Positions 1 through 64,000 of a stretch of 64,000 nt of DNA are shown piece after piece; the stretch's first letter is position 1; every line of letters begins with the position of its first letter. The stretch comes from Pseudomonadota bacterium. Lineage in GTDB: Bacteria > Pseudomonadota > Gammaproteobacteria > Burkholderiales > Burkholderiaceae_C. The notes beneath the pieces are model-generated. The model was given only the letters and a program-made list of their open reading frames with translations, had not been told where the DNA came from and did not search any database. The stretch is taken from contig JAUNUR010000001.1 of assembly GCA_030538085.1 (NCBI GenBank), positions 56,835 to 120,834 on the forward strand, read 5' to 3'. The position numbers were made by a program, and so were the translations under genes.

Positions 1-1
1 C

Positions 2-901
2 GAGCGCGCCTGGCGCCTGGTCGACGGCACCACGCGCGCGCCACGCCGCGCGCGCAAGCTGGAACTGGCCGAGAGCACGCCCGTGCTGCTGGCCGCGCAA
101 GCCGTTCTGGGCGAAATGCTGGGCCAGTTCATGGAGAACCTGGGCGGCATCGTGCGTTCCGACGGCCCCGAGCTGGTACACCAGGCGCGCGTGGGCTGGC
201 GGCGCTGGCGCAGTGCGCTGTGGCTGTTCAAGCCCCTGCTGGCCCAAGCCCACCCCGCGCCCGACACCGCGGGCCTGCGACCGCTGCTCAATGCCCTGGG
301 CGCCATGCGCGATCTGGACGTAGCGGCGCTGGAAAGCCTGCCGCAGTGGGCCGACGCCTACATCGCGGGCGACGACGAGCGAGCCCACGAGTGGCAGGCC
401 ATGGAAGCCGCCGTCGCCGCCGAACACCGCATTCGCCGCGCGGGCCTGCTCAGCACCCTTGAATCGCCCGGCACCGGGCAGGCCCTGCTGCGGCTGGAGC
501 GTTGGCTGCACCTGCTGCCTCAGGCCGCCTGGACGCCCGAGTTGGCTGAGCGCGACATTGGCGGCTGGGCCGCTGCCCGCACCAAGAGGCTGCACGCGCG
601 CCTGGCCGAGGAAGTCGAGGAAATGGACGCCGCCGACCTGGATACCGAGGAAGGCATCGAGCACCAGCACAACGTGCGTCTGCTCGCCAAGCGCACCCGC
701 TACGTGCTGGAAGCCTTGCGCACCGTGCTGCCCAAGGAGCGCACGCGCCGCTGGCAGGAACAAGCCACCGAACTGCAGACCAACATTGGCGCCGCGCGCG
801 ACCTGATGCTGCTGGCCACGCTGCTGGAGCCGCTGGGCATTCAGCCCAGCATCCTGGGTTTCATGCGTGGCGTGGCGGCGGGCCGCATGGCGGATCAGTA
901 G
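2..901 (+). CDS. CHAD-domain protein (C-terminal part, cut by window start)
   Basis: The reading frame is open from base 2, so the true start lies outside the window; the GTG at 83 is probably internal. The visible part is a CHAD domain, an alpha-helical conserved-histidine domain that binds polyphosphate and is often fused to an N-terminal CYTH triphosphatase domain. Typical features are the basic helices HQARVGWRRWRSALWLF, LNALGAMRDLDV and HNVRLLAKRTRYVLEAL, and the final LQTNIGAARDLMLL. The first residues (RKLELAEST) resemble the linker after a CYTH domain, so the complete gene may be a CYTH-CHAD fusion; that is inference because the CYTH part is not visible. No downstream gene is coupled to it. 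Confidence 0.8.
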   Translation, partial: ERAWRLVDGTTRAPRRARKLELAESTPVLLAAQAVLGEMLGQFMENLGGIVRSDGPELVHQARVGWRRWRSALWLFKPLLAQAHPAPDTAGLRPLLNALGAMRDLDVAALESLPQWADAYIAGDDERAHEWQAMEAAVAAEHRIRRAGLLSTLESPGTGQALLRLERWLHLLPQAAWTPELAERDIGGWAAARTKRLHARLAEEVEEMDAADLDTEEGIEHQHNVRLLAKRTRYVLEALRTVLPKERTRRWQEQATELQTNIGAARDLMLLATLLEPLGIQPSILGFMRGVAAGRMADQ

Positions 902-1020
902 CCGCGGGCGCGGAATATGGCCCCGAAAGGGATCACCCTAGAAACGGCCTTGGCCACGATAAGGCGCCGCGCGCGCTCTGCACGCTGCCTCGCGGGCAGC
1001 ACTGAGACTTATTGGTACCC

Positions 1021-1183
1021 CACATTCCCTCGTCATTGCGACGAAAGCCGCAACGCAATCCATGGGGCGCCACCTTCACACAGTGTTGACCCGCTGACAC
1101 CGTGTGGATTGCGGCCTTCGCCGCAATGACGGGATGAGGTGAAGACATCGCATAAATTGTCCTGAATTACGAAACTCTCAATA
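1021..1183 (+). repeat. Palindromic repeat family 1, copy A (left end missing)
   Basis: The core has facing arms of the type TCATTGCGGCGAAGGC...GCCTTCGCCGCAATGA (here with changes in the left arm), followed by GATGAGGTGAAG and the terminal TGAATTACGAAACTCTCAATA. The same core and right end are found in reverse orientation at 28650-28859. The left end carrying the GCGGGCCATCAGAAA segment is absent here. It is non-coding and lies near the 3' end of the OmpA-like gene. Confidence 0.85.
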
Positions 1184-1200
1184 ATCAGCGTGCCACAAGC

Positions 1201-1227
1201 AAAAAACCCGGCCATGCCGGGTTTTTT
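1201..1227. terminator. Bidirectional rho-independent terminator
   Basis: A perfect inverted repeat AAAAAACCCGGC-CAT-GCCGGGTTTTTT gives a GC stem with T-runs on both strands. It lies 37 bases beyond the stop of the minus-strand OmpA-like gene and most likely terminates that transcript. Confidence 0.85.
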
Positions 1228-1264
1228 GCTGCGCGGAGCGGCACGCTCGGTGCCGCGAAATGGT

Positions 1265-1801
1265 TTATTCCAGACTCACTTCCACCCGGCGCGCCTCGGC
1301 GTTGCTGCCGTCGCCGGTGGTCACCTCGGGCTTTTTCAGCTCCAGCTTGTCCTCACCAATGCCCAAGGCGTTCAACGCATCACGCACGGCAAAGGCGCGC
1401 TGCTTGGCCAGTTCCTCGTTCTTGGCTGGATCGCCCGTCACATCGTGGTAGCCGCTGATGATGGCCTTCTGCCCCGCCGCCACGCCCTTGACCACATCGG
1501 CCAGCGCATCGGCCGCGCCCGGCGCCAACTCGGCGCTGCCGCTGGCGAAGTAGAACTTGACCACTCCGTCTTCCACGCGGATGCTGGCGCCATCGCCCAC
1601 CGCGCCCTGACCAGCGGCTGCTCCCGATACGCCAGACAAGGCACCACCCGTCATGGCGGTACTGGCGCCTGCCGCAACCGGTGCCGCGCCCTTGCCGGTG
1701 CGGTACAGGCCAAACCCGATCGCCAGGCTGATGGCGAGCAGGACCGCGCCAATCAGCACGGCCCACATCACGCCCTGGTTGTCATCGTCTTGTGCACTCA
1801 T
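1265..1801 (-). CDS. OmpA-family membrane-anchored protein
   Basis: A 178-residue protein with one N-terminal membrane segment (about residues 10-32, VMWAVLIGAVLLAISLAIGF), an Ala/Gly-rich linker, and a C-terminal OmpA-like domain (about 70-178). The OmpA domain begins with VKFYFASGSAEL and ends with RRVEVSLE, the pattern of peptidoglycan-binding OmpA/MotB domains. The frame stays open upstream, but ATG at 1801 is chosen because GGAGA lies six bases before it and the protein then starts at the membrane anchor. Its role is probably envelope-peptidoglycan attachment; the exact partner cannot be told. A terminator follows at 1201-1227. Confidence 0.85.
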   Translation of the reverse strand: MSAQDDDNQGVMWAVLIGAVLLAISLAIGFGLYRTGKGAAPVAAGASTAMTGGALSGVSGAAAGQGAVGDGASIRVEDGVVKFYFASGSAELAPGAADALADVVKGVAAGQKAIISGYHDVTGDPAKNEELAKQRAFAVRDALNALGIGEDKLELKKPEVTTGDGSNAEARRVEVSLE

Positions 1802-1843
1802 GAGTTCTCCACATAAATTGGGGCGATTGTATAAAGTCCCGCC

Positions 1844-2473
1844 ATGCTGCCCGCTGACGACGCCTACGTCCCCTACGAACATTTGCGCCAGCCAGGCCGC
1901 GACCCGCGGCGCATGCTGGCCCAGACGCGAAGTGAATGGCTCCGGCGGTCTGGCCCACGGCCCGACCTGTGGGTGTTCGGCTACGCCTCGCTGATCTGGC
2001 GGCCCGACTTCGGCTTCAGCGAGCGCCACGCCACCCGCGTGCACGGCTGGCACCGTGCGCTGGCCATGTGGAGCCGCGTCAACCGGGGCACGCCCGAGCA
2101 GCCTGGCCTGGTGTTCGCGCTGTTGCCCGGTGGCAGCTGTTCGGGGCTCGTGTACCGCGTGCCCGGCCACGATGCCGAAGCCGTGTTCGACACCCTGTGG
2201 GCGCGCGAAATGCCCAGCGGCGTGTACGACGCGCGCTGGCTGCGCTGCGCCACGCCGCACGGGCAGGTGGCGGCGCTGGCCTTCACGCTGTCGCGCCGCA
2301 GCCCCTCCTTCACCGGCGAGCTGGCGCCCGAGCAGTACCGCCACATCTTCCGCCACGCCAGCGGCCGCTACGGCAGCACGCTGGACTACGCGCGCCGCAC
2401 GATGGAAACCTTGCGCGAACATGGCATTCACGACCGGCGGCTGCGCGCCCTGCTCGACCTGGCCGACGCCTAA
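1844..2473 (+). CDS. chaC: Gamma-glutamylcyclotransferase, ChaC family
   Basis: A 209-residue cytosolic protein of the ChaC/GGCT-like family, which cleaves glutathione to 5-oxoproline and Cys-Gly. The family signature near the N-terminus, WVFGYASLIWRPDF (about residues 43-56), corresponds to the YGSL substrate-binding loop, followed by RVHGWHRALAMWSRVNRGT. The acidic residue expected for catalysis may lie in the SPSFTGEL segment, but I could not align it with certainty. The length is slightly below the 231 residues of E. coli ChaC. The start at 1844 lies 42 bases from the divergent OmpA-like gene, so promoters must share that gap. Confidence 0.85.
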   Translation: MLPADDAYVPYEHLRQPGRDPRRMLAQTRSEWLRRSGPRPDLWVFGYASLIWRPDFGFSERHATRVHGWHRALAMWSRVNRGTPEQPGLVFALLPGGSCSGLVYRVPGHDAEAVFDTLWAREMPSGVYDARWLRCATPHGQVAALAFTLSRRSPSFTGELAPEQYRHIFRHASGRYGSTLDYARRTMETLREHGIHDRRLRALLDLADA

Positions 2474-2490
2474 AGAGGCTGCCCCCAAAC

Positions 2491-2559
2491 TCCTCGCGAC
2501 GCGCTTGTCGCCGGTCTCGGGCGCCCTGCGATCAGGCGCATCCAACTGCCGTTTCTAGG
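2491..2559 (+). repeat. Right-end remnant of MITE-like family 2
   Basis: The segment ending GGCGCATCCAACTGCCGTTTC then TAGG matches, with one change, the right end of the full element at 25862-26095, including the terminal repeat CAACTGCCGTTTCTAGG. Similarity fades to the left, so it is a decayed or truncated copy in the chaC-pdxH gap. Confidence 0.75.
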
Positions 2560-2591
2560 CTGACAGCCACGCGCTGCCTATACTGCCGCGC

Positions 2592-3227
2592 ATGAGTGAC
2601 ATCGCCCACCTGCGCAAGAGCTACGAGCGCGCCGAGCTGTCCGAGGACGCTTCGCACGCCGACCCCCTGAAACAATTCGAGCAATGGTTCGACGAAGCCC
2701 TCAAAAGCGAAGTCCCCGAAGCCAACGCCATGACCCTGGCCACCGTGGGCAGCGACCTGCGGCCCAGCACGCGCGTGGTGCTGATCAAGGCGTTCGACGC
2801 GCGCGGCATCGTCTGGTACACCAACTACCAGAGCCGCAAGGGCCTGGAGTTGGCTGGCAACCCGTATGCGGCGCTGCAGTTTCACTGGGTCGAGCTGGAG
2901 CGCGTGGTGCGCATCGAAGGCCTGGTCGAACAAGTGAGCGATGCCGACAGCGATGCCTACTACGCCAGCCGCCCGCTCGATCACCGCCTGGGCGCCTGGG
3001 CCAGCCCGCAAAGCCAGGTCATCTCGGGCCACGCTTGGCTGGTGGCCGAGGCCGCCAAGGTGGGGGCCAAGTTCCTGCTCAATCCGCCGCGCCCGCCGCA
3101 CTGGGGCGGCTACCGCCTTCAGCCCGACCGCTGGGAGTTCTGGCAGGGCCGCAAGAGCCGTCTGCATGACCGCCTGCGGTACCGCCTGGAAAACAGCGGC
3201 TGGCTGCGTGAGCGGCTGTCTCCCTGA
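2592..3227 (+). CDS. pdxH: Pyridoxamine 5'-phosphate oxidase
   Basis: A 211-residue FMN-dependent enzyme that oxidises pyridoxamine/pyridoxine 5'-phosphate to pyridoxal 5'-phosphate, the last step of PLP synthesis and salvage. Family features in order: N-terminal [13 protein letters not shown], the FMN-binding strands [38 protein letters not shown], the segment [19 protein letters not shown], and the C-terminal [20 protein letters not shown]. The length matches the family. proC follows after 54 bases on the same strand, and the two may be cotranscribed. Confidence 0.97.
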
Positions 3228-3281
3228 AAAACCGCTGTCCCCAGCGCCTGGCGTTGCGCCAATTTCCGTACCTCCCTTGCC

Positions 3282-4142
3282 ATGACCGCACCAACCCTTC
3301 CCTCTTCCACCCGCATCGCCTTCATCGGCGGCGGCAACATGGCCAGCGCCATCATTGGTGGCCTGATCCGGCAAGGCCTACCGGCGGCGCGAATTCAGGT
3401 GGTCGAGCCGTTCGAGGCCACGCGATCACGCCTGCAATCGCAGCATGGCGCGCACGTTCATCCCGCCGCCGGGTCGTTTCTGGCGGATGCCGATCTGATC
3501 GTGTGGGCGGTCAAGCCGCAGAACTTCCATGAGGCGGCGGCACCCGTTGCCCCCCATGTTGGCGGCGCGCTGCAACTGTCGGTGATGGCCGGCATCCGCG
3601 CGGCCACCATCGCCACCGCCACGGGCCGGACGCGCGTCGTGCGCTGCATGCCCAACACGCCCGCCCTGGTGGGCCGCGGCATGACGGGCCTGTTCGCCAG
3701 CGAGGCCGTCCGCCCCGCCGACCGGCAATTGGCCGAAGCCGTGATCCGCACCACGGGCGACGCCCTGTGGGTGGCGCATGAAGCACAGCTTGACGCCGTC
3801 ACCGCGCTATCCGGCTCCGGCCCCGCCTATGTGTTCTATTTTCTGGAAGCCATGCAGCAAGCCGGCACCGAACTGGGCCTGTCGCCCGAACAGGCCCGCC
3901 GCCTGGCCGAAGGCACCTTCGCCGGCGGCGCCCACCTGGCGGCCGAGTCGCCCGAGCCTCTGGCCCTGCTGCGCGAGCGCGTGACCAGCAAGGGCGGCAC
4001 CACCCATGCCGCACTGACGGCCATGCAAGAAGCAGGCATCGGCCCCGCCTTCGTCAAGGCCATGCACGCTGCCTGCACGCGCGCTCAGGAGCTGGGTCAG
4101 GTGTTCGGCGATCAGACCCCAAGCTCCGCTAGTGCGAAATAG
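3282..4142 (+). CDS. proC: Pyrroline-5-carboxylate reductase
   Basis: A 286-residue NAD(P)H-dependent reductase for the last step of proline synthesis. The N-terminal Rossmann motif is IAFIGGGNMASAIIGGL (about residues 12-28), and the family motifs VVRCMPNTPALVGRGMTG and the C-terminal ALSGSGPAYVFYFLEAM and VTSKGGTTHAAL are intact. No strong ribosome binding site precedes the ATG, but the start fits the family N-terminus. The 190-base gap that follows is AT-rich and probably holds the promoter of the next gene. Confidence 0.97.
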   Translation: MTAPTLPSSTRIAFIGGGNMASAIIGGLIRQGLPAARIQVVEPFEATRSRLQSQHGAHVHPAAGSFLADADLIVWAVKPQNFHEAAAPVAPHVGGALQLSVMAGIRAATIATATGRTRVVRCMPNTPALVGRGMTGLFASEAVRPADRQLAEAVIRTTGDALWVAHEAQLDAVTALSGSGPAYVFYFLEAMQQAGTELGLSPEQARRLAEGTFAGGAHLAAESPEPLALLRERVTSKGGTTHAALTAMQEAGIGPAFVKAMHAACTRAQELGQVFGDQTPSSASAK

Positions 4143-4333
4143 TACACAAAATCAGCGTAAACCCTGATTGACATCAAACTTACTTATCCCAAATCAATAT
4201 CTTTCAGACCCCAAAAGTACTACAGTCCAACCCTTCGTCGGGAAACCTGGCGAGCTGAGCCTCCTTATCGCACTGACCAGCTTGCCACCCGTGTAACTTT
4301 TTGGTTGTATCGCAGTGCGAAAGGAGTCTCGTC

Positions 4334-5125
4334 ATGCTGCATTTATCTCGCCGTCAAATCACTGTGCTCGGTCTGGCCACACTGGTCGGCACACCCGCGT
4401 GGGCTCAGGTCAAGGATCTGAACGACGCCATCAACAAGGCTGGTCGCCAGCGCATGCTGTCGCAGCGCACGGCCAAGGCCTATCTCGCCCTGGCGCTGCA
4501 GACCCAGACCAGCCAGGCCGAAAAAATCCTCAGCCAATCCATGGCGCTGTTCGACCGCCAACTGACCGAGCTGAAATCGTTCTCGCCCACCGCCGATATC
4601 CGCGACACCTACACGCAGCTTGAAGCGGCCTGGAGCAACTACAAGGAAAAGCTGGTCGGCAAGGCACCCACGCTGGCCGGCGCCGAAGCCGTGATTGCCC
4701 AGTCCGAGGCCGTGCTGCAACTGGCTCACAAGGGCACGGGTCAACTGGAGCAGGCTTCCGGCGCACCGGTGGGCCATCTGGTCAACGTGGCGGGCCGCCA
4801 GCGCATGCTGTCGCAGCGCCTGGCCAAGTACTCGTATGCCACCGCCGGCAAGATCGACCCCAACGGCGCTCAGGCTGAAATCGGCAAGGCACGCACCGAC
4901 TTCCTGGCCGGCATGAAGACCCTTGCCGACGCGCCGCAGGCCACCCCTCGCATCAAGGACCAGCTCAAGCTGGCCGACCAGCAGTGGGTGTTCTTCGACT
5001 CCGCCTTGCAGAGCACGCGCGAAGGCACCGCCAGCAAGGACACGCTGGCCAACGTGCTGACCACCAGCGAGAACATCCTGACCGTGTTGAACGACGTCAC
5101 CGGTCTGTACGCCGCTCTGACCTGA
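4334..5125 (+). CDS. Secreted PilJ-type sensory-domain protein
   Basis: A 263-residue protein with a signal peptide ending AWA-Q (about residue 24), so it is probably periplasmic. It contains two copies of the motif AGRQRMLSQR (about residues 35 and 158), the hallmark of the type IV pili methyl-accepting transducer N-terminal (PilJ) domain, each followed by an amphipathic helix. No transmembrane helix or signalling domain follows, so it would be a soluble binding protein rather than a receptor. ATG at 4334 is chosen because AAGGAG lies eight bases upstream and the signal peptide then starts at once; the frame extends 11 codons further. Ligand and partner are unknown. Confidence 0.8.
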   Translation: MLHLSRRQITVLGLATLVGTPAWAQVKDLNDAINKAGRQRMLSQRTAKAYLALALQTQTSQAEKILSQSMALFDRQLTELKSFSPTADIRDTYTQLEAAWSNYKEKLVGKAPTLAGAEAVIAQSEAVLQLAHKGTGQLEQASGAPVGHLVNVAGRQRMLSQRLAKYSYATAGKIDPNGAQAEIGKARTDFLAGMKTLADAPQATPRIKDQLKLADQQWVFFDSALQSTREGTASKDTLANVLTTSENILTVLNDVTGLYAALT

Positions 5126-5154
5126 TTCCCATTTCGACTTCAAAGCATCAATCA

Positions 5155-5232
5155 CCGTCATCCCGGCGAAGGCCGGGATCCATGCTTCTCCGCACACGCC
5201 GTCTGGATTCCAGCTTGCGCCGGAATGACGGG
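5155..5232. repeat. Imperfect dispersed palindrome
   Basis: The arms CCGTCATCCCGGCGAAGG and GCGCCGGAATGACGG face each other with further pairing around GGATCCA/TGGATTCC. This is a dispersed intergenic palindrome type; only one copy was seen in the window, downstream of the PilJ-domain gene. Confidence 0.6.
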
Positions 5233-5370
5233 ATATTGCAGCTTGATCTGGAATTGAAATAGGACACCAGAAAAACCCGCGCCCTCAGCTACCTGTTCGC
5301 AATCTCTGCGCGGGCGCCTGGGCGCGGTCTTGCGGCGTCTTTCGGCATTGCGATCCTTGGGTCATGCGCG

Positions 5371-5510
5371 TGCCATCAGAACCCCCCTCACATTCCCTCG
5401 TCATTGCGGCGAAGGCCGCAATCCATGGGGCGTCACCTTGATACGGCATTCACCTGCGGACACCGCGTGGATTGCGGCCTTCGCCGCAATGACGGGATGA
5501 GGTGAAGGCA
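5371..5510 (+). repeat. Palindromic repeat family 1, copy B (right end missing)
   Basis: It begins with GCCATCAGAA, as at the far end of copy C (28650-28859), then the same core with perfect arms TCATTGCGGCGAAGGCCGCA and TGCGGCCTTCGCCGCAATGA, and GATGAGGTGAAGG. The TGAATTACGAAACT...TCAATA end is not present. Confidence 0.85.
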
Positions 5511-5847
5511 CTGCAGAGGGAGGGGGACTTCGTCAAAAAAATAATGGCTAAAACAAGGCCTTGGCGCCTGATTTACAAGCGCATACAGCTCTTGTTTTGA
5601 TACCTTCATCCCGCGCCAAATGGTTAGCGCCTGATTTCAGGTGACCACCGGCATCACCCATTCCGATTCCAGACCAAAGTAGCCGCATCGCGTAGGGATG
5701 ACGGCTATTGAGCAGCCCAACCCTGCCAACAGGGCCGGTGTACCCGAAGAAAATCAATGACTTACAAAACGTTTTCTTGAGAGGTCTTGATGCAATGAAG
5801 ACGGAGTCACACGCCTTCAGCGCACCGGCTCCGCTACAACCACTTAC
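5511..5847. other. Non-coding gap before ubiA 3' end
   Basis: No convincing gene is visible between repeat copy B and the end of ubiA. A 69-codon minus-strand ORF (5548-5757) and an 85-codon plus-strand ORF overlapping ubiA antisense look like chance frames with no recognisable domain. Confidence 0.5.
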
Positions 5848-6741
5848 TCAACCGCCCAAGGCGTACGACAGCGCGATGCCCACGAACACGGTGAAGCTGA
5901 GCCAGTGGTTTTGCTTGAACGCCGTGAAGCAACCTTCTCGCGTGCGGCCGCGAATCAGCGTGTAATGCCACACGGCCTGCGCGGCGGCCACGGCGAAAGC
6001 CATGTAGAGAATCACTGATGGCGCATGCTTGGCGCTGACCCAGAGCCAGACCGCCAGGTAGACGGCATAAAAAACCATGATCGCCACCACATCCAGCCGG
6101 CCCAGCGTGATGGCCGAGGTCTTGATGCCGATCTTCAGGTCGTCATCCCGGTCGACCATGGCGTATTCGGTGTCGTAGGCCAGCACCAGCGCGATCTTGC
6201 CCATGAACAGCCACAGCGCTTCCAGCGGCACGCGCCCCTGCGCGGCCGCGTAGGCCATCGGAATGCCGAAGCCAAAAGCAACGCCCAGTACCGCCTGCGG
6301 CATGGCGAAAAAGCGCTTGGTGAACGGGTAGGCGATGGTGACCAGCAACGCCGGCACCGACCAGGCGATGACGGCGCCATTGGTGGTCAACGCCAGGGCA
6401 AAGGCCAGCAAAGCCAGCACCGCGCCCACGGCCAGAGCCTCTTTCACGCTGATGTGCCCGCTGGTAATGGGGCGCTGCGCCGTGCGCTTGACGTGGCGGT
6501 CGATGTCACGGTCGGCCACATCGTTGATACAGCAGCCGGCCGAGCGCATCAGCACCGTACCCAGCGTGAAAACGATGAACAAATGCCAGCCCGGCCAGCC
6601 GCCAGCCGCCAGCCACAGCGCGCCCAGCGTGGGCCAGTACAGCACCAGCCAGCCCGCGGGCCGATCCCAGCGGATCAGGTCCAGATACAACGAGAGCTTG
6701 CCGCGCGGCGCGGGCGCGGGGTGGGGAGCGGTGGTCGTCAT
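5848..6741 (-). CDS. ubiA: 4-hydroxybenzoate polyprenyltransferase
   Basis: A 297-residue integral membrane prenyltransferase that attaches the polyprenyl chain to 4-hydroxybenzoate in ubiquinone synthesis. Both Asp-rich Mg-pyrophosphate motifs are present: [19 protein letters not shown] (about residues 77-95) and [16 protein letters not shown] (about 195-210). Several hydrophobic helices surround them, and the length is normal for UbiA. It is followed head to tail on the same strand, after a gap, by nothing coupled; the PAP2 gene lies upstream. Confidence 0.96.
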
Positions 6742-6859
6742 GGCGTGTTTCGCGGTCGGGCCGCGGGACTACCCAGCGGCAAGATCATGGCGGCAATACT
6801 AGCAAAACAATAGCTGACCCGGCTTGGCGGGCGAGGTGTCTGCTCTTCGAAACCCGGTC

Positions 6860-7723
6860 TCACCAGCGCCGCGCCTGCTGCACGGCCCCCACCGTCAGCA
6901 GCAGCGCCGTGGCCGCCCACAGCAAGCCGCCCAGCACGTCGCTCAGGTAGTGCACGCCCAACAGCACCCGGCTGGCCGCGATGCCCGCCACCAGCAGCGC
7001 TGCCAGCCCAGCGATAGGCCAGCGCCAGCGCGGCTGCCACTGGTCGCACAGCACCCAGGCCAGCAAGCCGTACACCATGAGCGCGCTGGCCGCGTGGCCG
7101 CTGGGAAAGCTGAAGCCCGAAGTAACCAGATCCGGCGCATGCGCTGGCCGCGCACGCTCGAACAGGTTCTTCAACACCCGAATCGCCAGACTGTTGGCCG
7201 TGATACCGAGCAGCCAGGCGCCGACCAGCAGGCGTTGGTGGCGCCGCAGCAGCACGGCGGCAACCACCACCGTGAGCACCGTGAGCACCAACACGTCCCC
7301 CATGTCGCTGAGCCGGGCCGCCCACAGCGAGACCGGCGCACCCCACCCCTGCACGGCCCGGGTGGCCCAGGCATCCAGACGCATCACCCAAGGCGCGCCC
7401 AACTGCACGGCTATGGCCAGCGGCACCCAGGCCAGCGCCGGCACGCACGCCCAGCACCAGGCGGGCGCCAGGCCGCTCACCGAAAGCCCGCGTGTATCGC
7501 CGCCCGTCAAGCCCGGCCGGCGTGCCCGCAAGCGTGCCAGCGCCCAAACGGCCAGCAACAACACAGCGGCCAGCACCCATGGCGCGTACGGATCGAACCC
7601 TGTCTGTATGTTCGATACCGCGCTGGCAAGCTCCGGCGAAATAACCAATCGCGTACCGGCCAATGGAGCCCCCTCGGTCGCCGTCGATCCAGCGGTGGCC
7701 ACCAGGTTCGTCATCACGAGCAT
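6860..7723 (-). CDS. PAP2-family phosphatase (membrane)
   Basis: A 287-residue protein with multiple membrane helices and the three PAP2 signatures: KNLFERARP (KX6RP), PSGHAAS, and SRVLLGVHYLSDVLGG with the catalytic His-Asp pair. Such enzymes dephosphorylate lipid phosphates, for example undecaprenyl pyrophosphate or phosphatidate, on the periplasmic face; which substrate applies here is not decidable. ATG at 7723 is preferred because GGAAGG precedes it by six bases; the frame runs 32 codons further upstream through unlikely Cys/Arg-rich sequence. Confidence 0.85.
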   Translation of the reverse strand: MLVMTNLVATAGSTATEGAPLAGTRLVISPELASAVSNIQTGFDPYAPWVLAAVLLLAVWALARLRARRPGLTGGDTRGLSVSGLAPAWCWACVPALAWVPLAIAVQLGAPWVMRLDAWATRAVQGWGAPVSLWAARLSDMGDVLVLTVLTVVVAAVLLRRHQRLLVGAWLLGITANSLAIRVLKNLFERARPAHAPDLVTSGFSFPSGHAASALMVYGLLAWVLCDQWQPRWRWPIAGLAALLVAGIAASRVLLGVHYLSDVLGGLLWAATALLLTVGAVQQARRW

Positions 7724-7868
7724 CGCCCTTCCAGCAGCGCACCAGCACGCGTGATATCCCGCACGACGCCGCGGTGCTGAACACGCGATGCGCCATGTAC
7801 ATAGCCACCTGCTAAGCACAAGCAGCCGAACCGCCGCCCACCTATATCCACAGTGTGTTGTGGCATCT

Positions 7869-7893
7869 AACTTTGACCCTTGATCGTCAAGTT
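7869..7893. promoter_or_regulatory. Inverted repeat in the PAP2-pilE divergent region
   Basis: AACTTTGAC and GTCAAGTT face each other around a nested TTGATCGTCAA. It lies about 170 bases upstream of the pilin start in the AT-rich control region between two divergent genes, so it could be an operator. No regulator can be assigned. Confidence 0.25.
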
Positions 7894-8061
7894 AAACGAT
7901 TCAGCCCACCCCAACCCAAAAAACGAGCCCTAAAGTCTTCAAACAACCCGATCCAAGCTTTGTAATCCATCAAACATCCAAAAAAACAGGCGTAAAGTAC
8001 ACGTTACACCTATATGCATCTTGTTTGCATTCACCACAACATCTGTGCCAAAACTTTTGTC

Positions 8062-8496
8062 ATGACCGCCAAACATCCCCAGTCAATCTCAGGCTTCACC
8101 TTGATCGAAGTGATGGTGACGGTCGCCATCATCGGCATTCTCGCCGCCATCGCATTGCCGTCTTATGAAGAGTACGTCAAGCGCGGCAAGATGCCCGAGG
8201 CTACGGCGGGTCTTTCGCAGGCACGCATCGACATGGAACGCTGGTTTCAGGACAACCGCAAGTACGACGGCACGGGCAACCCGTGCAGCAGCATTTCGAA
8301 TCGGGACACCAAGAATTTCGGCTTCACCTGCCCCACCATCACCGCCACCACCTACACCATCCAGGCCACGGGCAAGGGCAATATTTCCAGCTTTTCCTAC
8401 ACGCTCAATCAGGCCAATAACAAGAAGTCAACCACGCCGTGGGGTGGAAACACCGCCAAGGACTGCTGGATCATGCGCAAGGGTGACACATGCTGA
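8062..8496 (+). CDS. pilE: Type IV pilin-like protein PilE
   Basis: A 144-residue prepilin. The leader [11 protein letters not shown] ends in the Gly of the prepilin peptidase site, followed by [20 protein letters not shown] with the obligatory Glu at +5 of the mature protein. The globular part contains four cysteines, including a C-terminal pair ([11 protein letters not shown]) like the pilin D-loop. ATG 8062 gives a normal short leader; an in-frame ATG 16 codons upstream (8014) would give an unusually long one. Neither start has a strong ribosome binding site. It leads the minor-pilin operon and overlaps fimT by 7 bases, so a minor pilin role is more likely than major pilin. Confidence 0.88.
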
Positions 8497-9101
8497 TGCG
8501 TACCCGGCGGCCAGCAGCCATGCGCGGCTTCACCATGATCGAATTGATGATCACGCTCAGCTTGTTGACGATCGTCCTGCTTCTGGTGCTGTCCACCGGT
8601 CGGCAGTGGCTCGTCAATTCGCGCATCCGCACGGCTGCCGAGTCCATTCAGAACGGCTTGCAAGCTGCACGCGCCGAAGCCGTGCGCTGCAACATCCCCG
8701 TGCAATTCGTTCTGGACGGGCTGGACTCTTCCTGGAAAGTGGAATATGCCTACCCCAACGTGCAAACCTCGTGCACACCGACACGCGCGCCAGGCGTAGC
8801 CGCCGAACCCGTGCAAAAGCGCGGCAAGGGCGAAGGCAGCACCCCCATGGCCTTGACCGTTCAGCCCACCAATGCGCGCCAAGTTACGTTCGACGGCACT
8901 GGGCGCCGCGTGGCTAACGCCGACGCAAGCGCAACGCTGGCGCGCGTGTGTGTGGACGACAGCAACGCGGGTGATTCGCGCGATCTCGAAATCAATATCA
9001 CCGCTGGCGGCAGCGTGCGCATGTGCGACCCAAAAGTCACCGATACCGCCGACAGCCGCATCTGCCCCGACCGCGCCAACAGCTCCTGTACCAGTCTTTG
9101 A
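8490..9101 (+). CDS. fimT: Minor pseudopilin FimT (GspH family)
   Basis: A 203-residue prepilin-like protein. The leader [13 protein letters not shown] is followed by [20 protein letters not shown], and the downstream [20 protein letters not shown] is the classic GspH/FimT region. The rest is a beta-rich globular domain with several cysteines. Family members prime pilus assembly, and some FimT proteins bind DNA for natural transformation; whether this one does is not shown. It overlaps the end of pilE by 7 bases, which suggests translational coupling. Confidence 0.88.
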
Positions 9102-9134
9102 TCTCCCTCTCACCCTCCACGAAAAACAGCCGAC

Positions 9135-9563
9135 ATGTCTTTCTCGCTCCAGCACCACCGCACCGCCCTGACCAGCGGGCGTCGGGCAGCCTGCGCGCCC
9201 GTCCGGCCAGGCCAGCAAGGCGTCATCCTGATCGAAGTCGTGGTTTCCCTGCTGCTGTTTTCGCTGGGTATATTGGCTGTGGTCGGGCTGCAGGCCGTCG
9301 GCATCAAGACGGTCAGCGAAGCTAAATACCGCAGCGACGCCAGCCTGATTGCCAACCAGACCATCGGCAGGATGTGGACAGATCAGCTCAACCTGACTGC
9401 CTACGCCAAGACCACCGACCTGACCGCGTTACCTGACGGCAAACAAACCGTCGCGGTAGACGGCACTGCCGTCACCATCACCATCACATGGAAGCCTCCG
9501 GAGTTGGGCGCTGACGACGCCCCCCACAGTTTCCAGACCTTCGCCAACATCCACGGAGGCTGA
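9135..9563 (+). CDS. pilV: Minor pilin PilV
   Basis: A 142-residue protein with a long leader ending QQG before VILIEVVVSLLLFSLGILAV and VGLQAVGIKT, the PilV signature. The mature +1 residue is Val rather than Phe, which occurs in PilV proteins. It lies between fimT and pilW and is part of the initiation complex of pilus assembly with PilW, PilX and PilY1. Confidence 0.88.
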   Translation: MSFSLQHHRTALTSGRRAACAPVRPGQQGVILIEVVVSLLLFSLGILAVVGLQAVGIKTVSEAKYRSDASLIANQTIGRMWTDQLNLTAYAKTTDLTALPDGKQTVAVDGTAVTITITWKPPELGADDAPHSFQTFANIHGG

Positions 9564-9565
9564 TC

Positions 9566-10738
9566 GTGCGTGCCTCTTTGACCCATATGCGTCGACATCA
9601 CGGTGGATTCAGCTTGATCGAACTGCTGGTGGGCGTGGTCATCGGCATGCTCATGATCCTGGTGATTGCCCAGGTCACCGTCGGTTTCGAGGGGGTCAAG
9701 CGCACCAGCACCAGCGGTAGCGACGCGCAAAGCAATGGCGCCGCCGCCATCTTTTTGTTTGAACGTGAAATCCGCATGGCCGGCTACGGCTTGGTCGCCC
9801 GCGGCAACTTGGTGTGCGAAAGCGGCCTCCATGCAGCTTTCAAAGGCCAGCGCCTGTTCAACCAGACACTGATTGCACCGGTACGCATCGTCGATGGTGG
9901 CAGTGAGCCCGACAGACTGGTGATATCCCGCGCCAATGCACGCATCGGTGCCTTGCCCACCCTGCTGATCATGGACAAAGGGGTGGACAGCGTCACCGTT
10001 CAGTCGCCGGTGGGCCTGCAAAGTGGCGATTTGTTCCTGATGGGCGGCGCCAACGGCGGCAAGGTCTGCTCCATTCTTCAACTATCGGCCAACCCCACCT
10101 TCAAGAGACTCGATACCGGCGAGTGGGTCTGGGTCATGGAGCACAAAGCCATATCCAATGACGCCACCCCCTACAACATGACCCCGGCCACCGCCTTCGA
10201 CCCCGCGGTGAGCTATGCGGCCGGTGACATCATCTCCAGCATTGGCACGCTGTCCCTCGTGAACTATGGCTTGCATTACGGCACCGGCGACACCATCAAG
10301 CGCTGCAACAGCCTGACCGCGTTTTCGCCAGTCGAGAATCCCACCGCACCAACCACCTGCAACGACACCGCCGTGTCGACATTGGTGGATGACATCGTCT
10401 ACCTCAAAGCGCGCTACGGCGTGGCCGACGCGGGCAGCCAGGCCGTGAACGCGTGGGTCGCGCCTACCGACATTTGGGCGGAGGGTGCGCTCACCAAGGA
10501 CACCATCCGGCGCATCAAGGCCATCCGTGTCGGCGTGGTGGCGCGCAGCCAGCAATACGAACGCGAGGTGGTAACCGCCAGCTGCAGCGAGGAAACCGAG
10601 GACAAACAAGCCAAGGGAACGCTGACGCTGTGGGCGGATGGCCCCACCATGTCCTTGAGCGGAGAACAGTGCCATTACCGTTATCGCGTATTCGAAACCA
10701 CCATACCCATTAAGAATGTGATCTGGGGGGCCGTGTGA
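9566..10738 (+). CDS. pilW: Minor pilin PilW
   Basis: A 390-residue protein with a prepilin leader ending HHGG before FSLIELLVGVVIGMLMILVI, followed by the PilW-typical segment in which a run of AQSNGAAAIFLFEREIRMAG precedes GYGL. The GTG at 9566 starts two bases after the pilV stop; ATG at 9587 is an alternative that would leave a shorter leader. It overlaps pilX by 4 bases. The product acts in the minor-pilin complex that primes pilus assembly and displays PilY1. Confidence 0.88.
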   Translation: MRASLTHMRRHHGGFSLIELLVGVVIGMLMILVIAQVTVGFEGVKRTSTSGSDAQSNGAAAIFLFEREIRMAGYGLVARGNLVCESGLHAAFKGQRLFNQTLIAPVRIVDGGSEPDRLVISRANARIGALPTLLIMDKGVDSVTVQSPVGLQSGDLFLMGGANGGKVCSILQLSANPTFKRLDTGEWVWVMEHKAISNDATPYNMTPATAFDPAVSYAAGDIISSIGTLSLVNYGLHYGTGDTIKRCNSLTAFSPVENPTAPTTCNDTAVSTLVDDIVYLKARYGVADAGSQAVNAWVAPTDIWAEGALTKDTIRRIKAIRVGVVARSQQYEREVVTASCSEETEDKQAKGTLTLWADGPTMSLSGEQCHYRYRVFETTIPIKNVIWGAV

Positions 10739-11496
10739 CCATGATCAAACTTTCCCAAACACCGCTCCCGTTGCGAGCCAAGGCCGCAACCCCTATGCGC
10801 GTGCACTCGCCGCACGCGCAAAAAGGCATCACCTTGCTCATGGCCTTGATCGCGCTGGTAGCCCTCAGCTTGGCCAGCGTGGCGCTGATACGCTCGGTCG
10901 ACACCGGGCTGGTCATCGCTGGCAACCAGGCTTTCAAGGAAGCCTGCCTGGGCGCCGCCGACCGCGCCGTCGAGGACGCCACGACCTGGCTCAACAGCCA
11001 GAACAAAACCGCCTTACTGACGACCAACGCCGCCGAGGGCTATTACGCCGAATGGATGACAGGCCAAAGCTGTGACGTCACTGGCAACCAGACCTTGGGC
11101 AGCAGCGCGGACGACGTGCAATGGAAGGCCGGCGGCACCAAGAACGCCAATTGCTCGGTGCAAGCCAAGGCCGCCACCAACATGCCCGCTGACTACAGCG
11201 CCAGCTACACCATTACCCGCATGTGCGACTGCCAGGGCACGGCATCCGGTGCTCCCACGGGCACCTGCGCAGATGCAGCCGGCAACAACCGCACCAAGAA
11301 TGTGTGTGTCGGCGTTGCCACCGCCAGCGGCGGACGGTTCCGCGGCACGGCCGACTACAACTACCGCATCCTGAACAAGACTGAGGGCGGGGGTGACGCC
11401 GCTGGTCTGGCCGCGTACTACCGGATCGTGGCGCGCACGGTCTGCCCGCGCAACACGACCAGTTTTGTCGAGACCATTGTGCTTGTGAACCCATAA
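10735..11496 (+). CDS. pilX: Minor pilin PilX
   Basis: A 253-residue protein with a hydrophobic N-terminal segment QKGITLLMALIALVALSLAS (about residues 27-46), as in PilX/GspK-like pilins, followed by DTGLVIAGNQAFKEACLGAAD. The mature protein lacks the usual Glu5, as is common for this family. The start is GTG at 10735 overlapping the pilW stop, with ATG at 10741 as an alternative. It is followed 18 bases later by pilY1, with which it probably forms a complex. Confidence 0.85.
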   Translation: MTMIKLSQTPLPLRAKAATPMRVHSPHAQKGITLLMALIALVALSLASVALIRSVDTGLVIAGNQAFKEACLGAADRAVEDATTWLNSQNKTALLTTNAAEGYYAEWMTGQSCDVTGNQTLGSSADDVQWKAGGTKNANCSVQAKAATNMPADYSASYTITRMCDCQGTASGAPTGTCADAAGNNRTKNVCVGVATASGGRFRGTADYNYRILNKTEGGGDAAGLAAYYRIVARTVCPRNTTSFVETIVLVNP

Positions 11497-11514
11497 GCCC
11501 AAAGGAGACACGCC

Positions 11515-14500
11515 ATGAAAATCAAACTTCGCCATGCCGCCCTGGCCCTGAGCGCGGGCGCGCTCACCACCTCCCTGGTGGCCACCGCCGCCGACCCGGC
11601 GCTCACCGACAGCATGGTCGATCTGGCCAACAAGCCCATCACCCAGTTGATCGACCTGAATCAGGCAGGACCGAACGTGATGCTGATCATGGACGATGGT
11701 CGGTACATGGCCCGCGACATCATGTCGGCCGACCTTCTGGACTACACCACCAGGTGGGGAATGGGCAACGTCTTTCAGGGCTCGACGCTGCCCTGCGGCC
11801 TCTACCACGGCACCAACACGCTGGCCTACAACCCCAATTACACCTACGAACTGCCCGTTAAACAGGTCAACGAAGACGGCACGCTGGTGCGCTACGACGC
11901 CGCCAGGTTCGACATGGCCCTGATCGACGGCTACAAGGCTGCCCACAACACGACCGATACGCGCTATTGGAGTGATCCAGCGGTCACATCGGGCGTGAAC
12001 GGGAGGGGATACGGGTGGAATGACCTCAACAGCTACGCAGTCAAACTGGCGCTCGGCGGCGAGTCGTTGGGGCCCAGCTTGTGGGAAAGCACCTCCGATG
12101 GCGCGTACTACTACAAGCCCGCCGCTGGTACTACCCCGCCCAGTGACATCTCGACCAACGGGGACTACTGCATGGACCGAAGCAAGTGGGAAAAGGTCCT
12201 GGTGAAAAACGCCACGGCAGCGCAAAAGCAGAATTACGCGAACTGGCTCACGTATTACCGCACGCGGATGAATACGCTCAAGTCGGCCTCGACACTGGTG
12301 TTCTCCAAGCTGGACGACACCTTTTCCGTCGGCTTGATGACGGCGACGCAAACCCGCTTGCGCAATCAGAATAGCCAAACCGACTTCATCAACGTCGCCA
12401 AAATGAATGTCGCCCAGAAAAACAAACTGCTGGCCGCGATCCAGGCCGCAGGCTTCAAAGGCGGTGGTGCGGATGCCGGCCTGCCCTGGGCACTGTCCAC
12501 CACCGGGCGCTATTTTGCCGGCAAGCTCAAGGATCAGACATGGGCCGTCTCCGGAAGCCCAGTCTACGACTCAGGCACCATCGTCAACGACCCCATGAAG
12601 TTCAGCTGCCAGAAGTCCTACAGCATCATCGCCTCGGCTGGCTACTACCAAAGGGCGGCAACCACAGCTGGCATGGGCTGCTTGGTATCGCGAAATGCGC
12701 TTGGCTCGGGCGCCTGCGACCTGGATGGCGTGGAAATCCCGGACGCGGACAAGGATGCGCCGTGGCCGTTCAAGGACTACGACACCGCGCGCAACCCAAA
12801 CGACGCACGGAGCTACAACGTGAGCGGCCTTCTGTCCGACGTGGCCTATTACTACGCCAACACCGATCTGCGCACCGGCTCCAAAGAAAAGCTCGAGTCC
12901 ACCATGGGCACCTTCGTCATCAACCTGGGCGAGCCAGGCTATCTGAAGTGGCGCGAGAACTACGAGCAATGCACCACCGCCGAGTGCGACTACGCTTACC
13001 TCAAGGACACCACCACCCCCGACGCCCAGCGCACCAAATGGTGGTTCAAGCTCAAGTACGACAGTGACAAGGTGCCGGGCCAGTCCCGCACCGGCACCAT
13101 AAGCAATGCTCAAACCAACACCATCGGCGGCAGCTCGTCGGTCAGCCGGCGCCTGCAGATCGACGATCACTGGCATGCGGCCGTCAACGGCGGCGGCACC
13201 TATTTCAACGCTAGCGCGGTCGATTCGCTGGTCCATGGCCTGAAGAAGGCACTGGCCGAAATTGCCGCCCGCTCCGGCGCGGGCACCGGCGCCTCGACCA
13301 CGGCCATGACGTTCAGCAGCGGCACCGGCTCGTTCGTGTCGTCGTACCGCACCGTCGCCTGGACAGGCGATCTGCAGCGCCGCAGCATCGACGCCGACAC
13401 AGGCGCCGTCGGCAGCACCAATGTCTGGACCGATGGAACCGCCGCCCAGCAACTGGACCAGCGCGTTCGGGGCGCGGGCACGCCGACCAACCCGCGCACC
13501 ATCTACACCAACTGGGCCGGTGCCCTGGTGGACTTCAGCAGCAGCAACGACACATTGGTAACCAACCTCGTCAGCGCCAAGTATTTCGAAGCCGGAACTA
13601 CCAACCCAGATGCCTCCACGGGGCAAACAGCCCTGAGCCAACACGGGGGCTACACCAGTGCCGCGCAGACGGCCACCACGGGCACGGATGGCGCCAAAAA
13701 CATGATTGACTTCTTGCGTGGTTCACGGGCCAAGGAGATGGGATTTGGCAATGCGGCCGACAACCGCCTGTATCGCAACCGCAACAGCGCGCTGGGTGAC
13801 ATGGTGAATTCGCCCATCGTCCACGTAGGCAACAAGGTTGTCATGGACTTCACCGACGAAGGGTACGACGCTTTCAAAACCACCGTCGAAAGTCGCGCCC
13901 CCACGGTCTACGTGGGCGCCAACGACGGCATGCTGCATGCCTTCGATGCGGCCTCGGGTGCCGAGCGCTGGGCCTTCATACCAGCTGCGGTGCTACCCAA
14001 CCTCTATAAGCTGGCCGACGCGGGCTACGGCGACGCCAGGGGCAACAATCACCGCTATTTCGTGGACGGGCACATCTCTGTACAGGATGTCTATTTCGAC
14101 GACAAATGGCACACGGTGCTGATCGGCGGCCTGGGCAAGGGAGGTAGGGCGTTTTATGCGCTGGACATCACCGACGGCACGCCCAAGCTGCTGTGGGAAT
14201 TCACGCACCAGGATATGGGTTACTCCTACGGCAACGTCCTGATCACGAAAATCTCCGGTGAAGCTGATCGCAACAAGCAATGGGTTGCCGTCTTCGGCTC
14301 GGGCTATAACAACAACGCCGTAACCGGCGCAACGGCTGGCAACGGTAGAACCAATCTTTTCGTGTTGAAACTCAAGACCGGTGAACTGCTCAAGCAATTC
14401 ACGGCCACGAATGGCAGCGACCAGCCGGTCAGCAGCGGCTTGGCATGGATCAACGGCTGGACTGGCCAAGGCATGCAGGATTCGACCGTGCGACACGTGT

Positions 14501-15291
14501 ACGGTGGCGACTTGGGCGGCAACGTATGGCGCTTCGATCTGACCAAAGCCACCAACACGGCACCGGACCTTCTGGCCGTATTGAAAGATGCCCAGGGCAA
14601 CACCCAGCCCGTCACCAGCCGCCCCGAACTGGGCGACATCCTCAACACGGCCGGCGGCACCAGCACACAGCGCGCTATCTATATCGCCACCGGTCGCTAC
14701 CTGGGTGACATGCGGGTGTACGACCCCAACAACAAGACGGTTGCGGGCGATGCATCCGACCGGTCGGTTCAAACCGTATACGCCATTCGCGACGACAGCG
14801 CCGGCCTGAAGCAGTACGCCAACTCGTTTCGCAGCGTATCGGGCGTCGTTCAATTCAGCACAGAAGGCGATGGCGCTGAACGGAAGATTCAATATGCACA
14901 GGTCACCGCCAGAGCGCCCGGCTGGTACATGGATCTTCCTGCGGGAGAAAGGGTCACCGTCATGCCGATGCTGTTCATGGGTGACCAGACCACGCTGGTC
15001 GTGGCGTCCAACCTGCCGGATGCCACCTTCACCGAAGCCTGCAATGCTGGAGGCAAGGGCTATGTCTATGCGATGCAGACACAGCCCACGTCATCGATGA
15101 AGTCCGCCGAAGGCACTGTGTTCGCCTTCGGCGCGCAAATCGTCGGCATGAGCGGCGGCGTGCTGAGCACTGGTCAGGGCGTGGGCCTGGTCGGTTTTGA
15201 CAGCGGCAAGGTCGAGAACGTTCGCGTCGACATCAAAACTGGTGCAGGCGCTACCGTGCGCCGCACCAGTTGGCGGGAATTGGTCAACTGA
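11515..15291 (+). CDS. pilY1: Pilus-tip adhesin PilY1 with degenerate VWA MIDAS
   Basis: A 1258-residue secreted protein with a signal peptide ending about residue 26 (LVATAA). The N-terminal half corresponds to the von Willebrand A region of PilY1. The C-terminal half (about 720-1258) is the PilY1 seven-bladed propeller, with YVGANDGMLHAFDAASGAE, GGLGKGGRAFYALDITDG and DLGGNVWRFDL. In the family, PilY1 sits at the pilus tip, binds calcium and controls extension/retraction, surface sensing and adhesion. Here the MIDAS DxSxS motif reads MDDGRYM and the GGTP-type loop reads GGGADAG, so metal binding by the VWA domain is doubtful. AAAGGAGA precedes the ATG. It ends the operon, 43 bases from convergent oxyR. 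Confidence 0.9.
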   Translation: MKIKLRHAALALSAGALTTSLVATAADPALTDSMVDLANKPITQLIDLNQAGPNVMLIMDDGRYMARDIMSADLLDYTTRWGMGNVFQGSTLPCGLYHGTNTLAYNPNYTYELPVKQVNEDGTLVRYDAARFDMALIDGYKAAHNTTDTRYWSDPAVTSGVNGRGYGWNDLNSYAVKLALGGESLGPSLWESTSDGAYYYKPAAGTTPPSDISTNGDYCMDRSKWEKVLVKNATAAQKQNYANWLTYYRTRMNTLKSASTLVFSKLDDTFSVGLMTATQTRLRNQNSQTDFINVAKMNVAQKNKLLAAIQAAGFKGGGADAGLPWALSTTGRYFAGKLKDQTWAVSGSPVYDSGTIVNDPMKFSCQKSYSIIASAGYYQRAATTAGMGCLVSRNALGSGACDLDGVEIPDADKDAPWPFKDYDTARNPNDARSYNVSGLLSDVAYYYANTDLRTGSKEKLESTMGTFVINLGEPGYLKWRENYEQCTTAECDYAYLKDTTTPDAQRTKWWFKLKYDSDKVPGQSRTGTISNAQTNTIGGSSSVSRRLQIDDHWHAAVNGGGTYFNASAVDSLVHGLKKALAEIAARSGAGTGASTTAMTFSSGTGSFVSSYRTVAWTGDLQRRSIDADTGAVGSTNVWTDGTAAQQLDQRVRGAGTPTNPRTIYTNWAGALVDFSSSNDTLVTNLVSAKYFEAGTTNPDASTGQTALSQHGGYTSAAQTATTGTDGAKNMIDFLRGSRAKEMGFGNAADNRLYRNRNSALGDMVNSPIVHVGNKVVMDFTDEGYDAFKTTVESRAPTVYVGANDGMLHAFDAASGAERWAFIPAAVLPNLYKLADAGYGDARGNNHRYFVDGHISVQDVYFDDKWHTVLIGGLGKGGRAFYALDITDGTPKLLWEFTHQDMGYSYGNVLITKISGEADRNKQWVAVFGSGYNNNAVTGATAGNGRTNLFVLKLKTGELLKQFTATNGSDQPVSSGLAWINGWTGQGMQDSTVRHVYGGDLGGNVWRFDLTKATNTAPDLLAVLKDAQGNTQPVTSRPELGDILNTAGGTSTQRAIYIATGRYLGDMRVYDPNNKTVAGDASDRSVQTVYAIRDDSAGLKQYANSFRSVSGVVQFSTEGDGAERKIQYAQVTARAPGWYMDLPAGERVTVMPMLFMGDQTTLVVASNLPDATFTEACNAGGKGYVYAMQTQPTSSMKSAEGTVFAFGAQIVGMSGGVLSTGQGVGLVGFDSGKVENVRVDIKTGAGATVRRTSWRELVN

Positions 15292-15334
15292 ACAACGAAC
15301 CCCGCGCTGAGGCCCATCATTGGCCGACCGCAAT

Positions 15335-16354
15335 TCACGGCGATGGTGATGGCAATGGTTGCGGGGATTGTTGAGGTAATCTGGTTACACCCGGCAGTAC
15401 GCATGCATGGATGGCATTGCGCAAGGCGGCAATGGCCTCGTAGCGGGTAAAGCTGCGCCGCCAGGCCAGCACCACGCGGCGCACGGGTGGGCTGGCATGC
15501 GCGCCCTGGTCCACCACGGGCAGGTAATGGATCAGCGGCGTCTTGACTGGCTTGCCCTCCCCCCATCGCTGTAAATCACTCTTTTCTTGATGCTCATGCG
15601 GCACCGCCAAGCGTGGCACCAGCGTCACGCCCATGCCGGCGGCCACCATGTGCTTGATGGTTTCCAGCGAGCTGCCCTCGAAATTCTTGCGAATGCCATC
15701 GGCATGGCTGGAAAAGCGCGCGAACTCGGGGCATACATCGAGCACGTGGTCGCGAAAGCAATGGCCCGCGCCCAGCAGCAGCATGTGCTCCTGCTTCAGT
15801 TGCTCGGTCGTCACCTGCCCGCCATCCGCCAGCGGATGACCAACCGGCAGCGCGGCCATGAAGGGCTCGTCGTACAGCGGCGCCATCGCCAGCCCGGTGT
15901 CGGGGAAAGGCTCGGCCAAGATGGCGCAATCCATCTCGCCGGTGCGCAGCATCTCCAGCAGACGCACGGTGAAGTCCTCCTGCAGCATCAGCGGCATCTG
16001 CGGCGTGCGCGCGATGTTGCGCCGCACCAGCTCGGGCAGCAGATAGGGGCCAATGGTGTAGATCACCCCCAGCTTCAGCGGCCCGTCCAGCGGGTCCTTG
16101 CCGCGCTTGGCGATCTCCTTGATCTCGGCGGCCTGCTCCAGCACGCTTTGCGCCTGCCGCACGATCTCCTCGCCCAGCGGCGTCACCGTCACCTCCCCCG
16201 CGCTGCGCTCGAACAGCTTCAGCTCCAGCTCGTCCTCAAGCTTCTTCACGGCCACCGACAAGGTGGGCTGCGAGACAAAACACGCCTCGGCGGCCTTGCC
16301 GAAATGCTTTTCGCGGGCCACGGCAACGATGTATTTCAATTCAGTGAGGGTCAT
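15335..16354 (-). CDS. oxyR: Hydrogen-peroxide sensor OxyR (LysR family)
   Basis: A 339-residue LysR-type regulator. The N-terminal winged helix (about 1-60) contains FGKAAEACFVSQPTLSVAVK, and the C-terminal sensor has both redox cysteines in GAGHCFRDHVLDVCPEF, nine residues apart as in OxyR (Cys199/Cys208 equivalents). Oxidation to the disulfide activates catalase and peroxidase genes. The protein is about 35 residues longer than E. coli OxyR at its C-terminus, ending in a Pro/Ser-rich tail. It is transcribed away from the lipoprotein trio, sharing a 158-base divergent control region with the first lipoprotein. Confidence 0.95.
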   Translation of the reverse strand: MTLTELKYIVAVAREKHFGKAAEACFVSQPTLSVAVKKLEDELELKLFERSAGEVTVTPLGEEIVRQAQSVLEQAAEIKEIAKRGKDPLDGPLKLGVIYTIGPYLLPELVRRNIARTPQMPLMLQEDFTVRLLEMLRTGEMDCAILAEPFPDTGLAMAPLYDEPFMAALPVGHPLADGGQVTTEQLKQEHMLLLGAGHCFRDHVLDVCPEFARFSSHADGIRKNFEGSSLETIKHMVAAGMGVTLVPRLAVPHEHQEKSDLQRWGEGKPVKTPLIHYLPVVDQGAHASPPVRRVVLAWRRSFTRYEAIAALRNAIHACVLPGVTRLPQQSPQPLPSPSP

Positions 16355-16512
16355 GGTGCCCCCATTTTCTGGCTTTCACCGGCACAGTGCCAACCGGGCG
16401 CATTCCGCCCCGCCGCCCGCGCCTGGCGTTGCCAACACACAGCGCTCAAAAAGCGCCATAAAGTCAACGAAAACACATAAAATATGAACTTTTCATTTAC
16501 CCAGGACACCTC

Positions 16513-17106
16513 TTGCGCGCCCTATTTCTACTTTCCACACTGGTCATCGCAGCATCATTGACCGCCTGCGGTGGCGACGACAACCAGCCGCCCGCGGCCA
16601 ACCCATACGCTGGCACCTACAAGTCGGTATGCGGCCCCTCCGAGGCCAACATCGGCAGCGAAGCGGGGCCGGCCGCCTACAGCCACCTGCGCGTTGCCTT
16701 GACCGCTGCTGACGGGGGCAAGCTGAACTCCTTGATCCACGAGGATTTCTATGCCGCCGACAACCAGACTTGCAGCGGCTCGCCCCTGCACACCGTGGCC
16801 TACAACAAAAGCAATTCGCTCACGCTGCAGGGCAGCAAGCCAGCCAAGCTGCCCGACGGTCGGGCCGTGACGGCCGACAAGGTCATCGCGGAAGAACACC
16901 CCATTGGCGGGCTTTCGGCTGGCGGCTCCATCCACATCAATGGCCTGGTGCTGCCCGCCGACTACTTCATGCGCCGCGACACCGCCAAAGGCATCGCCTC
17001 GCTGCAAGCCAGCCGCCTGTACCTGCGTTTCGCCGGTGGCACCACGCCGGTCGGCGCCGACGGGTATCCCGTGGACTTTGGTGACTACTACCTGGTACGG
17101 CAGTGA
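16513..17106 (+). CDS. Putative lipoprotein, paralog 1 of 3
   Basis: A 197-residue lipoprotein of unknown function. It has a short signal ending in lipobox SLTAC followed by GGDD, an aspartate at position 4-5 after Cys rather than +2. The start is TTG at 16513, chosen because the residues then align with the two paralogs downstream (MRALFLLSTLVIAASLTAC against MRSLSLIPVLAMAAALTAC). Conserved with paralog 2 are a Cys in YKSVCGPSEANIG, NQTCSGSPLHT and the C-terminal ADGYPVDFGDYYL. The ribosome binding site is weak, unlike the AAGGAGG of the other two. A terminator follows at 17127. Confidence 0.75.
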   Translation: MRALFLLSTLVIAASLTACGGDDNQPPAANPYAGTYKSVCGPSEANIGSEAGPAAYSHLRVALTAADGGKLNSLIHEDFYAADNQTCSGSPLHTVAYNKSNSLTLQGSKPAKLPDGRAVTADKVIAEEHPIGGLSAGGSIHINGLVLPADYFMRRDTAKGIASLQASRLYLRFAGGTTPVGADGYPVDFGDYYLVRQ

Positions 17107-17126
17107 GCCAACAGGCATCCAGCACG

Positions 17127-17148
17127 GCCCGCCATGCGCGGGCTTTTT
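17127..17148 (+). terminator. Rho-independent terminator of lipoprotein 1
   Basis: GCCCGCCATGCGCGGGC followed by TTTTT, 20 bases after the stop codon. Confidence 0.75.
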
Positions 17149-17169
17149 ATATGGTGCTTTACAAATCAG

Positions 17170-17262
17170 GGTGGCTTGAAAGCAGAATACCAAGCAAAAA
17201 TTTCACACATTCGTGTTAAAGAATGTTAGATTAACGCCCTCAACAAACACCAAGGAGGTTCC
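17170..17262 (+). promoter_or_regulatory. Leader/promoter shared by lipoproteins 2 and 3
   Basis: The sequence resembles 17980-18074: GGCTTGAAAGCAGAA, then CACATTCG(T/C)GTTA, then a possible -10 (TTAGAT at 17226-17231; TAAAAT at 18039-18044) and ACAAACACCAAGGAGGTTCC directly before each ATG. TTCACA (17202-17207) is a weak -35 at 18-base spacing. This shows the duplication unit included the promoter and ribosome binding site. Confidence 0.5.
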
Positions 17263-17913
17263 ATGCGTTCACTTTCCCTGATTCCCGTACTGGCCATGGC
17301 GGCGGCATTGACCGCTTGCGGCGGTGGCGACGACAACAAGTCACCCGGAGCCACCACACCGCCAACCACCACCACACCGCCAACTACCTCCGCAGGCAAG
17401 GCCACCGACAAATACGCTGGCAACTACGTATCGGTGTGTGAAACCTCGGAAGCACGCATTGGCACGGCCACTGGCCCGTTCGCCAACAGCCTCACGCGGG
17501 TCAAGTTGACTGCCGTTGACGGCAGCCAGCTCAATGCGGAGATCCAGGAAGATTTCTACGCCGACACCAACAAGACCTGCAGTGGCTCACCCCTGCACAC
17601 CATTGCCTACAGCAAGAGCAATACAGCCACCCTGCAAGGCACCAAATCCACCAAGCTGCCCAGCGGCCAGACGGTAACGGCGGACAAGCTCATCGTGGTG
17701 CAGAACCCGATCGGTGGCCTGTCGTCTGGCGGCACCATCAGCATCAATGGCTTGGTGCTGCCGGGCAACTACTTCACCCGCGGTTCCACCACCAAGGCCA
17801 TCGCGTCGCTGCAAGCCAGCCGCCTGCACATGCGTTTCGCTGGCAGCAGCACGCCCGTGGACGCCGATGGCTACCCGGTGGACTTCGGCAGCTATTACCT
17901 GACCCGGCAGTAA
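17263..17913 (+). CDS. Putative lipoprotein, paralog 2 of 3
   Basis: A 216-residue lipoprotein with signal and lipobox ALTAC followed by GGGDD, then a Thr/Pro-rich spacer (about 28-45) and a domain closely similar to paralog 1: YVSVCETSEARIG, NKTCSGSPLHTIAYSKSN, NPIGGLSSGGTISINGLVL and DADGYPVDFGSYYLTRQ. The two conserved cysteines may form a disulfide. A perfect AAGGAGG lies five bases before the ATG. It has its own promoter-like leader and terminator, so the three genes look like separate transcription units made by tandem duplication. Function is not recognised. Confidence 0.8.
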   Translation: MRSLSLIPVLAMAAALTACGGGDDNKSPGATTPPTTTTPPTTSAGKATDKYAGNYVSVCETSEARIGTATGPFANSLTRVKLTAVDGSQLNAEIQEDFYADTNKTCSGSPLHTIAYSKSNTATLQGTKSTKLPSGQTVTADKLIVVQNPIGGLSSGGTISINGLVLPGNYFTRGSTTKAIASLQASRLHMRFAGSSTPVDADGYPVDFGSYYLTRQ

Positions 17914-17935
17914 TTCGCCAGGCACGCCTGACACA

Positions 17936-17958
17936 GCCCACGTTATACGTGGGCTTTT
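17936..17958 (+). terminator. Rho-independent terminator of lipoprotein 2
   Basis: GCCCACGTTATACGTGGGC followed by a run of T, 22 bases after the stop codon. Confidence 0.85.
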
Positions 17959-18074
17959 TTATTTGTCCGGCCAAGCCAGCGCTGCTTGAAAGCAGAACGC
18001 AAGCTGCGATAAATGAACACATTCGCGTTACGGGACGCTAAAATCACACGCTTTACAAACACCAAGGAGGTTCC

Positions 18075-18701
18075 ATGCGTTCACTTTCCCTAATTCCCGT
18101 GCTGGCCATGGCGGCGGCATTGACCGCTTGCGGCGGTGGCGATGACAAGCCATCCACCCCTGACACTCAGACACCTGCTACAACCACGCAAGCAGCAGAA
18201 AGCTATGCGGGCACCTATCGCTCCCAATGCGAAGGAACCCCTGTACAGGTGGCAAGCACGAAGGCAAAGCTCGAGCACTACGTCGAATACAAAATGACTC
18301 CGCTTAACGCCAATCAGCTTCGTATGGAACTTCGGCAAATCTTCTTTGCGATTGGCACCCAGTGCAATGGCACACCCGTAGGCGAGCTGGTTTCCAACAA
18401 CCCCGACAACACCATCACGCTGAAGGGTCAAAAAACCGCCACCCTCAGTGGCCAGATGGTCACTGCCCACAAGGCCATTGGCATTGAGCGCCCTATTGGT
18501 GGCTCCCATGTAGTTTCGCCGGCCGGTTATGTCACGCTGAACGACCTGGAAATTCCTGGTGACTATTTCACCGTGGACGAGACTGACAAAGGCATCTTGT
18601 TCCTGCAAGGCAACCGCCTGTACCTCAACTTCGACAACACGCCGCTGGATGCCGAAGGCTATCCCACGACCTTCACGGACAGGTACATCATTCGTCAGTA
18701 A
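18075..18701 (+). CDS. Putative lipoprotein, paralog 3 of 3 (diverged)
   Basis: A 208-residue lipoprotein whose first 20 residues are the same as paralog 2 (lipobox ALTAC), after which it diverges strongly. It keeps the pattern YAGTYRSQCEG, the second Cys in GTQCNGTPVGEL, the RPIGGSHV segment, the LEIPGDYF equivalent of LVLPGNYF, and DAEGYPTTF near the end. The near-perfect signal-peptide and leader identity beside a divergent body suggests recombination or gene conversion at the 5' end. AAGGAGG precedes the ATG by five bases. Function is unknown. Confidence 0.78.
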   Translation: MRSLSLIPVLAMAAALTACGGGDDKPSTPDTQTPATTTQAAESYAGTYRSQCEGTPVQVASTKAKLEHYVEYKMTPLNANQLRMELRQIFFAIGTQCNGTPVGELVSNNPDNTITLKGQKTATLSGQMVTAHKAIGIERPIGGSHVVSPAGYVTLNDLEIPGDYFTVDETDKGILFLQGNRLYLNFDNTPLDAEGYPTTFTDRYIIRQ

Positions 18702-18734
18702 TTTTTCCAAAGAGGATACGGCCTCTCGTCCCAA

Positions 18735-18757
18735 GCCCGCGCGTGCGCGGGCTTTTT
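18735..18757 (+). terminator. Rho-independent terminator of lipoprotein 3
   Basis: GCCCGCGCGTGCGCGGGC followed by TTTTT, ending ten bases before the convergent recG stop. Confidence 0.85.
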
Positions 18758-18766
18758 CGTGCCCAC

Positions 18767-20968
<2,202 letters not shown>

Positions 20969-21029
20969 GCAAGACGGCGGGGCGAGTCAAGAAAATGCAG
21001 GCGCCGCGTGGACAAACGCCGCGCGGCCA

Positions 21030-21194
21030 GTGTGCTGTCCCGTCGATAGTTGCATGAATTGAAATGGATGCATCCGCCCGCGGGGCAAGGCGCAAAACAC
21101 AGCGATACCGAGTGGTATCGCGAGGCGTTTGCAACGCCGCCATGCGGGCGAAGGCACGGTTTTTCACAGGCAAGTTATTTGAGGGACAGCACAC
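21030..21194. mobile_element. 165-bp MITE-like element, family 3
   Basis: Perfect 12-bp terminal inverted repeats GTGTGCTGTCCC / GGGACAGCACAC bound a non-coding body containing CGATACCGAGTGGTATCG, itself a palindrome. It lies between the divergent recG and GNAT genes. A lone GTGTGCTGTCC end is found at 63783-63793. No clear target-site duplication was found. Confidence 0.75.
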
Positions 21195-21334
21195 ACCAAG
21201 GGATGGTTGCGAGAACGCCGGATACCCACGTTACGCAGCAGACCACCAAAAAATTGACAGTCTACAAACAAGGCGGCGCCTGGGCCGGCGGCGCACGGCG
21301 ATAATTCTTTCGGTTACGCCTGCAATGCTGTCAC

Positions 21335-22057
21335 ATGTCTTCGCCCCCACCAGAAAAACACTGTCCCCCTGAACTCATCAACGCCTGGCGGACACAGGGA
21401 TTCGAGCCGCTGCAGCACGGCGAACTGGCCGCCGCGGCCGAGATGATGGCCAGCGCCTTCGAGGCCGACCCGCTCATGGCCGAGCTGTTGCCCGATACGC
21501 GGCGCCCCGCCCGCGCGCACAAGCTGCTGCGCTTCTACCGCATCCAGTTGCGCATCTTCAACGACAAGGGCGTCTGCGTGGCCGCGCGCCGGGGGCAGCA
21601 ACTGCAGGCCGTGCTGGCGTTTCTGCCGCCGCGCCGCGTGCTCACGCTGAGCGACGAGGTACTCAATGGCGGCCTGGCGCTGCTGCCGCTGCTGGGCTGG
21701 CACTTGCCCGCGGCGCTGGACGTGCAAAGCCGCGCCTCCACGCTGCGCCAGCGGCACGGGCCGGGCGCGTGGTACACCGCCTTGGCCGCCGTAGCGCCGG
21801 CGGCGCAAAAACAGGGCTGGCTGCGCCGCGGCATGGCCCCGGTGCTGACACATGCGGAGCAAACCGGCGTCGGCATGTACCTGGAAACACAGAACCCGAC
21901 CAACGTGACCGTCTACCAGCGGATGGGCCTGCATCTGCAGGAAACCGCGCCGCTGGGCCGGCTGCCCCACCTGGCCCACCACGCCATGCGCACGCCCGAG
22001 GCCGCGCCACGCCCACACGCCAGCCCGGCCAGCCCACCGGCCCCGGCCCAGCGCTGA
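21335..22057 (+). CDS. GNAT-family N-acetyltransferase
   Basis: A 240-residue protein with a GNAT fold: an N-terminal substrate-facing region (MMASAFEADPLMAELLP), a central strand QAVLAFLPP, then LAAVAPAAQKQGWLRRGMAP in the position of the acetyl-CoA loop (a relaxed version of RxxGxG/A), and the final YLETQNPTNVTVYQRMGLHL typical of GNAT enzymes. The C-terminal 25 residues are Pro/Ala-rich and probably disordered. The substrate is unknown. The downstream queA starts 76 bases later. Confidence 0.75.
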   Translation: MSSPPPEKHCPPELINAWRTQGFEPLQHGELAAAAEMMASAFEADPLMAELLPDTRRPARAHKLLRFYRIQLRIFNDKGVCVAARRGQQLQAVLAFLPPRRVLTLSDEVLNGGLALLPLLGWHLPAALDVQSRASTLRQRHGPGAWYTALAAVAPAAQKQGWLRRGMAPVLTHAEQTGVGMYLETQNPTNVTVYQRMGLHLQETAPLGRLPHLAHHAMRTPEAAPRPHASPASPPAPAQR

Positions 22058-22132
22058 AAACCTCGCGCGGCGGCGCCCGTGCGCCGGCGTGACGCAGAAT
22101 GCGTGGGCCGCCGCCGCGCTTGTACTCTCCGC

Positions 22133-24357
<2,225 letters not shown>

Positions 24358-24399
24358 GAGGCATCCCTTCCACAGCCCCGCTTGCGGCATGATCACGCG

Positions 24400-25860
24400 A
24401 TGCGCTTTTCAGCCCTTGATTTCCTCCCGTGTACTGCCCGCGCACGGGTGTCCGCCAGGTCATTCCTGGTGGCACTGTTCGCCACCGCGCTGCTGCCAGC
24501 GGCACCCGCCCACGCGCAGGAAAGCGCCGCCGAGCTGCTGGGCGCGCTGAAGGCGCGCGTGACGGCCAGCGCTCCGGCCTCGGAAGCGCCAGCGGCCAAC
24601 CCACGGCTGGTACGGCAAGCAGCGCAGGCAACGCAAAAGGACGACGAGCGCATCCTGGCCGAAGTCACCGCGCGGCTGGAACGCAACGCCACCTTTCGCG
24701 CCATCCGGCCATCGGTGCAGGCGGGCGTGGCCACGCTGGATGGCACCGTGCCCGACAACGAGGCACGCCAGCTGGCCGCCAAGGTGGTGGGTGCCGTCAA
24801 CGGCGTGGTGGCGGTGGAGAACAACCTGGGCCTGGCCGCCGACTTCGGCGCGCGCCTGCGCGAAACCTGGGAGCTGCTGAAAGACCGCGCCGCGCGCGGC
24901 GTGGCCGCCATACCGTTGCTCATCACGGCCTTCATCGTCGTGCTGGCGATGCACTGGCTGGGCGGCTGGCTGGCCCGGCATCTGCACGTGGTGCGGCTCG
25001 ACAGCCACAACCCGTTCCTGGGCACCATGATCCGGCGCGGCGTGCGCGCCACGTTCCTGGTCATCGGCCTGCTGATCGCACTCGATCTGCTGGGCGCCAC
25101 GGCGCTCGTCACGGCCGTGCTCGGCTCGGCCGGCGTGGTGGGCATCGTGCTGGGGTTCGCCTTCCGCGACATGGCCGAGAACTATCTCTCGGGCATCCTG
25201 CTCAGCATCAAGCGCCCGTTCGAGCCGCGCGACCACGTGCGCATCGACGCGCACGAGGGCCGCGTGGTGTCGCTGTCCACCCGCAGCACGGTGCTGATGA
25301 CGCTGGACGGCAACGAACTGCGCCTGCCCAACGCCACCGTGTTCAAGGCCGTGGTCCTGAACTTCACGCACAACCCGCGCCGGCGCTTCAACTTCTCGCT
25401 GGTGGTGGGCGGCGGCGAGGACCTGCAGGCCGCTCAGGACGTGGGCGTGACCACGCTGGCCGCCATGACCGGCGTGCTGGCCGACCCCGGCCCCAGCGCC
25501 ACGGTGGACACCATCGTCGACTCCATCGCCACTCTCAGCTTCTTCGCCTGGGTCGACCAGCGCGAATCCGATTTCGGCAAGGTCCGCAGCGAAGCCATCC
25601 GCCTGGTGCGCCAGGCGCTGGCCCAGGCCTGCATCGAGCCGCCAGCACCGGTGCAGCGCGTGCAACTGATCGGGGCCGCGCCTGCAGTGGACGCCCCCGT
25701 GGCCCCAGCCGCGCCCGAGGCCGTCGACCATGCGGCGCTGGCGCGCACGCAGGCCGACGTCTCACCCAGCACCGAGCTGGACGAGCAGCTCAGCCAGGAG
25801 CGCGCCCGCAAGGCCGATCAGGACATGCTGCGATTGCCCGTTGGCAGCCGAGGTGAGTAA
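24400..25860 (+). CDS. MscS-type mechanosensitive channel with BON domain
   Basis: An approximately 486-residue membrane protein. It has a signal peptide ending around AHAQ, a periplasmic BON-like domain (about 80-145, with GVATLDGTVPDNEARQLAAK and GVVAVENNL), then membrane helices (about 165-260) and an MscS core: VLGSAGVVGIVLGFAFRDMA lining the pore and SIKRPFEPRDHVRI, GRVVSLSTRSTVL and DGNELRLPNATVF in the beta domain. It would open on membrane tension or conduct ions. The start is uncertain (24382 or 24400). The C-terminal 60 residues are Ala/Pro-rich. The stop codon overlaps the 5-bp duplication made by the adjacent MITE-like element. Confidence 0.85.
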   Translation: MRFSALDFLPCTARARVSARSFLVALFATALLPAAPAHAQESAAELLGALKARVTASAPASEAPAANPRLVRQAAQATQKDDERILAEVTARLERNATFRAIRPSVQAGVATLDGTVPDNEARQLAAKVVGAVNGVVAVENNLGLAADFGARLRETWELLKDRAARGVAAIPLLITAFIVVLAMHWLGGWLARHLHVVRLDSHNPFLGTMIRRGVRATFLVIGLLIALDLLGATALVTAVLGSAGVVGIVLGFAFRDMAENYLSGILLSIKRPFEPRDHVRIDAHEGRVVSLSTRSTVLMTLDGNELRLPNATVFKAVVLNFTHNPRRRFNFSLVVGGGEDLQAAQDVGVTTLAAMTGVLADPGPSATVDTIVDSIATLSFFAWVDQRESDFGKVRSEAIRLVRQALAQACIEPPAPVQRVQLIGAAPAVDAPVAPAAPEAVDHAALARTQADVSPSTELDEQLSQERARKADQDMLRLPVGSRGE

Positions 25861-25861
25861 A

Positions 25862-26095
25862 CCTAGAAACGGCAGTTGACCGCTCGCCATCCTTGGACAA
25901 CCCGCATGAGCGCTGACTTTCACGGCTTCGATCACGTTCACCTGGTGGGTGAGCGCGCTATGCACCCGATCGCACCGCGCTGGCCGCGCCATGCCGCGTT
26001 GCTCGTCCTTGCAGGCACGAGCCTGCCGCGTCCTCGCGCCTTGCCTGGCACGCCCATCACGGCACGCTCGGGCGCATCCAACTACCGTTTCTAGG
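25862..26095. mobile_element. 234-bp MITE-like element, family 2 (complete copy)
   Basis: Terminal inverted repeats CCTAGAAACGGCAGTTG / CAACTACCGTTTCTAGG (one mismatch) bound a non-coding body. GTAAA lies directly on both sides (25857-25861 and 26096-26100), which fits a 5-bp target-site duplication. A second copy begins at 63812, and a right-end remnant is at 2491-2559. No transposase is encoded. Confidence 0.88.
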
Positions 26096-26121
26096 GTAAA
26101 ACCAAAACGGATTTCCCCCCA

Positions 26122-26925
26122 TCAGCCATTGACATGCTGCACGCCAGCGCCTGCGGTCAGGCGCTGCAACCATTGCAGCACCGAGTCGGCTGTCACGGTG
26201 TCAATGCGGTCTGCAAAGCGTTGCGCGGAAGGGTGGTCATCAAAAGCAACGTTGCCCGCCGTGATGCGTCCGCCCAGCCGCGTGAGCGCGCCAATGCGCA
26301 GCGTGGCCGGCCGGTAGTCCTTCAGTCGCAGCCAGGCCTGCGCCTGTTCGCGCCGCACCGCGGTCGGTTCGGCCGCCAGCGCCAGGGTCTCGATAGCCCA
26401 CTGGTTGCTCTGCTGGTAGCGCGTGCCCCAGGCATAGCTGACCATGTTGTAGCGGCGCTCGTGCAAGGCACCGGCATGCTGGTTGTCTTGCAGCAATGTC
26501 CATAGCGCATCCTGCAGCTCCGGCGTTGGCGCCAGCCAGGCCGCCTCGTAGCGCCAGAGATCGTCCAGAAAGAACTCGCCCAGCCCCTGACGCGAGATGA
26601 TGGATTGGTCGCTGCCGCACTCGTTGAGCTTGTGCACCACGCGCCAAGGCCCTTCCGGTGTCTTGTACGCCCAGCCGACGTGCGAGAAGTGCTGACCGTA
26701 CTTGCTCAAGTCCTGCCCGGCGCGCGCCAGCAGCACCACGCGCGTACCGCTTTGCGTGTGGGCGGCGTCCAGCGCCGCGGCGGTGCGCTGCGCCAGATTC
26801 ATGCCGCGCTCGATAACGTTCGGCGAGGGCTTGGCCGCGTCGCAGCGTTGACCGGCCTTGACCGCCGTGGCGGTCGCCAGCAGCGCACCCGCCGCCATCA
26901 GGATGTGGGTGAATCGAAAGGTCAT
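26122..26925 (-). CDS. DUF2145-family secreted protein
   Basis: A 267-residue protein with a signal peptide (about residues 1-24, ending VKAG) and the DUF2145 features QSGTRVVLLARAGQDLSKYG, FSHVGWAYK, WRVVHKLNECGSDQS and GLGEFFLDDLWRYEAAW. The invariant-looking Cys and His residues are reminiscent of NlpC/P60-like cysteine hydrolases, but no catalytic role is shown. It follows, 19 bases downstream on the same strand, a second secreted protein, and the two are probably cotranscribed. Function is unknown. Confidence 0.8.
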   Translation of the reverse strand: MTFRFTHILMAAGALLATATAVKAGQRCDAAKPSPNVIERGMNLAQRTAAALDAAHTQSGTRVVLLARAGQDLSKYGQHFSHVGWAYKTPEGPWRVVHKLNECGSDQSIISRQGLGEFFLDDLWRYEAAWLAPTPELQDALWTLLQDNQHAGALHERRYNMVSYAWGTRYQQSNQWAIETLALAAEPTAVRREQAQAWLRLKDYRPATLRIGALTRLGGRITAGNVAFDDHPSAQRFADRIDTVTADSVLQWLQRLTAGAGVQHVNG

Positions 26926-26944
26926 GGTCGTCGCGCCTGCTGGA

Positions 26945-27415
26945 TCAAAGGATTTTTTCGTTGTGAAGCAATGCGTGGCCGATGGCGTTGGGGATGAAGC
27001 ACAGCACCTCGCCCGCCGCCGACAGAATGACGCCGCTGGCGATCACCGTCGTCGTCACCGTATTGCCCGCCGACAGCGCCAAGCCGCTTACCGCGGAGGC
27101 GCCCAGTTCAACGCTGGCCGTGGCCGCATCGCTGGCGCGCTCCAGCACGATGACGGTGCCGTGCGCCGACGCCTCCACAGCCTTGACGGTCAACACCGCG
27201 CCGCTCACCGCCAGCGCCGCCGGAACAGCCACCATCGCGCTGGCGGCCGTGTCAGCCACCGACGCGGCGCCAACCACCGAGGCCACCGGCAGCATCGACA
27301 GCCCCACCGAGACCTCGCTTTGCGCCTGCGCGGTGACCGCGGTCAGCACGGCGCTGGCGCACAGCACGGCTGCGGTGGTGCGGCGCAGGTGTTGCATCAA
27401 GTTTTCATCCGACAT
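26945..27415 (-). CDS. Secreted hypothetical protein paired with DUF2145
   Basis: A 156-residue protein with a signal peptide ending TAQAQ (about residue 32) and a long low-complexity stretch rich in Ala, Val, Ser and Gly (about 35-140), lacking aromatic residues until the C-terminal CFIPNAIGHALLHNEKIL. AGGAG lies six bases before the ATG at 27415. The composition suggests a beta-rich or membrane-associated exported protein. No family is recognised beyond its position next to the DUF2145 gene. Confidence 0.65.
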   Translation of the reverse strand: MSDENLMQHLRRTTAAVLCASAVLTAVTAQAQSEVSVGLSMLPVASVVGAASVADTAASAMVAVPAALAVSGAVLTVKAVEASAHGTVIVLERASDAATASVELGASAVSGLALSAGNTVTTTVIASGVILSAAGEVLCFIPNAIGHALLHNEKIL

Positions 27416-27702
27416 GGTTTGCTCCTGATTGAGTCGCTTGAGTCATTGCCCGCCAGTGATGTGCCATCCTGACGAGCTGATTTTTGAAGCTGGCTCCAGC
27501 TTCAAATGGCGATTTGCCAGGTCGGCGTACCAGGGAGCGGAAGTATGAGCACGCGACCCACGAACAACACACCAATGCTGCCGAGTGGCATGACAGCACC
27601 CGACAGGTATTTTTTAAAGATACTTTTCAGCCGCCGCAAGGCCGTGGCAGGCTCGCCATCGGCAGCGATTCCATCCACTGCTCAGCGCAATCGCCCGCCC
27701 AG

Positions 27703-28599
27703 TCAATCAAAGCGGAATGCCGAGATGTCGACCGCCATCACGTGGTCGGTAAACACCTTGGCGCCACGGCCTTCGCCCGCCGCGCCGGCCACCACGTGCA
27801 ACGGCAGCAGGTGCTCCTCGGCGCGCGGCGGGTGGCTCAGGCGGCCGGCCGGGCCGGCGGCGGTGTCCCAGGCGACCAGGCGTGCGTTGCGCTCGGCGGC
27901 CGGCAGCGCCACTGTCTCGCCCAGCCAGCGGTCGAACTCGGCCGCCACGGGCGTGGAGCGCGCGTCACCGTAGCCGCGCATGTTGTGGTAACTCATGCCG
28001 CTGCCGACGATCAGCACGCCTTCGTCGCGCAGCGGCGCCAACGCCTGCCCGAGCCGGATGTGCGCCGCCGCATCCAGGCTTTGCAGCAATGACAACTGCA
28101 GCACCGGCACATCGGCGTCGGGGAAGGCCACTTTCAGCGGGATGAACACGCCATGGTCCCAGCCGCGCGCGGCATCCTGCGCCACCGGCAGACCTGTATC
28201 GGACAAAAGCTGCTGCACACGCACCGCCACCTCGGGCGCGCCGGGCGCGGGGTAGCGCAGTTCGTAGGTGTGCGGCGGAAAGCCGTGATAGTCGAAGATC
28301 AGTCCGGGTTGCACGGTCGCGCCCAGCGTGGCCTGGGGCGCCAGCCAGTGGCCGGAGATCAGCAAAATCGCCTTTGGCGTGGCCGGCAGGCTGGCTGGAA
28401 TGCCGCGCAGAAAGGCGGCGGTGGCGTCCCAGGCGTCCTTCGGATTCCAGTCCATGAAAAAGCACGGCCCGGCACCGTGGGAGATGAACAGCGTGGGCTG
28501 TCTGGCAGCGGTGGGATACGTGGTGTTCAAGCTCATGATGGGCAAGTTTGCGCTCACAGCCTGCTCGCGCAAGCCGGGGATTTTCACGATGGCATTCAA
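27703..28599 (-). CDS. DODA-type extradiol aromatic ring-opening dioxygenase
   Basis: A 298-residue protein of the YgiD/4,5-DOPA-dioxygenase family (class III LigB-like extradiol dioxygenases using non-haem metal). The histidines expected to bind metal are seen in LFISHGAG, ILLISGHW and GWDHGVFIPL, with a further His in VGSGMSYHNMRGYG. The start at 28599 has an AAGG upstream; ATG 28536 (21 codons in) gives a length closer to YgiD and is a real alternative. The substrate is probably a catechol, not determined. The upstream gap contains repeat copy C. Confidence 0.85.
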   Translation of the reverse strand: MNAIVKIPGLREQAVSANLPIMSLNTTYPTAARQPTLFISHGAGPCFFMDWNPKDAWDATAAFLRGIPASLPATPKAILLISGHWLAPQATLGATVQPGLIFDYHGFPPHTYELRYPAPGAPEVAVRVQQLLSDTGLPVAQDAARGWDHGVFIPLKVAFPDADVPVLQLSLLQSLDAAAHIRLGQALAPLRDEGVLIVGSGMSYHNMRGYGDARSTPVAAEFDRWLGETVALPAAERNARLVAWDTAAGPAGRLSHPPRAEEHLLPLHVVAGAAGEGRGAKVFTDHVMAVDISAFRFD

Positions 28600-28649
28600 A
28601 AACCTTGAACCCGAGAACCCGTCCTCAAAGTCGCTGCGCCACGCTCACT

Positions 28650-28859
28650 TATTGAGAGTTTCGTAATTCAGGACAAGCCTATGTCATGCCTTCACCTCAT
28701 CCCGTCATTGCGGCGAAGGCCGCAATCCACACGGTGTCCGCAGGTCAACACCGTGTCAAGGTGACGCCCCATGGATTGCGGCCTTCGCCGCAATGACGAG
28801 GGGATGTGAGGGGATTTTTCTGATGGCCCGCGTTGTCGTGATTTTTGAAAATATCAATA
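28650..28859 (-). repeat. Palindromic repeat family 1, copy C (complete)
   Basis: A 210-bp copy with both ends: TATTGAGAGTTTCGTAATTC at the left and ATTTTTGAAAATATCAATA at the right, preceded by the TCTGATGGCCCGCGTTGTCG segment. The core has facing arms TCATTGCGGCGAAGGCCGCA / TGCGGCCTTCGCCGCAATGA. The outermost TA dinucleotides would fit a TA target duplication. Confidence 0.88.
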
Positions 28860-28956
28860 GTCACCATGACCCTGTTGCCCGTAGGGCGCGCCTTGCACGC
28901 GGTGTATTGGCGTCGCATCATGCTTGGCGTCCGCCCCAGGCGACGAGGAGAACACC

Positions 28957-29382
28957 ATGACCAGCAACGCCCCCGATACCGCGCCTTATCAGCACATCCT
29001 GACCCACACGCCCGATGCACTGATCTTTGCCGACGTGCGGGGGCTCATCCGCGTGTGGAACCCCGGCGCCGAAGCCGTGTTCGGCTTCAGCGCCGCCGAA
29101 GCGCTGGGCCAGAGTCTTGACCTGATCATTCCCGAACGCCTGCGCGCGGCCCACTGGAAGGGCTTCCACCGCGCCATGGAGCGCGGCACCACCAGCCACG
29201 GCGCGGAAGTGCGCACCACCCGTGGCACGCACAAGGATGGCCGCAAGCTGTACGTGGACATGAGCTTCGGCGTGGTGAAGGATGACGGCGGCACCGTGCT
29301 GGGCTCGGTGGCGATGGCGCGGGACGTGACGGAGCGGCATCTGGCTGCCACCGCCTCACAGCCCCCGAAGACCGGCGCCTGA
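28957..29382 (+). CDS. Single-domain PAS protein
   Basis: A 141-residue protein that is almost entirely one PAS domain (about 10-125): HTPDALIFADVRGLIRVWNP, GAEAVFGFSAAEALGQSL, DLIIPERLRAAHWKGFH and a C-terminal SFGVVKDDGGTVLGSVAMAR. No kinase, cyclase or chemoreceptor domain follows, so it must act through a partner or as a stand-alone ligand binder. The His in RAAHWKGFH lies where FixL-like PAS domains carry the haem-ligating His, which makes haem or another small ligand possible but unproven. GAGGAG precedes ATG 28957. Confidence 0.8.
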   Translation: MTSNAPDTAPYQHILTHTPDALIFADVRGLIRVWNPGAEAVFGFSAAEALGQSLDLIIPERLRAAHWKGFHRAMERGTTSHGAEVRTTRGTHKDGRKLYVDMSFGVVKDDGGTVLGSVAMARDVTERHLAATASQPPKTGA

Positions 29383-29551
29383 CACCCCCCGCACCACACA
29401 GGCCGCGCGCCCTGCTGGCCGATCCTGGCCAAGCCACCACGGGCCAGCGACTGCACCGGCGCCTTCCTGAAGGACTGGCAGCGCCTCACGCATTCCGGCC
29501 AGCACGCATGCAGAACGATTTCAGTCCTGATGCACGCCGTGGCAAGACCTG

Positions 29552-31507
29552 CTACGTTGCCAGCAAGCCTCCCACCCTCTCCTGCAAACCCTGCGGCGAC
29601 ACCCGTGCCGCAGGCACCCCCTCACCCACATTCAACCCCACCCGGTTGAAGATGCCACGCCGGAACGGCCGCACCATGGCGCCTTCTTTCTCGATGCGGC
29701 TGAAGTACGAGCCCCACAGATTGGTCAGCGCCATCGGCACCACCGGCACGTGCAGGCCCTGGCTTTCGGCCTGCTCAAGAATCTTCATCACGCCGCCCTT
29801 GAAGGGCTGCAGCTGGCCGTCGCGGGTGATACCGCCTTCAGGAAAGATGCCCAGCAACTCGCCCTCGTGCAGCACCTGCACGGCCTGCTCGAACGCGCGC
29901 TGGTACGTCGCCGGGTCGTCCTGCTGCGGGGCGATGGGGATGCACTTGGCCAGTTTGAACAGCCAGCCCAGCACCGGCACCCTGAAGATGCGGTGATCCA
30001 TGATGAAGCGAATCGGGCGTGGGCTGGCGGCCATCAGCAGCACGGCATCGACAAAGCTGACGTGGTTGGCCACCAGCACCGCCGGGCCTTCGGCCGGAAT
30101 GTGTTCGTCGCCCCGCACCTGGTAGCGGTACACCAGCCGCGACAACACCCACGCGACGAAGCGCAACAAGTATTCAGGCACCAGCATGAAGATGTAGAAC
30201 GCCACCGCCGCGTTGGCCAGGCCGACGACCAGGAAAATTTGCGGAATGCTGAAACCGGCCTTGAGCAACAGCCCGGCGATGACGCTGCTGGCAATCATGA
30301 ACAGCGCATTCATGATGTTGTTGGCGGCGATGATGCGCGCACGGTGCGTGGGCGCGCTGCGCAACTGGATCAGCGCGTACATTGGCACGCTGTACAGCCC
30401 CGCGGACAGGCTGAGCAACAGCAGGTCGCCCATCACGCGCCAGTGCGCCGGCTGCGCCAGAAAACCGCTCAGCGTGTGTCCGGCATGCGCGGGCAAGCCC
30501 CGTGACGCAAAGTACAGATCGACCGAGAACACCGTCATGCCGATGGCGCCCAGCGGCACCAGACCGATCTCGACATGGCGGTGCGACAGCTTCTCGCACA
30601 GCAGCGAGCCCGTGCCGATGCCGATCGAGAACACCACCAGCAGCAACGACGCCACCTGCTCGTTGCCGTGCAGCACCTCCTTGGCGAAAGCCGGGAAGTT
30701 GGCCAGGAACACCGCGCCGAAGAACCACATCCACGAAATGCCCAGCAACGACCGGAACACCGCCAGTTGCTCGCCCGCCAGCCTGAGGTTGCGCCAGGTT
30801 TCGGTGATGGGGTTCCAGTTGACCACCAGATGCGGGTCGGTGGCCGGCGTGCGCGGAATGTAGTGGGCCGCCACGCGCCCGGCCACGGCCACGGCCATGC
30901 ACGCGAAGCCCACGTGGTGCGCCCCGATCTCGGGCACGGCGATGATCAGCCCTCCCACCACGTTGCCCAGCAGGATGGCGACGAAGGTGCCCATCTCCAC
31001 CATGCCGTTGCCTCCAGTCAGCTCGCGCTCGCCCAGGTGATAGGGCAGGTAGGCGAACTTGACCGGGCCGAACACGGTGGAATGCAAGCCCATCAGGAAA
31101 GTGCACAGCAGCAGCACCGGCACGTTCTTGTAGAAGAAGCCCAGCGCCGCGATGGCCATGATGACGATCTCCAGCCGCTTGACCCACACGATCATGGCGC
31201 GCTTGTCGTACTTGTCGGCCAGCTGGCCGCTGGTGGCCGAGAACAGCAGAAACGGCAGGATGAACAGCGCTCCGATCACCAGCCCCGCCATCGCCGGCTC
31301 CAGCCAGCTCACGCTGAGCTGGTAGGTCACCATCACGGTGAAGGCGAACTTGAACAGGTTGTCATTGGCCGCGCCGGCGAACTGCGTCCAGAAAAACGGC
31401 GCGAAGCGGCGCTGGCGCAGCAGCGCGAACTGGTTGGGCGCGGCCTGCCCGGTGGCCGGCGCGGGCACCGTTGCATCGGGCGCCAGGGCGCCGGGGGTAT
31501 GGCTCAT
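29552..31507 (-). CDS. Lysophospholipid MFS transporter fused to PlsC-type acyltransferase
   Basis: A 651-residue fusion. Residues about 25-430 are a 12-helix major facilitator domain like LplT, which flips lysophospholipids inward. Residues about 455-640 are a PlsC/Aas-type acyltransferase with NHVSFVDAVLL (the HX4D catalytic motif), FIMDHRIFRVP and FPEGGITRDG. Together they would import and re-acylate lysophospholipids, as separate LplT and Aas do in E. coli; the Aas acyl-ACP synthetase domain is absent here. GAGGAG precedes the ATG. A ceramidase-like gene is upstream on the same strand. Confidence 0.88.
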   Translation of the reverse strand: MSHTPGALAPDATVPAPATGQAAPNQFALLRQRRFAPFFWTQFAGAANDNLFKFAFTVMVTYQLSVSWLEPAMAGLVIGALFILPFLLFSATSGQLADKYDKRAMIVWVKRLEIVIMAIAALGFFYKNVPVLLLCTFLMGLHSTVFGPVKFAYLPYHLGERELTGGNGMVEMGTFVAILLGNVVGGLIIAVPEIGAHHVGFACMAVAVAGRVAAHYIPRTPATDPHLVVNWNPITETWRNLRLAGEQLAVFRSLLGISWMWFFGAVFLANFPAFAKEVLHGNEQVASLLLVVFSIGIGTGSLLCEKLSHRHVEIGLVPLGAIGMTVFSVDLYFASRGLPAHAGHTLSGFLAQPAHWRVMGDLLLLSLSAGLYSVPMYALIQLRSAPTHRARIIAANNIMNALFMIASSVIAGLLLKAGFSIPQIFLVVGLANAAVAFYIFMLVPEYLLRFVAWVLSRLVYRYQVRGDEHIPAEGPAVLVANHVSFVDAVLLMAASPRPIRFIMDHRIFRVPVLGWLFKLAKCIPIAPQQDDPATYQRAFEQAVQVLHEGELLGIFPEGGITRDGQLQPFKGGVMKILEQAESQGLHVPVVPMALTNLWGSYFSRIEKEGAMVRPFRRGIFNRVGLNVGEGVPAARVSPQGLQERVGGLLAT

Positions 31508-31540
31508 GGGGAACTCTCCTCGGTGAATGCTTTGCTTTTG

Positions 31541-32374
31541 TCAGCGAATTGTGCCGCCGGTCATCCGCGCGGCGGGGGCTCGCGCCGCGCGTTGCAGCGC
31601 GCGCACCACGGGCCAGGCCGCCAGCGCGGCCACGACATGCTTGGCGCTGTGGCCGCTGACCAGTTGCTGCGTCAGTGCGAAGATGGGCGCATCGGCCAGC
31701 TCCAGCACCTTGGCCACGGCATAGAACGCAATCACGCCCGTGACGGAAAAGCCCAGCGCGCGCGGCTGCTGGCGGCGCAGCGCCAGCCCCGCCAGCAACA
31801 GCAGGCCGCCGCCCTGCAATACGGCCCAGGGTGTCATGTTGCCGCCCAGCCAGGCGATCAGCGCCGTGGCCGGTGCCGCCACGGACACCCCCACCGCCAG
31901 CGCCACGCCAGCCCGTGCACCAACACGGTCGGCCACCGCCAGACCCAGCAAACCGGCAAAGGCCAGGCTCATGCCCACGCGGTCAATGCACAGCCCGGCA
32001 TGATCCGGCGCCAGGTGATAGCCCGCCGAGCAGAACGTGGTGACGATCAGGCCAATGAAAAACAGCGTCGCCAACCCGCGCTGCGCCACACCCAGGCGCC
32101 CCACGGGCAGGCGGTGCAGCCACAGCAGGCCCCATGCCCCCATGACCACGAACAGCCCATTGCTCAGCACGTCCATGGCGTGTGGCAAACCGAACAGCGC
32201 ACGCTGATCGGCAAAGTCATGGTAGCCAGCGGGCAGCCCGGTGGCGGGCAGCACCGCGGCCAGCAACGCCAGCGCGGCCACGGCCAGCAGCAACGCGAAT
32301 TCGGCGGTGCGCGCGTGCCTGGCGGTATCAACCTGATGACCCAGCCAGCGGTGAGAGGCGGTGTGCAGACGCAT
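31541..32374 (-). CDS. Ceramidase-like (CREST superfamily) membrane protein
   Basis: A 277-residue protein with about seven membrane helices. The spaced residues HDFADQR, MDVLSNGLFVVMGAWGL, CSAGYHLAPD, CIDRVGMSLAF and SGHSAKHVVAAL match the CREST superfamily (alkaline ceramidases, PAQR receptors, Per1), whose Ser, Asp and three His form a metal-dependent hydrolase site. The natural substrate in bacteria is unknown, probably an amide- or ester-linked lipid. ATG 32374 is chosen; an upstream GTG at 32416 is possible. It lies 33 bases before the MFS-PlsC gene, which supports a lipid-related role. Confidence 0.72.
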   Translation of the reverse strand: MRLHTASHRWLGHQVDTARHARTAEFALLLAVAALALLAAVLPATGLPAGYHDFADQRALFGLPHAMDVLSNGLFVVMGAWGLLWLHRLPVGRLGVAQRGLATLFFIGLIVTTFCSAGYHLAPDHAGLCIDRVGMSLAFAGLLGLAVADRVGARAGVALAVGVSVAAPATALIAWLGGNMTPWAVLQGGGLLLLAGLALRRQQPRALGFSVTGVIAFYAVAKVLELADAPIFALTQQLVSGHSAKHVVAALAAWPVVRALQRAARAPAARMTGGTIR

Positions 32375-32516
32375 GATGGAATCAGCCCGAAGGCATGAGT
32401 GGATGAACACACCCACTGTCGGCCTGCCCGCGCCCCATGGCTGAGAATATCGACACTCACCGCAACCCGATCAACCTCAGGTATCGCCAAACGATCCCTC
32501 CTTCTGGAAGCTGCCC

Positions 32517-33248
32517 ATGAGCACCACCGCCGACCTCGTTGCCGTTCTCAAGAAAGAGCTGAAATCCGCCCAGATGACCTATGCCGACCTGGCGAGGGAG
32601 TTGGGCATGGCCGAAAGCAGCGTCAAACGCATGCTGGCCAAGGGCGACATGCCGCTGTCACGCATCGACGCCATTTGCCGCGCGCTGAAAATGGACTTTT
32701 CCGAACTGGCCCAGCGCGTGGCCGATGCGCAGCCACTGTTGAAGGAACTCACGGCCGAACAGGAACGCGCCGTGGTGGCCGACAAGAAGCTGCTGCTGGT
32801 CACCACCTGCGTGCTCAGCCAGTGGACGCTGGAGCAAATCATCACCGCCTACCGCCTGAGCGAGCCCGAGGTGGTGCTGGGCCTGGCGCAGTTGGACCGC
32901 ATCGGCATCATCGAGCTGAAAGCCGGCAACCGCTACCGCCTCAAGCTGGCGAAGGCCTTCCGCTGGCGCCCGCACGGGCCGATGATGCAGTACTTCCGCG
33001 AAAACGCCGCGCTGGACTTCTTCTCGGGCGGCTTCGACGGCCATGCCGAGGGCCTGCTGCTGGTGCACGGCAGCATCAGCCGCGCGCTGGCGCCCTCGTT
33101 TCTGGAACGCATGCAGCGCGTGGCGCAAGATTTTCAACAGCAGCACCAGGCCGACCAGAAGCTGAAGGACGCTGACCGCAAGGGCTACACCCTGCTGCTG
33201 GCCATGCGCGACTGGGAGTTCGACGCATTCATGCCGCTACGGCGTTGA
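32517..33248 (+). CDS. XRE-family helix-turn-helix regulator
   Basis: A 243-residue protein with an N-terminal HTH (about 8-65: MTYADLARELGMAESSVKRM, LSRIDAICRALKMDFSEL) and a long C-terminal domain without a recognised fold. The C-terminal part contains a second possible winged-helix-like stretch (LEQIITAYRLSEPEVVLGLA, DRIGIIELKAGNRYRL) reminiscent of an initiation or MarR-type wing. It is divergent from the ceramidase-like gene. Targets are unknown. Confidence 0.82.
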   Translation: MSTTADLVAVLKKELKSAQMTYADLARELGMAESSVKRMLAKGDMPLSRIDAICRALKMDFSELAQRVADAQPLLKELTAEQERAVVADKKLLLVTTCVLSQWTLEQIITAYRLSEPEVVLGLAQLDRIGIIELKAGNRYRLKLAKAFRWRPHGPMMQYFRENAALDFFSGGFDGHAEGLLLVHGSISRALAPSFLERMQRVAQDFQQQHQADQKLKDADRKGYTLLLAMRDWEFDAFMPLRR

Positions 33249-33257
33249 GCGTCACGC

Positions 33258-33282
33258 GGCGGAATCCCTTCGGGGTTCCGCC
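33258..33282. repeat. 25-bp GGCGGAA palindrome, copy 1
   Basis: GGCGGAATCCC-TTCG-GGGTTCCGCC, directly after the XRE gene. Related palindromes lie at 34013-34037 and 34063-34087, all three bounding the decayed islet. It could also stop XRE transcription, but no T-run follows. Confidence 0.7.
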
Positions 33283-33294
33283 CTACACGAGCTT

Positions 33295-33331
33295 GACTCC
33301 ATGCCGTTTCCAGTGGAAACGGCATGGAGTC
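33295..33331. repeat. Perfect 17-bp hairpin
   Basis: GACTCCATGCCGTTTCC - AGT - GGAAACGGCATGGAGTC is a perfect stem with a 3-nt loop. No T-run follows on either strand. It lies between the convergent XRE gene and the next minus-strand gene. Confidence 0.8.
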
Positions 33332-33346
33332 ACCAAACGATGATCA

Positions 33347-33772
33347 TCATTCTTCTGAGCAATTGTTATCCTGAGGAACAGGCCGATTTTTAACCTCTTT
33401 ATGCAAGGTTATGTATTTCTCGCCTCCTCTGTACCAAACCAGTTTACCGCTCTTTATAATGAAATGATCGGTTGATTCAGGTTCAAAATTAGGGCAGATA
33501 TACTCTTTATCACCCGACTCATCGTCGTCACAAAACTGGACAAATAGCTTGTCGTTTTTAATTTGTCCTTTCAACTCCCCACCCCAACCCGCTGCACGAT
33601 GACCATCGCTCCAGATGCCAGAAACATTTGGCCCTTTCTGCGTAAGGTGCAGGCTCGCTGCGTGACGCCATCCACAGGATTGAGAGTAACTCCAGCGCCC
33701 TTCAAACGGCCCCGCAGCACTGGAGGCAAGTGGCAGCGATAAAACAAAGAAGGCAAAGAACAAGTTTTTCAT
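33347..33772 (-). CDS. Secreted hypothetical protein
   Basis: A 141-residue protein with a clear signal peptide (MKNLFFAFFVLSLPLASSAA). The mature part begins GPFEGRWSYSQSCGWRHAAS and contains GIWSDGHRAAGWGGELKG, a pattern reminiscent of small lipocalin-like or beta-barrel secreted proteins, plus four cysteines and an acidic C-terminus. The DNA is visibly more AT-rich than the flanks, suggesting recent acquisition. No good ribosome binding site is visible. The family is not recognised. Confidence 0.6.
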   Translation of the reverse strand: MKNLFFAFFVLSLPLASSAAGPFEGRWSYSQSCGWRHAASLHLTQKGPNVSGIWSDGHRAAGWGGELKGQIKNDKLFVQFCDDDESGDKEYICPNFEPESTDHFIIKSGKLVWYRGGEKYITLHKEVKNRPVPQDNNCSEE

Positions 33773-33781
33773 ATTAAATGA

Positions 33782-34002
33782 TTAAGACAAGTTTTCCACA
33801 AACACCGTCAACACCCCCATATATCCATACAGATGATGTCGCGCGATTTCGCCGCTGGCAAAAAAGCCAACCAGCGGTACATCGCCCAGGGCTTGGCGCA
33901 CGATAACGTCGGCGCCGAAATTGCCGGTGCGGTGCACGCCCTGGTCGCCGGGGCTCGACAGGCCCACCAGCGTGCGGCGCACGGCGTCCAGCATCAGATC
34001 AA
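33782..34002 (-). pseudogene. Remnant of a FIST gene with two internal deletions
   Basis: About 70 codons match the intact FIST gene at 35439-36686 almost exactly: LDAVRRTLVGLSSPGDQGVH at the start and RQALGDVPLVGFF, EIARHHLYGY and VLTVFV at the end. Compared with the intact gene it lacks 297 bp and 42 bp. Each missing block is bounded in the intact gene by 9-bp direct repeats (TGGCGCACG at 35548 and 35845; GGCGTCCAG at 35934 and 35976), and one copy of each repeat remains here. Both losses keep the frame. It has no obvious ribosome binding site and is probably non-functional. Confidence 0.8.
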
Positions 34003-34012
34003 AACCTCGTAG

Positions 34013-34087
34013 GTCGGAACCGCGCAGCGATTCCGACGTTGGGCGATTGAATACACGCAGGCGGCGGAATCGCTGCGCGGTTCCGCC
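34013..34087. repeat. 25-bp GGCGGAA palindromes, copies 2 and 3
   Basis: GTCGGAACCGCGCAGCGATT plus CCGAC (34013-34037) and GGCGGAATCGCTGCGCGGTT plus CCGCC (34063-34087) are near mirror images of each other, separated by 25 bp, and resemble the palindrome at 33258. They lie exactly between the FIST remnant and the broken antitoxin-like gene. Confidence 0.7.
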
Positions 34088-34094
34088 CTACGGA

Positions 34095-34377
34095 TCACGC
34101 CGCTTGCAGCATGAAATCGACAATCACCCGCTCGAACGGGCAGCACACGCTTGACGTCGCGGCCCGCCAGCCGGGCCAGTTCGCGCACCGCCAACTCGCC
34201 CTTACCCTGCGCCAGCTGGATCAGTTGCCAGCGCTTCTCCGTCATGTGCGAAAACAGTTGCGCCGGCGTCTCGAAGTTCAGCGACTCTACGGTGTAGCGC
34301 CGGGCCGCGGCCGCACGACCCGCCGCGCGCAGCCCGGTACGCCAATCAGTGCTCTGGGTGATCGTCAACGTTCTCAT
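34095..34377 (-). pseudogene. Broken antitoxin-like HTH gene (HVO_A0114 family)
   Basis: From the ATG at 34377 (preceded by CAGGAGAGCAAC) the frame encodes MRTLTITQSTDWRTGLRAAG, FETPAQLFSHMTEKRWQLIQ and VRELARLAGRDVKRV, the N-terminal two thirds of HVO_A0114/TumA-like winged-helix regulators. There the frame breaks: the family's C-terminal CCPFERVIVDFMLQAA and stop follow at once in another frame, so the middle of the HTH domain is deleted. It is coupled by ATGA to the upstream ORF. This is interpreted as a decayed antitoxin. Confidence 0.6.
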
Positions 34378-34589
34378 GTTGCTCTCCTGGTTTCGATGGC
34401 GGCGATGAAGTCCTCGACCAACTGCTCCGGGCCGACAAACAAGTGGGGCGAAGACGGCCCCTCGCCGCCATGCAGGAATTCGAGGCCACGCAGCAGCGGC
34501 TGGCGAATTCGGAGGACGCGAAGGAGGGGATGAGATCGTTTGTGAAGCGAAGGGCGGGGCGGTTTGTGGGACATTAGGTGAGAAGCCAA
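34374..34589 (-). pseudogene. Possible toxin remnant (TumE/DUF6516-like C-terminus)
   Basis: A 71-codon frame whose stop overlaps the antitoxin-like start (ATGA), showing it belonged to a coupled pair. Its C-terminal HLFVGPEQLVEDFIAAIE resembles the end of DUF6516/TumE-like toxins (FVSPEQL..DF..D), the usual partner of HVO_A0114 antitoxins. The N-terminal half is Arg/Pro/Leu-rich without family features, so the 5' part seems lost or replaced. The assignment is tentative. Confidence 0.35.
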
Positions 34590-34596
34590 GCACGTC

Positions 34597-35361
34597 TCAG
34601 CATTGCTCGCCGCGCGCTACTGCCCACTTTTCTGCATACTGATTGGCACGGCGAAGCCCAGCCTCAGTAGGCGTACCCGTAAAAAATACGACGGGGACGG
34701 TCTGAAAATCAGCTGCCTTGGCACCACTCGACATAGCCTCTCGATAACCGAGAACTTCAGGAGATCGAAGAGCCAGCTTCTTGACCACTGGTTCAGTAAG
34801 CAAGGGCGACTGCAGCTCACTGGCTTGCATGTAAACCCCGTTATCAAGGAACGCACCCTGGTTAACGACCTCCCCATCTGGCGAAAAGACGCGGTACATC
34901 TTTGCGAAGCCGAGGCCCTTGTTTCGAAGGGCTCGACGCCCCAAGGCAATCGGGATGAACCATGTGGCGTCTGTGATCTGCTGTCTGGAATAGTTTTCGT
35001 CGTCCATGGTTCTTGAGATCCGAAAATCGTCAATTTCATCCGCTTGTGCTACCAATTCGAGGTAGCGAGCAACGCACTGCGAATCGGTCGGGCGCACTTG
35101 CTCGGCCATAGCGACCAGCTTGCGACAAACCTCCGACACTTCCGGAAACGCTGTAGCCATCCAATCGGCAGGCAGAAACGCATGCTCGTGTCGCGTTGCA
35201 AATTGCACGCCGGCTAAGGACCCTTTGGGCACTACGATCTCTTCCGGCCCAGCAATAGAAGCTGGCAGATAGATCACTCCATCTTGCTTCGACACACCAA
35301 AAGCGCGCATCCAAGGTGGGAAAACGGCAAACCTCGGATCATCAATTTGAAACCAGCGCAT
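34597..35361 (-). CDS. Hypothetical protein, 254 residues
   Basis: No family is recognised. The product starts MRWFQIDDPRFAVFPPWMRA and appears soluble with mixed alpha/beta composition, containing no signal peptide or membrane helix. Recognisable stretches such as WFIPIALGRRALRNKGLGFA and VPVVFFTGTPTEAGLRRANQ show no motif I can name. The DNA is less GC-rich than the flanking core genes. AGGA lies eight bases before the ATG. It sits between the decayed pair and the intact FIST gene, inside what looks like an inserted segment. Confidence 0.6.
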   Translation of the reverse strand: MRWFQIDDPRFAVFPPWMRAFGVSKQDGVIYLPASIAGPEEIVVPKGSLAGVQFATRHEHAFLPADWMATAFPEVSEVCRKLVAMAEQVRPTDSQCVARYLELVAQADEIDDFRISRTMDDENYSRQQITDATWFIPIALGRRALRNKGLGFAKMYRVFSPDGEVVNQGAFLDNGVYMQASELQSPLLTEPVVKKLALRSPEVLGYREAMSSGAKAADFQTVPVVFFTGTPTEAGLRRANQYAEKWAVARGEQC

Positions 35362-35438
35362 TATTTGGTCCTATGTATTGCTGCGGGATGAACGGTAACA
35401 AGCGATCCGTTGAGAAGAGCGATTCAATATGACTTGGC

Positions 35439-36686
35439 TTATTCCCCGTCCACAAACACCGTCAACACCCCCGTATATCCATACAGATGATGCCGCGCGA
35501 TCTCGCCGCCGGCGAAGAAGCCGACCAGGGGCACGTCGCCCAGGGCTTGGCGCACGGTCTGCAACTCAGCCCCTGGAGCGCCAAAGTGTGGGCCGCCGCG
35601 GCCAGCGCAGCTGACGTAGATGGCTCCACGGATGCGGCGAGATGCATGCGGTGACGGCGCCTCATGCAGCGCGGCTGCATCAAGTATTTCCTCGGGCTCC
35701 AGCTCTTCGCGAATCTCGGCGCAGATGCGCATCAAGTCAGCCCGCGCGGCTTGACGGTCGCGCTGGCAGAAGGCGGCGCGCTGGCCCACCCGCGGATGTT
35801 CGGCTATCGCCACGCCTTGCCGGCCAGGGTCAACACCAATGATGTGGCGCACGATAACGTCGGCGCCGAAATTGCCGGTGCGGTGCACGCCCTGGTCGCC
35901 GGGGCTCGACAGGCCCACCAGCGTGCGGCGCACGGCGTCCAGTGCCTCGCGCGGGGCATTCAGACTGACTTGCAGGGCGTCCAGCATCAGATCAAGCGCG
36001 GGCTCACCATCCAGCGTGAGCAGCACGTTGCCGTCGGCGGCGGTGACCTCGCGCTCGGGCGCGATGGGCTGCGCGCCCTGGGTGACGCGCGAGACGAGCG
36101 CCACGCCCTCGCCGAAGGCCACGCCCGAGAGGCCGCCTGAGAACACGCCGCCCGCCGCGCCCTGCCCCGGCGCGTTGCCGTGGCCGCTGGCGGCGAACTG
36201 CACCACGTCGCCGCGGCTGGCGGCCAGGCCGCCGAACAGGTAGCCGGTGGCGGTGCGCTCGGCCATCTCGGCGATCAGCTCGGCCACATCGGGCGTTTGC
36301 GCGTCGGCATGGATCAGCGCCGTGTGCGGGGCAAAGCCGCGTCCAGCACTCAGCGGCGCAACGCCGGAAAACACGCGGTACTGGTCCGCGGGCAAGTCGC
36401 ACAGCATCACGCTGAGCGCGGGCTCGTCGATGTATTCGGCGTTGCCCGCGCACACGCCAATGCCGACGGTGCCGGTCCAGTCGGTGACCCCGGGCAGCTC
36501 GGCCTGCAGGTATTCAAGGATGGCGCGCGCTTCCGATGCGTAGTGATCGGTGATGTAGAGCAGGCCAAGCGTGGGCGCTGCGGCGTGGCCGGGCAGCGCC
36601 ATCTGCGCACGCAACTGCGCCAGCACCAGACCGCAGGCCATGGGCCATTGCGGGTGGGTGGCGTGGCCGGTGGGGAACAGGGTCAT
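35439..36686 (-). CDS. FIST N/C sensory-domain protein
   Basis: A 415-residue cytosolic protein with a FIST N domain (about 20-200, LGLLYITDHYASEARAILEY to LFGGLAASRGDVVQFA) and a FIST C domain (about 210-405, ending VPLVGFFAGGEIARHHLYGY and TGVLTVFV). FIST domains are thought to bind small ligands such as amino acids and to signal to other modules; here no output module is attached. The frame extends 41 codons upstream into the REP element at 36721-36798, but those residues are REP-encoded, so ATG 36686 is chosen. Its ribosome binding site is weak. Confidence 0.82.
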   Translation of the reverse strand: MTLFPTGHATHPQWPMACGLVLAQLRAQMALPGHAAAPTLGLLYITDHYASEARAILEYLQAELPGVTDWTGTVGIGVCAGNAEYIDEPALSVMLCDLPADQYRVFSGVAPLSAGRGFAPHTALIHADAQTPDVAELIAEMAERTATGYLFGGLAASRGDVVQFAASGHGNAPGQGAAGGVFSGGLSGVAFGEGVALVSRVTQGAQPIAPEREVTAADGNVLLTLDGEPALDLMLDALQVSLNAPREALDAVRRTLVGLSSPGDQGVHRTGNFGADVIVRHIIGVDPGRQGVAIAEHPRVGQRAAFCQRDRQAARADLMRICAEIREELEPEEILDAAALHEAPSPHASRRIRGAIYVSCAGRGGPHFGAPGAELQTVRQALGDVPLVGFFAGGEIARHHLYGYTGVLTVFVDGE

Positions 36687-36720
36687 GACAGGTTGATCAT
36701 CAACGGTTGCCGCGCGGCGT

Positions 36721-36798
36721 TGTGGGAGCGGGCTTGCCCGCGATGGGGCCGCCGTGTGGGGCGAGAAGCGCCCTATCGCGGGCAAGCCCGCTCCCACA
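36721..36798. repeat. REP inverted-repeat pair, intergenic
   Basis: Arms of 24 nt (TGTGGGAGCGGGCTTGCCCG plus CGAT) and their exact reverse complement enclose a 30-nt loop. The arms match those inside recG base for base. It lies between phaM and the FIST gene. Confidence 0.92.
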
Positions 36799-36820
36799 AC
36801 GTGCGGCACGCCAGCCAGCC

Positions 36821-37633
36821 TCAGCGCCCGAACTTGAAGGGCGGCGGCAGCGGCCAGCTGGCGGCGGTGGCGGTGGGCTTGGCGGGCGCGGACTTGGTCG
36901 CGGGTTTCTTGCGTGCTGCGGTTTTCTTGGCGGCGGCTTTCTTGGCCGGGGCCTTGCGTGCGGCGGGTGCGCTGGCCTTCTTGGCGGCCTTCTTCGCCGG
37001 GCGCTTGGTGGCGGCTTTCTTTTGAGAGCCTTTTTGGCCTTCAGAGCCTGCCCCTTCTACGCTAGAAGCTACTGAATCAGAAGCATCCGCCGCCGTGGCA
37101 GCCGGCTGGGCGGCATCGCGCATGGCGTTGGCGGCGATCTGCTGGAACTGCTGCGTCAGCGCGTCCCACCACTGCATGGGATCGGCCTGGGCAGCCGTGG
37201 CCGGCGCGAGGGCTGCAGCGGGCTCAGGCGCCGCGGCGGCGGGCTCGGCCTGTGGCGCGGGGGCGGCAGTGAAGGGCCAGTGCTCGGGTGTCGCGCCCGC
37301 GGCGGGCGATGGGGCGGCGGGCTCGCTCTGCGTGGGCAAAGTGAAGGCCTTGGCGATTTCGGCCATGCTCAGGTTCATGCTCGCCAGCGTGGCCAAGGTC
37401 ATCTTTTGCACTTCCAGTGCCTGGATGGTGGCCTTGAGCGCGGTGCCGTTTTGCTCCAGCCAGAACAGCACGGTTTTCAGCTCCTGGATGCGCTTGTCCA
37501 GTTCGTCGATGCTGACGGTGGGCGCCACCCATGCGGTCAGTCCTGAAGCTGCTTGACCGCCGGGCGCCAGTTGCTGCAGGAAGTCAAATCCGGGGATGAA
37601 CTTGCCAAAGGGGAACGCGCTGGATTCGCTCAT
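36821..37633 (-). CDS. phaM: PHA granule regulatory protein PhaM
   Basis: A 270-residue protein. The N-terminal part (about 8-100) contains FGKFIPGFDFLQQLAPGG, WVAPTVSIDELDKRIQELK and FWLEQNGTALKATIQALEVQ, the PhaM family core that activates PHB synthase PhaC. The C-terminal third is a Lys/Ala/Pro repeat region (PAKKAAKKASAPAARKAPAK), histone H1-like, which binds DNA and links PHB granules to the nucleoid. Between them is an Ala/Pro-rich linker. AAAGGTG precedes the ATG. This implies the organism makes polyhydroxyalkanoate. Confidence 0.88.
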   Translation of the reverse strand: MSESSAFPFGKFIPGFDFLQQLAPGGQAASGLTAWVAPTVSIDELDKRIQELKTVLFWLEQNGTALKATIQALEVQKMTLATLASMNLSMAEIAKAFTLPTQSEPAAPSPAAGATPEHWPFTAAPAPQAEPAAAAPEPAAALAPATAAQADPMQWWDALTQQFQQIAANAMRDAAQPAATAADASDSVASSVEGAGSEGQKGSQKKAATKRPAKKAAKKASAPAARKAPAKKAAAKKTAARKKPATKSAPAKPTATAASWPLPPPFKFGR

Positions 37634-37723
37634 GGCGGCACCTTTCGAAGAGGGTGGATCCAGCGGTCAGCTTAACCCAAAGCCCCGCGCCGTGGCGGCG
37701 GTTTTGGCCGCGGGCCGCGCGAA

Positions 37724-38734
37724 TCAGCGTGACTGGCGCAACGCCAGCGCGCCAGGCAGGCGCAGTTGCTCTTGCGGGGTGAACAGCTGCTGGCGCAGCG
37801 CGTCGAGCTGCGGCGCGGACATCTGGCCCTGCCGCACGGCGGTCTCAGCCAGCGCGTACTGGTCGATCCGCTGGTTCCATTGGCGCTGCTGCTGGTCCAG
37901 CGCGGCCAGCCGGTTGGCGGCCTCGGCGCCAAAACTGGCCTGGCGCGCGGCGTAGCGCTCGCCGTCGCTGGCCTGGCGGGCGTTCAGCTCGGCCGTCTGT
38001 TGCTGCAGCGTCAGGTGTTGCTGCACCTGCTGGCGCTGGCGGCGTTCTTCGGGCGTCATGATGCTGGCGGCCTCGTCCAGCGCGGCCTGCTTCTGCCCGG
38101 GGCTCAGCGTCTTGTCGGATTCAATCCGCATGCGCGCCAGGGTGTAGCGGTCAAGTCGGTCGTCGGCGCCAAACAGGGCGGCGTATTCATCGGCATCGAA
38201 GTGCTGCTGGCGCAGGCGCTTGCGGGCCTCGAAAGCCTCGCTCAGCTCTTCGGGCGTCTTGGCTCCGGCGGCGGCCAGGCGGTCGAGTGCCGTGCGGTGG
38301 TCGATGTAGCGCGAGACGAGGGCACGCGCGGCCTCCACCTGATCAGGAGGAAAGCGCTGGGCGATGCGGGAGAACAGGCGCTGCTTGAAGCCTTCGGGGT
38401 CGTCGCGGAAAGAGCCGGTGCCCAGCTCCTCGCCAATCAGGTCTTCCAGCCGCAGCGCCAGTCCGGGGGTAGCCAGCAAGGCCTGCCGGCCAGGCGACTG
38501 GCGCGCGGAGGGCGATGCCGAAGGCGCGGCCAACTCGGGCGTGGGGCCGAACCAGGTAGCCGTGGGCGCGGTGCCACGTGGCGCCAGCGTGGCGCCCTCG
38601 CGCGCTGACTGCACACCACGCCCGTACCACAGGCCCGCCGTCAACACGCCGACGGCCAGGGCCACGGCGGCGGCGCGCTGCCAGCGCGGACGCGCCGCTA
38701 CCGTGCGCGAGGAAACCAGCGTGGCTCGCGCCAT
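37724..38734 (-). CDS. Lipase-specific foldase (Lif/LifO)
   Basis: A 336-residue membrane-anchored periplasmic chaperone. One N-terminal membrane helix (about 20-42) is followed by a Pro/Ala-rich linker and a long all-helical domain rich in Gln, Arg and Glu. The conserved steric-chaperone motif RXXFDY is recognisable but altered: RQQHFDADEYAALFG near residue 180. It begins seven bases after the lipase stop on the same strand, the normal lipA-lipB order. It is required for folding of family I.1/I.2 lipases before type II secretion. Confidence 0.85.
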   Translation of the reverse strand: MARATLVSSRTVAARPRWQRAAAVALAVGVLTAGLWYGRGVQSAREGATLAPRGTAPTATWFGPTPELAAPSASPSARQSPGRQALLATPGLALRLEDLIGEELGTGSFRDDPEGFKQRLFSRIAQRFPPDQVEAARALVSRYIDHRTALDRLAAAGAKTPEELSEAFEARKRLRQQHFDADEYAALFGADDRLDRYTLARMRIESDKTLSPGQKQAALDEAASIMTPEERRQRQQVQQHLTLQQQTAELNARQASDGERYAARQASFGAEAANRLAALDQQQRQWNQRIDQYALAETAVRQGQMSAPQLDALRQQLFTPQEQLRLPGALALRQSR

Positions 38735-38741
38735 GGCTGGG

Positions 38742-39689
38742 TCAGAGCCCCAGGCCTTGCAGGCGGTTGGCGTGCTGGCGGTACAGCGTCACCGGGCTGA
38801 CGGCGAACCAGTCGGTGATGCCGATCAGCTGGTTGACTTCGTCCAGATGGTTCTGGCTGTACACGCCCAGTGACTTGCCCAGCTTGGACGAGCAGACCGA
38901 CACCAGGCCGTCCTGCTTGATGCCGCCGAATATCGGCGACAGCGCCAGCATGCCCCAGTCCACCAGGTCGAGCGGGTTGGTGAACACCTTGTCGCCCGTC
39001 CAGGAGTAGTAACGCACGCCGTTGTCGATTTCGGGGCCATCACCGCAGGCGGTGGTGGGCATGCCTTGCGGGAACTTGGCGGTGAACTCGGCCGAACCGG
39101 CACTGGTGAGCGAGCGCAAGCCGGCCAGCGAGTTCTCCTCGTACTCCGGCTTGCCCGAGAAGAAGCCGATGAGCTTGCCCAACGTATCGACCACGGAGGA
39201 AACCATCGGGCGCAGCGGCGAACCATCGGGCACCTTGGTGTCGATGAAGTCGGCCATCTCGGAGCCCTTGTTGGGCCCCCCCACGGCGGTGACCGAAGCC
39301 ACCAGCTCCGGCGCCACCGAGGCCACGTAGCGCACCGTGTGGCTGCCGTGCGAATGCCCGATCAGGTTGACTTTCTGCGCGCCGGTCAGCGCCACGATGC
39401 TGCGCACCTGCTCCAGCAGTTGCTCGCCGCGCGCCTCGGAGCTGTTGAAGGCCGACACCTCGGCCACGTACACCTGCGCGCCGTCGTTGCGCAGGGCCTG
39501 CGGGATGCCGTAGAAGTAGTCCACCGAGCCGATGCGGTCGAAACCGGTCATGCCATGCATCAGCACGATGGGATAGCGCGTGCTGGTGTAGCCCGCGTGG
39601 GCGGCGCCGGCGGCGGCCACCAGGGTGGCGGCCAGCACGGCACGGCGCCACAGCTGGCGGCCGGCGGCAAAGGGACGGAATGCACGCAT
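38742..39689 (-). CDS. Secreted triacylglycerol lipase (family I.1/I.2)
   Basis: A 315-residue lipase with a signal peptide ending AAHA (about residue 32). The oxyanion-hole segment is YPIVLMHGMTGFDRIGSVDY and the nucleophile elbow GHSHG (about residue 110). The catalytic Asp is probably in QDGLVSVCSSK and the His in SQNHLDEVNQ. The Cys in TTACGDG and VSVCSS would form the stabilising disulfide. AGGAG lies six bases from the ATG. The foldase gene follows directly. A palindrome CGAACGTTCG sits about 71 bases upstream of the start. Confidence 0.92.
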   Translation of the reverse strand: MRAFRPFAAGRQLWRRAVLAATLVAAAGAAHAGYTSTRYPIVLMHGMTGFDRIGSVDYFYGIPQALRNDGAQVYVAEVSAFNSSEARGEQLLEQVRSIVALTGAQKVNLIGHSHGSHTVRYVASVAPELVASVTAVGGPNKGSEMADFIDTKVPDGSPLRPMVSSVVDTLGKLIGFFSGKPEYEENSLAGLRSLTSAGSAEFTAKFPQGMPTTACGDGPEIDNGVRYYSWTGDKVFTNPLDLVDWGMLALSPIFGGIKQDGLVSVCSSKLGKSLGVYSQNHLDEVNQLIGITDWFAVSPVTLYRQHANRLQGLGL

Positions 39690-39759
39690 GGAAAAGTCTC
39701 CTGGAAATGAGTTGTGTGAACACGCCAGACCGGATCAGCGAACGCTTGCATCCGATATG

Positions 39760-39769
39760 CGAACGTTCG
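39760..39769. promoter_or_regulatory. Candidate operator CGAACGTTCG upstream of lipase
   Basis: A 10-bp perfect palindrome in the lipase upstream region. The same 10 bp sits inside the 12-bp palindrome ACGAACGTTCGT at 43533-43544, upstream of the enoyl-CoA hydratase gene. TetR-type regulators often bind palindromes like this. The assignment is inference. Confidence 0.3.
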
Positions 39770-39942
39770 TGCGGAAAATCACGGACTGGCGGAATCTAAA
39801 ACCAGAAGCCACTTCACCATGAGCGGGAAAACCCCTTGCTGCGCCGCAGCATTGATTCCCCAATGACGCAGCGTGTCACGTTGGCGACGACACTGTCAAC
39901 AGCGGGCGCGTCGGTGCCGGAACCAGGCACCGGCGTTCATGG

Positions 39943-40590
39943 TCAGGCCGCGGCCAGCGACGCCGCGCGCGTACGGCTCGTAGCACGACGCCGGTGCGGC
40001 GTCTTCTGCGACGGCATCAGCCGACCCAGTTCGCGGCATACGGTTTCCGGCGCCGAGTCGACAAGCTGCGCCATCTCCTTGAGCGATGGCAAGGCCTTGC
40101 GCGCCATGGGGTTGTCGATGCCGCCTCCCAGCCAGTGCACCAGCCAGGTAAGCCGGTCGGTGACGGGGCCGCTGCGCAGTCGCGCCATGTCCTGGGCCTG
40201 GCGCTGCTGCTGGGCCAGGATGTCGGCCAGCACCATCAGGCGCGCCGCCTCGTCGTGCACGGACTCGATCCACGCGGTGCTGGCCACCAGCGCCGACACC
40301 GTGACGGCATAGGGTTGCGCCAGCAGCGATTCCAGTCCCACGCGGTCGCCCGGCAAGGCCAACTGGATCAAGGTGCTGGCGTCATCACCTTGCCTTTCCA
40401 CGCGAAAGGCGCCGCTGGTCACGCGCCACAGCACGCCGTGTTCACCGGCGCGCAGCAGCGTCTGCCCCGGCGCGAACGCCGTGACCATGGGCCCGGTTTC
40501 AAACGAGCGATTTCCTGTCGCCGCCACCAGCGTCAGCGGTGGGGCCATGCGGCGCGAAGTTGCCCAAACTGTTTCGATGTTCATGTTCAC
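39943..40590 (-). CDS. Crp/Fnr-family transcriptional regulator
   Basis: A 215-residue regulator with an N-terminal cyclic-nucleotide-type beta roll (about 35-125: GQTLLRAGEHGVLWRVTSGA, LALPGDRVGLESLL) and a C-terminal winged helix with SLKEMAQLVDSAPETVCREL (about 165-185). It lacks the N-terminal Fe-S cysteines of FNR, so oxygen sensing by a cluster is unlikely, and the effector is unknown. CAGGAG lies eight bases before the ATG. The C-terminal tail is Arg/Ser/Ala-rich. It sits between the lipase and the copper group. Confidence 0.88.
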   Translation of the reverse strand: MNMNIETVWATSRRMAPPLTLVAATGNRSFETGPMVTAFAPGQTLLRAGEHGVLWRVTSGAFRVERQGDDASTLIQLALPGDRVGLESLLAQPYAVTVSALVASTAWIESVHDEAARLMVLADILAQQQRQAQDMARLRSGPVTDRLTWLVHWLGGGIDNPMARKALPSLKEMAQLVDSAPETVCRELGRLMPSQKTPHRRRATSRTRAASLAAA

Positions 40591-40689
40591 TGCTCCTGCC
40601 GATCCTGCCCCGGTTGCCGTGGGTGTCGGCGCTTCATTCCAATCCCGCCTGCCCCCGCGCTGTCTAGCCCAGGAGGCATGCGCGCGGTT

Positions 40690-41127
40690 TCAGGCCACGA
40701 AGAAGGGATGGATGAGCAGGGGCGGCCCTCTTGGGCGCCCGGAAAGTGAACGAAGCGGGACACGCGCCGCTGGCGCGGCATGCAGGGGCGCGCGGTGCGT
40801 GAGGTCGGTGCGCAGCACCGGCGTGGCGGGCAGCGGGGGCGGCGCCAGGCGGTCCCACGCCAGCCAGCAGAGAGGGCAGTCATCCAAAAGCGTCTTGCCC
40901 GGTGCGCCGCCTTTTTCGACCGTTTCGCCGGTTTCCAGGTGAACCCAGCGCAGGCCGGTGGAAGTGCAAACCTCCACCCAGCCGGCGGGCATGGCGTCGG
41001 AAACACCACGGGGCAGCGCGCGCGACACCGTGGGCGCGAGCATGGCCAGGCCGATGACCAGCAATGCCAGCCAACCAGCCCAGCGGCATCGTTCGCGCCA
41101 GGTGTCGATGGTGCGTGCGGCCCTCAC
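40690..41127 (-). CDS. DUF2946-family protein (copper-associated), copy 2
   Basis: A 145-residue protein with one N-terminal membrane helix (about 18-38) and the DUF2946 features VCTSTGLRWV, then DDCPLCWLAW, a CxxC that could bind copper or form a disulfide. The start is GTG at 41127 with AGGG upstream. The C-terminal 60 residues are Pro/Arg-rich. It follows the PCu(A)C gene on the same strand, the usual neighbourhood of DUF2946 genes in copper-acquisition loci. Confidence 0.75.
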   Translation of the reverse strand: MRAARTIDTWRERCRWAGWLALLVIGLAMLAPTVSRALPRGVSDAMPAGWVEVCTSTGLRWVHLETGETVEKGGAPGKTLLDDCPLCWLAWDRLAPPPLPATPVLRTDLTHRAPLHAAPAARVPLRSLSGRPRGPPLLIHPFFVA

Positions 41128-41167
41128 GTCAAGCCCTGTTCAGTGCATGCCGTTCAGACGCCCGAAA

Positions 41168-41644
41168 TCAATGCTTGTCATGACTCATGGACGCATCGTG
41201 GGCGCCATTCCCCGTGCCCAGCGCCGTCACCGGCGCCTTCACCTCCTGGGTGAAGAGCTTCTTGCTGGCGATATCCTCGAAGGTCAGCGTCACGGGCACG
41301 GTGTCGCCGCCTTTGAGCGGCTGCTTCAGGTCGATCAGCATGATGTGGTAGCCACCGGGCTTGAGGTTCATGGCGTGGCCCTTGGCGATCTTCAGCCCGT
41401 CCTTGAGCTGGCGCATCTTCATCACGTCGCCTTCCATCGCCATCTCGTGCACTTCCACGATGCCAGCCACCGGCGTCTGGCCGGAGACAAGGCGCACGTC
41501 CTGCGCGGCGTCGATGCGCATGAACAGGCCGGTGGCTTTCTGCTGTGGCACGGTGCCGCGCACCCAGGGCTCGTGGATGGTGACCTGAGCCTGCGCGGCG
41601 CCCGCGAGCAGCAGGGCTGCCAGTGTGAAGCTGATGCGTTTCAT
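41168..41644 (-). CDS. Periplasmic copper chaperone PCu(A)C
   Basis: A 158-residue protein with a signal peptide ending AAQAQ (about residue 20) and the PCu(A)C copper site: HEMAMEGDVMKMRQLKDG followed by KGHAMNLKPGGYHIML, the H-M...H-x-M pattern that binds Cu(I). A His/Met-rich tail (HDASMSHDKH) could bind additional copper. It would deliver copper to cytochrome oxidase or other targets. ATG 41644 is chosen over the longer frame because CAGGAG precedes it and the signal peptide begins there. It is flanked by two DUF2946 genes. Confidence 0.92.
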   Translation of the reverse strand: MKRISFTLAALLLAGAAQAQVTIHEPWVRGTVPQQKATGLFMRIDAAQDVRLVSGQTPVAGIVEVHEMAMEGDVMKMRQLKDGLKIAKGHAMNLKPGGYHIMLIDLKQPLKGGDTVPVTLTFEDIASKKLFTQEVKAPVTALGTGNGAHDASMSHDKH

Positions 41645-41863
41645 GAGAAGAACTCCTGTGGTTGAGAACCGATAGAAATCCGCAGGCGGCCAGCCAGGCC
41701 GCCTGCGGCTGGGGAATGGCCTTGCGCGATTTGCTTGCCGCGCACTGCGGGTGTGCCATGTTGCCGGTGATGGTTGGGGCATGCCGCCCTCTGTGAGATA
41801 CCGATTGAAGACAGGCGCCAGCGCTTGTTCCTCAAACGCCGGCAGCTACCAAGTCAATAGCAA

Positions 41864-42223
41864 TCAGGAGGCAGTGGGTGGCGCGCGCGCCTGCCACGGC
41901 AGAGCCGCGGGCATGGGCAGCGGGCGAGGGGCGGGCGTGGCCCATGCCAGCGCCGGCAGCGGGGGAGGAGGAGGCGTCACGAACGCCGCTGGCGGCGGCG
42001 CCGAGGCGACCAGGCACAGCGCGCAGTCGAGATGGATAGCACCCATTTCCACCACACCATCGTCGGTGTGCACCACGGCCTTGATCTGGCCGCCCGCGCC
42101 GCAGATCAGTTCAATGGCCTGCGGATGGATCAGCGGCGCCGCTGCCGCCGTGCCCAGGGCGAGCGCGAACCACGCCAGCACGAGGCGGGCAAGGTAATGA
42201 GCGCGGCGCAGAGCTTCCATCAC
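41864..42223 (-). CDS. DUF2946-family protein, copy 1
   Basis: A 119-residue protein with a signal/anchor helix (about 10-28), the segment IELICGAGGQIKAVV, and LDCALCLVA with the DUF2946 CxxC. The C-terminal 50 residues are Pro/Ala-rich. It is the first gene of the DUF2946 - PCu(A)C - DUF2946 group; a 219-base gap separates it from the PCu(A)C gene. Its function is presumed copper-related by context only. Confidence 0.72.
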   Translation of the reverse strand: MMEALRRAHYLARLVLAWFALALGTAAAAPLIHPQAIELICGAGGQIKAVVHTDDGVVEMGAIHLDCALCLVASAPPPAAFVTPPPPPLPALAWATPAPRPLPMPAALPWQARAPPTAS

Positions 42224-42288
42224 GGGTTGATTATGGGTCAGATGAGGATGAATTGTTTACGCGACATCAAGCGATCAACCGTTGCTTC

Positions 42289-42407
42289 TATTGAGGTTTT
42301 CAAAAATTACGACAGCGCGGGCCATCAGAAAGAAATCTCCCTCTCCCCTCTGGGAGAGGGTTGGGGTGAGGGCAAGCGGCGTGTCATGAATTACGAAACT
42401 TTCAATA
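42289..42407 (+). repeat. Palindromic repeat family 1 ends with a different core, copy D
   Basis: The ends match copy C in opposite orientation: TATTGAGGTTTTCAAAAATT, GCGGGCCATCAGAAA, and TGAATTACGAAACTTTCAAT plus A. The core, however, is CTCTCCCCTCTGGGAGAGGG followed by TTGGGGTGAGGG, a different dispersed repeat, instead of the TCATTGCGGCGAAGG arms. The element ends four bases from the stop codon of the enoyl-CoA hydratase gene. Confidence 0.82.
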
Positions 42408-42410
42408 GGA

Positions 42411-43220
<810 letters not shown>

Positions 43221-43532
43221 GGGCATGTCTCCTTGTGATGTCCAGATCAACTGATCGTAGCCGCGCCCAGGGGAAAAGAAGGGCCGCGCTGCCCAGCCCG
43301 GGAACAAGCCGCGCCGTTGGCGGGAATTGCGTGAATCACCAGTTGATCGCCACCCAAACATGGCTGCCAGCTTCGTCGTTCCCGGATTTAGGGTGTCAGT
43401 GGAAGCGTCCGGTCAAAGCAACGGCTTCGGGCCAACGACAAGCCAAACCCAGCCCAGTTTCAGATACCGACCTCAGTGGAACCCCCTAGATGCAGGAGCG
43501 AGTGGGCTGGCTATCATGCCCTGAATTTGCGT

Positions 43533-43544
43533 ACGAACGTTCGT
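43533..43544. promoter_or_regulatory. Palindrome ACGAACGTTCGT
   Basis: A 12-bp perfect palindrome followed by seven T. It shares its central 10 bp with the site upstream of the lipase. It may be an operator for either divergent transcript. Confidence 0.3.
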
Positions 43545-43589
43545 TTTTTTAAGCCAAAAGCCGAGACGAGCCTCGTTATTAAAACATGT

Positions 43590-43620
43590 TTGCTAACAGG
43601 CGGACAAAGAAAAATATATT
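43590..43620 (+). promoter_or_regulatory. Possible sigma-70 promoter of the polysaccharide operon
   Basis: TTGCTA and TATATT are separated by 19 bases, about 40 bases before the GTG start. The spacing is long and the match is weak, but it is the best candidate in the AT-rich leader. Confidence 0.3.
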
Positions 43621-43661
43621 CACGGTCAGATGATTTGAATATTTGAATCACAGGAAGTAAT

Positions 43662-45440
43662 GTGCCGAACCATTTAATCGTGTACTGCGGCTCCAGCAAC
43701 CAGAATAATATCAAGGTAACCATCGGCAATGCCGATTATTCGTACTATTTCATTTATCGTGAACTGGCCGATGTACTCTCCCGGCTGGGACAGGTGCACC
43801 TGGTGGATGACCTGGACGGCGTGGAGGCGCTGTACGACCAGTTGAGCGCGGACGGCTCGCCGTGCGTCCTGCTTTCAATTACGCCGCCACACAAGGCTCC
43901 CGTTGGATTACGTTGCCCCGTGGTGTGCGTGTTTGCGTGGGAGTTTTCCACCATTCCCACGGAAACCTGGGACGAGGACCCCCGCAATGACTGGCGCCAC
44001 GTGTTCGCCGCTCATGGCAAGACCATTACCTTGTCGGAATATGCGGCACGGGCCGTGCGCGCGGCAATGGGAAATGATTACCCGATGCTCGTCATTCCCA
44101 CGCCGGTATGGGAGCGCCTGGCTCCGGTACGGGCCGCCCAAGCCGGCCATGCAGTGCGGCACAACGCGCTGTTGCCCGCCCAAGGCATGGTTCTGGACAG
44201 TCGTGTCGTGCATTTCTCGCCGGATGCGCTGATCCAGGGGCTGGCCTCGATGGAAGAGGTGGATGACCAGTCCCTGCATGTTCCCCTGACGGTCACACCG
44301 GCACAGGTGCTGTCCACGACCGACAAGCGATTCTTGACGCAAACCGGCCAGCGCACCGCCAACCAGGGTCTGGTGTTGAAGGATGAAGGCGACGGATTCT
44401 GGATATACGGCCCTTACCTGCCGTGGCAAGCGGGCGCTTACGCGGTCACCGTATTCGGGCGTGCCCAGCTTCCGCAGGGGCGCACGGGATGGGTCGATGT
44501 GAGTTGCCACCAGGGCCAGGTCATCCTGGCGCGGCGCGATATCGACGAAGAATCCCTGAAAAACGCGGGCCCCACCGGCTGCCTGGCCGACTTGACCATC
44601 AGCCTGGAAAACGACTGCACCGATCTGGAGGTGCGCGTCTGGATGCCTGCCGGCACGCAGGGCGCGCTGTATTCGGTCGAGATTGCACCGGCAGAGTCGG
44701 CGCGCGATCCGGCAGACGCACCCGGCACCTCGCTCACGAACGAGGCGCAGGAGGTCCTGCGCCCGGGTTTGGAAAGGTTGGTGCTGAATGGCGTGGTGTA
44801 TACCGCCGTCCTCAATCCCAACGACGGCCGCAAGAACTGGGAGGACATGCTCAGCGCGTTCTGCTGGACGTTCCGTGACGTTGAAGACGCGACGCTGCTG
44901 ATCAAGGCGTCGCAGCATGACTTCAGCCGGTATGGGGCCTCCTTGCAGATCCTGCTGTCCAGGCTGGCCCCATTCAAGTGCCGCGTCATCTGCATACAGG
45001 CCTATCTGGACGATGCGGCCTATGCAAAGCTCATCCAGGCCAGCAGTTATTACGTCAACAGCTCGGTTTGCGAAGGGCTGTGCATTCCCATTCTGGAATT
45101 CATGAGTTGCGGGGTTCCCGCCATCGCTCCAGGGCACACCGCCATGGCCGACTACATCGACGCCGAAGTCGCGTTCGTGCTGACGGCCAGCACGGAGATG
45201 GCGGCCTGGCCGCACGACCCGCGCAAGAAGCGGCACGCCTTGCGCTACCGCATGCACTGGGACAGCCTGTGCACCGCATACCGCGAGAGCTATCTGGTCG
45301 CCAAGCAGGAGCCGGAGCGCTATGAGCACATGCGCCAGGCCGGCTTGGCACGCATGCGGGAATATGCGGACAGCGCGCGCGTGCAGCGGGCACTGGAGAC
45401 GTTCCTGCAGCCCCAGGTTCAGGAGCATGCCGCATGCTGA
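43662..45440 (+). CDS. GT4-like glycosyltransferase with inserted beta-sandwich module
   Basis: A 592-residue protein, first gene of the polysaccharide operon; GTG start with AGGAAG five bases upstream. The N-terminal half (about 1-215) and the C-terminal part (about 357-590) form a split GT-B glycosyltransferase homologous to the next gene, with VLNPNDGRKNWEDML and the GT4 EX7E motif EGLCIPILEF (about residue 471). Inserted at about 217-356 is a predicted all-beta module (FWIYGPYLPWQAGAYAVTVF, LEVRVWMPAGTQGALYSVEI) of the type found in sugar-binding appendages. The module may recognise the growing glycan; this is inference. It overlaps the next gene by 7 bases. Confidence 0.8.
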   Translation: MPNHLIVYCGSSNQNNIKVTIGNADYSYYFIYRELADVLSRLGQVHLVDDLDGVEALYDQLSADGSPCVLLSITPPHKAPVGLRCPVVCVFAWEFSTIPTETWDEDPRNDWRHVFAAHGKTITLSEYAARAVRAAMGNDYPMLVIPTPVWERLAPVRAAQAGHAVRHNALLPAQGMVLDSRVVHFSPDALIQGLASMEEVDDQSLHVPLTVTPAQVLSTTDKRFLTQTGQRTANQGLVLKDEGDGFWIYGPYLPWQAGAYAVTVFGRAQLPQGRTGWVDVSCHQGQVILARRDIDEESLKNAGPTGCLADLTISLENDCTDLEVRVWMPAGTQGALYSVEIAPAESARDPADAPGTSLTNEAQEVLRPGLERLVLNGVVYTAVLNPNDGRKNWEDMLSAFCWTFRDVEDATLLIKASQHDFSRYGASLQILLSRLAPFKCRVICIQAYLDDAAYAKLIQASSYYVNSSVCEGLCIPILEFMSCGVPAIAPGHTAMADYIDAEVAFVLTASTEMAAWPHDPRKKRHALRYRMHWDSLCTAYRESYLVAKQEPERYEHMRQAGLARMREYADSARVQRALETFLQPQVQEHAAC

Positions 45441-47620
45441 TCCTGGTCTACTCCGACACCCACGCCGGCAACGTGGAGGCGCAACTCGGCAAGCCCGAAT
45501 ACAGCTATTACTACGTGCTCCGGGAATACTTGCCGGTGCTGCGCCGCATCGGCATCGTGGTGGTGGTGCACGACCCGGAACAGGAGGTGGACAGGCTCTG
45601 GGCCAACGCCCGTGATCACGGACAGGATTGCGTGTTCCTGTCGTTCTCGCCACCCCACAAGACCTGCCTGACCTTGCGGTGCCCCACCATTCCCGTACTG
45701 GCGTGGGAATATTCAAGCATCCCGGTCGAAACATGGTTTGGGCAACCACACCAAGACTGGCGCACGGGCCTGGCCGCTTGCGGCATGGCGATCACGCATT
45801 CGCAATACGCGCGCCAAGCGATTCTGGATGCCATGGGGCCGGAATACCCGGTCATTTCAGCGCCAGCGCCAGTGTGGGATCGCTGCTCCGCCTTGCATGC
45901 ATCACCAGCGACGCAGGCCTTTACCCTGTCGATCCAGGGCACCGTACTGGACTCGCGCACGCTTGATTTGGCGCCCTTTGACATGCGAGAGCAGGGCTTG
46001 CCGGAAAACCGGCTGCTGCGCAACAAGGACGAAGCCCGAATCAACCCCACCCCGCTGACGCTGGACGGCATTCTGTATCTGGCGATTTTCAACCCGGAAG
46101 ACGACCGGAAAAACTGGGCAGACCTGCTCGACGGCTTCGTCGCCGCCCACCGGCATCGCACCGACACCACGCTGATCGTCAAGCTGGTCCACATGGGGCG
46201 CTCGTGGATTTTGCGCGATGTGCTGCGTTTTCTGTATTTTCTGCAGCCCTACGCCTGCCGCATCGTGCTGATCCACGGCTACCTGGACGACGCCGCGTAC
46301 GAGGCGCTTCAGCGCAACGTGCACTACGTTGCCACCACCACGCGCGCGGAAGGCCAGTGCCTGCCGCTGATGGAGTTGATGTCGATGGGCAAGCCAGCCC
46401 TGGCGCCGCGCCACAGCTCGTTGTCCGACTACGTCAACGCCGACAACACCTTCCTCATCGACTCCCATCCCGAGCCCACCTTCTGGGCGCACGACCCGCG
46501 CCGCGCCATCCGGGCGCTGCGCTTTCGCATCCACTGGCCGTCGGTGCAGCAGGCTTTCGAGGACAGCTACCAAGTCGCCAAGCATGACACCGCGCGCTAT
46601 GCCGCCATGTCCGAAGCAGCCATGCTCACCTTGCGGGGACATTGCTCGCAACAGGTGGTGCATGACCGGGTAAGCGCCCTGGTGGAACGCTGTATGGCGG
46701 CACAAGCGCCGACGCCGTGTGCCCAGACCCAACCATCCGCACCTGGCTGGCGCACCCGCCTGGGCCACTGGCTGCTGCAGGACCACCCCCAGCACGATGG
46801 AGATGCTGGCAAGGCGACCCTGAACGATACGAGCCACGCACCCTGGCTGCCCGAACTGACCCGGTTGGTGCCACGCCTGCCGGCGGTCGTGGCGGCCGAT
46901 GCGAGCACAGAAACCAGTTCCGCGCCCATTGCTGGCACCGCCAAGCCGCGGCCAGCCAACACGCAGCCCGCGTCGTCAAACGAGCATTTGTGGTGCGACA
47001 CGGCCAGTGGCATGGTCTGCCCAGGTTTTTCCATCACGCCCGATGACGTGCTGGTCGAAATAACCGATACGGCACAGGCCGTCGCAGCCTTTGCACAGCG
47101 GCAAGGCGCCAACGTGCGGGCAATCAACCGTCAGGCGCTGCAAGACAGACAGGTGGCGCCGACCGGCGCCACCGCTACGCGCGTGGTGTGGCTGGAAGCG
47201 GACGGCATGGATGCCCTGGCGCCGGCACTGCTGGCCGGATTGGCCACACTGGGCAAACCAGGCGCCCAATATCTGCTGCAATTGGACACCATCGACATGG
47301 ACGAGGCAGCCGCAGAGCCGACCTCGACGAACCTGGCCGACCAGTTGCGGGCCGCACTGGCGCCCCATGGTCTGCATCTGGACAGCGTGCGGCCCGCCGG
47401 GTTCTACCTCGCGCTGCGGCGCAAGTTCTTGCGGGCATTGCCATCCAGTACCACCGCCGGGCAGCCAGCCTTGCTGGAGCAATGGACCACCACCTGGGAG
47501 CTGCTGCAGCAAAAAGACCGTGGACCTTTGCTGATCGAGGGACTGCACGCCTTGCCCATGGGCAGTTGGCTAGCGCTGGCGCATAAAAACGAGCTGGCCC
47601 GCACGGGAGAAGCCGCATGA
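45434..47620 (+). CDS. Glycosyltransferase fused to a methyltransferase-like domain lacking the SAM motif
   Basis: A 728-residue protein. Residues about 1-425 are a GT4-like enzyme paralogous to the preceding gene (same segments SFSPPHKTCLTLRCPTIPVL, VLAWEYSSIPVETW, FNPEDDRKNWADLL; EX7E in AEGQCLPLMEL) but without its beta insert. After a Pro/Ala-rich linker, residues about 515-728 resemble the methyltransferase encoded next door: SITPDDVLVEI against DVGCGDGG context, then TLGKPGAQYLLQLDTID against RIGQPGALYLLTVPDTA. The glycine-rich SAM loop is replaced by EITDTAQAV, so catalysis is unlikely and a structural or recruiting role is inferred. Its stop overlaps the next start (ATGA). Confidence 0.8.
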   Translation: MLILVYSDTHAGNVEAQLGKPEYSYYYVLREYLPVLRRIGIVVVVHDPEQEVDRLWANARDHGQDCVFLSFSPPHKTCLTLRCPTIPVLAWEYSSIPVETWFGQPHQDWRTGLAACGMAITHSQYARQAILDAMGPEYPVISAPAPVWDRCSALHASPATQAFTLSIQGTVLDSRTLDLAPFDMREQGLPENRLLRNKDEARINPTPLTLDGILYLAIFNPEDDRKNWADLLDGFVAAHRHRTDTTLIVKLVHMGRSWILRDVLRFLYFLQPYACRIVLIHGYLDDAAYEALQRNVHYVATTTRAEGQCLPLMELMSMGKPALAPRHSSLSDYVNADNTFLIDSHPEPTFWAHDPRRAIRALRFRIHWPSVQQAFEDSYQVAKHDTARYAAMSEAAMLTLRGHCSQQVVHDRVSALVERCMAAQAPTPCAQTQPSAPGWRTRLGHWLLQDHPQHDGDAGKATLNDTSHAPWLPELTRLVPRLPAVVAADASTETSSAPIAGTAKPRPANTQPASSNEHLWCDTASGMVCPGFSITPDDVLVEITDTAQAVAAFAQRQGANVRAINRQALQDRQVAPTGATATRVVWLEADGMDALAPALLAGLATLGKPGAQYLLQLDTIDMDEAAAEPTSTNLADQLRAALAPHGLHLDSVRPAGFYLALRRKFLRALPSSTTAGQPALLEQWTTTWELLQQKDRGPLLIEGLHALPMGSWLALAHKNELARTGEAA

Positions 47621-48414
47621 ACACTTCCGCGCTGTCCGTGCAGGAACTGCACGCGCTGAACCCCGAGCGCAGCTTTGAAATCGGCCTGAAAGACGTGGTG
47701 TTCGACGGCTGGTATCAGCCGGACGGACACCTCTACCACGACTTCCCCATCGCACAGCAGGACATCGTGGTGGACGTGGGTTGCGGCGATGGGGGCAACC
47801 TGCGCTATTGCGGCGCGCAAGGCGCGCATCTGGTCGCGGCCGACATCGACGCCGACAAGGTGCGCGCCAGTGTCGAGCACTTGCGCACCACCCGCGCACG
47901 CCAGGTCGAGGGCATCGTGGGCGACTCCCGCCCGCTGGCGATTGCCGATGCATTCGCCACCCGCGTCATCTGCACCGAGGTCATGGAGCACGTCGCCGAT
48001 GTCCGGCAGTTTCTGGGAGAGCTGGTGCGCATTGGCCAGCCCGGAGCACTGTACCTGTTGACGGTGCCCGACACGGCCAGCGAGCACTTGCAAAAAAACA
48101 CGGTCGCTTCCGAATTCATGTTCCGGTACCCCAACCACATCCGCATCTTCGAGCGCGACGAGTTCTCCACCCTGGTGCAGCAGGCCGGCCTGCACGTGAT
48201 CCGCCAGAACGGCTACAGCTTCTTCGGGGCCGTCTGGTGGGGCCTGTTCTGGTTGTGCAAGTCAGACCCCTCGCTGCGCACCGCCGACCCGCTGGCGCTG
48301 AGCTGGGCACACACGTGGTCGCTGCTCATGGATCTGCCGGGCGAGGCGCGCGTCAGGGCACATCTGAACCAGATATTGCCGAAATCGCAAATCATCGTGG
48401 CCCGCAAGCCCTGA
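47617..48414 (+). CDS. Class I SAM-dependent methyltransferase
   Basis: A 265-residue enzyme with intact motif I VVDVGCGDGGN (about 51-61), acidic motif II LVAADIDADKV, ICTEVMEHVAD as motif IV and GALYLLTVPDT as motif V. In ABC-dependent polysaccharide loci a methyltransferase often caps the non-reducing end to stop chain growth; that role is plausible here because it sits between the glycosyltransferases and the exporter. It overlaps the preceding gene by 4 bases and is homologous to that gene's C-terminal domain. Confidence 0.85.
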   Translation: MNTSALSVQELHALNPERSFEIGLKDVVFDGWYQPDGHLYHDFPIAQQDIVVDVGCGDGGNLRYCGAQGAHLVAADIDADKVRASVEHLRTTRARQVEGIVGDSRPLAIADAFATRVICTEVMEHVADVRQFLGELVRIGQPGALYLLTVPDTASEHLQKNTVASEFMFRYPNHIRIFERDEFSTLVQQAGLHVIRQNGYSFFGAVWWGLFWLCKSDPSLRTADPLALSWAHTWSLLMDLPGEARVRAHLNQILPKSQIIVARKP

Positions 48415-48425
48415 GGAACGGCGGC

Positions 48426-50129
48426 ATGGAGCATCTTTATGAAACCATGGCCTTCTCGGAGCTGCCGCCCGGCTGCTTCAAGAGCGAAGCGGCCCGGCGC
48501 ACGAGCGGGCTGGTGCGCTATCGCAAGGGGCTGTCGCGCACGCAAGTGCTGGCGGGGTTGCAGCTGGACTGGTTCGCGGACGATCCGACGCAAAGCACGG
48601 GGCATGAAATCGTGCTGGACTCCGATCGCCTGGTCTTGACCATCCAGCTTTCCGGTCACGATCAAAAATACCGGTTTGGCGAACAGTCCTCGGGGCACTG
48701 GATGTTCCGCACCTTCGGTCCCTGCAGGGTGGAAGTCGGCAAGGGCGTCACCTCCAACGGGGTGGATTGCTTTCTCACTCCAAATGCCGAGCTGATCGTT
48801 GAGGACGATTGCATGTTCTCGTTGTGCCACCTGCACGTGGGTGACGGACACGCCATTTTTGATGTCGCGAGCGGGGAACTGCTCAACGTCAAGGAAGCAC
48901 CCCGAATCCACATCCGCCAGCATGTGTGGGTCGCCTTGCTTGCCTCCATCCTGAGCGACTCCGACATTGGCGCTGGCAGCATCGTGGCCAGCAAATGTGT
49001 GGTCAAGGGGACCGTTGCGCCATGTACCCTGATGGTAGGCGTTCCTGCCGTTGCCAAGAAAACCGGTGTCAGCTGGTCCCGCTGGCACCATGGTCACGAC
49101 CGGGACGAGGTGGTGAAGTATCTGGCCGGTCTGGACGTGGGTTGCTCGCCCGCATTCGAGAGCCGTCAGCCGCAAAGCGTCGTCACCGCCCCCCCGGCGG
49201 CCCAGACGACACAGCCAGCCCTTGCGCAAGGCGCTGAACCCGTCTTGCCACCGCGCGAGCCAGCCCCGGCACCAGCGCTGAACGCGTCTGCACGGCCTGC
49301 CCCTTCCTCGGCGGAGCCAGCCACGCCGCCCCCTTCCGACGCGGGCAAGCTGCGCACGGCGCTGAACGACTGGTGGCACGGCACGCGCCAGTTGCGCGTG
49401 TGGTGGACGCTGGCGCGCTACGACATCGTGCTGCGCTACCGCCGCTCCATGCTCGGCCCCTTGTGGCTGACCTTGAGCATGGGCGCCATGATCGCCGGCA
49501 TAGGACCGCTTTACAGCCAGCTTTTCGGCATCAACCTGACCGAATTTTTTCCGTATCTGGCGTTGGGCATCATTTTCTGGTTCCTGATCGCCGGGACGAT
49601 CACCGACGCCACCAGCGTCTTCATGGCCTCGTCCAACTACCTCAAGCTGGCCTATTTCCCCACCAGCCTGTTCGTGTGGCGCATGGTGGCGCGCAACCTG
49701 CTGCAGTTCTGCCACCACGTGCTGATCTTCCTGCCCATCGCCTGGTGGGCCGGCATCGCGCCGAGTTGGAAGATGCTGTACGTCCTGCCCGCGCTGGCGC
49801 TGTTCGTGATCAACGCCCAGGCCGTGGGCATCTGGCTGGGCATCCTGTGCGCGCGCTTTCGCGACGTGCCGCAAATCGTCACCAGCGTGGTGCAGATGCT
49901 GATGTTCCTCACGCCCGTGTTCTGGATGGCGGACAAGCTGCCAGAGCGGTCCCGGTTTGCCCTGTTGAACCCGCTGGCGCAGTTGCTGGACATCTTGCGC
50001 GCGCCGTTGCTCAACCAGGACGTGGGCGCTGGCAACTGGGAAGGCGTGATCCTGTTCACCAGCGTCAACCTCGTGCTGGCGCTGCTGGTGTTCATGCGCT
50101 ACCGGCGCAAGCTCATCTACTGGCTCTGA
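48426..50129 (+). CDS. wzm: Wzm-type ABC permease with N-terminal hexapeptide acyltransferase-like domain
   Basis: A 567-residue fusion. Residues about 40-215 end in a left-handed beta-helix pattern of hexapeptide acyltransferases (IHIRQHVWVALLASILSDSD, IGAGSIVASKCVVKG, MVGVPAVAKKTGVSW). A Pro/Ala-rich linker (about 225-315) leads to an ABC-2 permease of six helices (about 320-567: RYDIVLRYRRSMLGPLWLTL, YLALGIIFWFLIAGTITDAT, VVQMLMFLTPVFWMAD). Usual Wzm proteins are about 260 residues and have only the permease. ATG 48426 follows GAGGAACGG; the frame is open far upstream but would overlap the methyltransferase. Wzt follows 4 bases later. Confidence 0.88.
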   Translation: MEHLYETMAFSELPPGCFKSEAARRTSGLVRYRKGLSRTQVLAGLQLDWFADDPTQSTGHEIVLDSDRLVLTIQLSGHDQKYRFGEQSSGHWMFRTFGPCRVEVGKGVTSNGVDCFLTPNAELIVEDDCMFSLCHLHVGDGHAIFDVASGELLNVKEAPRIHIRQHVWVALLASILSDSDIGAGSIVASKCVVKGTVAPCTLMVGVPAVAKKTGVSWSRWHHGHDRDEVVKYLAGLDVGCSPAFESRQPQSVVTAPPAAQTTQPALAQGAEPVLPPREPAPAPALNASARPAPSSAEPATPPPSDAGKLRTALNDWWHGTRQLRVWWTLARYDIVLRYRRSMLGPLWLTLSMGAMIAGIGPLYSQLFGINLTEFFPYLALGIIFWFLIAGTITDATSVFMASSNYLKLAYFPTSLFVWRMVARNLLQFCHHVLIFLPIAWWAGIAPSWKMLYVLPALALFVINAQAVGIWLGILCARFRDVPQIVTSVVQMLMFLTPVFWMADKLPERSRFALLNPLAQLLDILRAPLLNQDVGAGNWEGVILFTSVNLVLALLVFMRYRRKLIYWL

Positions 50130-50133
50130 CCCC

Positions 50134-50931
50134 ATGGCACGGATCGACTTGCACAACGTCTGCGTGGACTACCCGGTCTACGACGCATCCTCGGTTTCGC
50201 TGAAAAAGCGCATTGCCTCGTCCGTCACGGGCGGGCGCTTTGGCGGCGCCATAGGGGTCACCACCATCAAGGCCCTGTCCAACGTGACGCTGTCGCTGCG
50301 CAGTGGCGACCGGGTGGGACTGGTGGGCCACAACGGATCGGGCAAAACCACCTTGCTGCGGCTGCTGTCGGGCGTGTATGAACCCACCGCCGGACGCATG
50401 CACGTGCAAGGCCACGTGACCAGCCTGATCGACTTACTCACCGGCATCGAGGGCGATGCCACCGGCATGGAGAACATCCTGCTGCGCGGCCTGGTCATGG
50501 GCATGGACAAAGGCGCCATCCAGGCGCTGGCCGGCGACATCGTCGACTTCAGCGGCCTGGGCGACTACATCCACCTGCCGGTGCGCACCTACTCCACCGG
50601 CATGGTCATGCGGCTGGCCTTTTCCATCGTGTCATGCATCCGCACCGACATCCTGCTGATGGACGAATGGCTGGCCGTGGGCGACGCGGATTTTTCGCGG
50701 AAGGCCGAAAGCCGCTTGCGCGCGATCGTGAACGACTCGGGCATCCTGGTCATTGCCTCCCACTTCCCGCAATTGATTCTCAAGGAATGCAACAAGGTCA
50801 TCGTGATGCATCACGGTGTCTTGCAGGAAGTGCTGTCCGTGGGGCAGTACCAGCAACGCATGACGGACGCCTACTTCGCATCCTTGCAGGCACAGCAAAC
50901 GGTGCAAACGCCAGAACCGCTTCCACTGTGA
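50134..50931 (+). CDS. wzt: ABC exporter ATP-binding protein Wzt (short form)
   Basis: A 265-residue ATPase that powers export of a lipid-linked polysaccharide with Wzm. Walker A is GHNGSGKTTLLRLL (about 68-81), the signature motif is YSTGMVMRLAFS, and Walker B is DILLMDEWLAVGDADF. It ends soon after the nucleotide-binding domain and lacks the C-terminal carbohydrate-binding domain used by E. coli O9a-type Wzt to recognise a capped chain, so substrate recognition must differ or be provided by other proteins. It lies 4 bases after wzm. Confidence 0.93.
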   Translation: MARIDLHNVCVDYPVYDASSVSLKKRIASSVTGGRFGGAIGVTTIKALSNVTLSLRSGDRVGLVGHNGSGKTTLLRLLSGVYEPTAGRMHVQGHVTSLIDLLTGIEGDATGMENILLRGLVMGMDKGAIQALAGDIVDFSGLGDYIHLPVRTYSTGMVMRLAFSIVSCIRTDILLMDEWLAVGDADFSRKAESRLRAIVNDSGILVIASHFPQLILKECNKVIVMHHGVLQEVLSVGQYQQRMTDAYFASLQAQQTVQTPEPLPL

Positions 50932-50938
50932 GTCCGAA

Positions 50939-52111
50939 ATGAAAACAAATGCCATGTCAATGAGCAATCTTTCGCCGCGTGTTGGCTACATACCCAGTCT
51001 GGATGGCATACGCGCGCTGGCCGTGTTGGGAGTCATTGGTTTTCATTTCACATTTCCCTTCAGAACACAGTTACTTGACACAGGCGGTTTATGGAAATGG
51101 TGGGTACATATTTCCAATAACGGCTGGCTGGGCGTGGATTTATTCTTTATACTCTCAGGCTATCTGATTGCCCGAAAATTGTTATCAAGCCCAGTCACCG
51201 ACTGGCCAGCGTACGCTCGCTTTGTTAACAGCCGGGCACGACGCCTGCTGCCGGCATATGTGGCCTGCTTGATATTCATAAATATCGTAGCGCTTGCCTT
51301 TACCCCCGATAGTCGTGTACTCCATGTTCAGTGGTGGGTTTGGACATTCACGGTGAATTTTGCTCAGGCGTTTGGCAATCCATTCATTGTGTCAGACCCC
51401 TTATATGGCCTAGATCACTTCTGGTCGCTGGCAATGGAATGGCATTTTTATCTGCTTTTCCCCTTGGTGCTGATGGTTAGCAAATCGCCTGTCAAGACAG
51501 CGCTTGGGATGCTTGCGTTGGCACTGTGCGTACGGCTTTTCATGCTTTGGCTTCTGCCAGAAAGATCAGCCAGTGCCGCATATTTCTTTACTTTTGCACG
51601 CATGGATGGCTTTGCCTTTGGTGTCTTGGCTGCGGCACGGGCAGAGCACATACCGCCACGCACACTCTGCCTTTTCGCCAAGGTAGCAATAGGTGCACTC
51701 ACCGTGCTATTCGTTGTCGTAGGATATCAGAGCATTGATATCCACCACAGTGTGACTTTTCAAGTTATTGGATACACACTGGCATCAGGTCTTTTCGCCA
51801 CGATCATTGCTTATCTGGCAACGAAAAACCAGCCCACTCCCATCACACTTTGGCTGGAGCATCCATGGTTGGTCAGAATCGGGCTCATCAGCTACAGCCT
51901 TTATCTTTGGCACTTGGTTTTTATTTCAATTATTACTGGCTGGGCAGTCAAGCATGCCTCCAACAGCCTCATACCCCAGTTCCTGCTGTCAAGCGCCATC
52001 AACCTGGCATTCACCCTGGTGGCATCCATCATTTCCTATCGCCTGTTCGAACAAGGCTATTTCCGGCAACGACGAACGCTCCAACCCAGATTGAAGGAGG
52101 CCATGACATGA
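50939..52111 (+). CDS. Acyltransferase-3 family membrane O-acyltransferase
   Basis: A 390-residue protein with about ten membrane helices and the acyltransferase-3 signatures IPSLDGIRALAVLGVIGFHF (catalytic His region), GWLGVDLFFILSGYLIARKL and FVNSRARRLLPAY. Such enzymes O-acetylate surface polysaccharides. Its DNA is clearly more AT-rich than its neighbours, which suggests a separate origin within the operon. Its stop overlaps the manC start (ATGA). Confidence 0.9.
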   Translation: MKTNAMSMSNLSPRVGYIPSLDGIRALAVLGVIGFHFTFPFRTQLLDTGGLWKWWVHISNNGWLGVDLFFILSGYLIARKLLSSPVTDWPAYARFVNSRARRLLPAYVACLIFINIVALAFTPDSRVLHVQWWVWTFTVNFAQAFGNPFIVSDPLYGLDHFWSLAMEWHFYLLFPLVLMVSKSPVKTALGMLALALCVRLFMLWLLPERSASAAYFFTFARMDGFAFGVLAAARAEHIPPRTLCLFAKVAIGALTVLFVVVGYQSIDIHHSVTFQVIGYTLASGLFATIIAYLATKNQPTPITLWLEHPWLVRIGLISYSLYLWHLVFISIITGWAVKHASNSLIPQFLLSSAINLAFTLVASIISYRLFEQGYFRQRRTLQPRLKEAMT

Positions 52112-53574
52112 AGATTGTCCCCATCATTCTCAGTGGCGGCTCGGGCACACGCCTGTGGCCCGTGTCACGCGAGACGCACCCCAAGCAACTGGCGCCACTG
52201 ATTCGCGGGCACTCCCTGCTGCAGCAAACCGCGTTGCGGCTGGCGGCGATGGAGGGGTCCAGGCTGCAGTTCACATCACCCGTCGTGGTCTGCAACGTGG
52301 AGCACCGCTTCATGGTGGCGGAACAGCTGTCGGTCATCGGCATCACGGATGCCCGCATCATCCTGGAGCCATGCGGCCGCAACACGGCACCAGCGCTCAC
52401 GCTGGCCGTGGAAATGATCCTGCAGGACACGCCCGACGCCCTGATGCTGGTCATGCCGGCCGACCACGTCATCAGCGACCTGCAGTCCTTTCGCGCCGCC
52501 ATCGAGCAGGCCAAGACCATGGCCGCCCGGCAAGATGCCATCGTCACGTTCGGCATCGTGCCGCAGCGAGCCGAGACCGGCTACGGCTACATCGACGCCG
52601 AGGCACTGCCAGGCAAGAAGGCTTTCCGCATGAAGGCTTTCATGGAAAAACCAGACCGCAAGCGGGCCAAGGCGTACATGGAAAGCGGGCACCACTTCTG
52701 GAACAGTGGCTTGTTCATGCTGCGCGCCCAGATCTGGCGGCACGCCCTGCAGCAACTGGAACCCGACATGTATGCCCTGGCCCGGCAGGCCGTGGTGCAA
52801 GCCGCCGTCGACGTCGACTTCATCCGTGTCGACACCGCGCTGTTCGGCGACTGCCCATCCGACTCGATCGACTACGCCGTGATGGAGCGCCTGGCCGAAA
52901 CGCACGGTCCCGCCGTCGAGGGCATGCTGGTTCCGCTGCAGGCCGGGTGGAACGACGTGGGCACTTGGGATGCCATCCAGGACGTGATGGACAAGGACGC
53001 CTGTGGCAACGCCCTGCACGGCGATGCCCGGGCCCAGGCCTGCACCAACAGCTTGCTCCATTCGAACACCCGCCTGGTGGTGGGCATCGGCCTCAAGAAC
53101 ACGGTGGTGGTCGAAACCAGCGACGCCGTGCTGGTGCTCGACAAGGCCCACGCCCAGAACGTCAAGCAGGTGGTCGAGGCACTGAAGCAGGAGGGACGCA
53201 CTTCCGCCAGTACCCACCGCAAGATCCATCGCCCCTGGGGGTGGTACGACAGCATCGACGCGGGTGAGCGCTTCCAGGTCAAGCGCATCGTGGTGGACCC
53301 CGGCGCCCGGCTGAGCCTGCAAATGCACCATCACCGCGCCGAACACTGGGTGGTCGTGCGCGGCACGGCGCGCGTCACCCGGGGAACGGAGGTGTTGATG
53401 GTGTCGGAAAACGAGTCCACCTTCATCCCGCTGGGGCAAGCACACCGCCTGGAAAACCCCGGCAAGGTACCGCTGGAAATCATCGAGGTGCAGTCGGGCG
53501 CCTACCTGGGCGAGGACGACATCGTCCGCCTCGAAGACGTCTATGGCCGCGACACCCCGGTGTCGGTGGCATAG
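52108..53574 (+). CDS. manC: Mannose-1-phosphate guanylyltransferase / mannose-6-phosphate isomerase
   Basis: A 488-residue bifunctional enzyme supplying GDP-mannose. The N-terminal nucleotidyltransferase has ILSGGSGTRLWPVSRETHPK, the LVMPADHVI segment and GFVEK-like FMEKPDRKRA, and WNSGLFMLRA. The C-terminal type II isomerase cupin has RPWGWYDSIDAGERFQVKRI and LQMHHHRAEHWVVVRGTARV. The length is typical (about 470-490). It equals WbpW/AlgA function and feeds gmd and rmd downstream. Confidence 0.95.
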   Translation: MKIVPIILSGGSGTRLWPVSRETHPKQLAPLIRGHSLLQQTALRLAAMEGSRLQFTSPVVVCNVEHRFMVAEQLSVIGITDARIILEPCGRNTAPALTLAVEMILQDTPDALMLVMPADHVISDLQSFRAAIEQAKTMAARQDAIVTFGIVPQRAETGYGYIDAEALPGKKAFRMKAFMEKPDRKRAKAYMESGHHFWNSGLFMLRAQIWRHALQQLEPDMYALARQAVVQAAVDVDFIRVDTALFGDCPSDSIDYAVMERLAETHGPAVEGMLVPLQAGWNDVGTWDAIQDVMDKDACGNALHGDARAQACTNSLLHSNTRLVVGIGLKNTVVVETSDAVLVLDKAHAQNVKQVVEALKQEGRTSASTHRKIHRPWGWYDSIDAGERFQVKRIVVDPGARLSLQMHHHRAEHWVVVRGTARVTRGTEVLMVSENESTFIPLGQAHRLENPGKVPLEIIEVQSGAYLGEDDIVRLEDVYGRDTPVSVA

Positions 53575-53586
53575 GCATACAGCGCC

Positions 53587-54366
53587 ATGTCCCAAGAAAA
53601 AGCGCATATGCGAGCTTCTGCTCACTCCGCCATCGAGCATGCCCTGACCTCTGAACCACACCAGATACAAGACTTGCATCAGCATATTCAAAACTATCAA
53701 TTCGCATTGCAGCAAAGTCATGCGCGCGCCGCCGCCTTTGAGGTTGCAGCGCAGCAGGCACATGTACGCGCGGAAAGTGCACGGCAAGAAATAAGAACAA
53801 CGCAAACCAGGTTGGCCCGGAGTGAAGCAGAAGCGGCAAAACTCCAAAGCGCATTCGAGCGCGAACAGAAAACCAGCCAGCAACTGACGGAAAAACTTGC
53901 CGCCAAGGAACAGATCGCGGCCGAATTGCAGGCGTATGGTCAAAACTTGGAACATGCGCTGCACGCAGCCCAACAGCATGCCGAAGCAGTCACCGAACAA
54001 TTAAGGCAACTGCACGCAAGCCGTTCATGGCGCCTCACACAACCGCTCAGGCGGGCAGAAGCCACTGCCCATGCCTTTCGGCATGGCGTCAAAAAATATT
54101 TCACGCCTGAACCACATAACTGGCGGCACCGCTTGCTGACGTCTTTTAGGCAGTGGTTGAGCGCACATCCTCGCTGGAATAGCGCCGTTGTTCGTTGGTT
54201 GAATCACCACCCGGATATCAAGCGCAGGATCGTGCAAGCACAAATTTCCGCCACTTCTCATGACGCCCCCGCCCCGGCCATTTCGCAGCAACCAGATGCA
54301 TCCGCATGGACTGCGATTATCTGCAAGCGTCTGCAGAATCAAAAGTTTGCATCGGGAGGGAACTAG
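53587..54366 (+). CDS. Free-standing coiled-coil protein, possible chain-length ruler
   Basis: A 259-residue soluble protein. Residues about 25-150 form a long heptad-rich coiled coil (IQDLHQHIQNYQFALQQSHA, SARQEIRTTQTRLARSEAEA, LTEKLAAKEQIAAELQAYGQ), followed by the motif LHASRSWRLTQPLR that often ends coiled coils in polysaccharide enzymes, and a basic C-terminal part (about 160-259). It lies directly before the three-module glycosyltransferase. In E. coli O9a the WbdD coiled coil acts as a length ruler and binds the polymerase WbdA; a similar role here is inference. The start of the next gene is one base after its stop. Confidence 0.75.
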   Translation: MSQEKAHMRASAHSAIEHALTSEPHQIQDLHQHIQNYQFALQQSHARAAAFEVAAQQAHVRAESARQEIRTTQTRLARSEAEAAKLQSAFEREQKTSQQLTEKLAAKEQIAAELQAYGQNLEHALHAAQQHAEAVTEQLRQLHASRSWRLTQPLRRAEATAHAFRHGVKKYFTPEPHNWRHRLLTSFRQWLSAHPRWNSAVVRWLNHHPDIKRRIVQAQISATSHDAPAPAISQQPDASAWTAIICKRLQNQKFASGGN

Positions 54367-57300
54367 ATGCGGCTGATCGTCGATCTGCAAGCGGCGCAGG
54401 CTTCAAATCGTTCACGCGGGATTGGCCGCTATGCGCTATCGCTGGTACAGCACCTGACCATGCAAAAAAATGAGCATGAAGTCATCCTGGTACTCAACGG
54501 CGGTTTTCCGGATTCCGTAGCGGATATTCAGAACGCCTTCAAAGGGCTGATGGACAGCTGCCGCATTCAGGTATGGAACAGCTTGGCTCCCGATCCGGCG
54601 CAAGGACCCGGCACCCGTGTGCACGACGATTGCCGTGCCATCATGCTGGAAGCGTTCATTGCCAGCCTGAATCCCGACATGGTGCTGATTTGCAGCTTGT
54701 TCGAGGGATGGGGAGATGCCGCCATCACCAGCATCGGGAATTACACTCGGATCCCATGCGCCGTGGTACTGTATGACCTGATTCCTCTTCTTCGGCCAGA
54801 GCTTTATCTAACACACGCCCCCTTCGAAAAATGGTATTTTGAAAAATTGGTTCAATTGAACCGATCAGATTTGCTACTGGCCATTTCAGAGTCAAGCCGA
54901 AACGAGGCCTTGACCCATCTCGACATGCCCGCCAACCGCACGGTTTGTATTTCTTCCGCATGCGGATCACAGTTCCAACCGCAAGTCATTGATCACGATG
55001 CGATCGAAAAACTGAAAAATAAATATGGAATCCACAAACCATTTGTCTTATACACAGGGGGCATTGATCCACGAAAAAACGTGGAAGGCTTGATACACGC
55101 CTTCTCTCTATTGCCAGCCGGCATGCGACGCAAGCTGCAATTGGTTGTTGTTTGCTCGGTGCATAACGCAGATCGCCAGCGCCTACTCAAGTTAGCAAGT
55201 GAGCGCACACTACGGGGTGATGATTTTTTGCTGACGGGTCACGTCCCCGAGGCCGACCTGGTCACTCTCTATAACGCCTGCCGTCTTTTCGTATTTCCCA
55301 GCTTGCATGAAGGTTTTGGGCTTCCAGTACTTGAAGCCATGCAATGTGGCAAGGCGGTGGTTGCGGCACGCACGTCCAGCCTGCCCGAGGTGGTGGGACG
55401 TGATGACGTGCTGTTCGATCCGCTCAATCATCAGGAGATGGCCGATCGGATGTCGAGCGTACTGTCTGACAACGCATTGCGAGCGGAACTGGAAAAACAT
55501 GGCCTGGAGCGCTCGAAGAATTACAGTTGGCAAAAAACCGCTGATGCTGTTTGGCTCGCCCTTGAGCAATATCTGGCCACACATGCAAGCAAGAAACAAC
55601 CCACGGCGGCAGGCACAACCCCAACACCCGCCGCGCGGCCGCTTTTGCGAATGGCTTATCTTTCGCCTTTGCCTCCTGAGAAAAGCGGGATAAGTGACTA
55701 TAGCGCCGAGCTATTGCGCGAGCTGGTCCGCTGGTATCAGGTGGATTTGATAACCGATCAAACCGAAATTAATGACAGCTGGCTCAAAAGCCATTGTCAG
55801 ATACGCACCATTGCATGGCTGAAGCAACACGCCAAAAGCTATGACCGTGTGCTCTACCATTTCGGAAACTCTCATTTTCATGCACACATGTTCGATCTGC
55901 TGGAAGAAATTCCCGGCGTGGTGGTGCTGCATGATTTCTTTCTCTCCGGAATTCAAGCACACAGGGAAATACAAAACCCGGGAACTTGGGCATGGGCGCG
56001 AGCGCTTCAGGCCAGCCACGGGTACTCGGCGGTGCAATCAAGGTTTTTAGCCGAAGACACCGCGAACGTGGTTTGGAAATATCCAACAAACCTGCCTGTT
56101 CTGCAAAATGCGCTGGGCATGATCGTGCACAGCCGGTATAACCAGCAACTGGCGCAGCAGTGGTATGGCCCCACTTTTTCGAACGAATGGGCGGTGATCA
56201 ACCTGATGCGCCAGCCAGCGGTAAAAACCGACAGACAAGCAGCACGGGCGGCCTTGGGACTGGCGACAGACGCCTTCGTGGTGTGCTCCTTCGGCATGCT
56301 GGGGCCTGGAAAACTCAATCACCGCTTGCTGGATGCCTGGCTTGCCTCTCCCTTGTCCGAGTTGCCGAACGCCCATTTGGTGCTGGTGGGAGAAAATCAC
56401 CCGGGAGAATATGGCCAGCAACTGATTCAGGTCATGCAAGCAGCTGGCGCGGCTTCACCAATCGTCATCACTGGTTGGGTTGATCAGGATACTTTCCAAC
56501 AATATCTGGCCGCCACCGATCTGGCGATTCAGTTGCGTGGCAACACGCGGGGAGAAACGTCCGCGGCGGTGCTGGATTGCATGAACCACGGCTTGCCCGT
56601 GATCGTGAACGCGCACGGAAGCCTGGCTGAGCTGCCACGGGATGCGGTTTGGATGTTGCCCGACGCATTTACCGACGAGCAATTGGCAAGCGCGCTCGAA
56701 AAACTGTGGCGTGATCCAGAGTTGTGCAAAACACTGGGCAACAAGGCACGCGCCTTCGTTCATCAGGCCCATGCGCCGGCGGATTGCGCGAAGCAGTATG
56801 CGCACGCCATCGAGCAGTTCTATCAGCGTGCGCACCTGGGTTTGCACGGAACAGTCCAGGCACTGTCCGCGCATATCGGTCCAAGTGACGATGTGCAAGC
56901 GCTGGCAGGGGCCTTGGCCGAGAACTTCCCGCCTCACCCCAGACGCCACCAGTTGCTGGTGGACATTTCCGAGCTGGTGCAGCGCGACGCTCGCTCGGGC
57001 ATTCAGCGCGTTGTTCGCGCCCTGTTGTTGTCTTGGCTAACCCATCCGCCGCGGGGATGGCAGGTCGAGCCTGTTTATGCCATCGAGGGGCAACCGGGCT
57101 ACCGGTATGCAAGGCAGTTCACTTCGCGCATGCTGGAAATCCCCGACGCTTGGGCGCGCGACACGGCAGTCACTGCCTGGGCAAGCGACATCTTCATAGG
57201 GCTTGATCTGCAACCGCACATCGTTCCAGCGCAGCACGCGGTTTTGAAATCCTGGAGCCAGCGCGGTGTGCGTGTGTGGTTCGTGCTGTACGACTTGCTG

Positions 57301-58152
57301 CCGATGCGGATGCCGCAGTTCTTCTTGCCTCAAGCGCACGCGGGGCATGAGTGCTGGCTCAAGGTAGCCACCGATTTCGATGGCGTGGCCTGCATTTCCG
57401 CCGCGGTGGCCAATGAGTTGCGGGAATGGCTGGGCCAGCAACCGTCGGAGTCACGGCGGCCACTTGTCAAGCATTTTGGCCTGGGAGCGGACGTGTGCAA
57501 CACCAGCCCAAGCAAAGGCATGCCGCGTGACGGAACACGGGTGTTGCAGATGCTTGAACAAACCCCCGCGTTTTTGATGGTGGGCACGCTGGAGCCACGC
57601 AAAGGCCACATCCAGACGCTTCAAGCGTTCGAGTCGCTGTGGGCGGCGGGCGTCGATGCCAGCTTGGTCATCGTGGGCAAGCAAGGCTGGCAGATGGAGG
57701 ATTTCTCCCACCGCCTGACGCACCACCCGCAGGGCGGCAAGCGCCTGCACTGGCTGCAAGGCATCAGCGACGAGTATCTGGAAGCCGTTTATGCGCGCTG
57801 CCAGTGCCTGATCGCCGCCAGCGAAGGCGAAGGCTTCGGGCTGCCGCTGATCGAAGCCGCGCGTCATGGCCTGCCGATCCTGGCGCGCGACATCCCCGTG
57901 TTCCGTGAAGTGACGCAGGAGCACGCCAGCTATTTCAGTAACTCGCGGGAGCCGGAGATCCTGGTACAGGCCATCGTTCGATGGCTGGAGCAGCACAAGC
58001 AAGGACACGTTGTGCAGTCAACCGGCTTGCGCGTGCTGACATGGGCCGAAAGCGCGGCGCAATTGCTGCAAGCGGTCGGAATCGAGCGCGAAGTCGATCC
58101 ATTGGATCAATCACTCGCGCGGGACAAGCAAGAAGGAGAGAGGGTGACATGA
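54367..58152 (+). CDS. Three-module GT4 glycosyltransferase (WbpX/WbdA-like polymerase candidate)
   Basis: A 1261-residue protein with three GT-B modules. Module 1 (about 1-405) has [20 protein letters not shown], the PRKN-type [14 protein letters not shown] and EX7[13 protein letters not shown] (about 314). Module 2 (about 425-815) starts [20 protein letters not shown] and has a degenerate EX7E ([11 protein letters not shown], about 728). Module 3 (about 860-1240) has [30 protein letters not shown] and [11 protein letters not shown] (about 1155). E. coli WbdA, a two-module polymannose polymerase, is the closest known logic. Donor is probably GDP-D-rhamnose or GDP-mannose. It overlaps gmd by 4 bases. 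Confidence 0.85.
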
Positions 58153-59183
58153 AAAAAGCGGTCGTGACAGGCATCACGGGACAAGACGGTGCCTACCTGG
58201 CGCAATTGCTGTTGGACAAGGGCTACAGCGTGTACGGCACCTACCGCCGCAGCAGTTCGGTGAATTTCTGGCGCATACAGGATTTGGGCATCACGGGGCA
58301 TCCGCACCTGCATCTGGTCGAATACGACCTGACGGATCTGGGCAACACCATCGCCTTGCTGCAACGCGTACAGCCCGATGAGGTGTACAACCTCGCGGCG
58401 CAGAGCTTCGTGGGCGTAAGCTTCGAGCAGCCCATCGCCACCGCGCACATCACCGGCCTGGGCGCGGTGCATTTGCTGGAGGCCATTCGCCTGGTCAATC
58501 CAGCCATCCGTTTCTACCAGGCCAGCACGTCTGAAATGTTCGGAATGGTGCAGGCGGTGCCGCAATCGGAAACCACGCCGTTCTACCCACGCAGCCCCTA
58601 CGGCGCGGCCAAGCTGTACGCCCACTGGATGACCGTCAACTACCGCGAGAGCTACGACATCTTTGCCTGCAGCGGCATCCTCTTCAACCACGAAAGCCCA
58701 TTGCGCGGGCGCGAGTTCGTCACGCGCAAGATCACCGATGCCGTGGCCAAGATCCGTCTGGGGCAGCTCGATTGCCTGGATCTGGGCAATCTGGACGCCA
58801 GCCGCGACTGGGGCTACGCCAAGGAATACGTGGACGGCATGTGGCGCATGCTGCAAACCGACGAGCCCGACACCTTCGTGCTGGCCACGGGCCGGACGGA
58901 AACCGTGCGCGACTTCGTGCGCTTGGCGTTCCAGGCGGCTGATATCCCAATCGAATTCCAGGGCTATGCCGAGAACGAGCGCGCCATCGACACCAGCAGC
59001 GGCAAGACCGTGATGCGCATCAATCCGCGCCACTACCGCCCCGCCGAGGTCGATTTGCTGGTGGGCGATGCCACCAAGGCGCACGAGCGCACGGGCTGGA
59101 AGGCCAGCACCACGCTGGAAGAGCTGTGCACGCTGATGGTGCGGGAGGACCTGAAACGCAATGAGCGCGGCACCTCCTTCTGA
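58149..59183 (+). CDS. gmd: GDP-mannose 4,6-dehydratase
   Basis: A 344-residue short-chain dehydrogenase-fold enzyme that makes GDP-4-keto-6-deoxy-mannose from GDP-mannose. The NAD(P) motif is [15 protein letters not shown], with the RRSSS segment, the active-site YGAAK (in [20 protein letters not shown]), and [20 protein letters not shown] typical of GMD. Start ATG 58149 overlaps the previous stop. It pairs with rmd for D-rhamnose synthesis. Confidence 0.96.
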
Positions 59184-60111
59184 TGCCGCGCCGGTAGCGC
59201 TGGTCACGGGTGCCACCGGCTTCACGGGACGCCACCTGTGCGACGCGCTGCGGCACGCGGGCTACCGCGTGATCGGCACCTCGCACGCCACCGCTGACGA
59301 AGCGGCCAACGGGCCGCACGGCACCGGCGACCTGCACCGGGTCGACCTGTGCAGTGCCGATCAGGTACAGGCCTTGGTACGGCAAGCACAGCCCACGGTG
59401 GTGGCGCACCTGGCGGCGGTGTCCTTCGTGCCGCACGGCGATGTTGATGCCATGTACCGCGTCAACATCGTCGGCGCCCGCCACCTGTTGCAGGCGCTGG
59501 CGCAGTTGCCACGGCCTCCGCGCCGCGTGGTGCTGGCCAGCAGCGCCAACATCTACGGCAATGCATCCGCCACCGGCCTGCTGGACGAGGACACGCCGGC
59601 CGCGCCCGTCAACGACTACGCGGTCAGCAAGCTGGCCATGGAACACATGGCATGCCTGTGGATGGCGCAACTGCCGCTGGTGCTGGCGCGGCCATTCAAT
59701 TACACCGGCGTCGGGCAATCGACACGCTTTGTGCTGCCCAAGATCGTGGCGCACTTCCAGCGCCGCGCCGACTGCATCGAACTGGGCAACCTCGACGTGG
59801 CGCGCGATTTTTCCGATGTCCGCACCGTGGCGCAGGCTTACGTCCGGTTGCTGGAAACACCAGGGGTGGAAGGCCGCGCGCTCAATATCTGCTCGGGCCA
59901 GGCCTGGTCCTTGCAGCAGGTGCTGCGGGAAATGCAGGATCTGACCGGCCACGCCATGCAGGTGCGCATCAACCCCGCGTTCGTGCGCGCCCATGAGGTT
60001 CGCCATCTGGTGGGGAATCCGGCGCGGCTGCGACAAGCCATTGGCCCCCTGCCCTCCATCAGCCTGCCGCAGACCTTGCGCTGGATGCACGAAGCGGGAA
60101 ATTTCGCATGA
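59161..60111 (+). CDS. rmd: GDP-6-deoxy-D-lyxo-4-hexulose reductase
   Basis: A 316-residue SDR enzyme that reduces GDP-4-keto-6-deoxy-mannose to GDP-D-rhamnose. It has [28 protein letters not shown], the YAVSK catalytic pair, [11 protein letters not shown] and [20 protein letters not shown], as in P. aeruginosa Rmd. GDP-fucose synthases (WcaG) have a different signature, so D-rhamnose rather than L-fucose is favoured. It overlaps gmd by 23 bases and the next gene by 4. Confidence 0.9.
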
Positions 60112-61271
60112 TGCGCGTCGGCGTGGATGCCCGCCTCATGGCCGAGCCAATCACCGGCATTGGCCGCTACACGTGGGAGATGGTGCGCGCCCTGCAGCAA
60201 CAGCCGGAACTGGAACTGCGCCTGTACCTGCCACGTCCCGTGATGGGCGACAACCCATCGGCGTCATGCACCACGCTGCGCACGGCGCGTATGCCAGGCC
60301 GTCCGGGCAAGATGCTGTGGTCGCAAACCCTGCTGCCGCTGTGGGCCGCGCGCGATCAGGTGCAGGTGTTCTGGGGCCCCACGCACCGGCTGCCAGCCCG
60401 TCTGCCCGCGCGCATCGCGCGGGTGGTCACCATTCACGATCTGGTGTGGCGGCACGCGGGCGCCACGATGCGGCCCCTGAGCCGCCTGCTGGAGCGCGCC
60501 CTGATGCCACACGCGGTGGCGCAGGCCGATGTCGTCATGGCCGATTCGGCGCACACGGCCGCCGATATCGAGGCCGAGTTTCCCCAGACGCGCGACAAGG
60601 TGCGGGTGGTCCACCCCGCCGCGAGCCGCCTGCCACCCGCGCTGGGTCTTGAGGCGCTGCGCCCGCTGGGCATCACCCGCCCCTATGTGCTGTTCGTCGG
60701 CACGCTGGAGCCGCGCAAGAACCTGCCACGCTTGTTGCAAGCCTTTGCCGCCCTGCCGGCGGACTTGCGCGCCAGCCACCAGCTGGTGGTCGCCGGCGGC
60801 CAGGGCTGGGGCGGCGTGGACCTGCCGCGCGCGGTGGCCGCGCTGGGGCTGCAAGATACCGCCGTGCTGCCAGGCTACGTCAGCGATCAGGTGCTGGCGA
60901 CGCTCTACGCCCACGCACGCTGCCTGGCCATGCCTTCGCTGCATGAAGGCTTTGGGCTGCCACTGGTCGAAGCCATGGCCTGCGGCGTGCCGGTGATCAC
61001 GTCGAACCTGTCATCCATGCCCGAAGTGGCGCAAGACGCGGGCTTGCTGGTCAACCCCTTGCAAGTCCAGGAAATCACGGCCGCCTTGCACGCCCTGCTG
61101 GGCGACTTCGCGTTGCATGCGCGTCTGGCGGCGCGAGCCGGGCATCACGCGCAGCGCTTCAACTGGCAGCATGCCGCCCAACAGGCGCGGCTAATTTTTG
61201 AAGAAGCGCTGTACCGCCGCCGCATCCGGCTGCGATCCACGCCCGCGGGCGCGCACGGAGCCTCGCCATGA
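60108..61271 (+). CDS. GT4 glycosyltransferase, WbpY-like
   Basis: A 387-residue GT-B enzyme. The N-terminus VGVDARLMAEPITGIGRYTW matches the WbpY/WbdB group; later [30 protein letters not shown] and EX7E HEGFGLPLVEAM (about 280). In the A-band pathway WbpY adds D-rhamnose or starts the chain. It overlaps rmd and the following gene by 4 bases each. Confidence 0.87.
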   Translation: MMRVGVDARLMAEPITGIGRYTWEMVRALQQQPELELRLYLPRPVMGDNPSASCTTLRTARMPGRPGKMLWSQTLLPLWAARDQVQVFWGPTHRLPARLPARIARVVTIHDLVWRHAGATMRPLSRLLERALMPHAVAQADVVMADSAHTAADIEAEFPQTRDKVRVVHPAASRLPPALGLEALRPLGITRPYVLFVGTLEPRKNLPRLLQAFAALPADLRASHQLVVAGGQGWGGVDLPRAVAALGLQDTAVLPGYVSDQVLATLYAHARCLAMPSLHEGFGLPLVEAMACGVPVITSNLSSMPEVAQDAGLLVNPLQVQEITAALHALLGDFALHARLAARAGHHAQRFNWQHAAQQARLIFEEALYRRRIRLRSTPAGAHGASP

Positions 61272-62461
61272 CCCCTCCCATCAAGGTCCTGCATTTCTAC
61301 AAGACGGCCGTGCCCGATACGTATGGCGGCATCGAACAGTGCATGCATCAAATCGCCAGCGGCTCGGCGCGACACGGCATTGAAAGCCACGTGCTGTCGC
61401 TGAGCACGGACGGCCCCGCCACGCACGCCATGCCGGGCTATACCCGGCACACCGCCAGACTGGATTTCCAGATTTCGTCCACCGGCTTCTCCCGTTCGGC
61501 CCTGCACCGTTTTCGCGAACTGGCACGGCAGGCCGACATCGTGCATTACCAGTTTCCTTGGCCGTTCATGGACATGGTGCATTTCGCGAGCGGCCTGCGC
61601 CGCCCCAGCGTGCTCACCTACCAGTCCGACATCGTGCGGCAAAAGCATTTGCTCAAGCTGTACCGCCCGCTCATGCACCGCTTTCTCGGCCAGATGGACC
61701 GGATCGTCGCCACCTCGCCGGACTATCTGGCCAGCAGCACGGTCTTGCAGCGCTACCGGGACAAGGTGCACGTCATTCCCATCGGGCTGGATGCCGCCAC
61801 CTACCCAGACGTGTCCGCCGAGCGCAAATGGCACTGGCAGAGTCAACTGGGTTCAGCGCCATTCTTCCTGTTCCTGGGCGTCATGCGTTACTACAAGGGA
61901 CTGCACGTGCTGGTCGAGGCGCTGCGCGGCACCGGCATGCGCGCGGTGCTGGTGGGGTCTGGCCCCATGGAGTCCGCCATCCGTGCCCAGGCGCGCTGCC
62001 TGGCACCCGGCCAGATCATCTTCACCGGCTCCCTGCCCCATGAAGACAAGGTGGCCCTTCTGGATCTGTGCCATGCCATGGTGTTTCCGTCGCACTTGCG
62101 TTCCGAGGCCTTCGGCATCTCCTTGCTGGAAGCCTCCATGTTCGGCAAGGCCATAATTTCTTGCGACATTGGCACCGGCACCAGTTACGTCAACCAGCAC
62201 GGCGTGACCGGACTGGTGACACCGCCCAGCCACCCGGCGGCCTTGCGCCAGGCCATGCACACGCTCTGGCATGACAGCGCGCTGGCCGCCCGCATGGGCG
62301 TGCAGGCACGGGTGCGGTATCAGGAACTGTTCACCGGAGCGCGCATGACGGCCGCCTATGCCGATCTGTACCGCTCGACGCTGAAAGCGCGCCGCACGGG
62401 CGACGGCCAGGTATCGCCCACGCAGAACGGCAACACCCAGGCTTTCGCGGCCACGCCATGA
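61268..62461 (+). CDS. GT4 glycosyltransferase, WbpZ-like
   Basis: A 397-residue GT-B enzyme with the N-terminal VLHFYKTAVPDTYGGIEQCM, FQFPWPFMDM-type segment (YQFPWPFMDMVHFASGL), FLFLGVMRYYKGLHVLVEAL and EX7E SEAFGISLLEASM (about 276-286), as in WbpZ/WbdC, which adds the first adaptor sugar on the lipid-linked primer. It is the last gene of the operon; a 246-base spacer follows. Confidence 0.87.
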   Translation: MTPPIKVLHFYKTAVPDTYGGIEQCMHQIASGSARHGIESHVLSLSTDGPATHAMPGYTRHTARLDFQISSTGFSRSALHRFRELARQADIVHYQFPWPFMDMVHFASGLRRPSVLTYQSDIVRQKHLLKLYRPLMHRFLGQMDRIVATSPDYLASSTVLQRYRDKVHVIPIGLDAATYPDVSAERKWHWQSQLGSAPFFLFLGVMRYYKGLHVLVEALRGTGMRAVLVGSGPMESAIRAQARCLAPGQIIFTGSLPHEDKVALLDLCHAMVFPSHLRSEAFGISLLEASMFGKAIISCDIGTGTSYVNQHGVTGLVTPPSHPAALRQAMHTLWHDSALAARMGVQARVRYQELFTGARMTAAYADLYRSTLKARRTGDGQVSPTQNGNTQAFAATP

Positions 62462-62707
62462 GCCCCGATGGGGTGGCATGGACCAAAAAAACGGCAACCG
62501 GGACGCTCATGCTGTTTCGCGTAAAAAAGATGGCGGCTCACGCGCGATCCGATAACAAAACAACCTCGCTGCGCTTCGATGGCAGCATGATTCCCACCAA
62601 GTGCGAGGCATTTCGCACATCACCGTGTCATTTCGTCATGACGCAGCGCAGCGGCGAAGTCATTCCGTCATTCGTCAAAAAGCTGCCGTTTTGAGCGCGA
62701 AACGGTA

Positions 62708-63718
62708 TCAGGCACCGATCTGGCTGACCTGCTGATCAATGGCGCCGAACACCGATTCGCCGCCCCGCCCCCTCATCTCGATGCGCACGGTGTCGCCGAA
62801 ACGCATGTAGTCGGTCTTGGGCGCGCCGTCCTGAATCGTCTCCATGGCGCGCTTCTCGGCAATGCAGCCGTAGCCCTTGGGCCATTCGCGGCGGCCATCC
62901 TTCTCGATGCCGGGGTTGCTGACGGTGCCGCTGCCAATGATGCAGCCCGCGCGCAGGCGGCGCGTGCGCGCGGCATGAGCGATGAGCTGGCCGAAGTGAA
63001 AGTGCATGTCGGGGCCGGTATCGCACAGCCCCACCTTGCGGCCGTTCCATACGACCTGCATCGTCAGGTGCACGCGGCCTTCAACCCAGGCCTCGCCCAG
63101 CTCATCGGGCGTGACGGCCACGGGGCCGAAAGCGGTAGACGGCTTGCCGTGGAAGAAGCCGAAACCCTTGGCCAGCTCGTCGGGGATCAGATGGCGCAGG
63201 CTCACGTCGTTGACCAGCATCAGCAGGCGCACCGCATCCAGCCCCTGCTCGGGCGTGGCGGCCATGGGCACGTCGCCGGTGACCACCGCCAACTCGGCCT
63301 CGAAATCAATGCCGAAGTCCTCGTTGGCAACACGGATGGCATCCTGCGCCCCGAGAAAATCGTCGCTGCCCCCCTGGTACATCAGCGGATCGGTGAAATA
63401 GCTCTCGGGCATGTCGGCGCCGCGCGCGGCACGCACCAGCTCGACGTGGTTCAGGTAGGCCGAACCGTCGGCCCACTGGTAGGCGCGCGGCAGCGGCGCC
63501 ATGCACAGCGCCGGGTCGAACGGAAAAGCGTGGCGGCCCTTGCCATGGTTCAGCGTGTCGTACAAATCCTGCAACTGGGGCGACATGAAGTTCCAGTCGT
63601 CCAGTGCTTGCTGCAAGCGGCTGGCGATGCCGGTCGCGTAATGGGCCATCGTCAGGTCGCGCGAGACGACCACCAGTTGCCCGTCGCGCGAGCCGTCTTT
63701 GTAGGTTGCCAGTTTCAT
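62708..63718 (-). CDS. Fumarylacetoacetate hydrolase-family protein
   Basis: A 336-residue enzyme of the FAH family, which hydrolyses carbon-carbon bonds of acylpyruvate or fumarylacetoacetate-type substrates. The Mg-binding acidic residues are in DFEAELAVVTGDVPM, followed by LVNDVSLRHLIPDELAKGFG, FHGKPSTAFGPVAV and CIIGSGTVSNPG. The frame continues 44 codons upstream, but ATG 63718 begins MKLATYKDGSRDGQLVVVSR as in the family. It is separate from the polysaccharide operon and convergent with it. Confidence 0.88.
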   Translation of the reverse strand: MKLATYKDGSRDGQLVVVSRDLTMAHYATGIASRLQQALDDWNFMSPQLQDLYDTLNHGKGRHAFPFDPALCMAPLPRAYQWADGSAYLNHVELVRAARGADMPESYFTDPLMYQGGSDDFLGAQDAIRVANEDFGIDFEAELAVVTGDVPMAATPEQGLDAVRLLMLVNDVSLRHLIPDELAKGFGFFHGKPSTAFGPVAVTPDELGEAWVEGRVHLTMQVVWNGRKVGLCDTGPDMHFHFGQLIAHAARTRRLRAGCIIGSGTVSNPGIEKDGRREWPKGYGCIAEKRAMETIQDGAPKTDYMRFGDTVRIEMRGRGGESVFGAIDQQVSQIGA

Positions 63719-63782
63719 GGATGCAGAGGCCGTGAATCGCCGCTTTGAAGGGCCACCAACCGCCCGGGCGCGAGTCATTCTA

Positions 63783-63793
63783 GTGTGCTGTCC
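63783..63793 (+). repeat. Solo end of MITE-like family 3
   Basis: GTGTGCTGTCC matches the terminal repeat of the element at 21030-21194; the body of the element is absent. Confidence 0.5.
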
Positions 63794-63811
63794 TGTAACA
63801 AAGCACTTGAA

Positions 63812-64000
63812 CCTAGAAACGGCAGTTGACCGCTCACCATCCTTGGGCAACCCGCATGAACGCTGGCTTTCATGGCTTCGATCACATTCACCTGCTGGGT
63901 GAGCGCGCTATGCACCCGATCGCACCGCGCTGGCCGCGCCATGCGGCGTTGCTCGTCCTTGCAGGCACGAGCCTGCCGCGTCCTCGCCCTTGCAGGGCGC
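63812..64000. mobile_element. MITE-like family 2, second copy (runs off the window)
   Basis: It begins CCTAGAAACGGCAGTTGACC and follows the element at 25862-26095 with few changes for about 170 bases (ATCCTTGG, CATGAACGCTGGCTTTCATG, GGTGAGCGCGCTATGCACCC). The right terminal repeat lies beyond the window end. It lies upstream of the FAH-family gene. Confidence 0.85.

Follow-up and report, generated by a model that had tools for sequence, protein, structure and literature searches.

The coupling of glycan modification to export in ABC transporters is known mainly from terminator enzymes and from the carbohydrate-binding domain (CBD) of the ATPase Wzt, whereas far less is understood of how exporters lacking a CBD select and complete their cargo. 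Parts of PMC9445017 and PMC11231755 set out how, in CBD-type systems, recognition of a chemical cap by the CBD gives the licence for export. The exporter comprises two Wzm and two Wzt subunits (a section of PMC11231755), and Wzm has an N-terminal interface helix with a loop that shifts its position at the substrate portal (a passage of PMC9445017). Some ABC-dependent O antigens carry no end modification, according to an excerpt of PMC6286764. NeuO and OatWY, O-acetyltransferases of the left-handed beta-helix (LbH) type, are described in portions of PMC3046976: both act on long polymers, and NeuO is a homotrimer with its active-site His donated by the neighbouring subunit, a quaternary arrangement shared by OatWY. 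The same portions name six active-site residues common to the two enzymes (His147, Trp171, Met134, Arg174, Trp220, and Arg222 in NeuO numbering) and a salt bridge between Arg174 and Glu119 in NeuO.

The window (i.e., the whole stretch of 64,000 nucleotides analysed here, to which all coordinates refer unless a locus is named) contains a gene cluster in which, as assembled, two such proteins are joined in a single frame. The sequence-only reading had proposed a hexapeptide acyltransferase-type domain fused to Wzm; the domain is borne out by sequence profile, and the Pro/Ala-rich linker between the two halves and the lack of a CBD in the neighbouring Wzt are confirmed as well.

The fusion gene and its two halves

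The gene and its parts are as follows.

48426..50129, + strand: fused gene, one unbroken frame of 567 codons from an ATG start to a TGA end
48413..48418, + strand: Shine-Dalgarno-like GAGGAA, 7 nt 5' of the fusion ATG, overlapping the methyltransferase stop codon
48426..49088, + strand: NeuO/OatWY-like LbH O-acetyltransferase domain, codons 1-221, supported for about residues 60-220
48849..48851, + strand: codon of H142, aligned to the catalytic His147 of NeuO and His121 of OatWY (residue roles from a portion of PMC3046976)
48927..48929, + strand: codon of W168, the counterpart of NeuO Trp171 and OatWY Trp145 in the alignment
49089..49337, + strand: Pro/Ala-rich linker, codons 222-304, of low confidence in the model except for a short predicted helix (226-234)
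49338..50126, + strand: ABC-2 permease (Wzm) of the galactan-exporter type, codons 305-567, from PF01061, NCBIfam, and a match to M. abscessus Wzm

The fusion gene has a methyltransferase gene on its 5' side, whose stop is at 48414, and wzt (start at 50134) on its 3' side, each a few bases away. Between its codons 203 and 342 there is no in-frame ATG, and the in-frame GTG and TTG codons 229, 230, 238, 274, 323, and 325 in the linker and first helix lack, by eye, a clear Shine-Dalgarno sequence that could serve the permease alone; a permease-only product may arise from such an internal codon, e.g., TTG274. A frameshift joining two genes, the possibility that the sequence-only reading had held against its own proposal, was not seen in the open frame. 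The source is a single draft genome of 134 contigs; compared with this genome, the junction DNA matches only itself, which makes a repeat-driven misjoin unlikely. GC3 amounts to 0.765 in the LbH part, 0.724 in the linker, 0.934 in the permease part, 0.849 in wzt, and 0.784 and 0.788 in the upstream glycosyltransferase genes GT1 and GT2, respectively, and the contrast between the halves of the fusion is compatible with separate origins.

Residues of about 60-220 are assigned by profile comparison to the broad family of NeuO/OatWY-like LbH O-acetyltransferases. As a single sequence, the protein matches NeuO with E 2.5e-9 over residues 72-220, while an LbH profile built from the family with the window protein as first sequence matches OatWY and NeuO with 5e-61 and 9.8e-55, the next LbH family following at 6.6e-26. 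The catalytic His that a hexapeptide acetyltransferase, as postulated by the sequence-only reading, should carry is present as H142. Read off the NeuO alignment, the counterparts of the six common active-site residues are H142, W168, M130, L171, W217, and R219, i.e., five of the six are kept. In alignment A3 (18 rows: the window and 17 others), the catalytic H142 and the acetyl-CoA-user Trp, W168, are invariant in all 18, and the Arg174 position of NeuO, Leu171 in the window, is Arg in only one of the 17 other rows. Both partners of the Arg174/Glu119 salt bridge are changed (L171 and C115); this salt bridge is a mark of the polysialic acid O-acetyltransferases proper, among which the window domain, to judge from its sequence, is not filed.

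Eleven columns of A3 do not vary among the 17 other rows. Seven of these residues are kept in the window domain (D140, H142, N154, W168, V193, G205, and P207), and the remaining four are lost (N60H, I84F, G126E, and G178D), all scaffold residues, so that its hexapeptide turns are degenerate; the Pfam Hexapep score of the domain is below threshold. Catalytic positions kept amid drifted scaffold positions seem more in keeping with a diverged enzyme that still works than with an inactive one. Fold prediction, proposed earlier as a check on the N-terminal part, gave a beta-rich model with NeuO and OatWY as best matches and low confidence (pLDDT 61.6, TM about 0.35); the LbH type thus follows from the sequence profile, and the model is too weak to decide. 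In the full-length model, also of low confidence, NeuO is only rank 39 among the structural matches.

The full-length model, computed from alignment A4, has a pLDDT of 64.6 and a pTM of 0.48. Residues 211-291 fall below pLDDT 50 and helices begin at 305; the linker is predicted to be disordered. The C-terminal half is a Wzm by its PF01061 score (65.7 bits, cut-off 26.9) and its adjoining wzt partner, and it is matched by Wzm of Mycobacterium abscessus both in sequence (E 1.8e-45) and in Foldseek (E 1.5e-12). The nearest NCBIfam models are the galactan exporters NF050109 and NF050108, with scores below the cut-off in both cases (224.3 vs 380 and 254.5 vs 400 bits); because these curated cut-offs are missed, the Wzm/Wzt pair is not filed, on present scores, with the galactan exporter equivalogs.

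Further N-terminal LbH-ABC-2 permease fusions, for which the sequence-only reading had suggested a search, turned up in none of the genomes, plasmids, and 161 loci covered. A full-length search for a second protein matching both halves returned none in 149 relatives, 29 genus genomes, and 97 genomes of the family of G096 (a related genome discussed below), and no second fusion occurred among the best three candidates per genome in 369 class and 349 phylum genomes; these sets overlap (G000 belongs to the relatives, genus, class, and phylum sets), and weak fusions could escape three-candidate scoring. The LbH profile has a match at E<=1e-15 in 113 of the 349 phylum genomes, and among the LbH matches listed there (best seven candidates per genome) G000 alone has a frame of >800 codons. 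When the 161 loci were scanned for frames of at least 100 codons, a permease frame was found in 81 and an LbH-profile frame in 71; the two profiles share a frame in four loci alone (L001, L031, L087, and L151), all of them copies of the fusion gene itself. The plasmid search gave 142 matching records, none covering 80% of the query, and a contig scan with six short peptide patterns, which reaches close relatives only, gave one locus, broken by its contig end. No Wzm-acetyltransferase fusion was found in the open-access literature within its limited coverage; PMC11597636 contains both terms, with no fusion described in the portion available. What weakens the finding most is that it is a single example from one draft genome.

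Several candidates were rejected. Long frames with a permease match in L078, L079, L082, L119-L121, L152, L155, and L157-L160 have no acetyltransferase match, and those whose sequence was inspected look like read-through in GC-rich DNA. The long LbH-profile frames of L153 (1187-3193, G073, 669 codons) and L156 (1576-2961, G1112, 462 codons) have no permease match, and L023 resolved to a normal permease of 266 residues. In G020, of the same genus, locus L161 carries an LbH gene (1677-2324, E 4.6e-18) and a distant permease (4647-5468, E 1.9e-5) as separate genes on one strand, about 2.3 kb apart, a layout that could give rise to such a fusion. In G205, a frame of 940 codons (L081:4373-7192) contains a NeuO-like LbH stretch (residues 526-704) after a long N-terminal part; its C-terminal part looks by eye like a methyltransferase, and the frame would be a further case of this acetyltransferase type within a multi-domain protein.

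The gene cluster and related loci

The fusion gene is surrounded by the following genes.

43662..45440, + strand: glycosyltransferase GT1 with an inserted stretch (Pfam, homology to G096)
45434..47620, + strand: glycosyltransferase GT2 with a C-terminal extension (Pfam, homology)
47617..48414, + strand: SAM methyltransferase (MT), 50-53% identical to MTs beside CBD-type exporters in five genomes
50134..50931, + strand: Wzt ATPase, 265 residues, without a C-terminal CBD (no PF14524 match)
50939-52111: Acyl_transf_3 membrane acyltransferase (Pfam)
52108..53574, + strand: ManC, mannose-1-phosphate guanylyltransferase / mannose-6-phosphate isomerase (Pfam)
58149-59183, + strand: GDP-mannose 4,6-dehydratase, gmd (Pfam)
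59161-60111, + strand: reductase-like gene (Pfam)
61268..62461, + strand: glycosyltransferase GT5, 56% identical to its G096 counterpart

The rest of the cluster encodes a protein of 259 residues that looks coiled-coil by eye, a protein of 1261 residues with three glycosyltransferase-1 stretches, and two more glycosyltransferases, counting GT5. The dehydratase and the reductase-like gene would supply a precursor of the GDP-rhamnose type, and the gene set as a whole points to a rhamnose/mannose-type polymer that is probably made in the cytosol and exported by the ABC transporter. Among the genes of 43662-62458, Pfam shows none for sialic acid.

Some of these genes have features of their own. 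GT1 contains about 150 residues (about 205-350) between its two glycosyltransferase halves, where G096 has a Pro-rich stretch; as a CBD-like module the insert has no significant Pfam or PDB match, and by eye it is possibly a beta-sandwich module. The GT2 extension (residues 417-728) is missing from the G096 homologue and shows a weak likeness to the methyltransferases of the CBD loci (E 3.4e-6; 7e-10), so it is perhaps a degenerate methyltransferase domain. The Acyl_transf_3 gene has 50% GC (GC3 0.54), compared with about 62-66% in the flanking genes, and was probably acquired separately; its product is a possible second acetylation route beside the fusion. PADLOC gave no match for anti-phage defence, and Rfam places Bcj11, a Burkholderia small RNA, at 30671-30792 on the - strand (90.2 bits vs 49).

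The Wzt_C domain by which CBD-type exporters are recognized is absent from the locus, and from the window's own genome at E<=1; in a control search, 4 of 14 named genomes were positive for the family. Among 149 relatives, GT2 at E<=1e-20 is found in the own genome and in G096 only. At the G096 locus, GT1, GT2, MT, gmd, and GT5 are 49-57% identical over the aligned parts (GT2 49%, MT 51%, GT5 56%), ManC 43%, and the reductase-like gene and GT4 33%, and export is served by an unfused Wzm (31% identical) with a Wzt of 419 residues that bears Wzt_C (E 1.7e-34). MT occurs at E<=1e-30 in five of the 97 genomes of the G096 family (G096, G1168, G1180, G1193, and G1211). All five loci combine GT2, MT, and GT5 with an unfused Wzm (275-289 codons) and a CBD-bearing Wzt (408-422 codons; both stop-to-stop frames), four of them have ManC, gmd, and the reductase, and none of the five stretches around these exporters contains an LbH-profile frame. 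Three of the loci (L147, L148, and L149) have two MT copies, 52-53% and 44-46% identical to that of the window. The five are not independent, as they come from one family and three genera, three of them from one genus. By homology, the window thus carries a conserved polymer-making gene set alongside a different exporter: CBD-less, galactan-type, and with an acetyltransferase on Wzm. The exchange presumably ran from a CBD-type exporter to the CBD-less one.

The two nearest permeases (G006, 59% identical, and G032, 57%) have Wzt partners of 243 and 235 residues without a CBD, and no fused LbH domain; as both do without, exporters of this type can apparently dispense with an additional reader. 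The 19 kb surrounding the G032 pair contain one LbH gene (L084:6405-7136, profile E 8.6e-18), which has no D-x-H motif and by eye encodes an LpxA/WbpD-like repeat protein.

Readings of the LbH domain

The fusion is probably a Wzm with its own tethered O-acetyltransferase, which would modify the glycan at the channel mouth, so that modification and export may be physically coupled. The N-terminus of Wzm presumably lies on the cytosolic side, and an enzyme tethered at the interface helix would sit at the channel mouth. The NeuO/OatWY-like domain would be held in the cytosol by the flexible linker, beside the channel entrance, and, with acetyl-CoA as donor, would O-acetylate a lipid-linked glycan, probably of the rhamnose/mannose type, shortly before or during its entry into the Wzm2Wzt2 channel. 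As the family is trimeric with intersubunit active sites and Wzm is dimeric, an active domain would depend on partners that belong to other exporters; the linker (~85 residues) might be long enough for the domains of neighbouring exporters to form trimers, by which the exporters would cluster. The mismatch between a trimeric enzyme and a dimeric permease raises a steric question and counts against the tethered enzyme, as do the loss of four of the eleven invariant columns, the change of Arg174 to Leu171, the weak fold model, and the lack of a second fusion. What favours a writer of acetyl groups is the retention of the catalytic residues, since a domain that only binds could do without them.

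The sequence-only reading had suggested that the domain might serve substrate recognition, given that Wzt lacks its CBD. On this view, the domain would bind the glycan and license export in place of the missing CBD, with catalysis secondary or lost. The exporter exchange makes this attractive: in each of the five loci that share GT2, MT, and GT5, Wzm is unfused and Wzt bears a CBD, whereas the window locus has an LbH domain, no CBD, and a genome without a Wzt_C match at E<=1. Moreover, CBDs can work in trans (from a part of PMC9445017), so that a reader could be placed elsewhere than on Wzt. However, the nearest permeases have neither module, the catalytic D/H/N/W positions were kept while the scaffold drifted, and the five CBD loci, from one family and three genera, are not independent; recognition is therefore regarded as rather unlikely, and an active O-acetyltransferase appears to be the simpler reading. 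A combination of both, in which a CBD-less exporter took the place of a CBD-type one and its permease then gained a trimeric O-acetyltransferase that places and senses the acetyl tag, with modification as the export licence and trimers clustering the dimeric exporters, is unlikely.

The loss of otherwise invariant scaffold residues, the sub-threshold Hexapep score, the absence of other fusions from the genomes, plasmids, and loci searched, and a GC3 close to that of GT1 and GT2 and distant from that of the permease, suggesting separate origins, would also suit a decaying passenger, i.e., an acetyltransferase gene fused to wzm by loss of a stop codon, with the permease working alone. This is quite improbable, given the intact frame, the kept catalytic residues, a Pro/Ala composition as in a real tether, and the lack of a good start for the permease alone. 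The latter point, together with the unique junction DNA and the continuation of the frame through a plausible linker, also makes it very improbable that two genes were joined by an assembly or sequencing artefact, even in a single draft genome of many contigs without a second example in the searches. Finally, the homotrimer of NeuO and the same arrangement in OatWY (portions of PMC3046976), along with a linker that would be long and flexible enough, could point to a trimerising scaffold without enzymatic role that brings exporters and the glycosyltransferase complex together in clusters; such a role can hardly be expected in view of the kept catalytic residues and a trimer state that is here only presumed. 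Under the preferred reading, that of a tethered O-acetyltransferase, clustering of the exporters is a testable prediction of the trimer arrangement.

Comparison with known systems

The window domain resembles NeuO (3JQY) and OatWY (2WLC-2WLG) in profile homology over the LbH part, in the best structural matches of its low-confidence model, in the His/Trp pair, and in the active-site Met, Trp, and Arg. Those enzymes, in contrast, are stand-alone proteins acting on sialic acid capsules, whereas the window domain sits on a permease and has the Leu171/Cys115 pair. Likeness to Wzm-Wzt of M. abscessus and the galactan exporters (9QFX; NF050109/NF050108) extends to the sequence and fold of the permease, the sequence of the ATPase, and a Wzt without Wzt_C, although the window pair remains below both equivalog cut-offs. 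Wzm of the galactan exporters is not known to carry an enzyme domain.

With the CBD-type O-antigen exporters (Aquifex aeolicus WzmWzt and the loci of G096, G1168, G1180, G1193, and G1211) the window shares the GT2, MT, and GT5 neighbours, in the case of the five loci, and the putative coupling of glycan end chemistry to transport. The difference is that the Wzt CBD of A. aeolicus reads a methylated end (a section of PMC9445017), whereas the window has no CBD and an LbH domain on Wzm. Homologous methyltransferase and glycosyltransferase genes beside two different exporters make the five related loci a ready-made comparison. A chemical modification of the glycan tied to export would also link the window with the WbdD-type and multi-module terminators (parts of PMC11231755); in those systems, a coiled-coil protein of its own carries a kinase/methyltransferase or a Kdo transferase, in place of an acetyltransferase on the permease. 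If the tethered enzyme is confirmed, a permease carrying its own polymer acetyltransferase would represent a direct physical coupling of modification and export.
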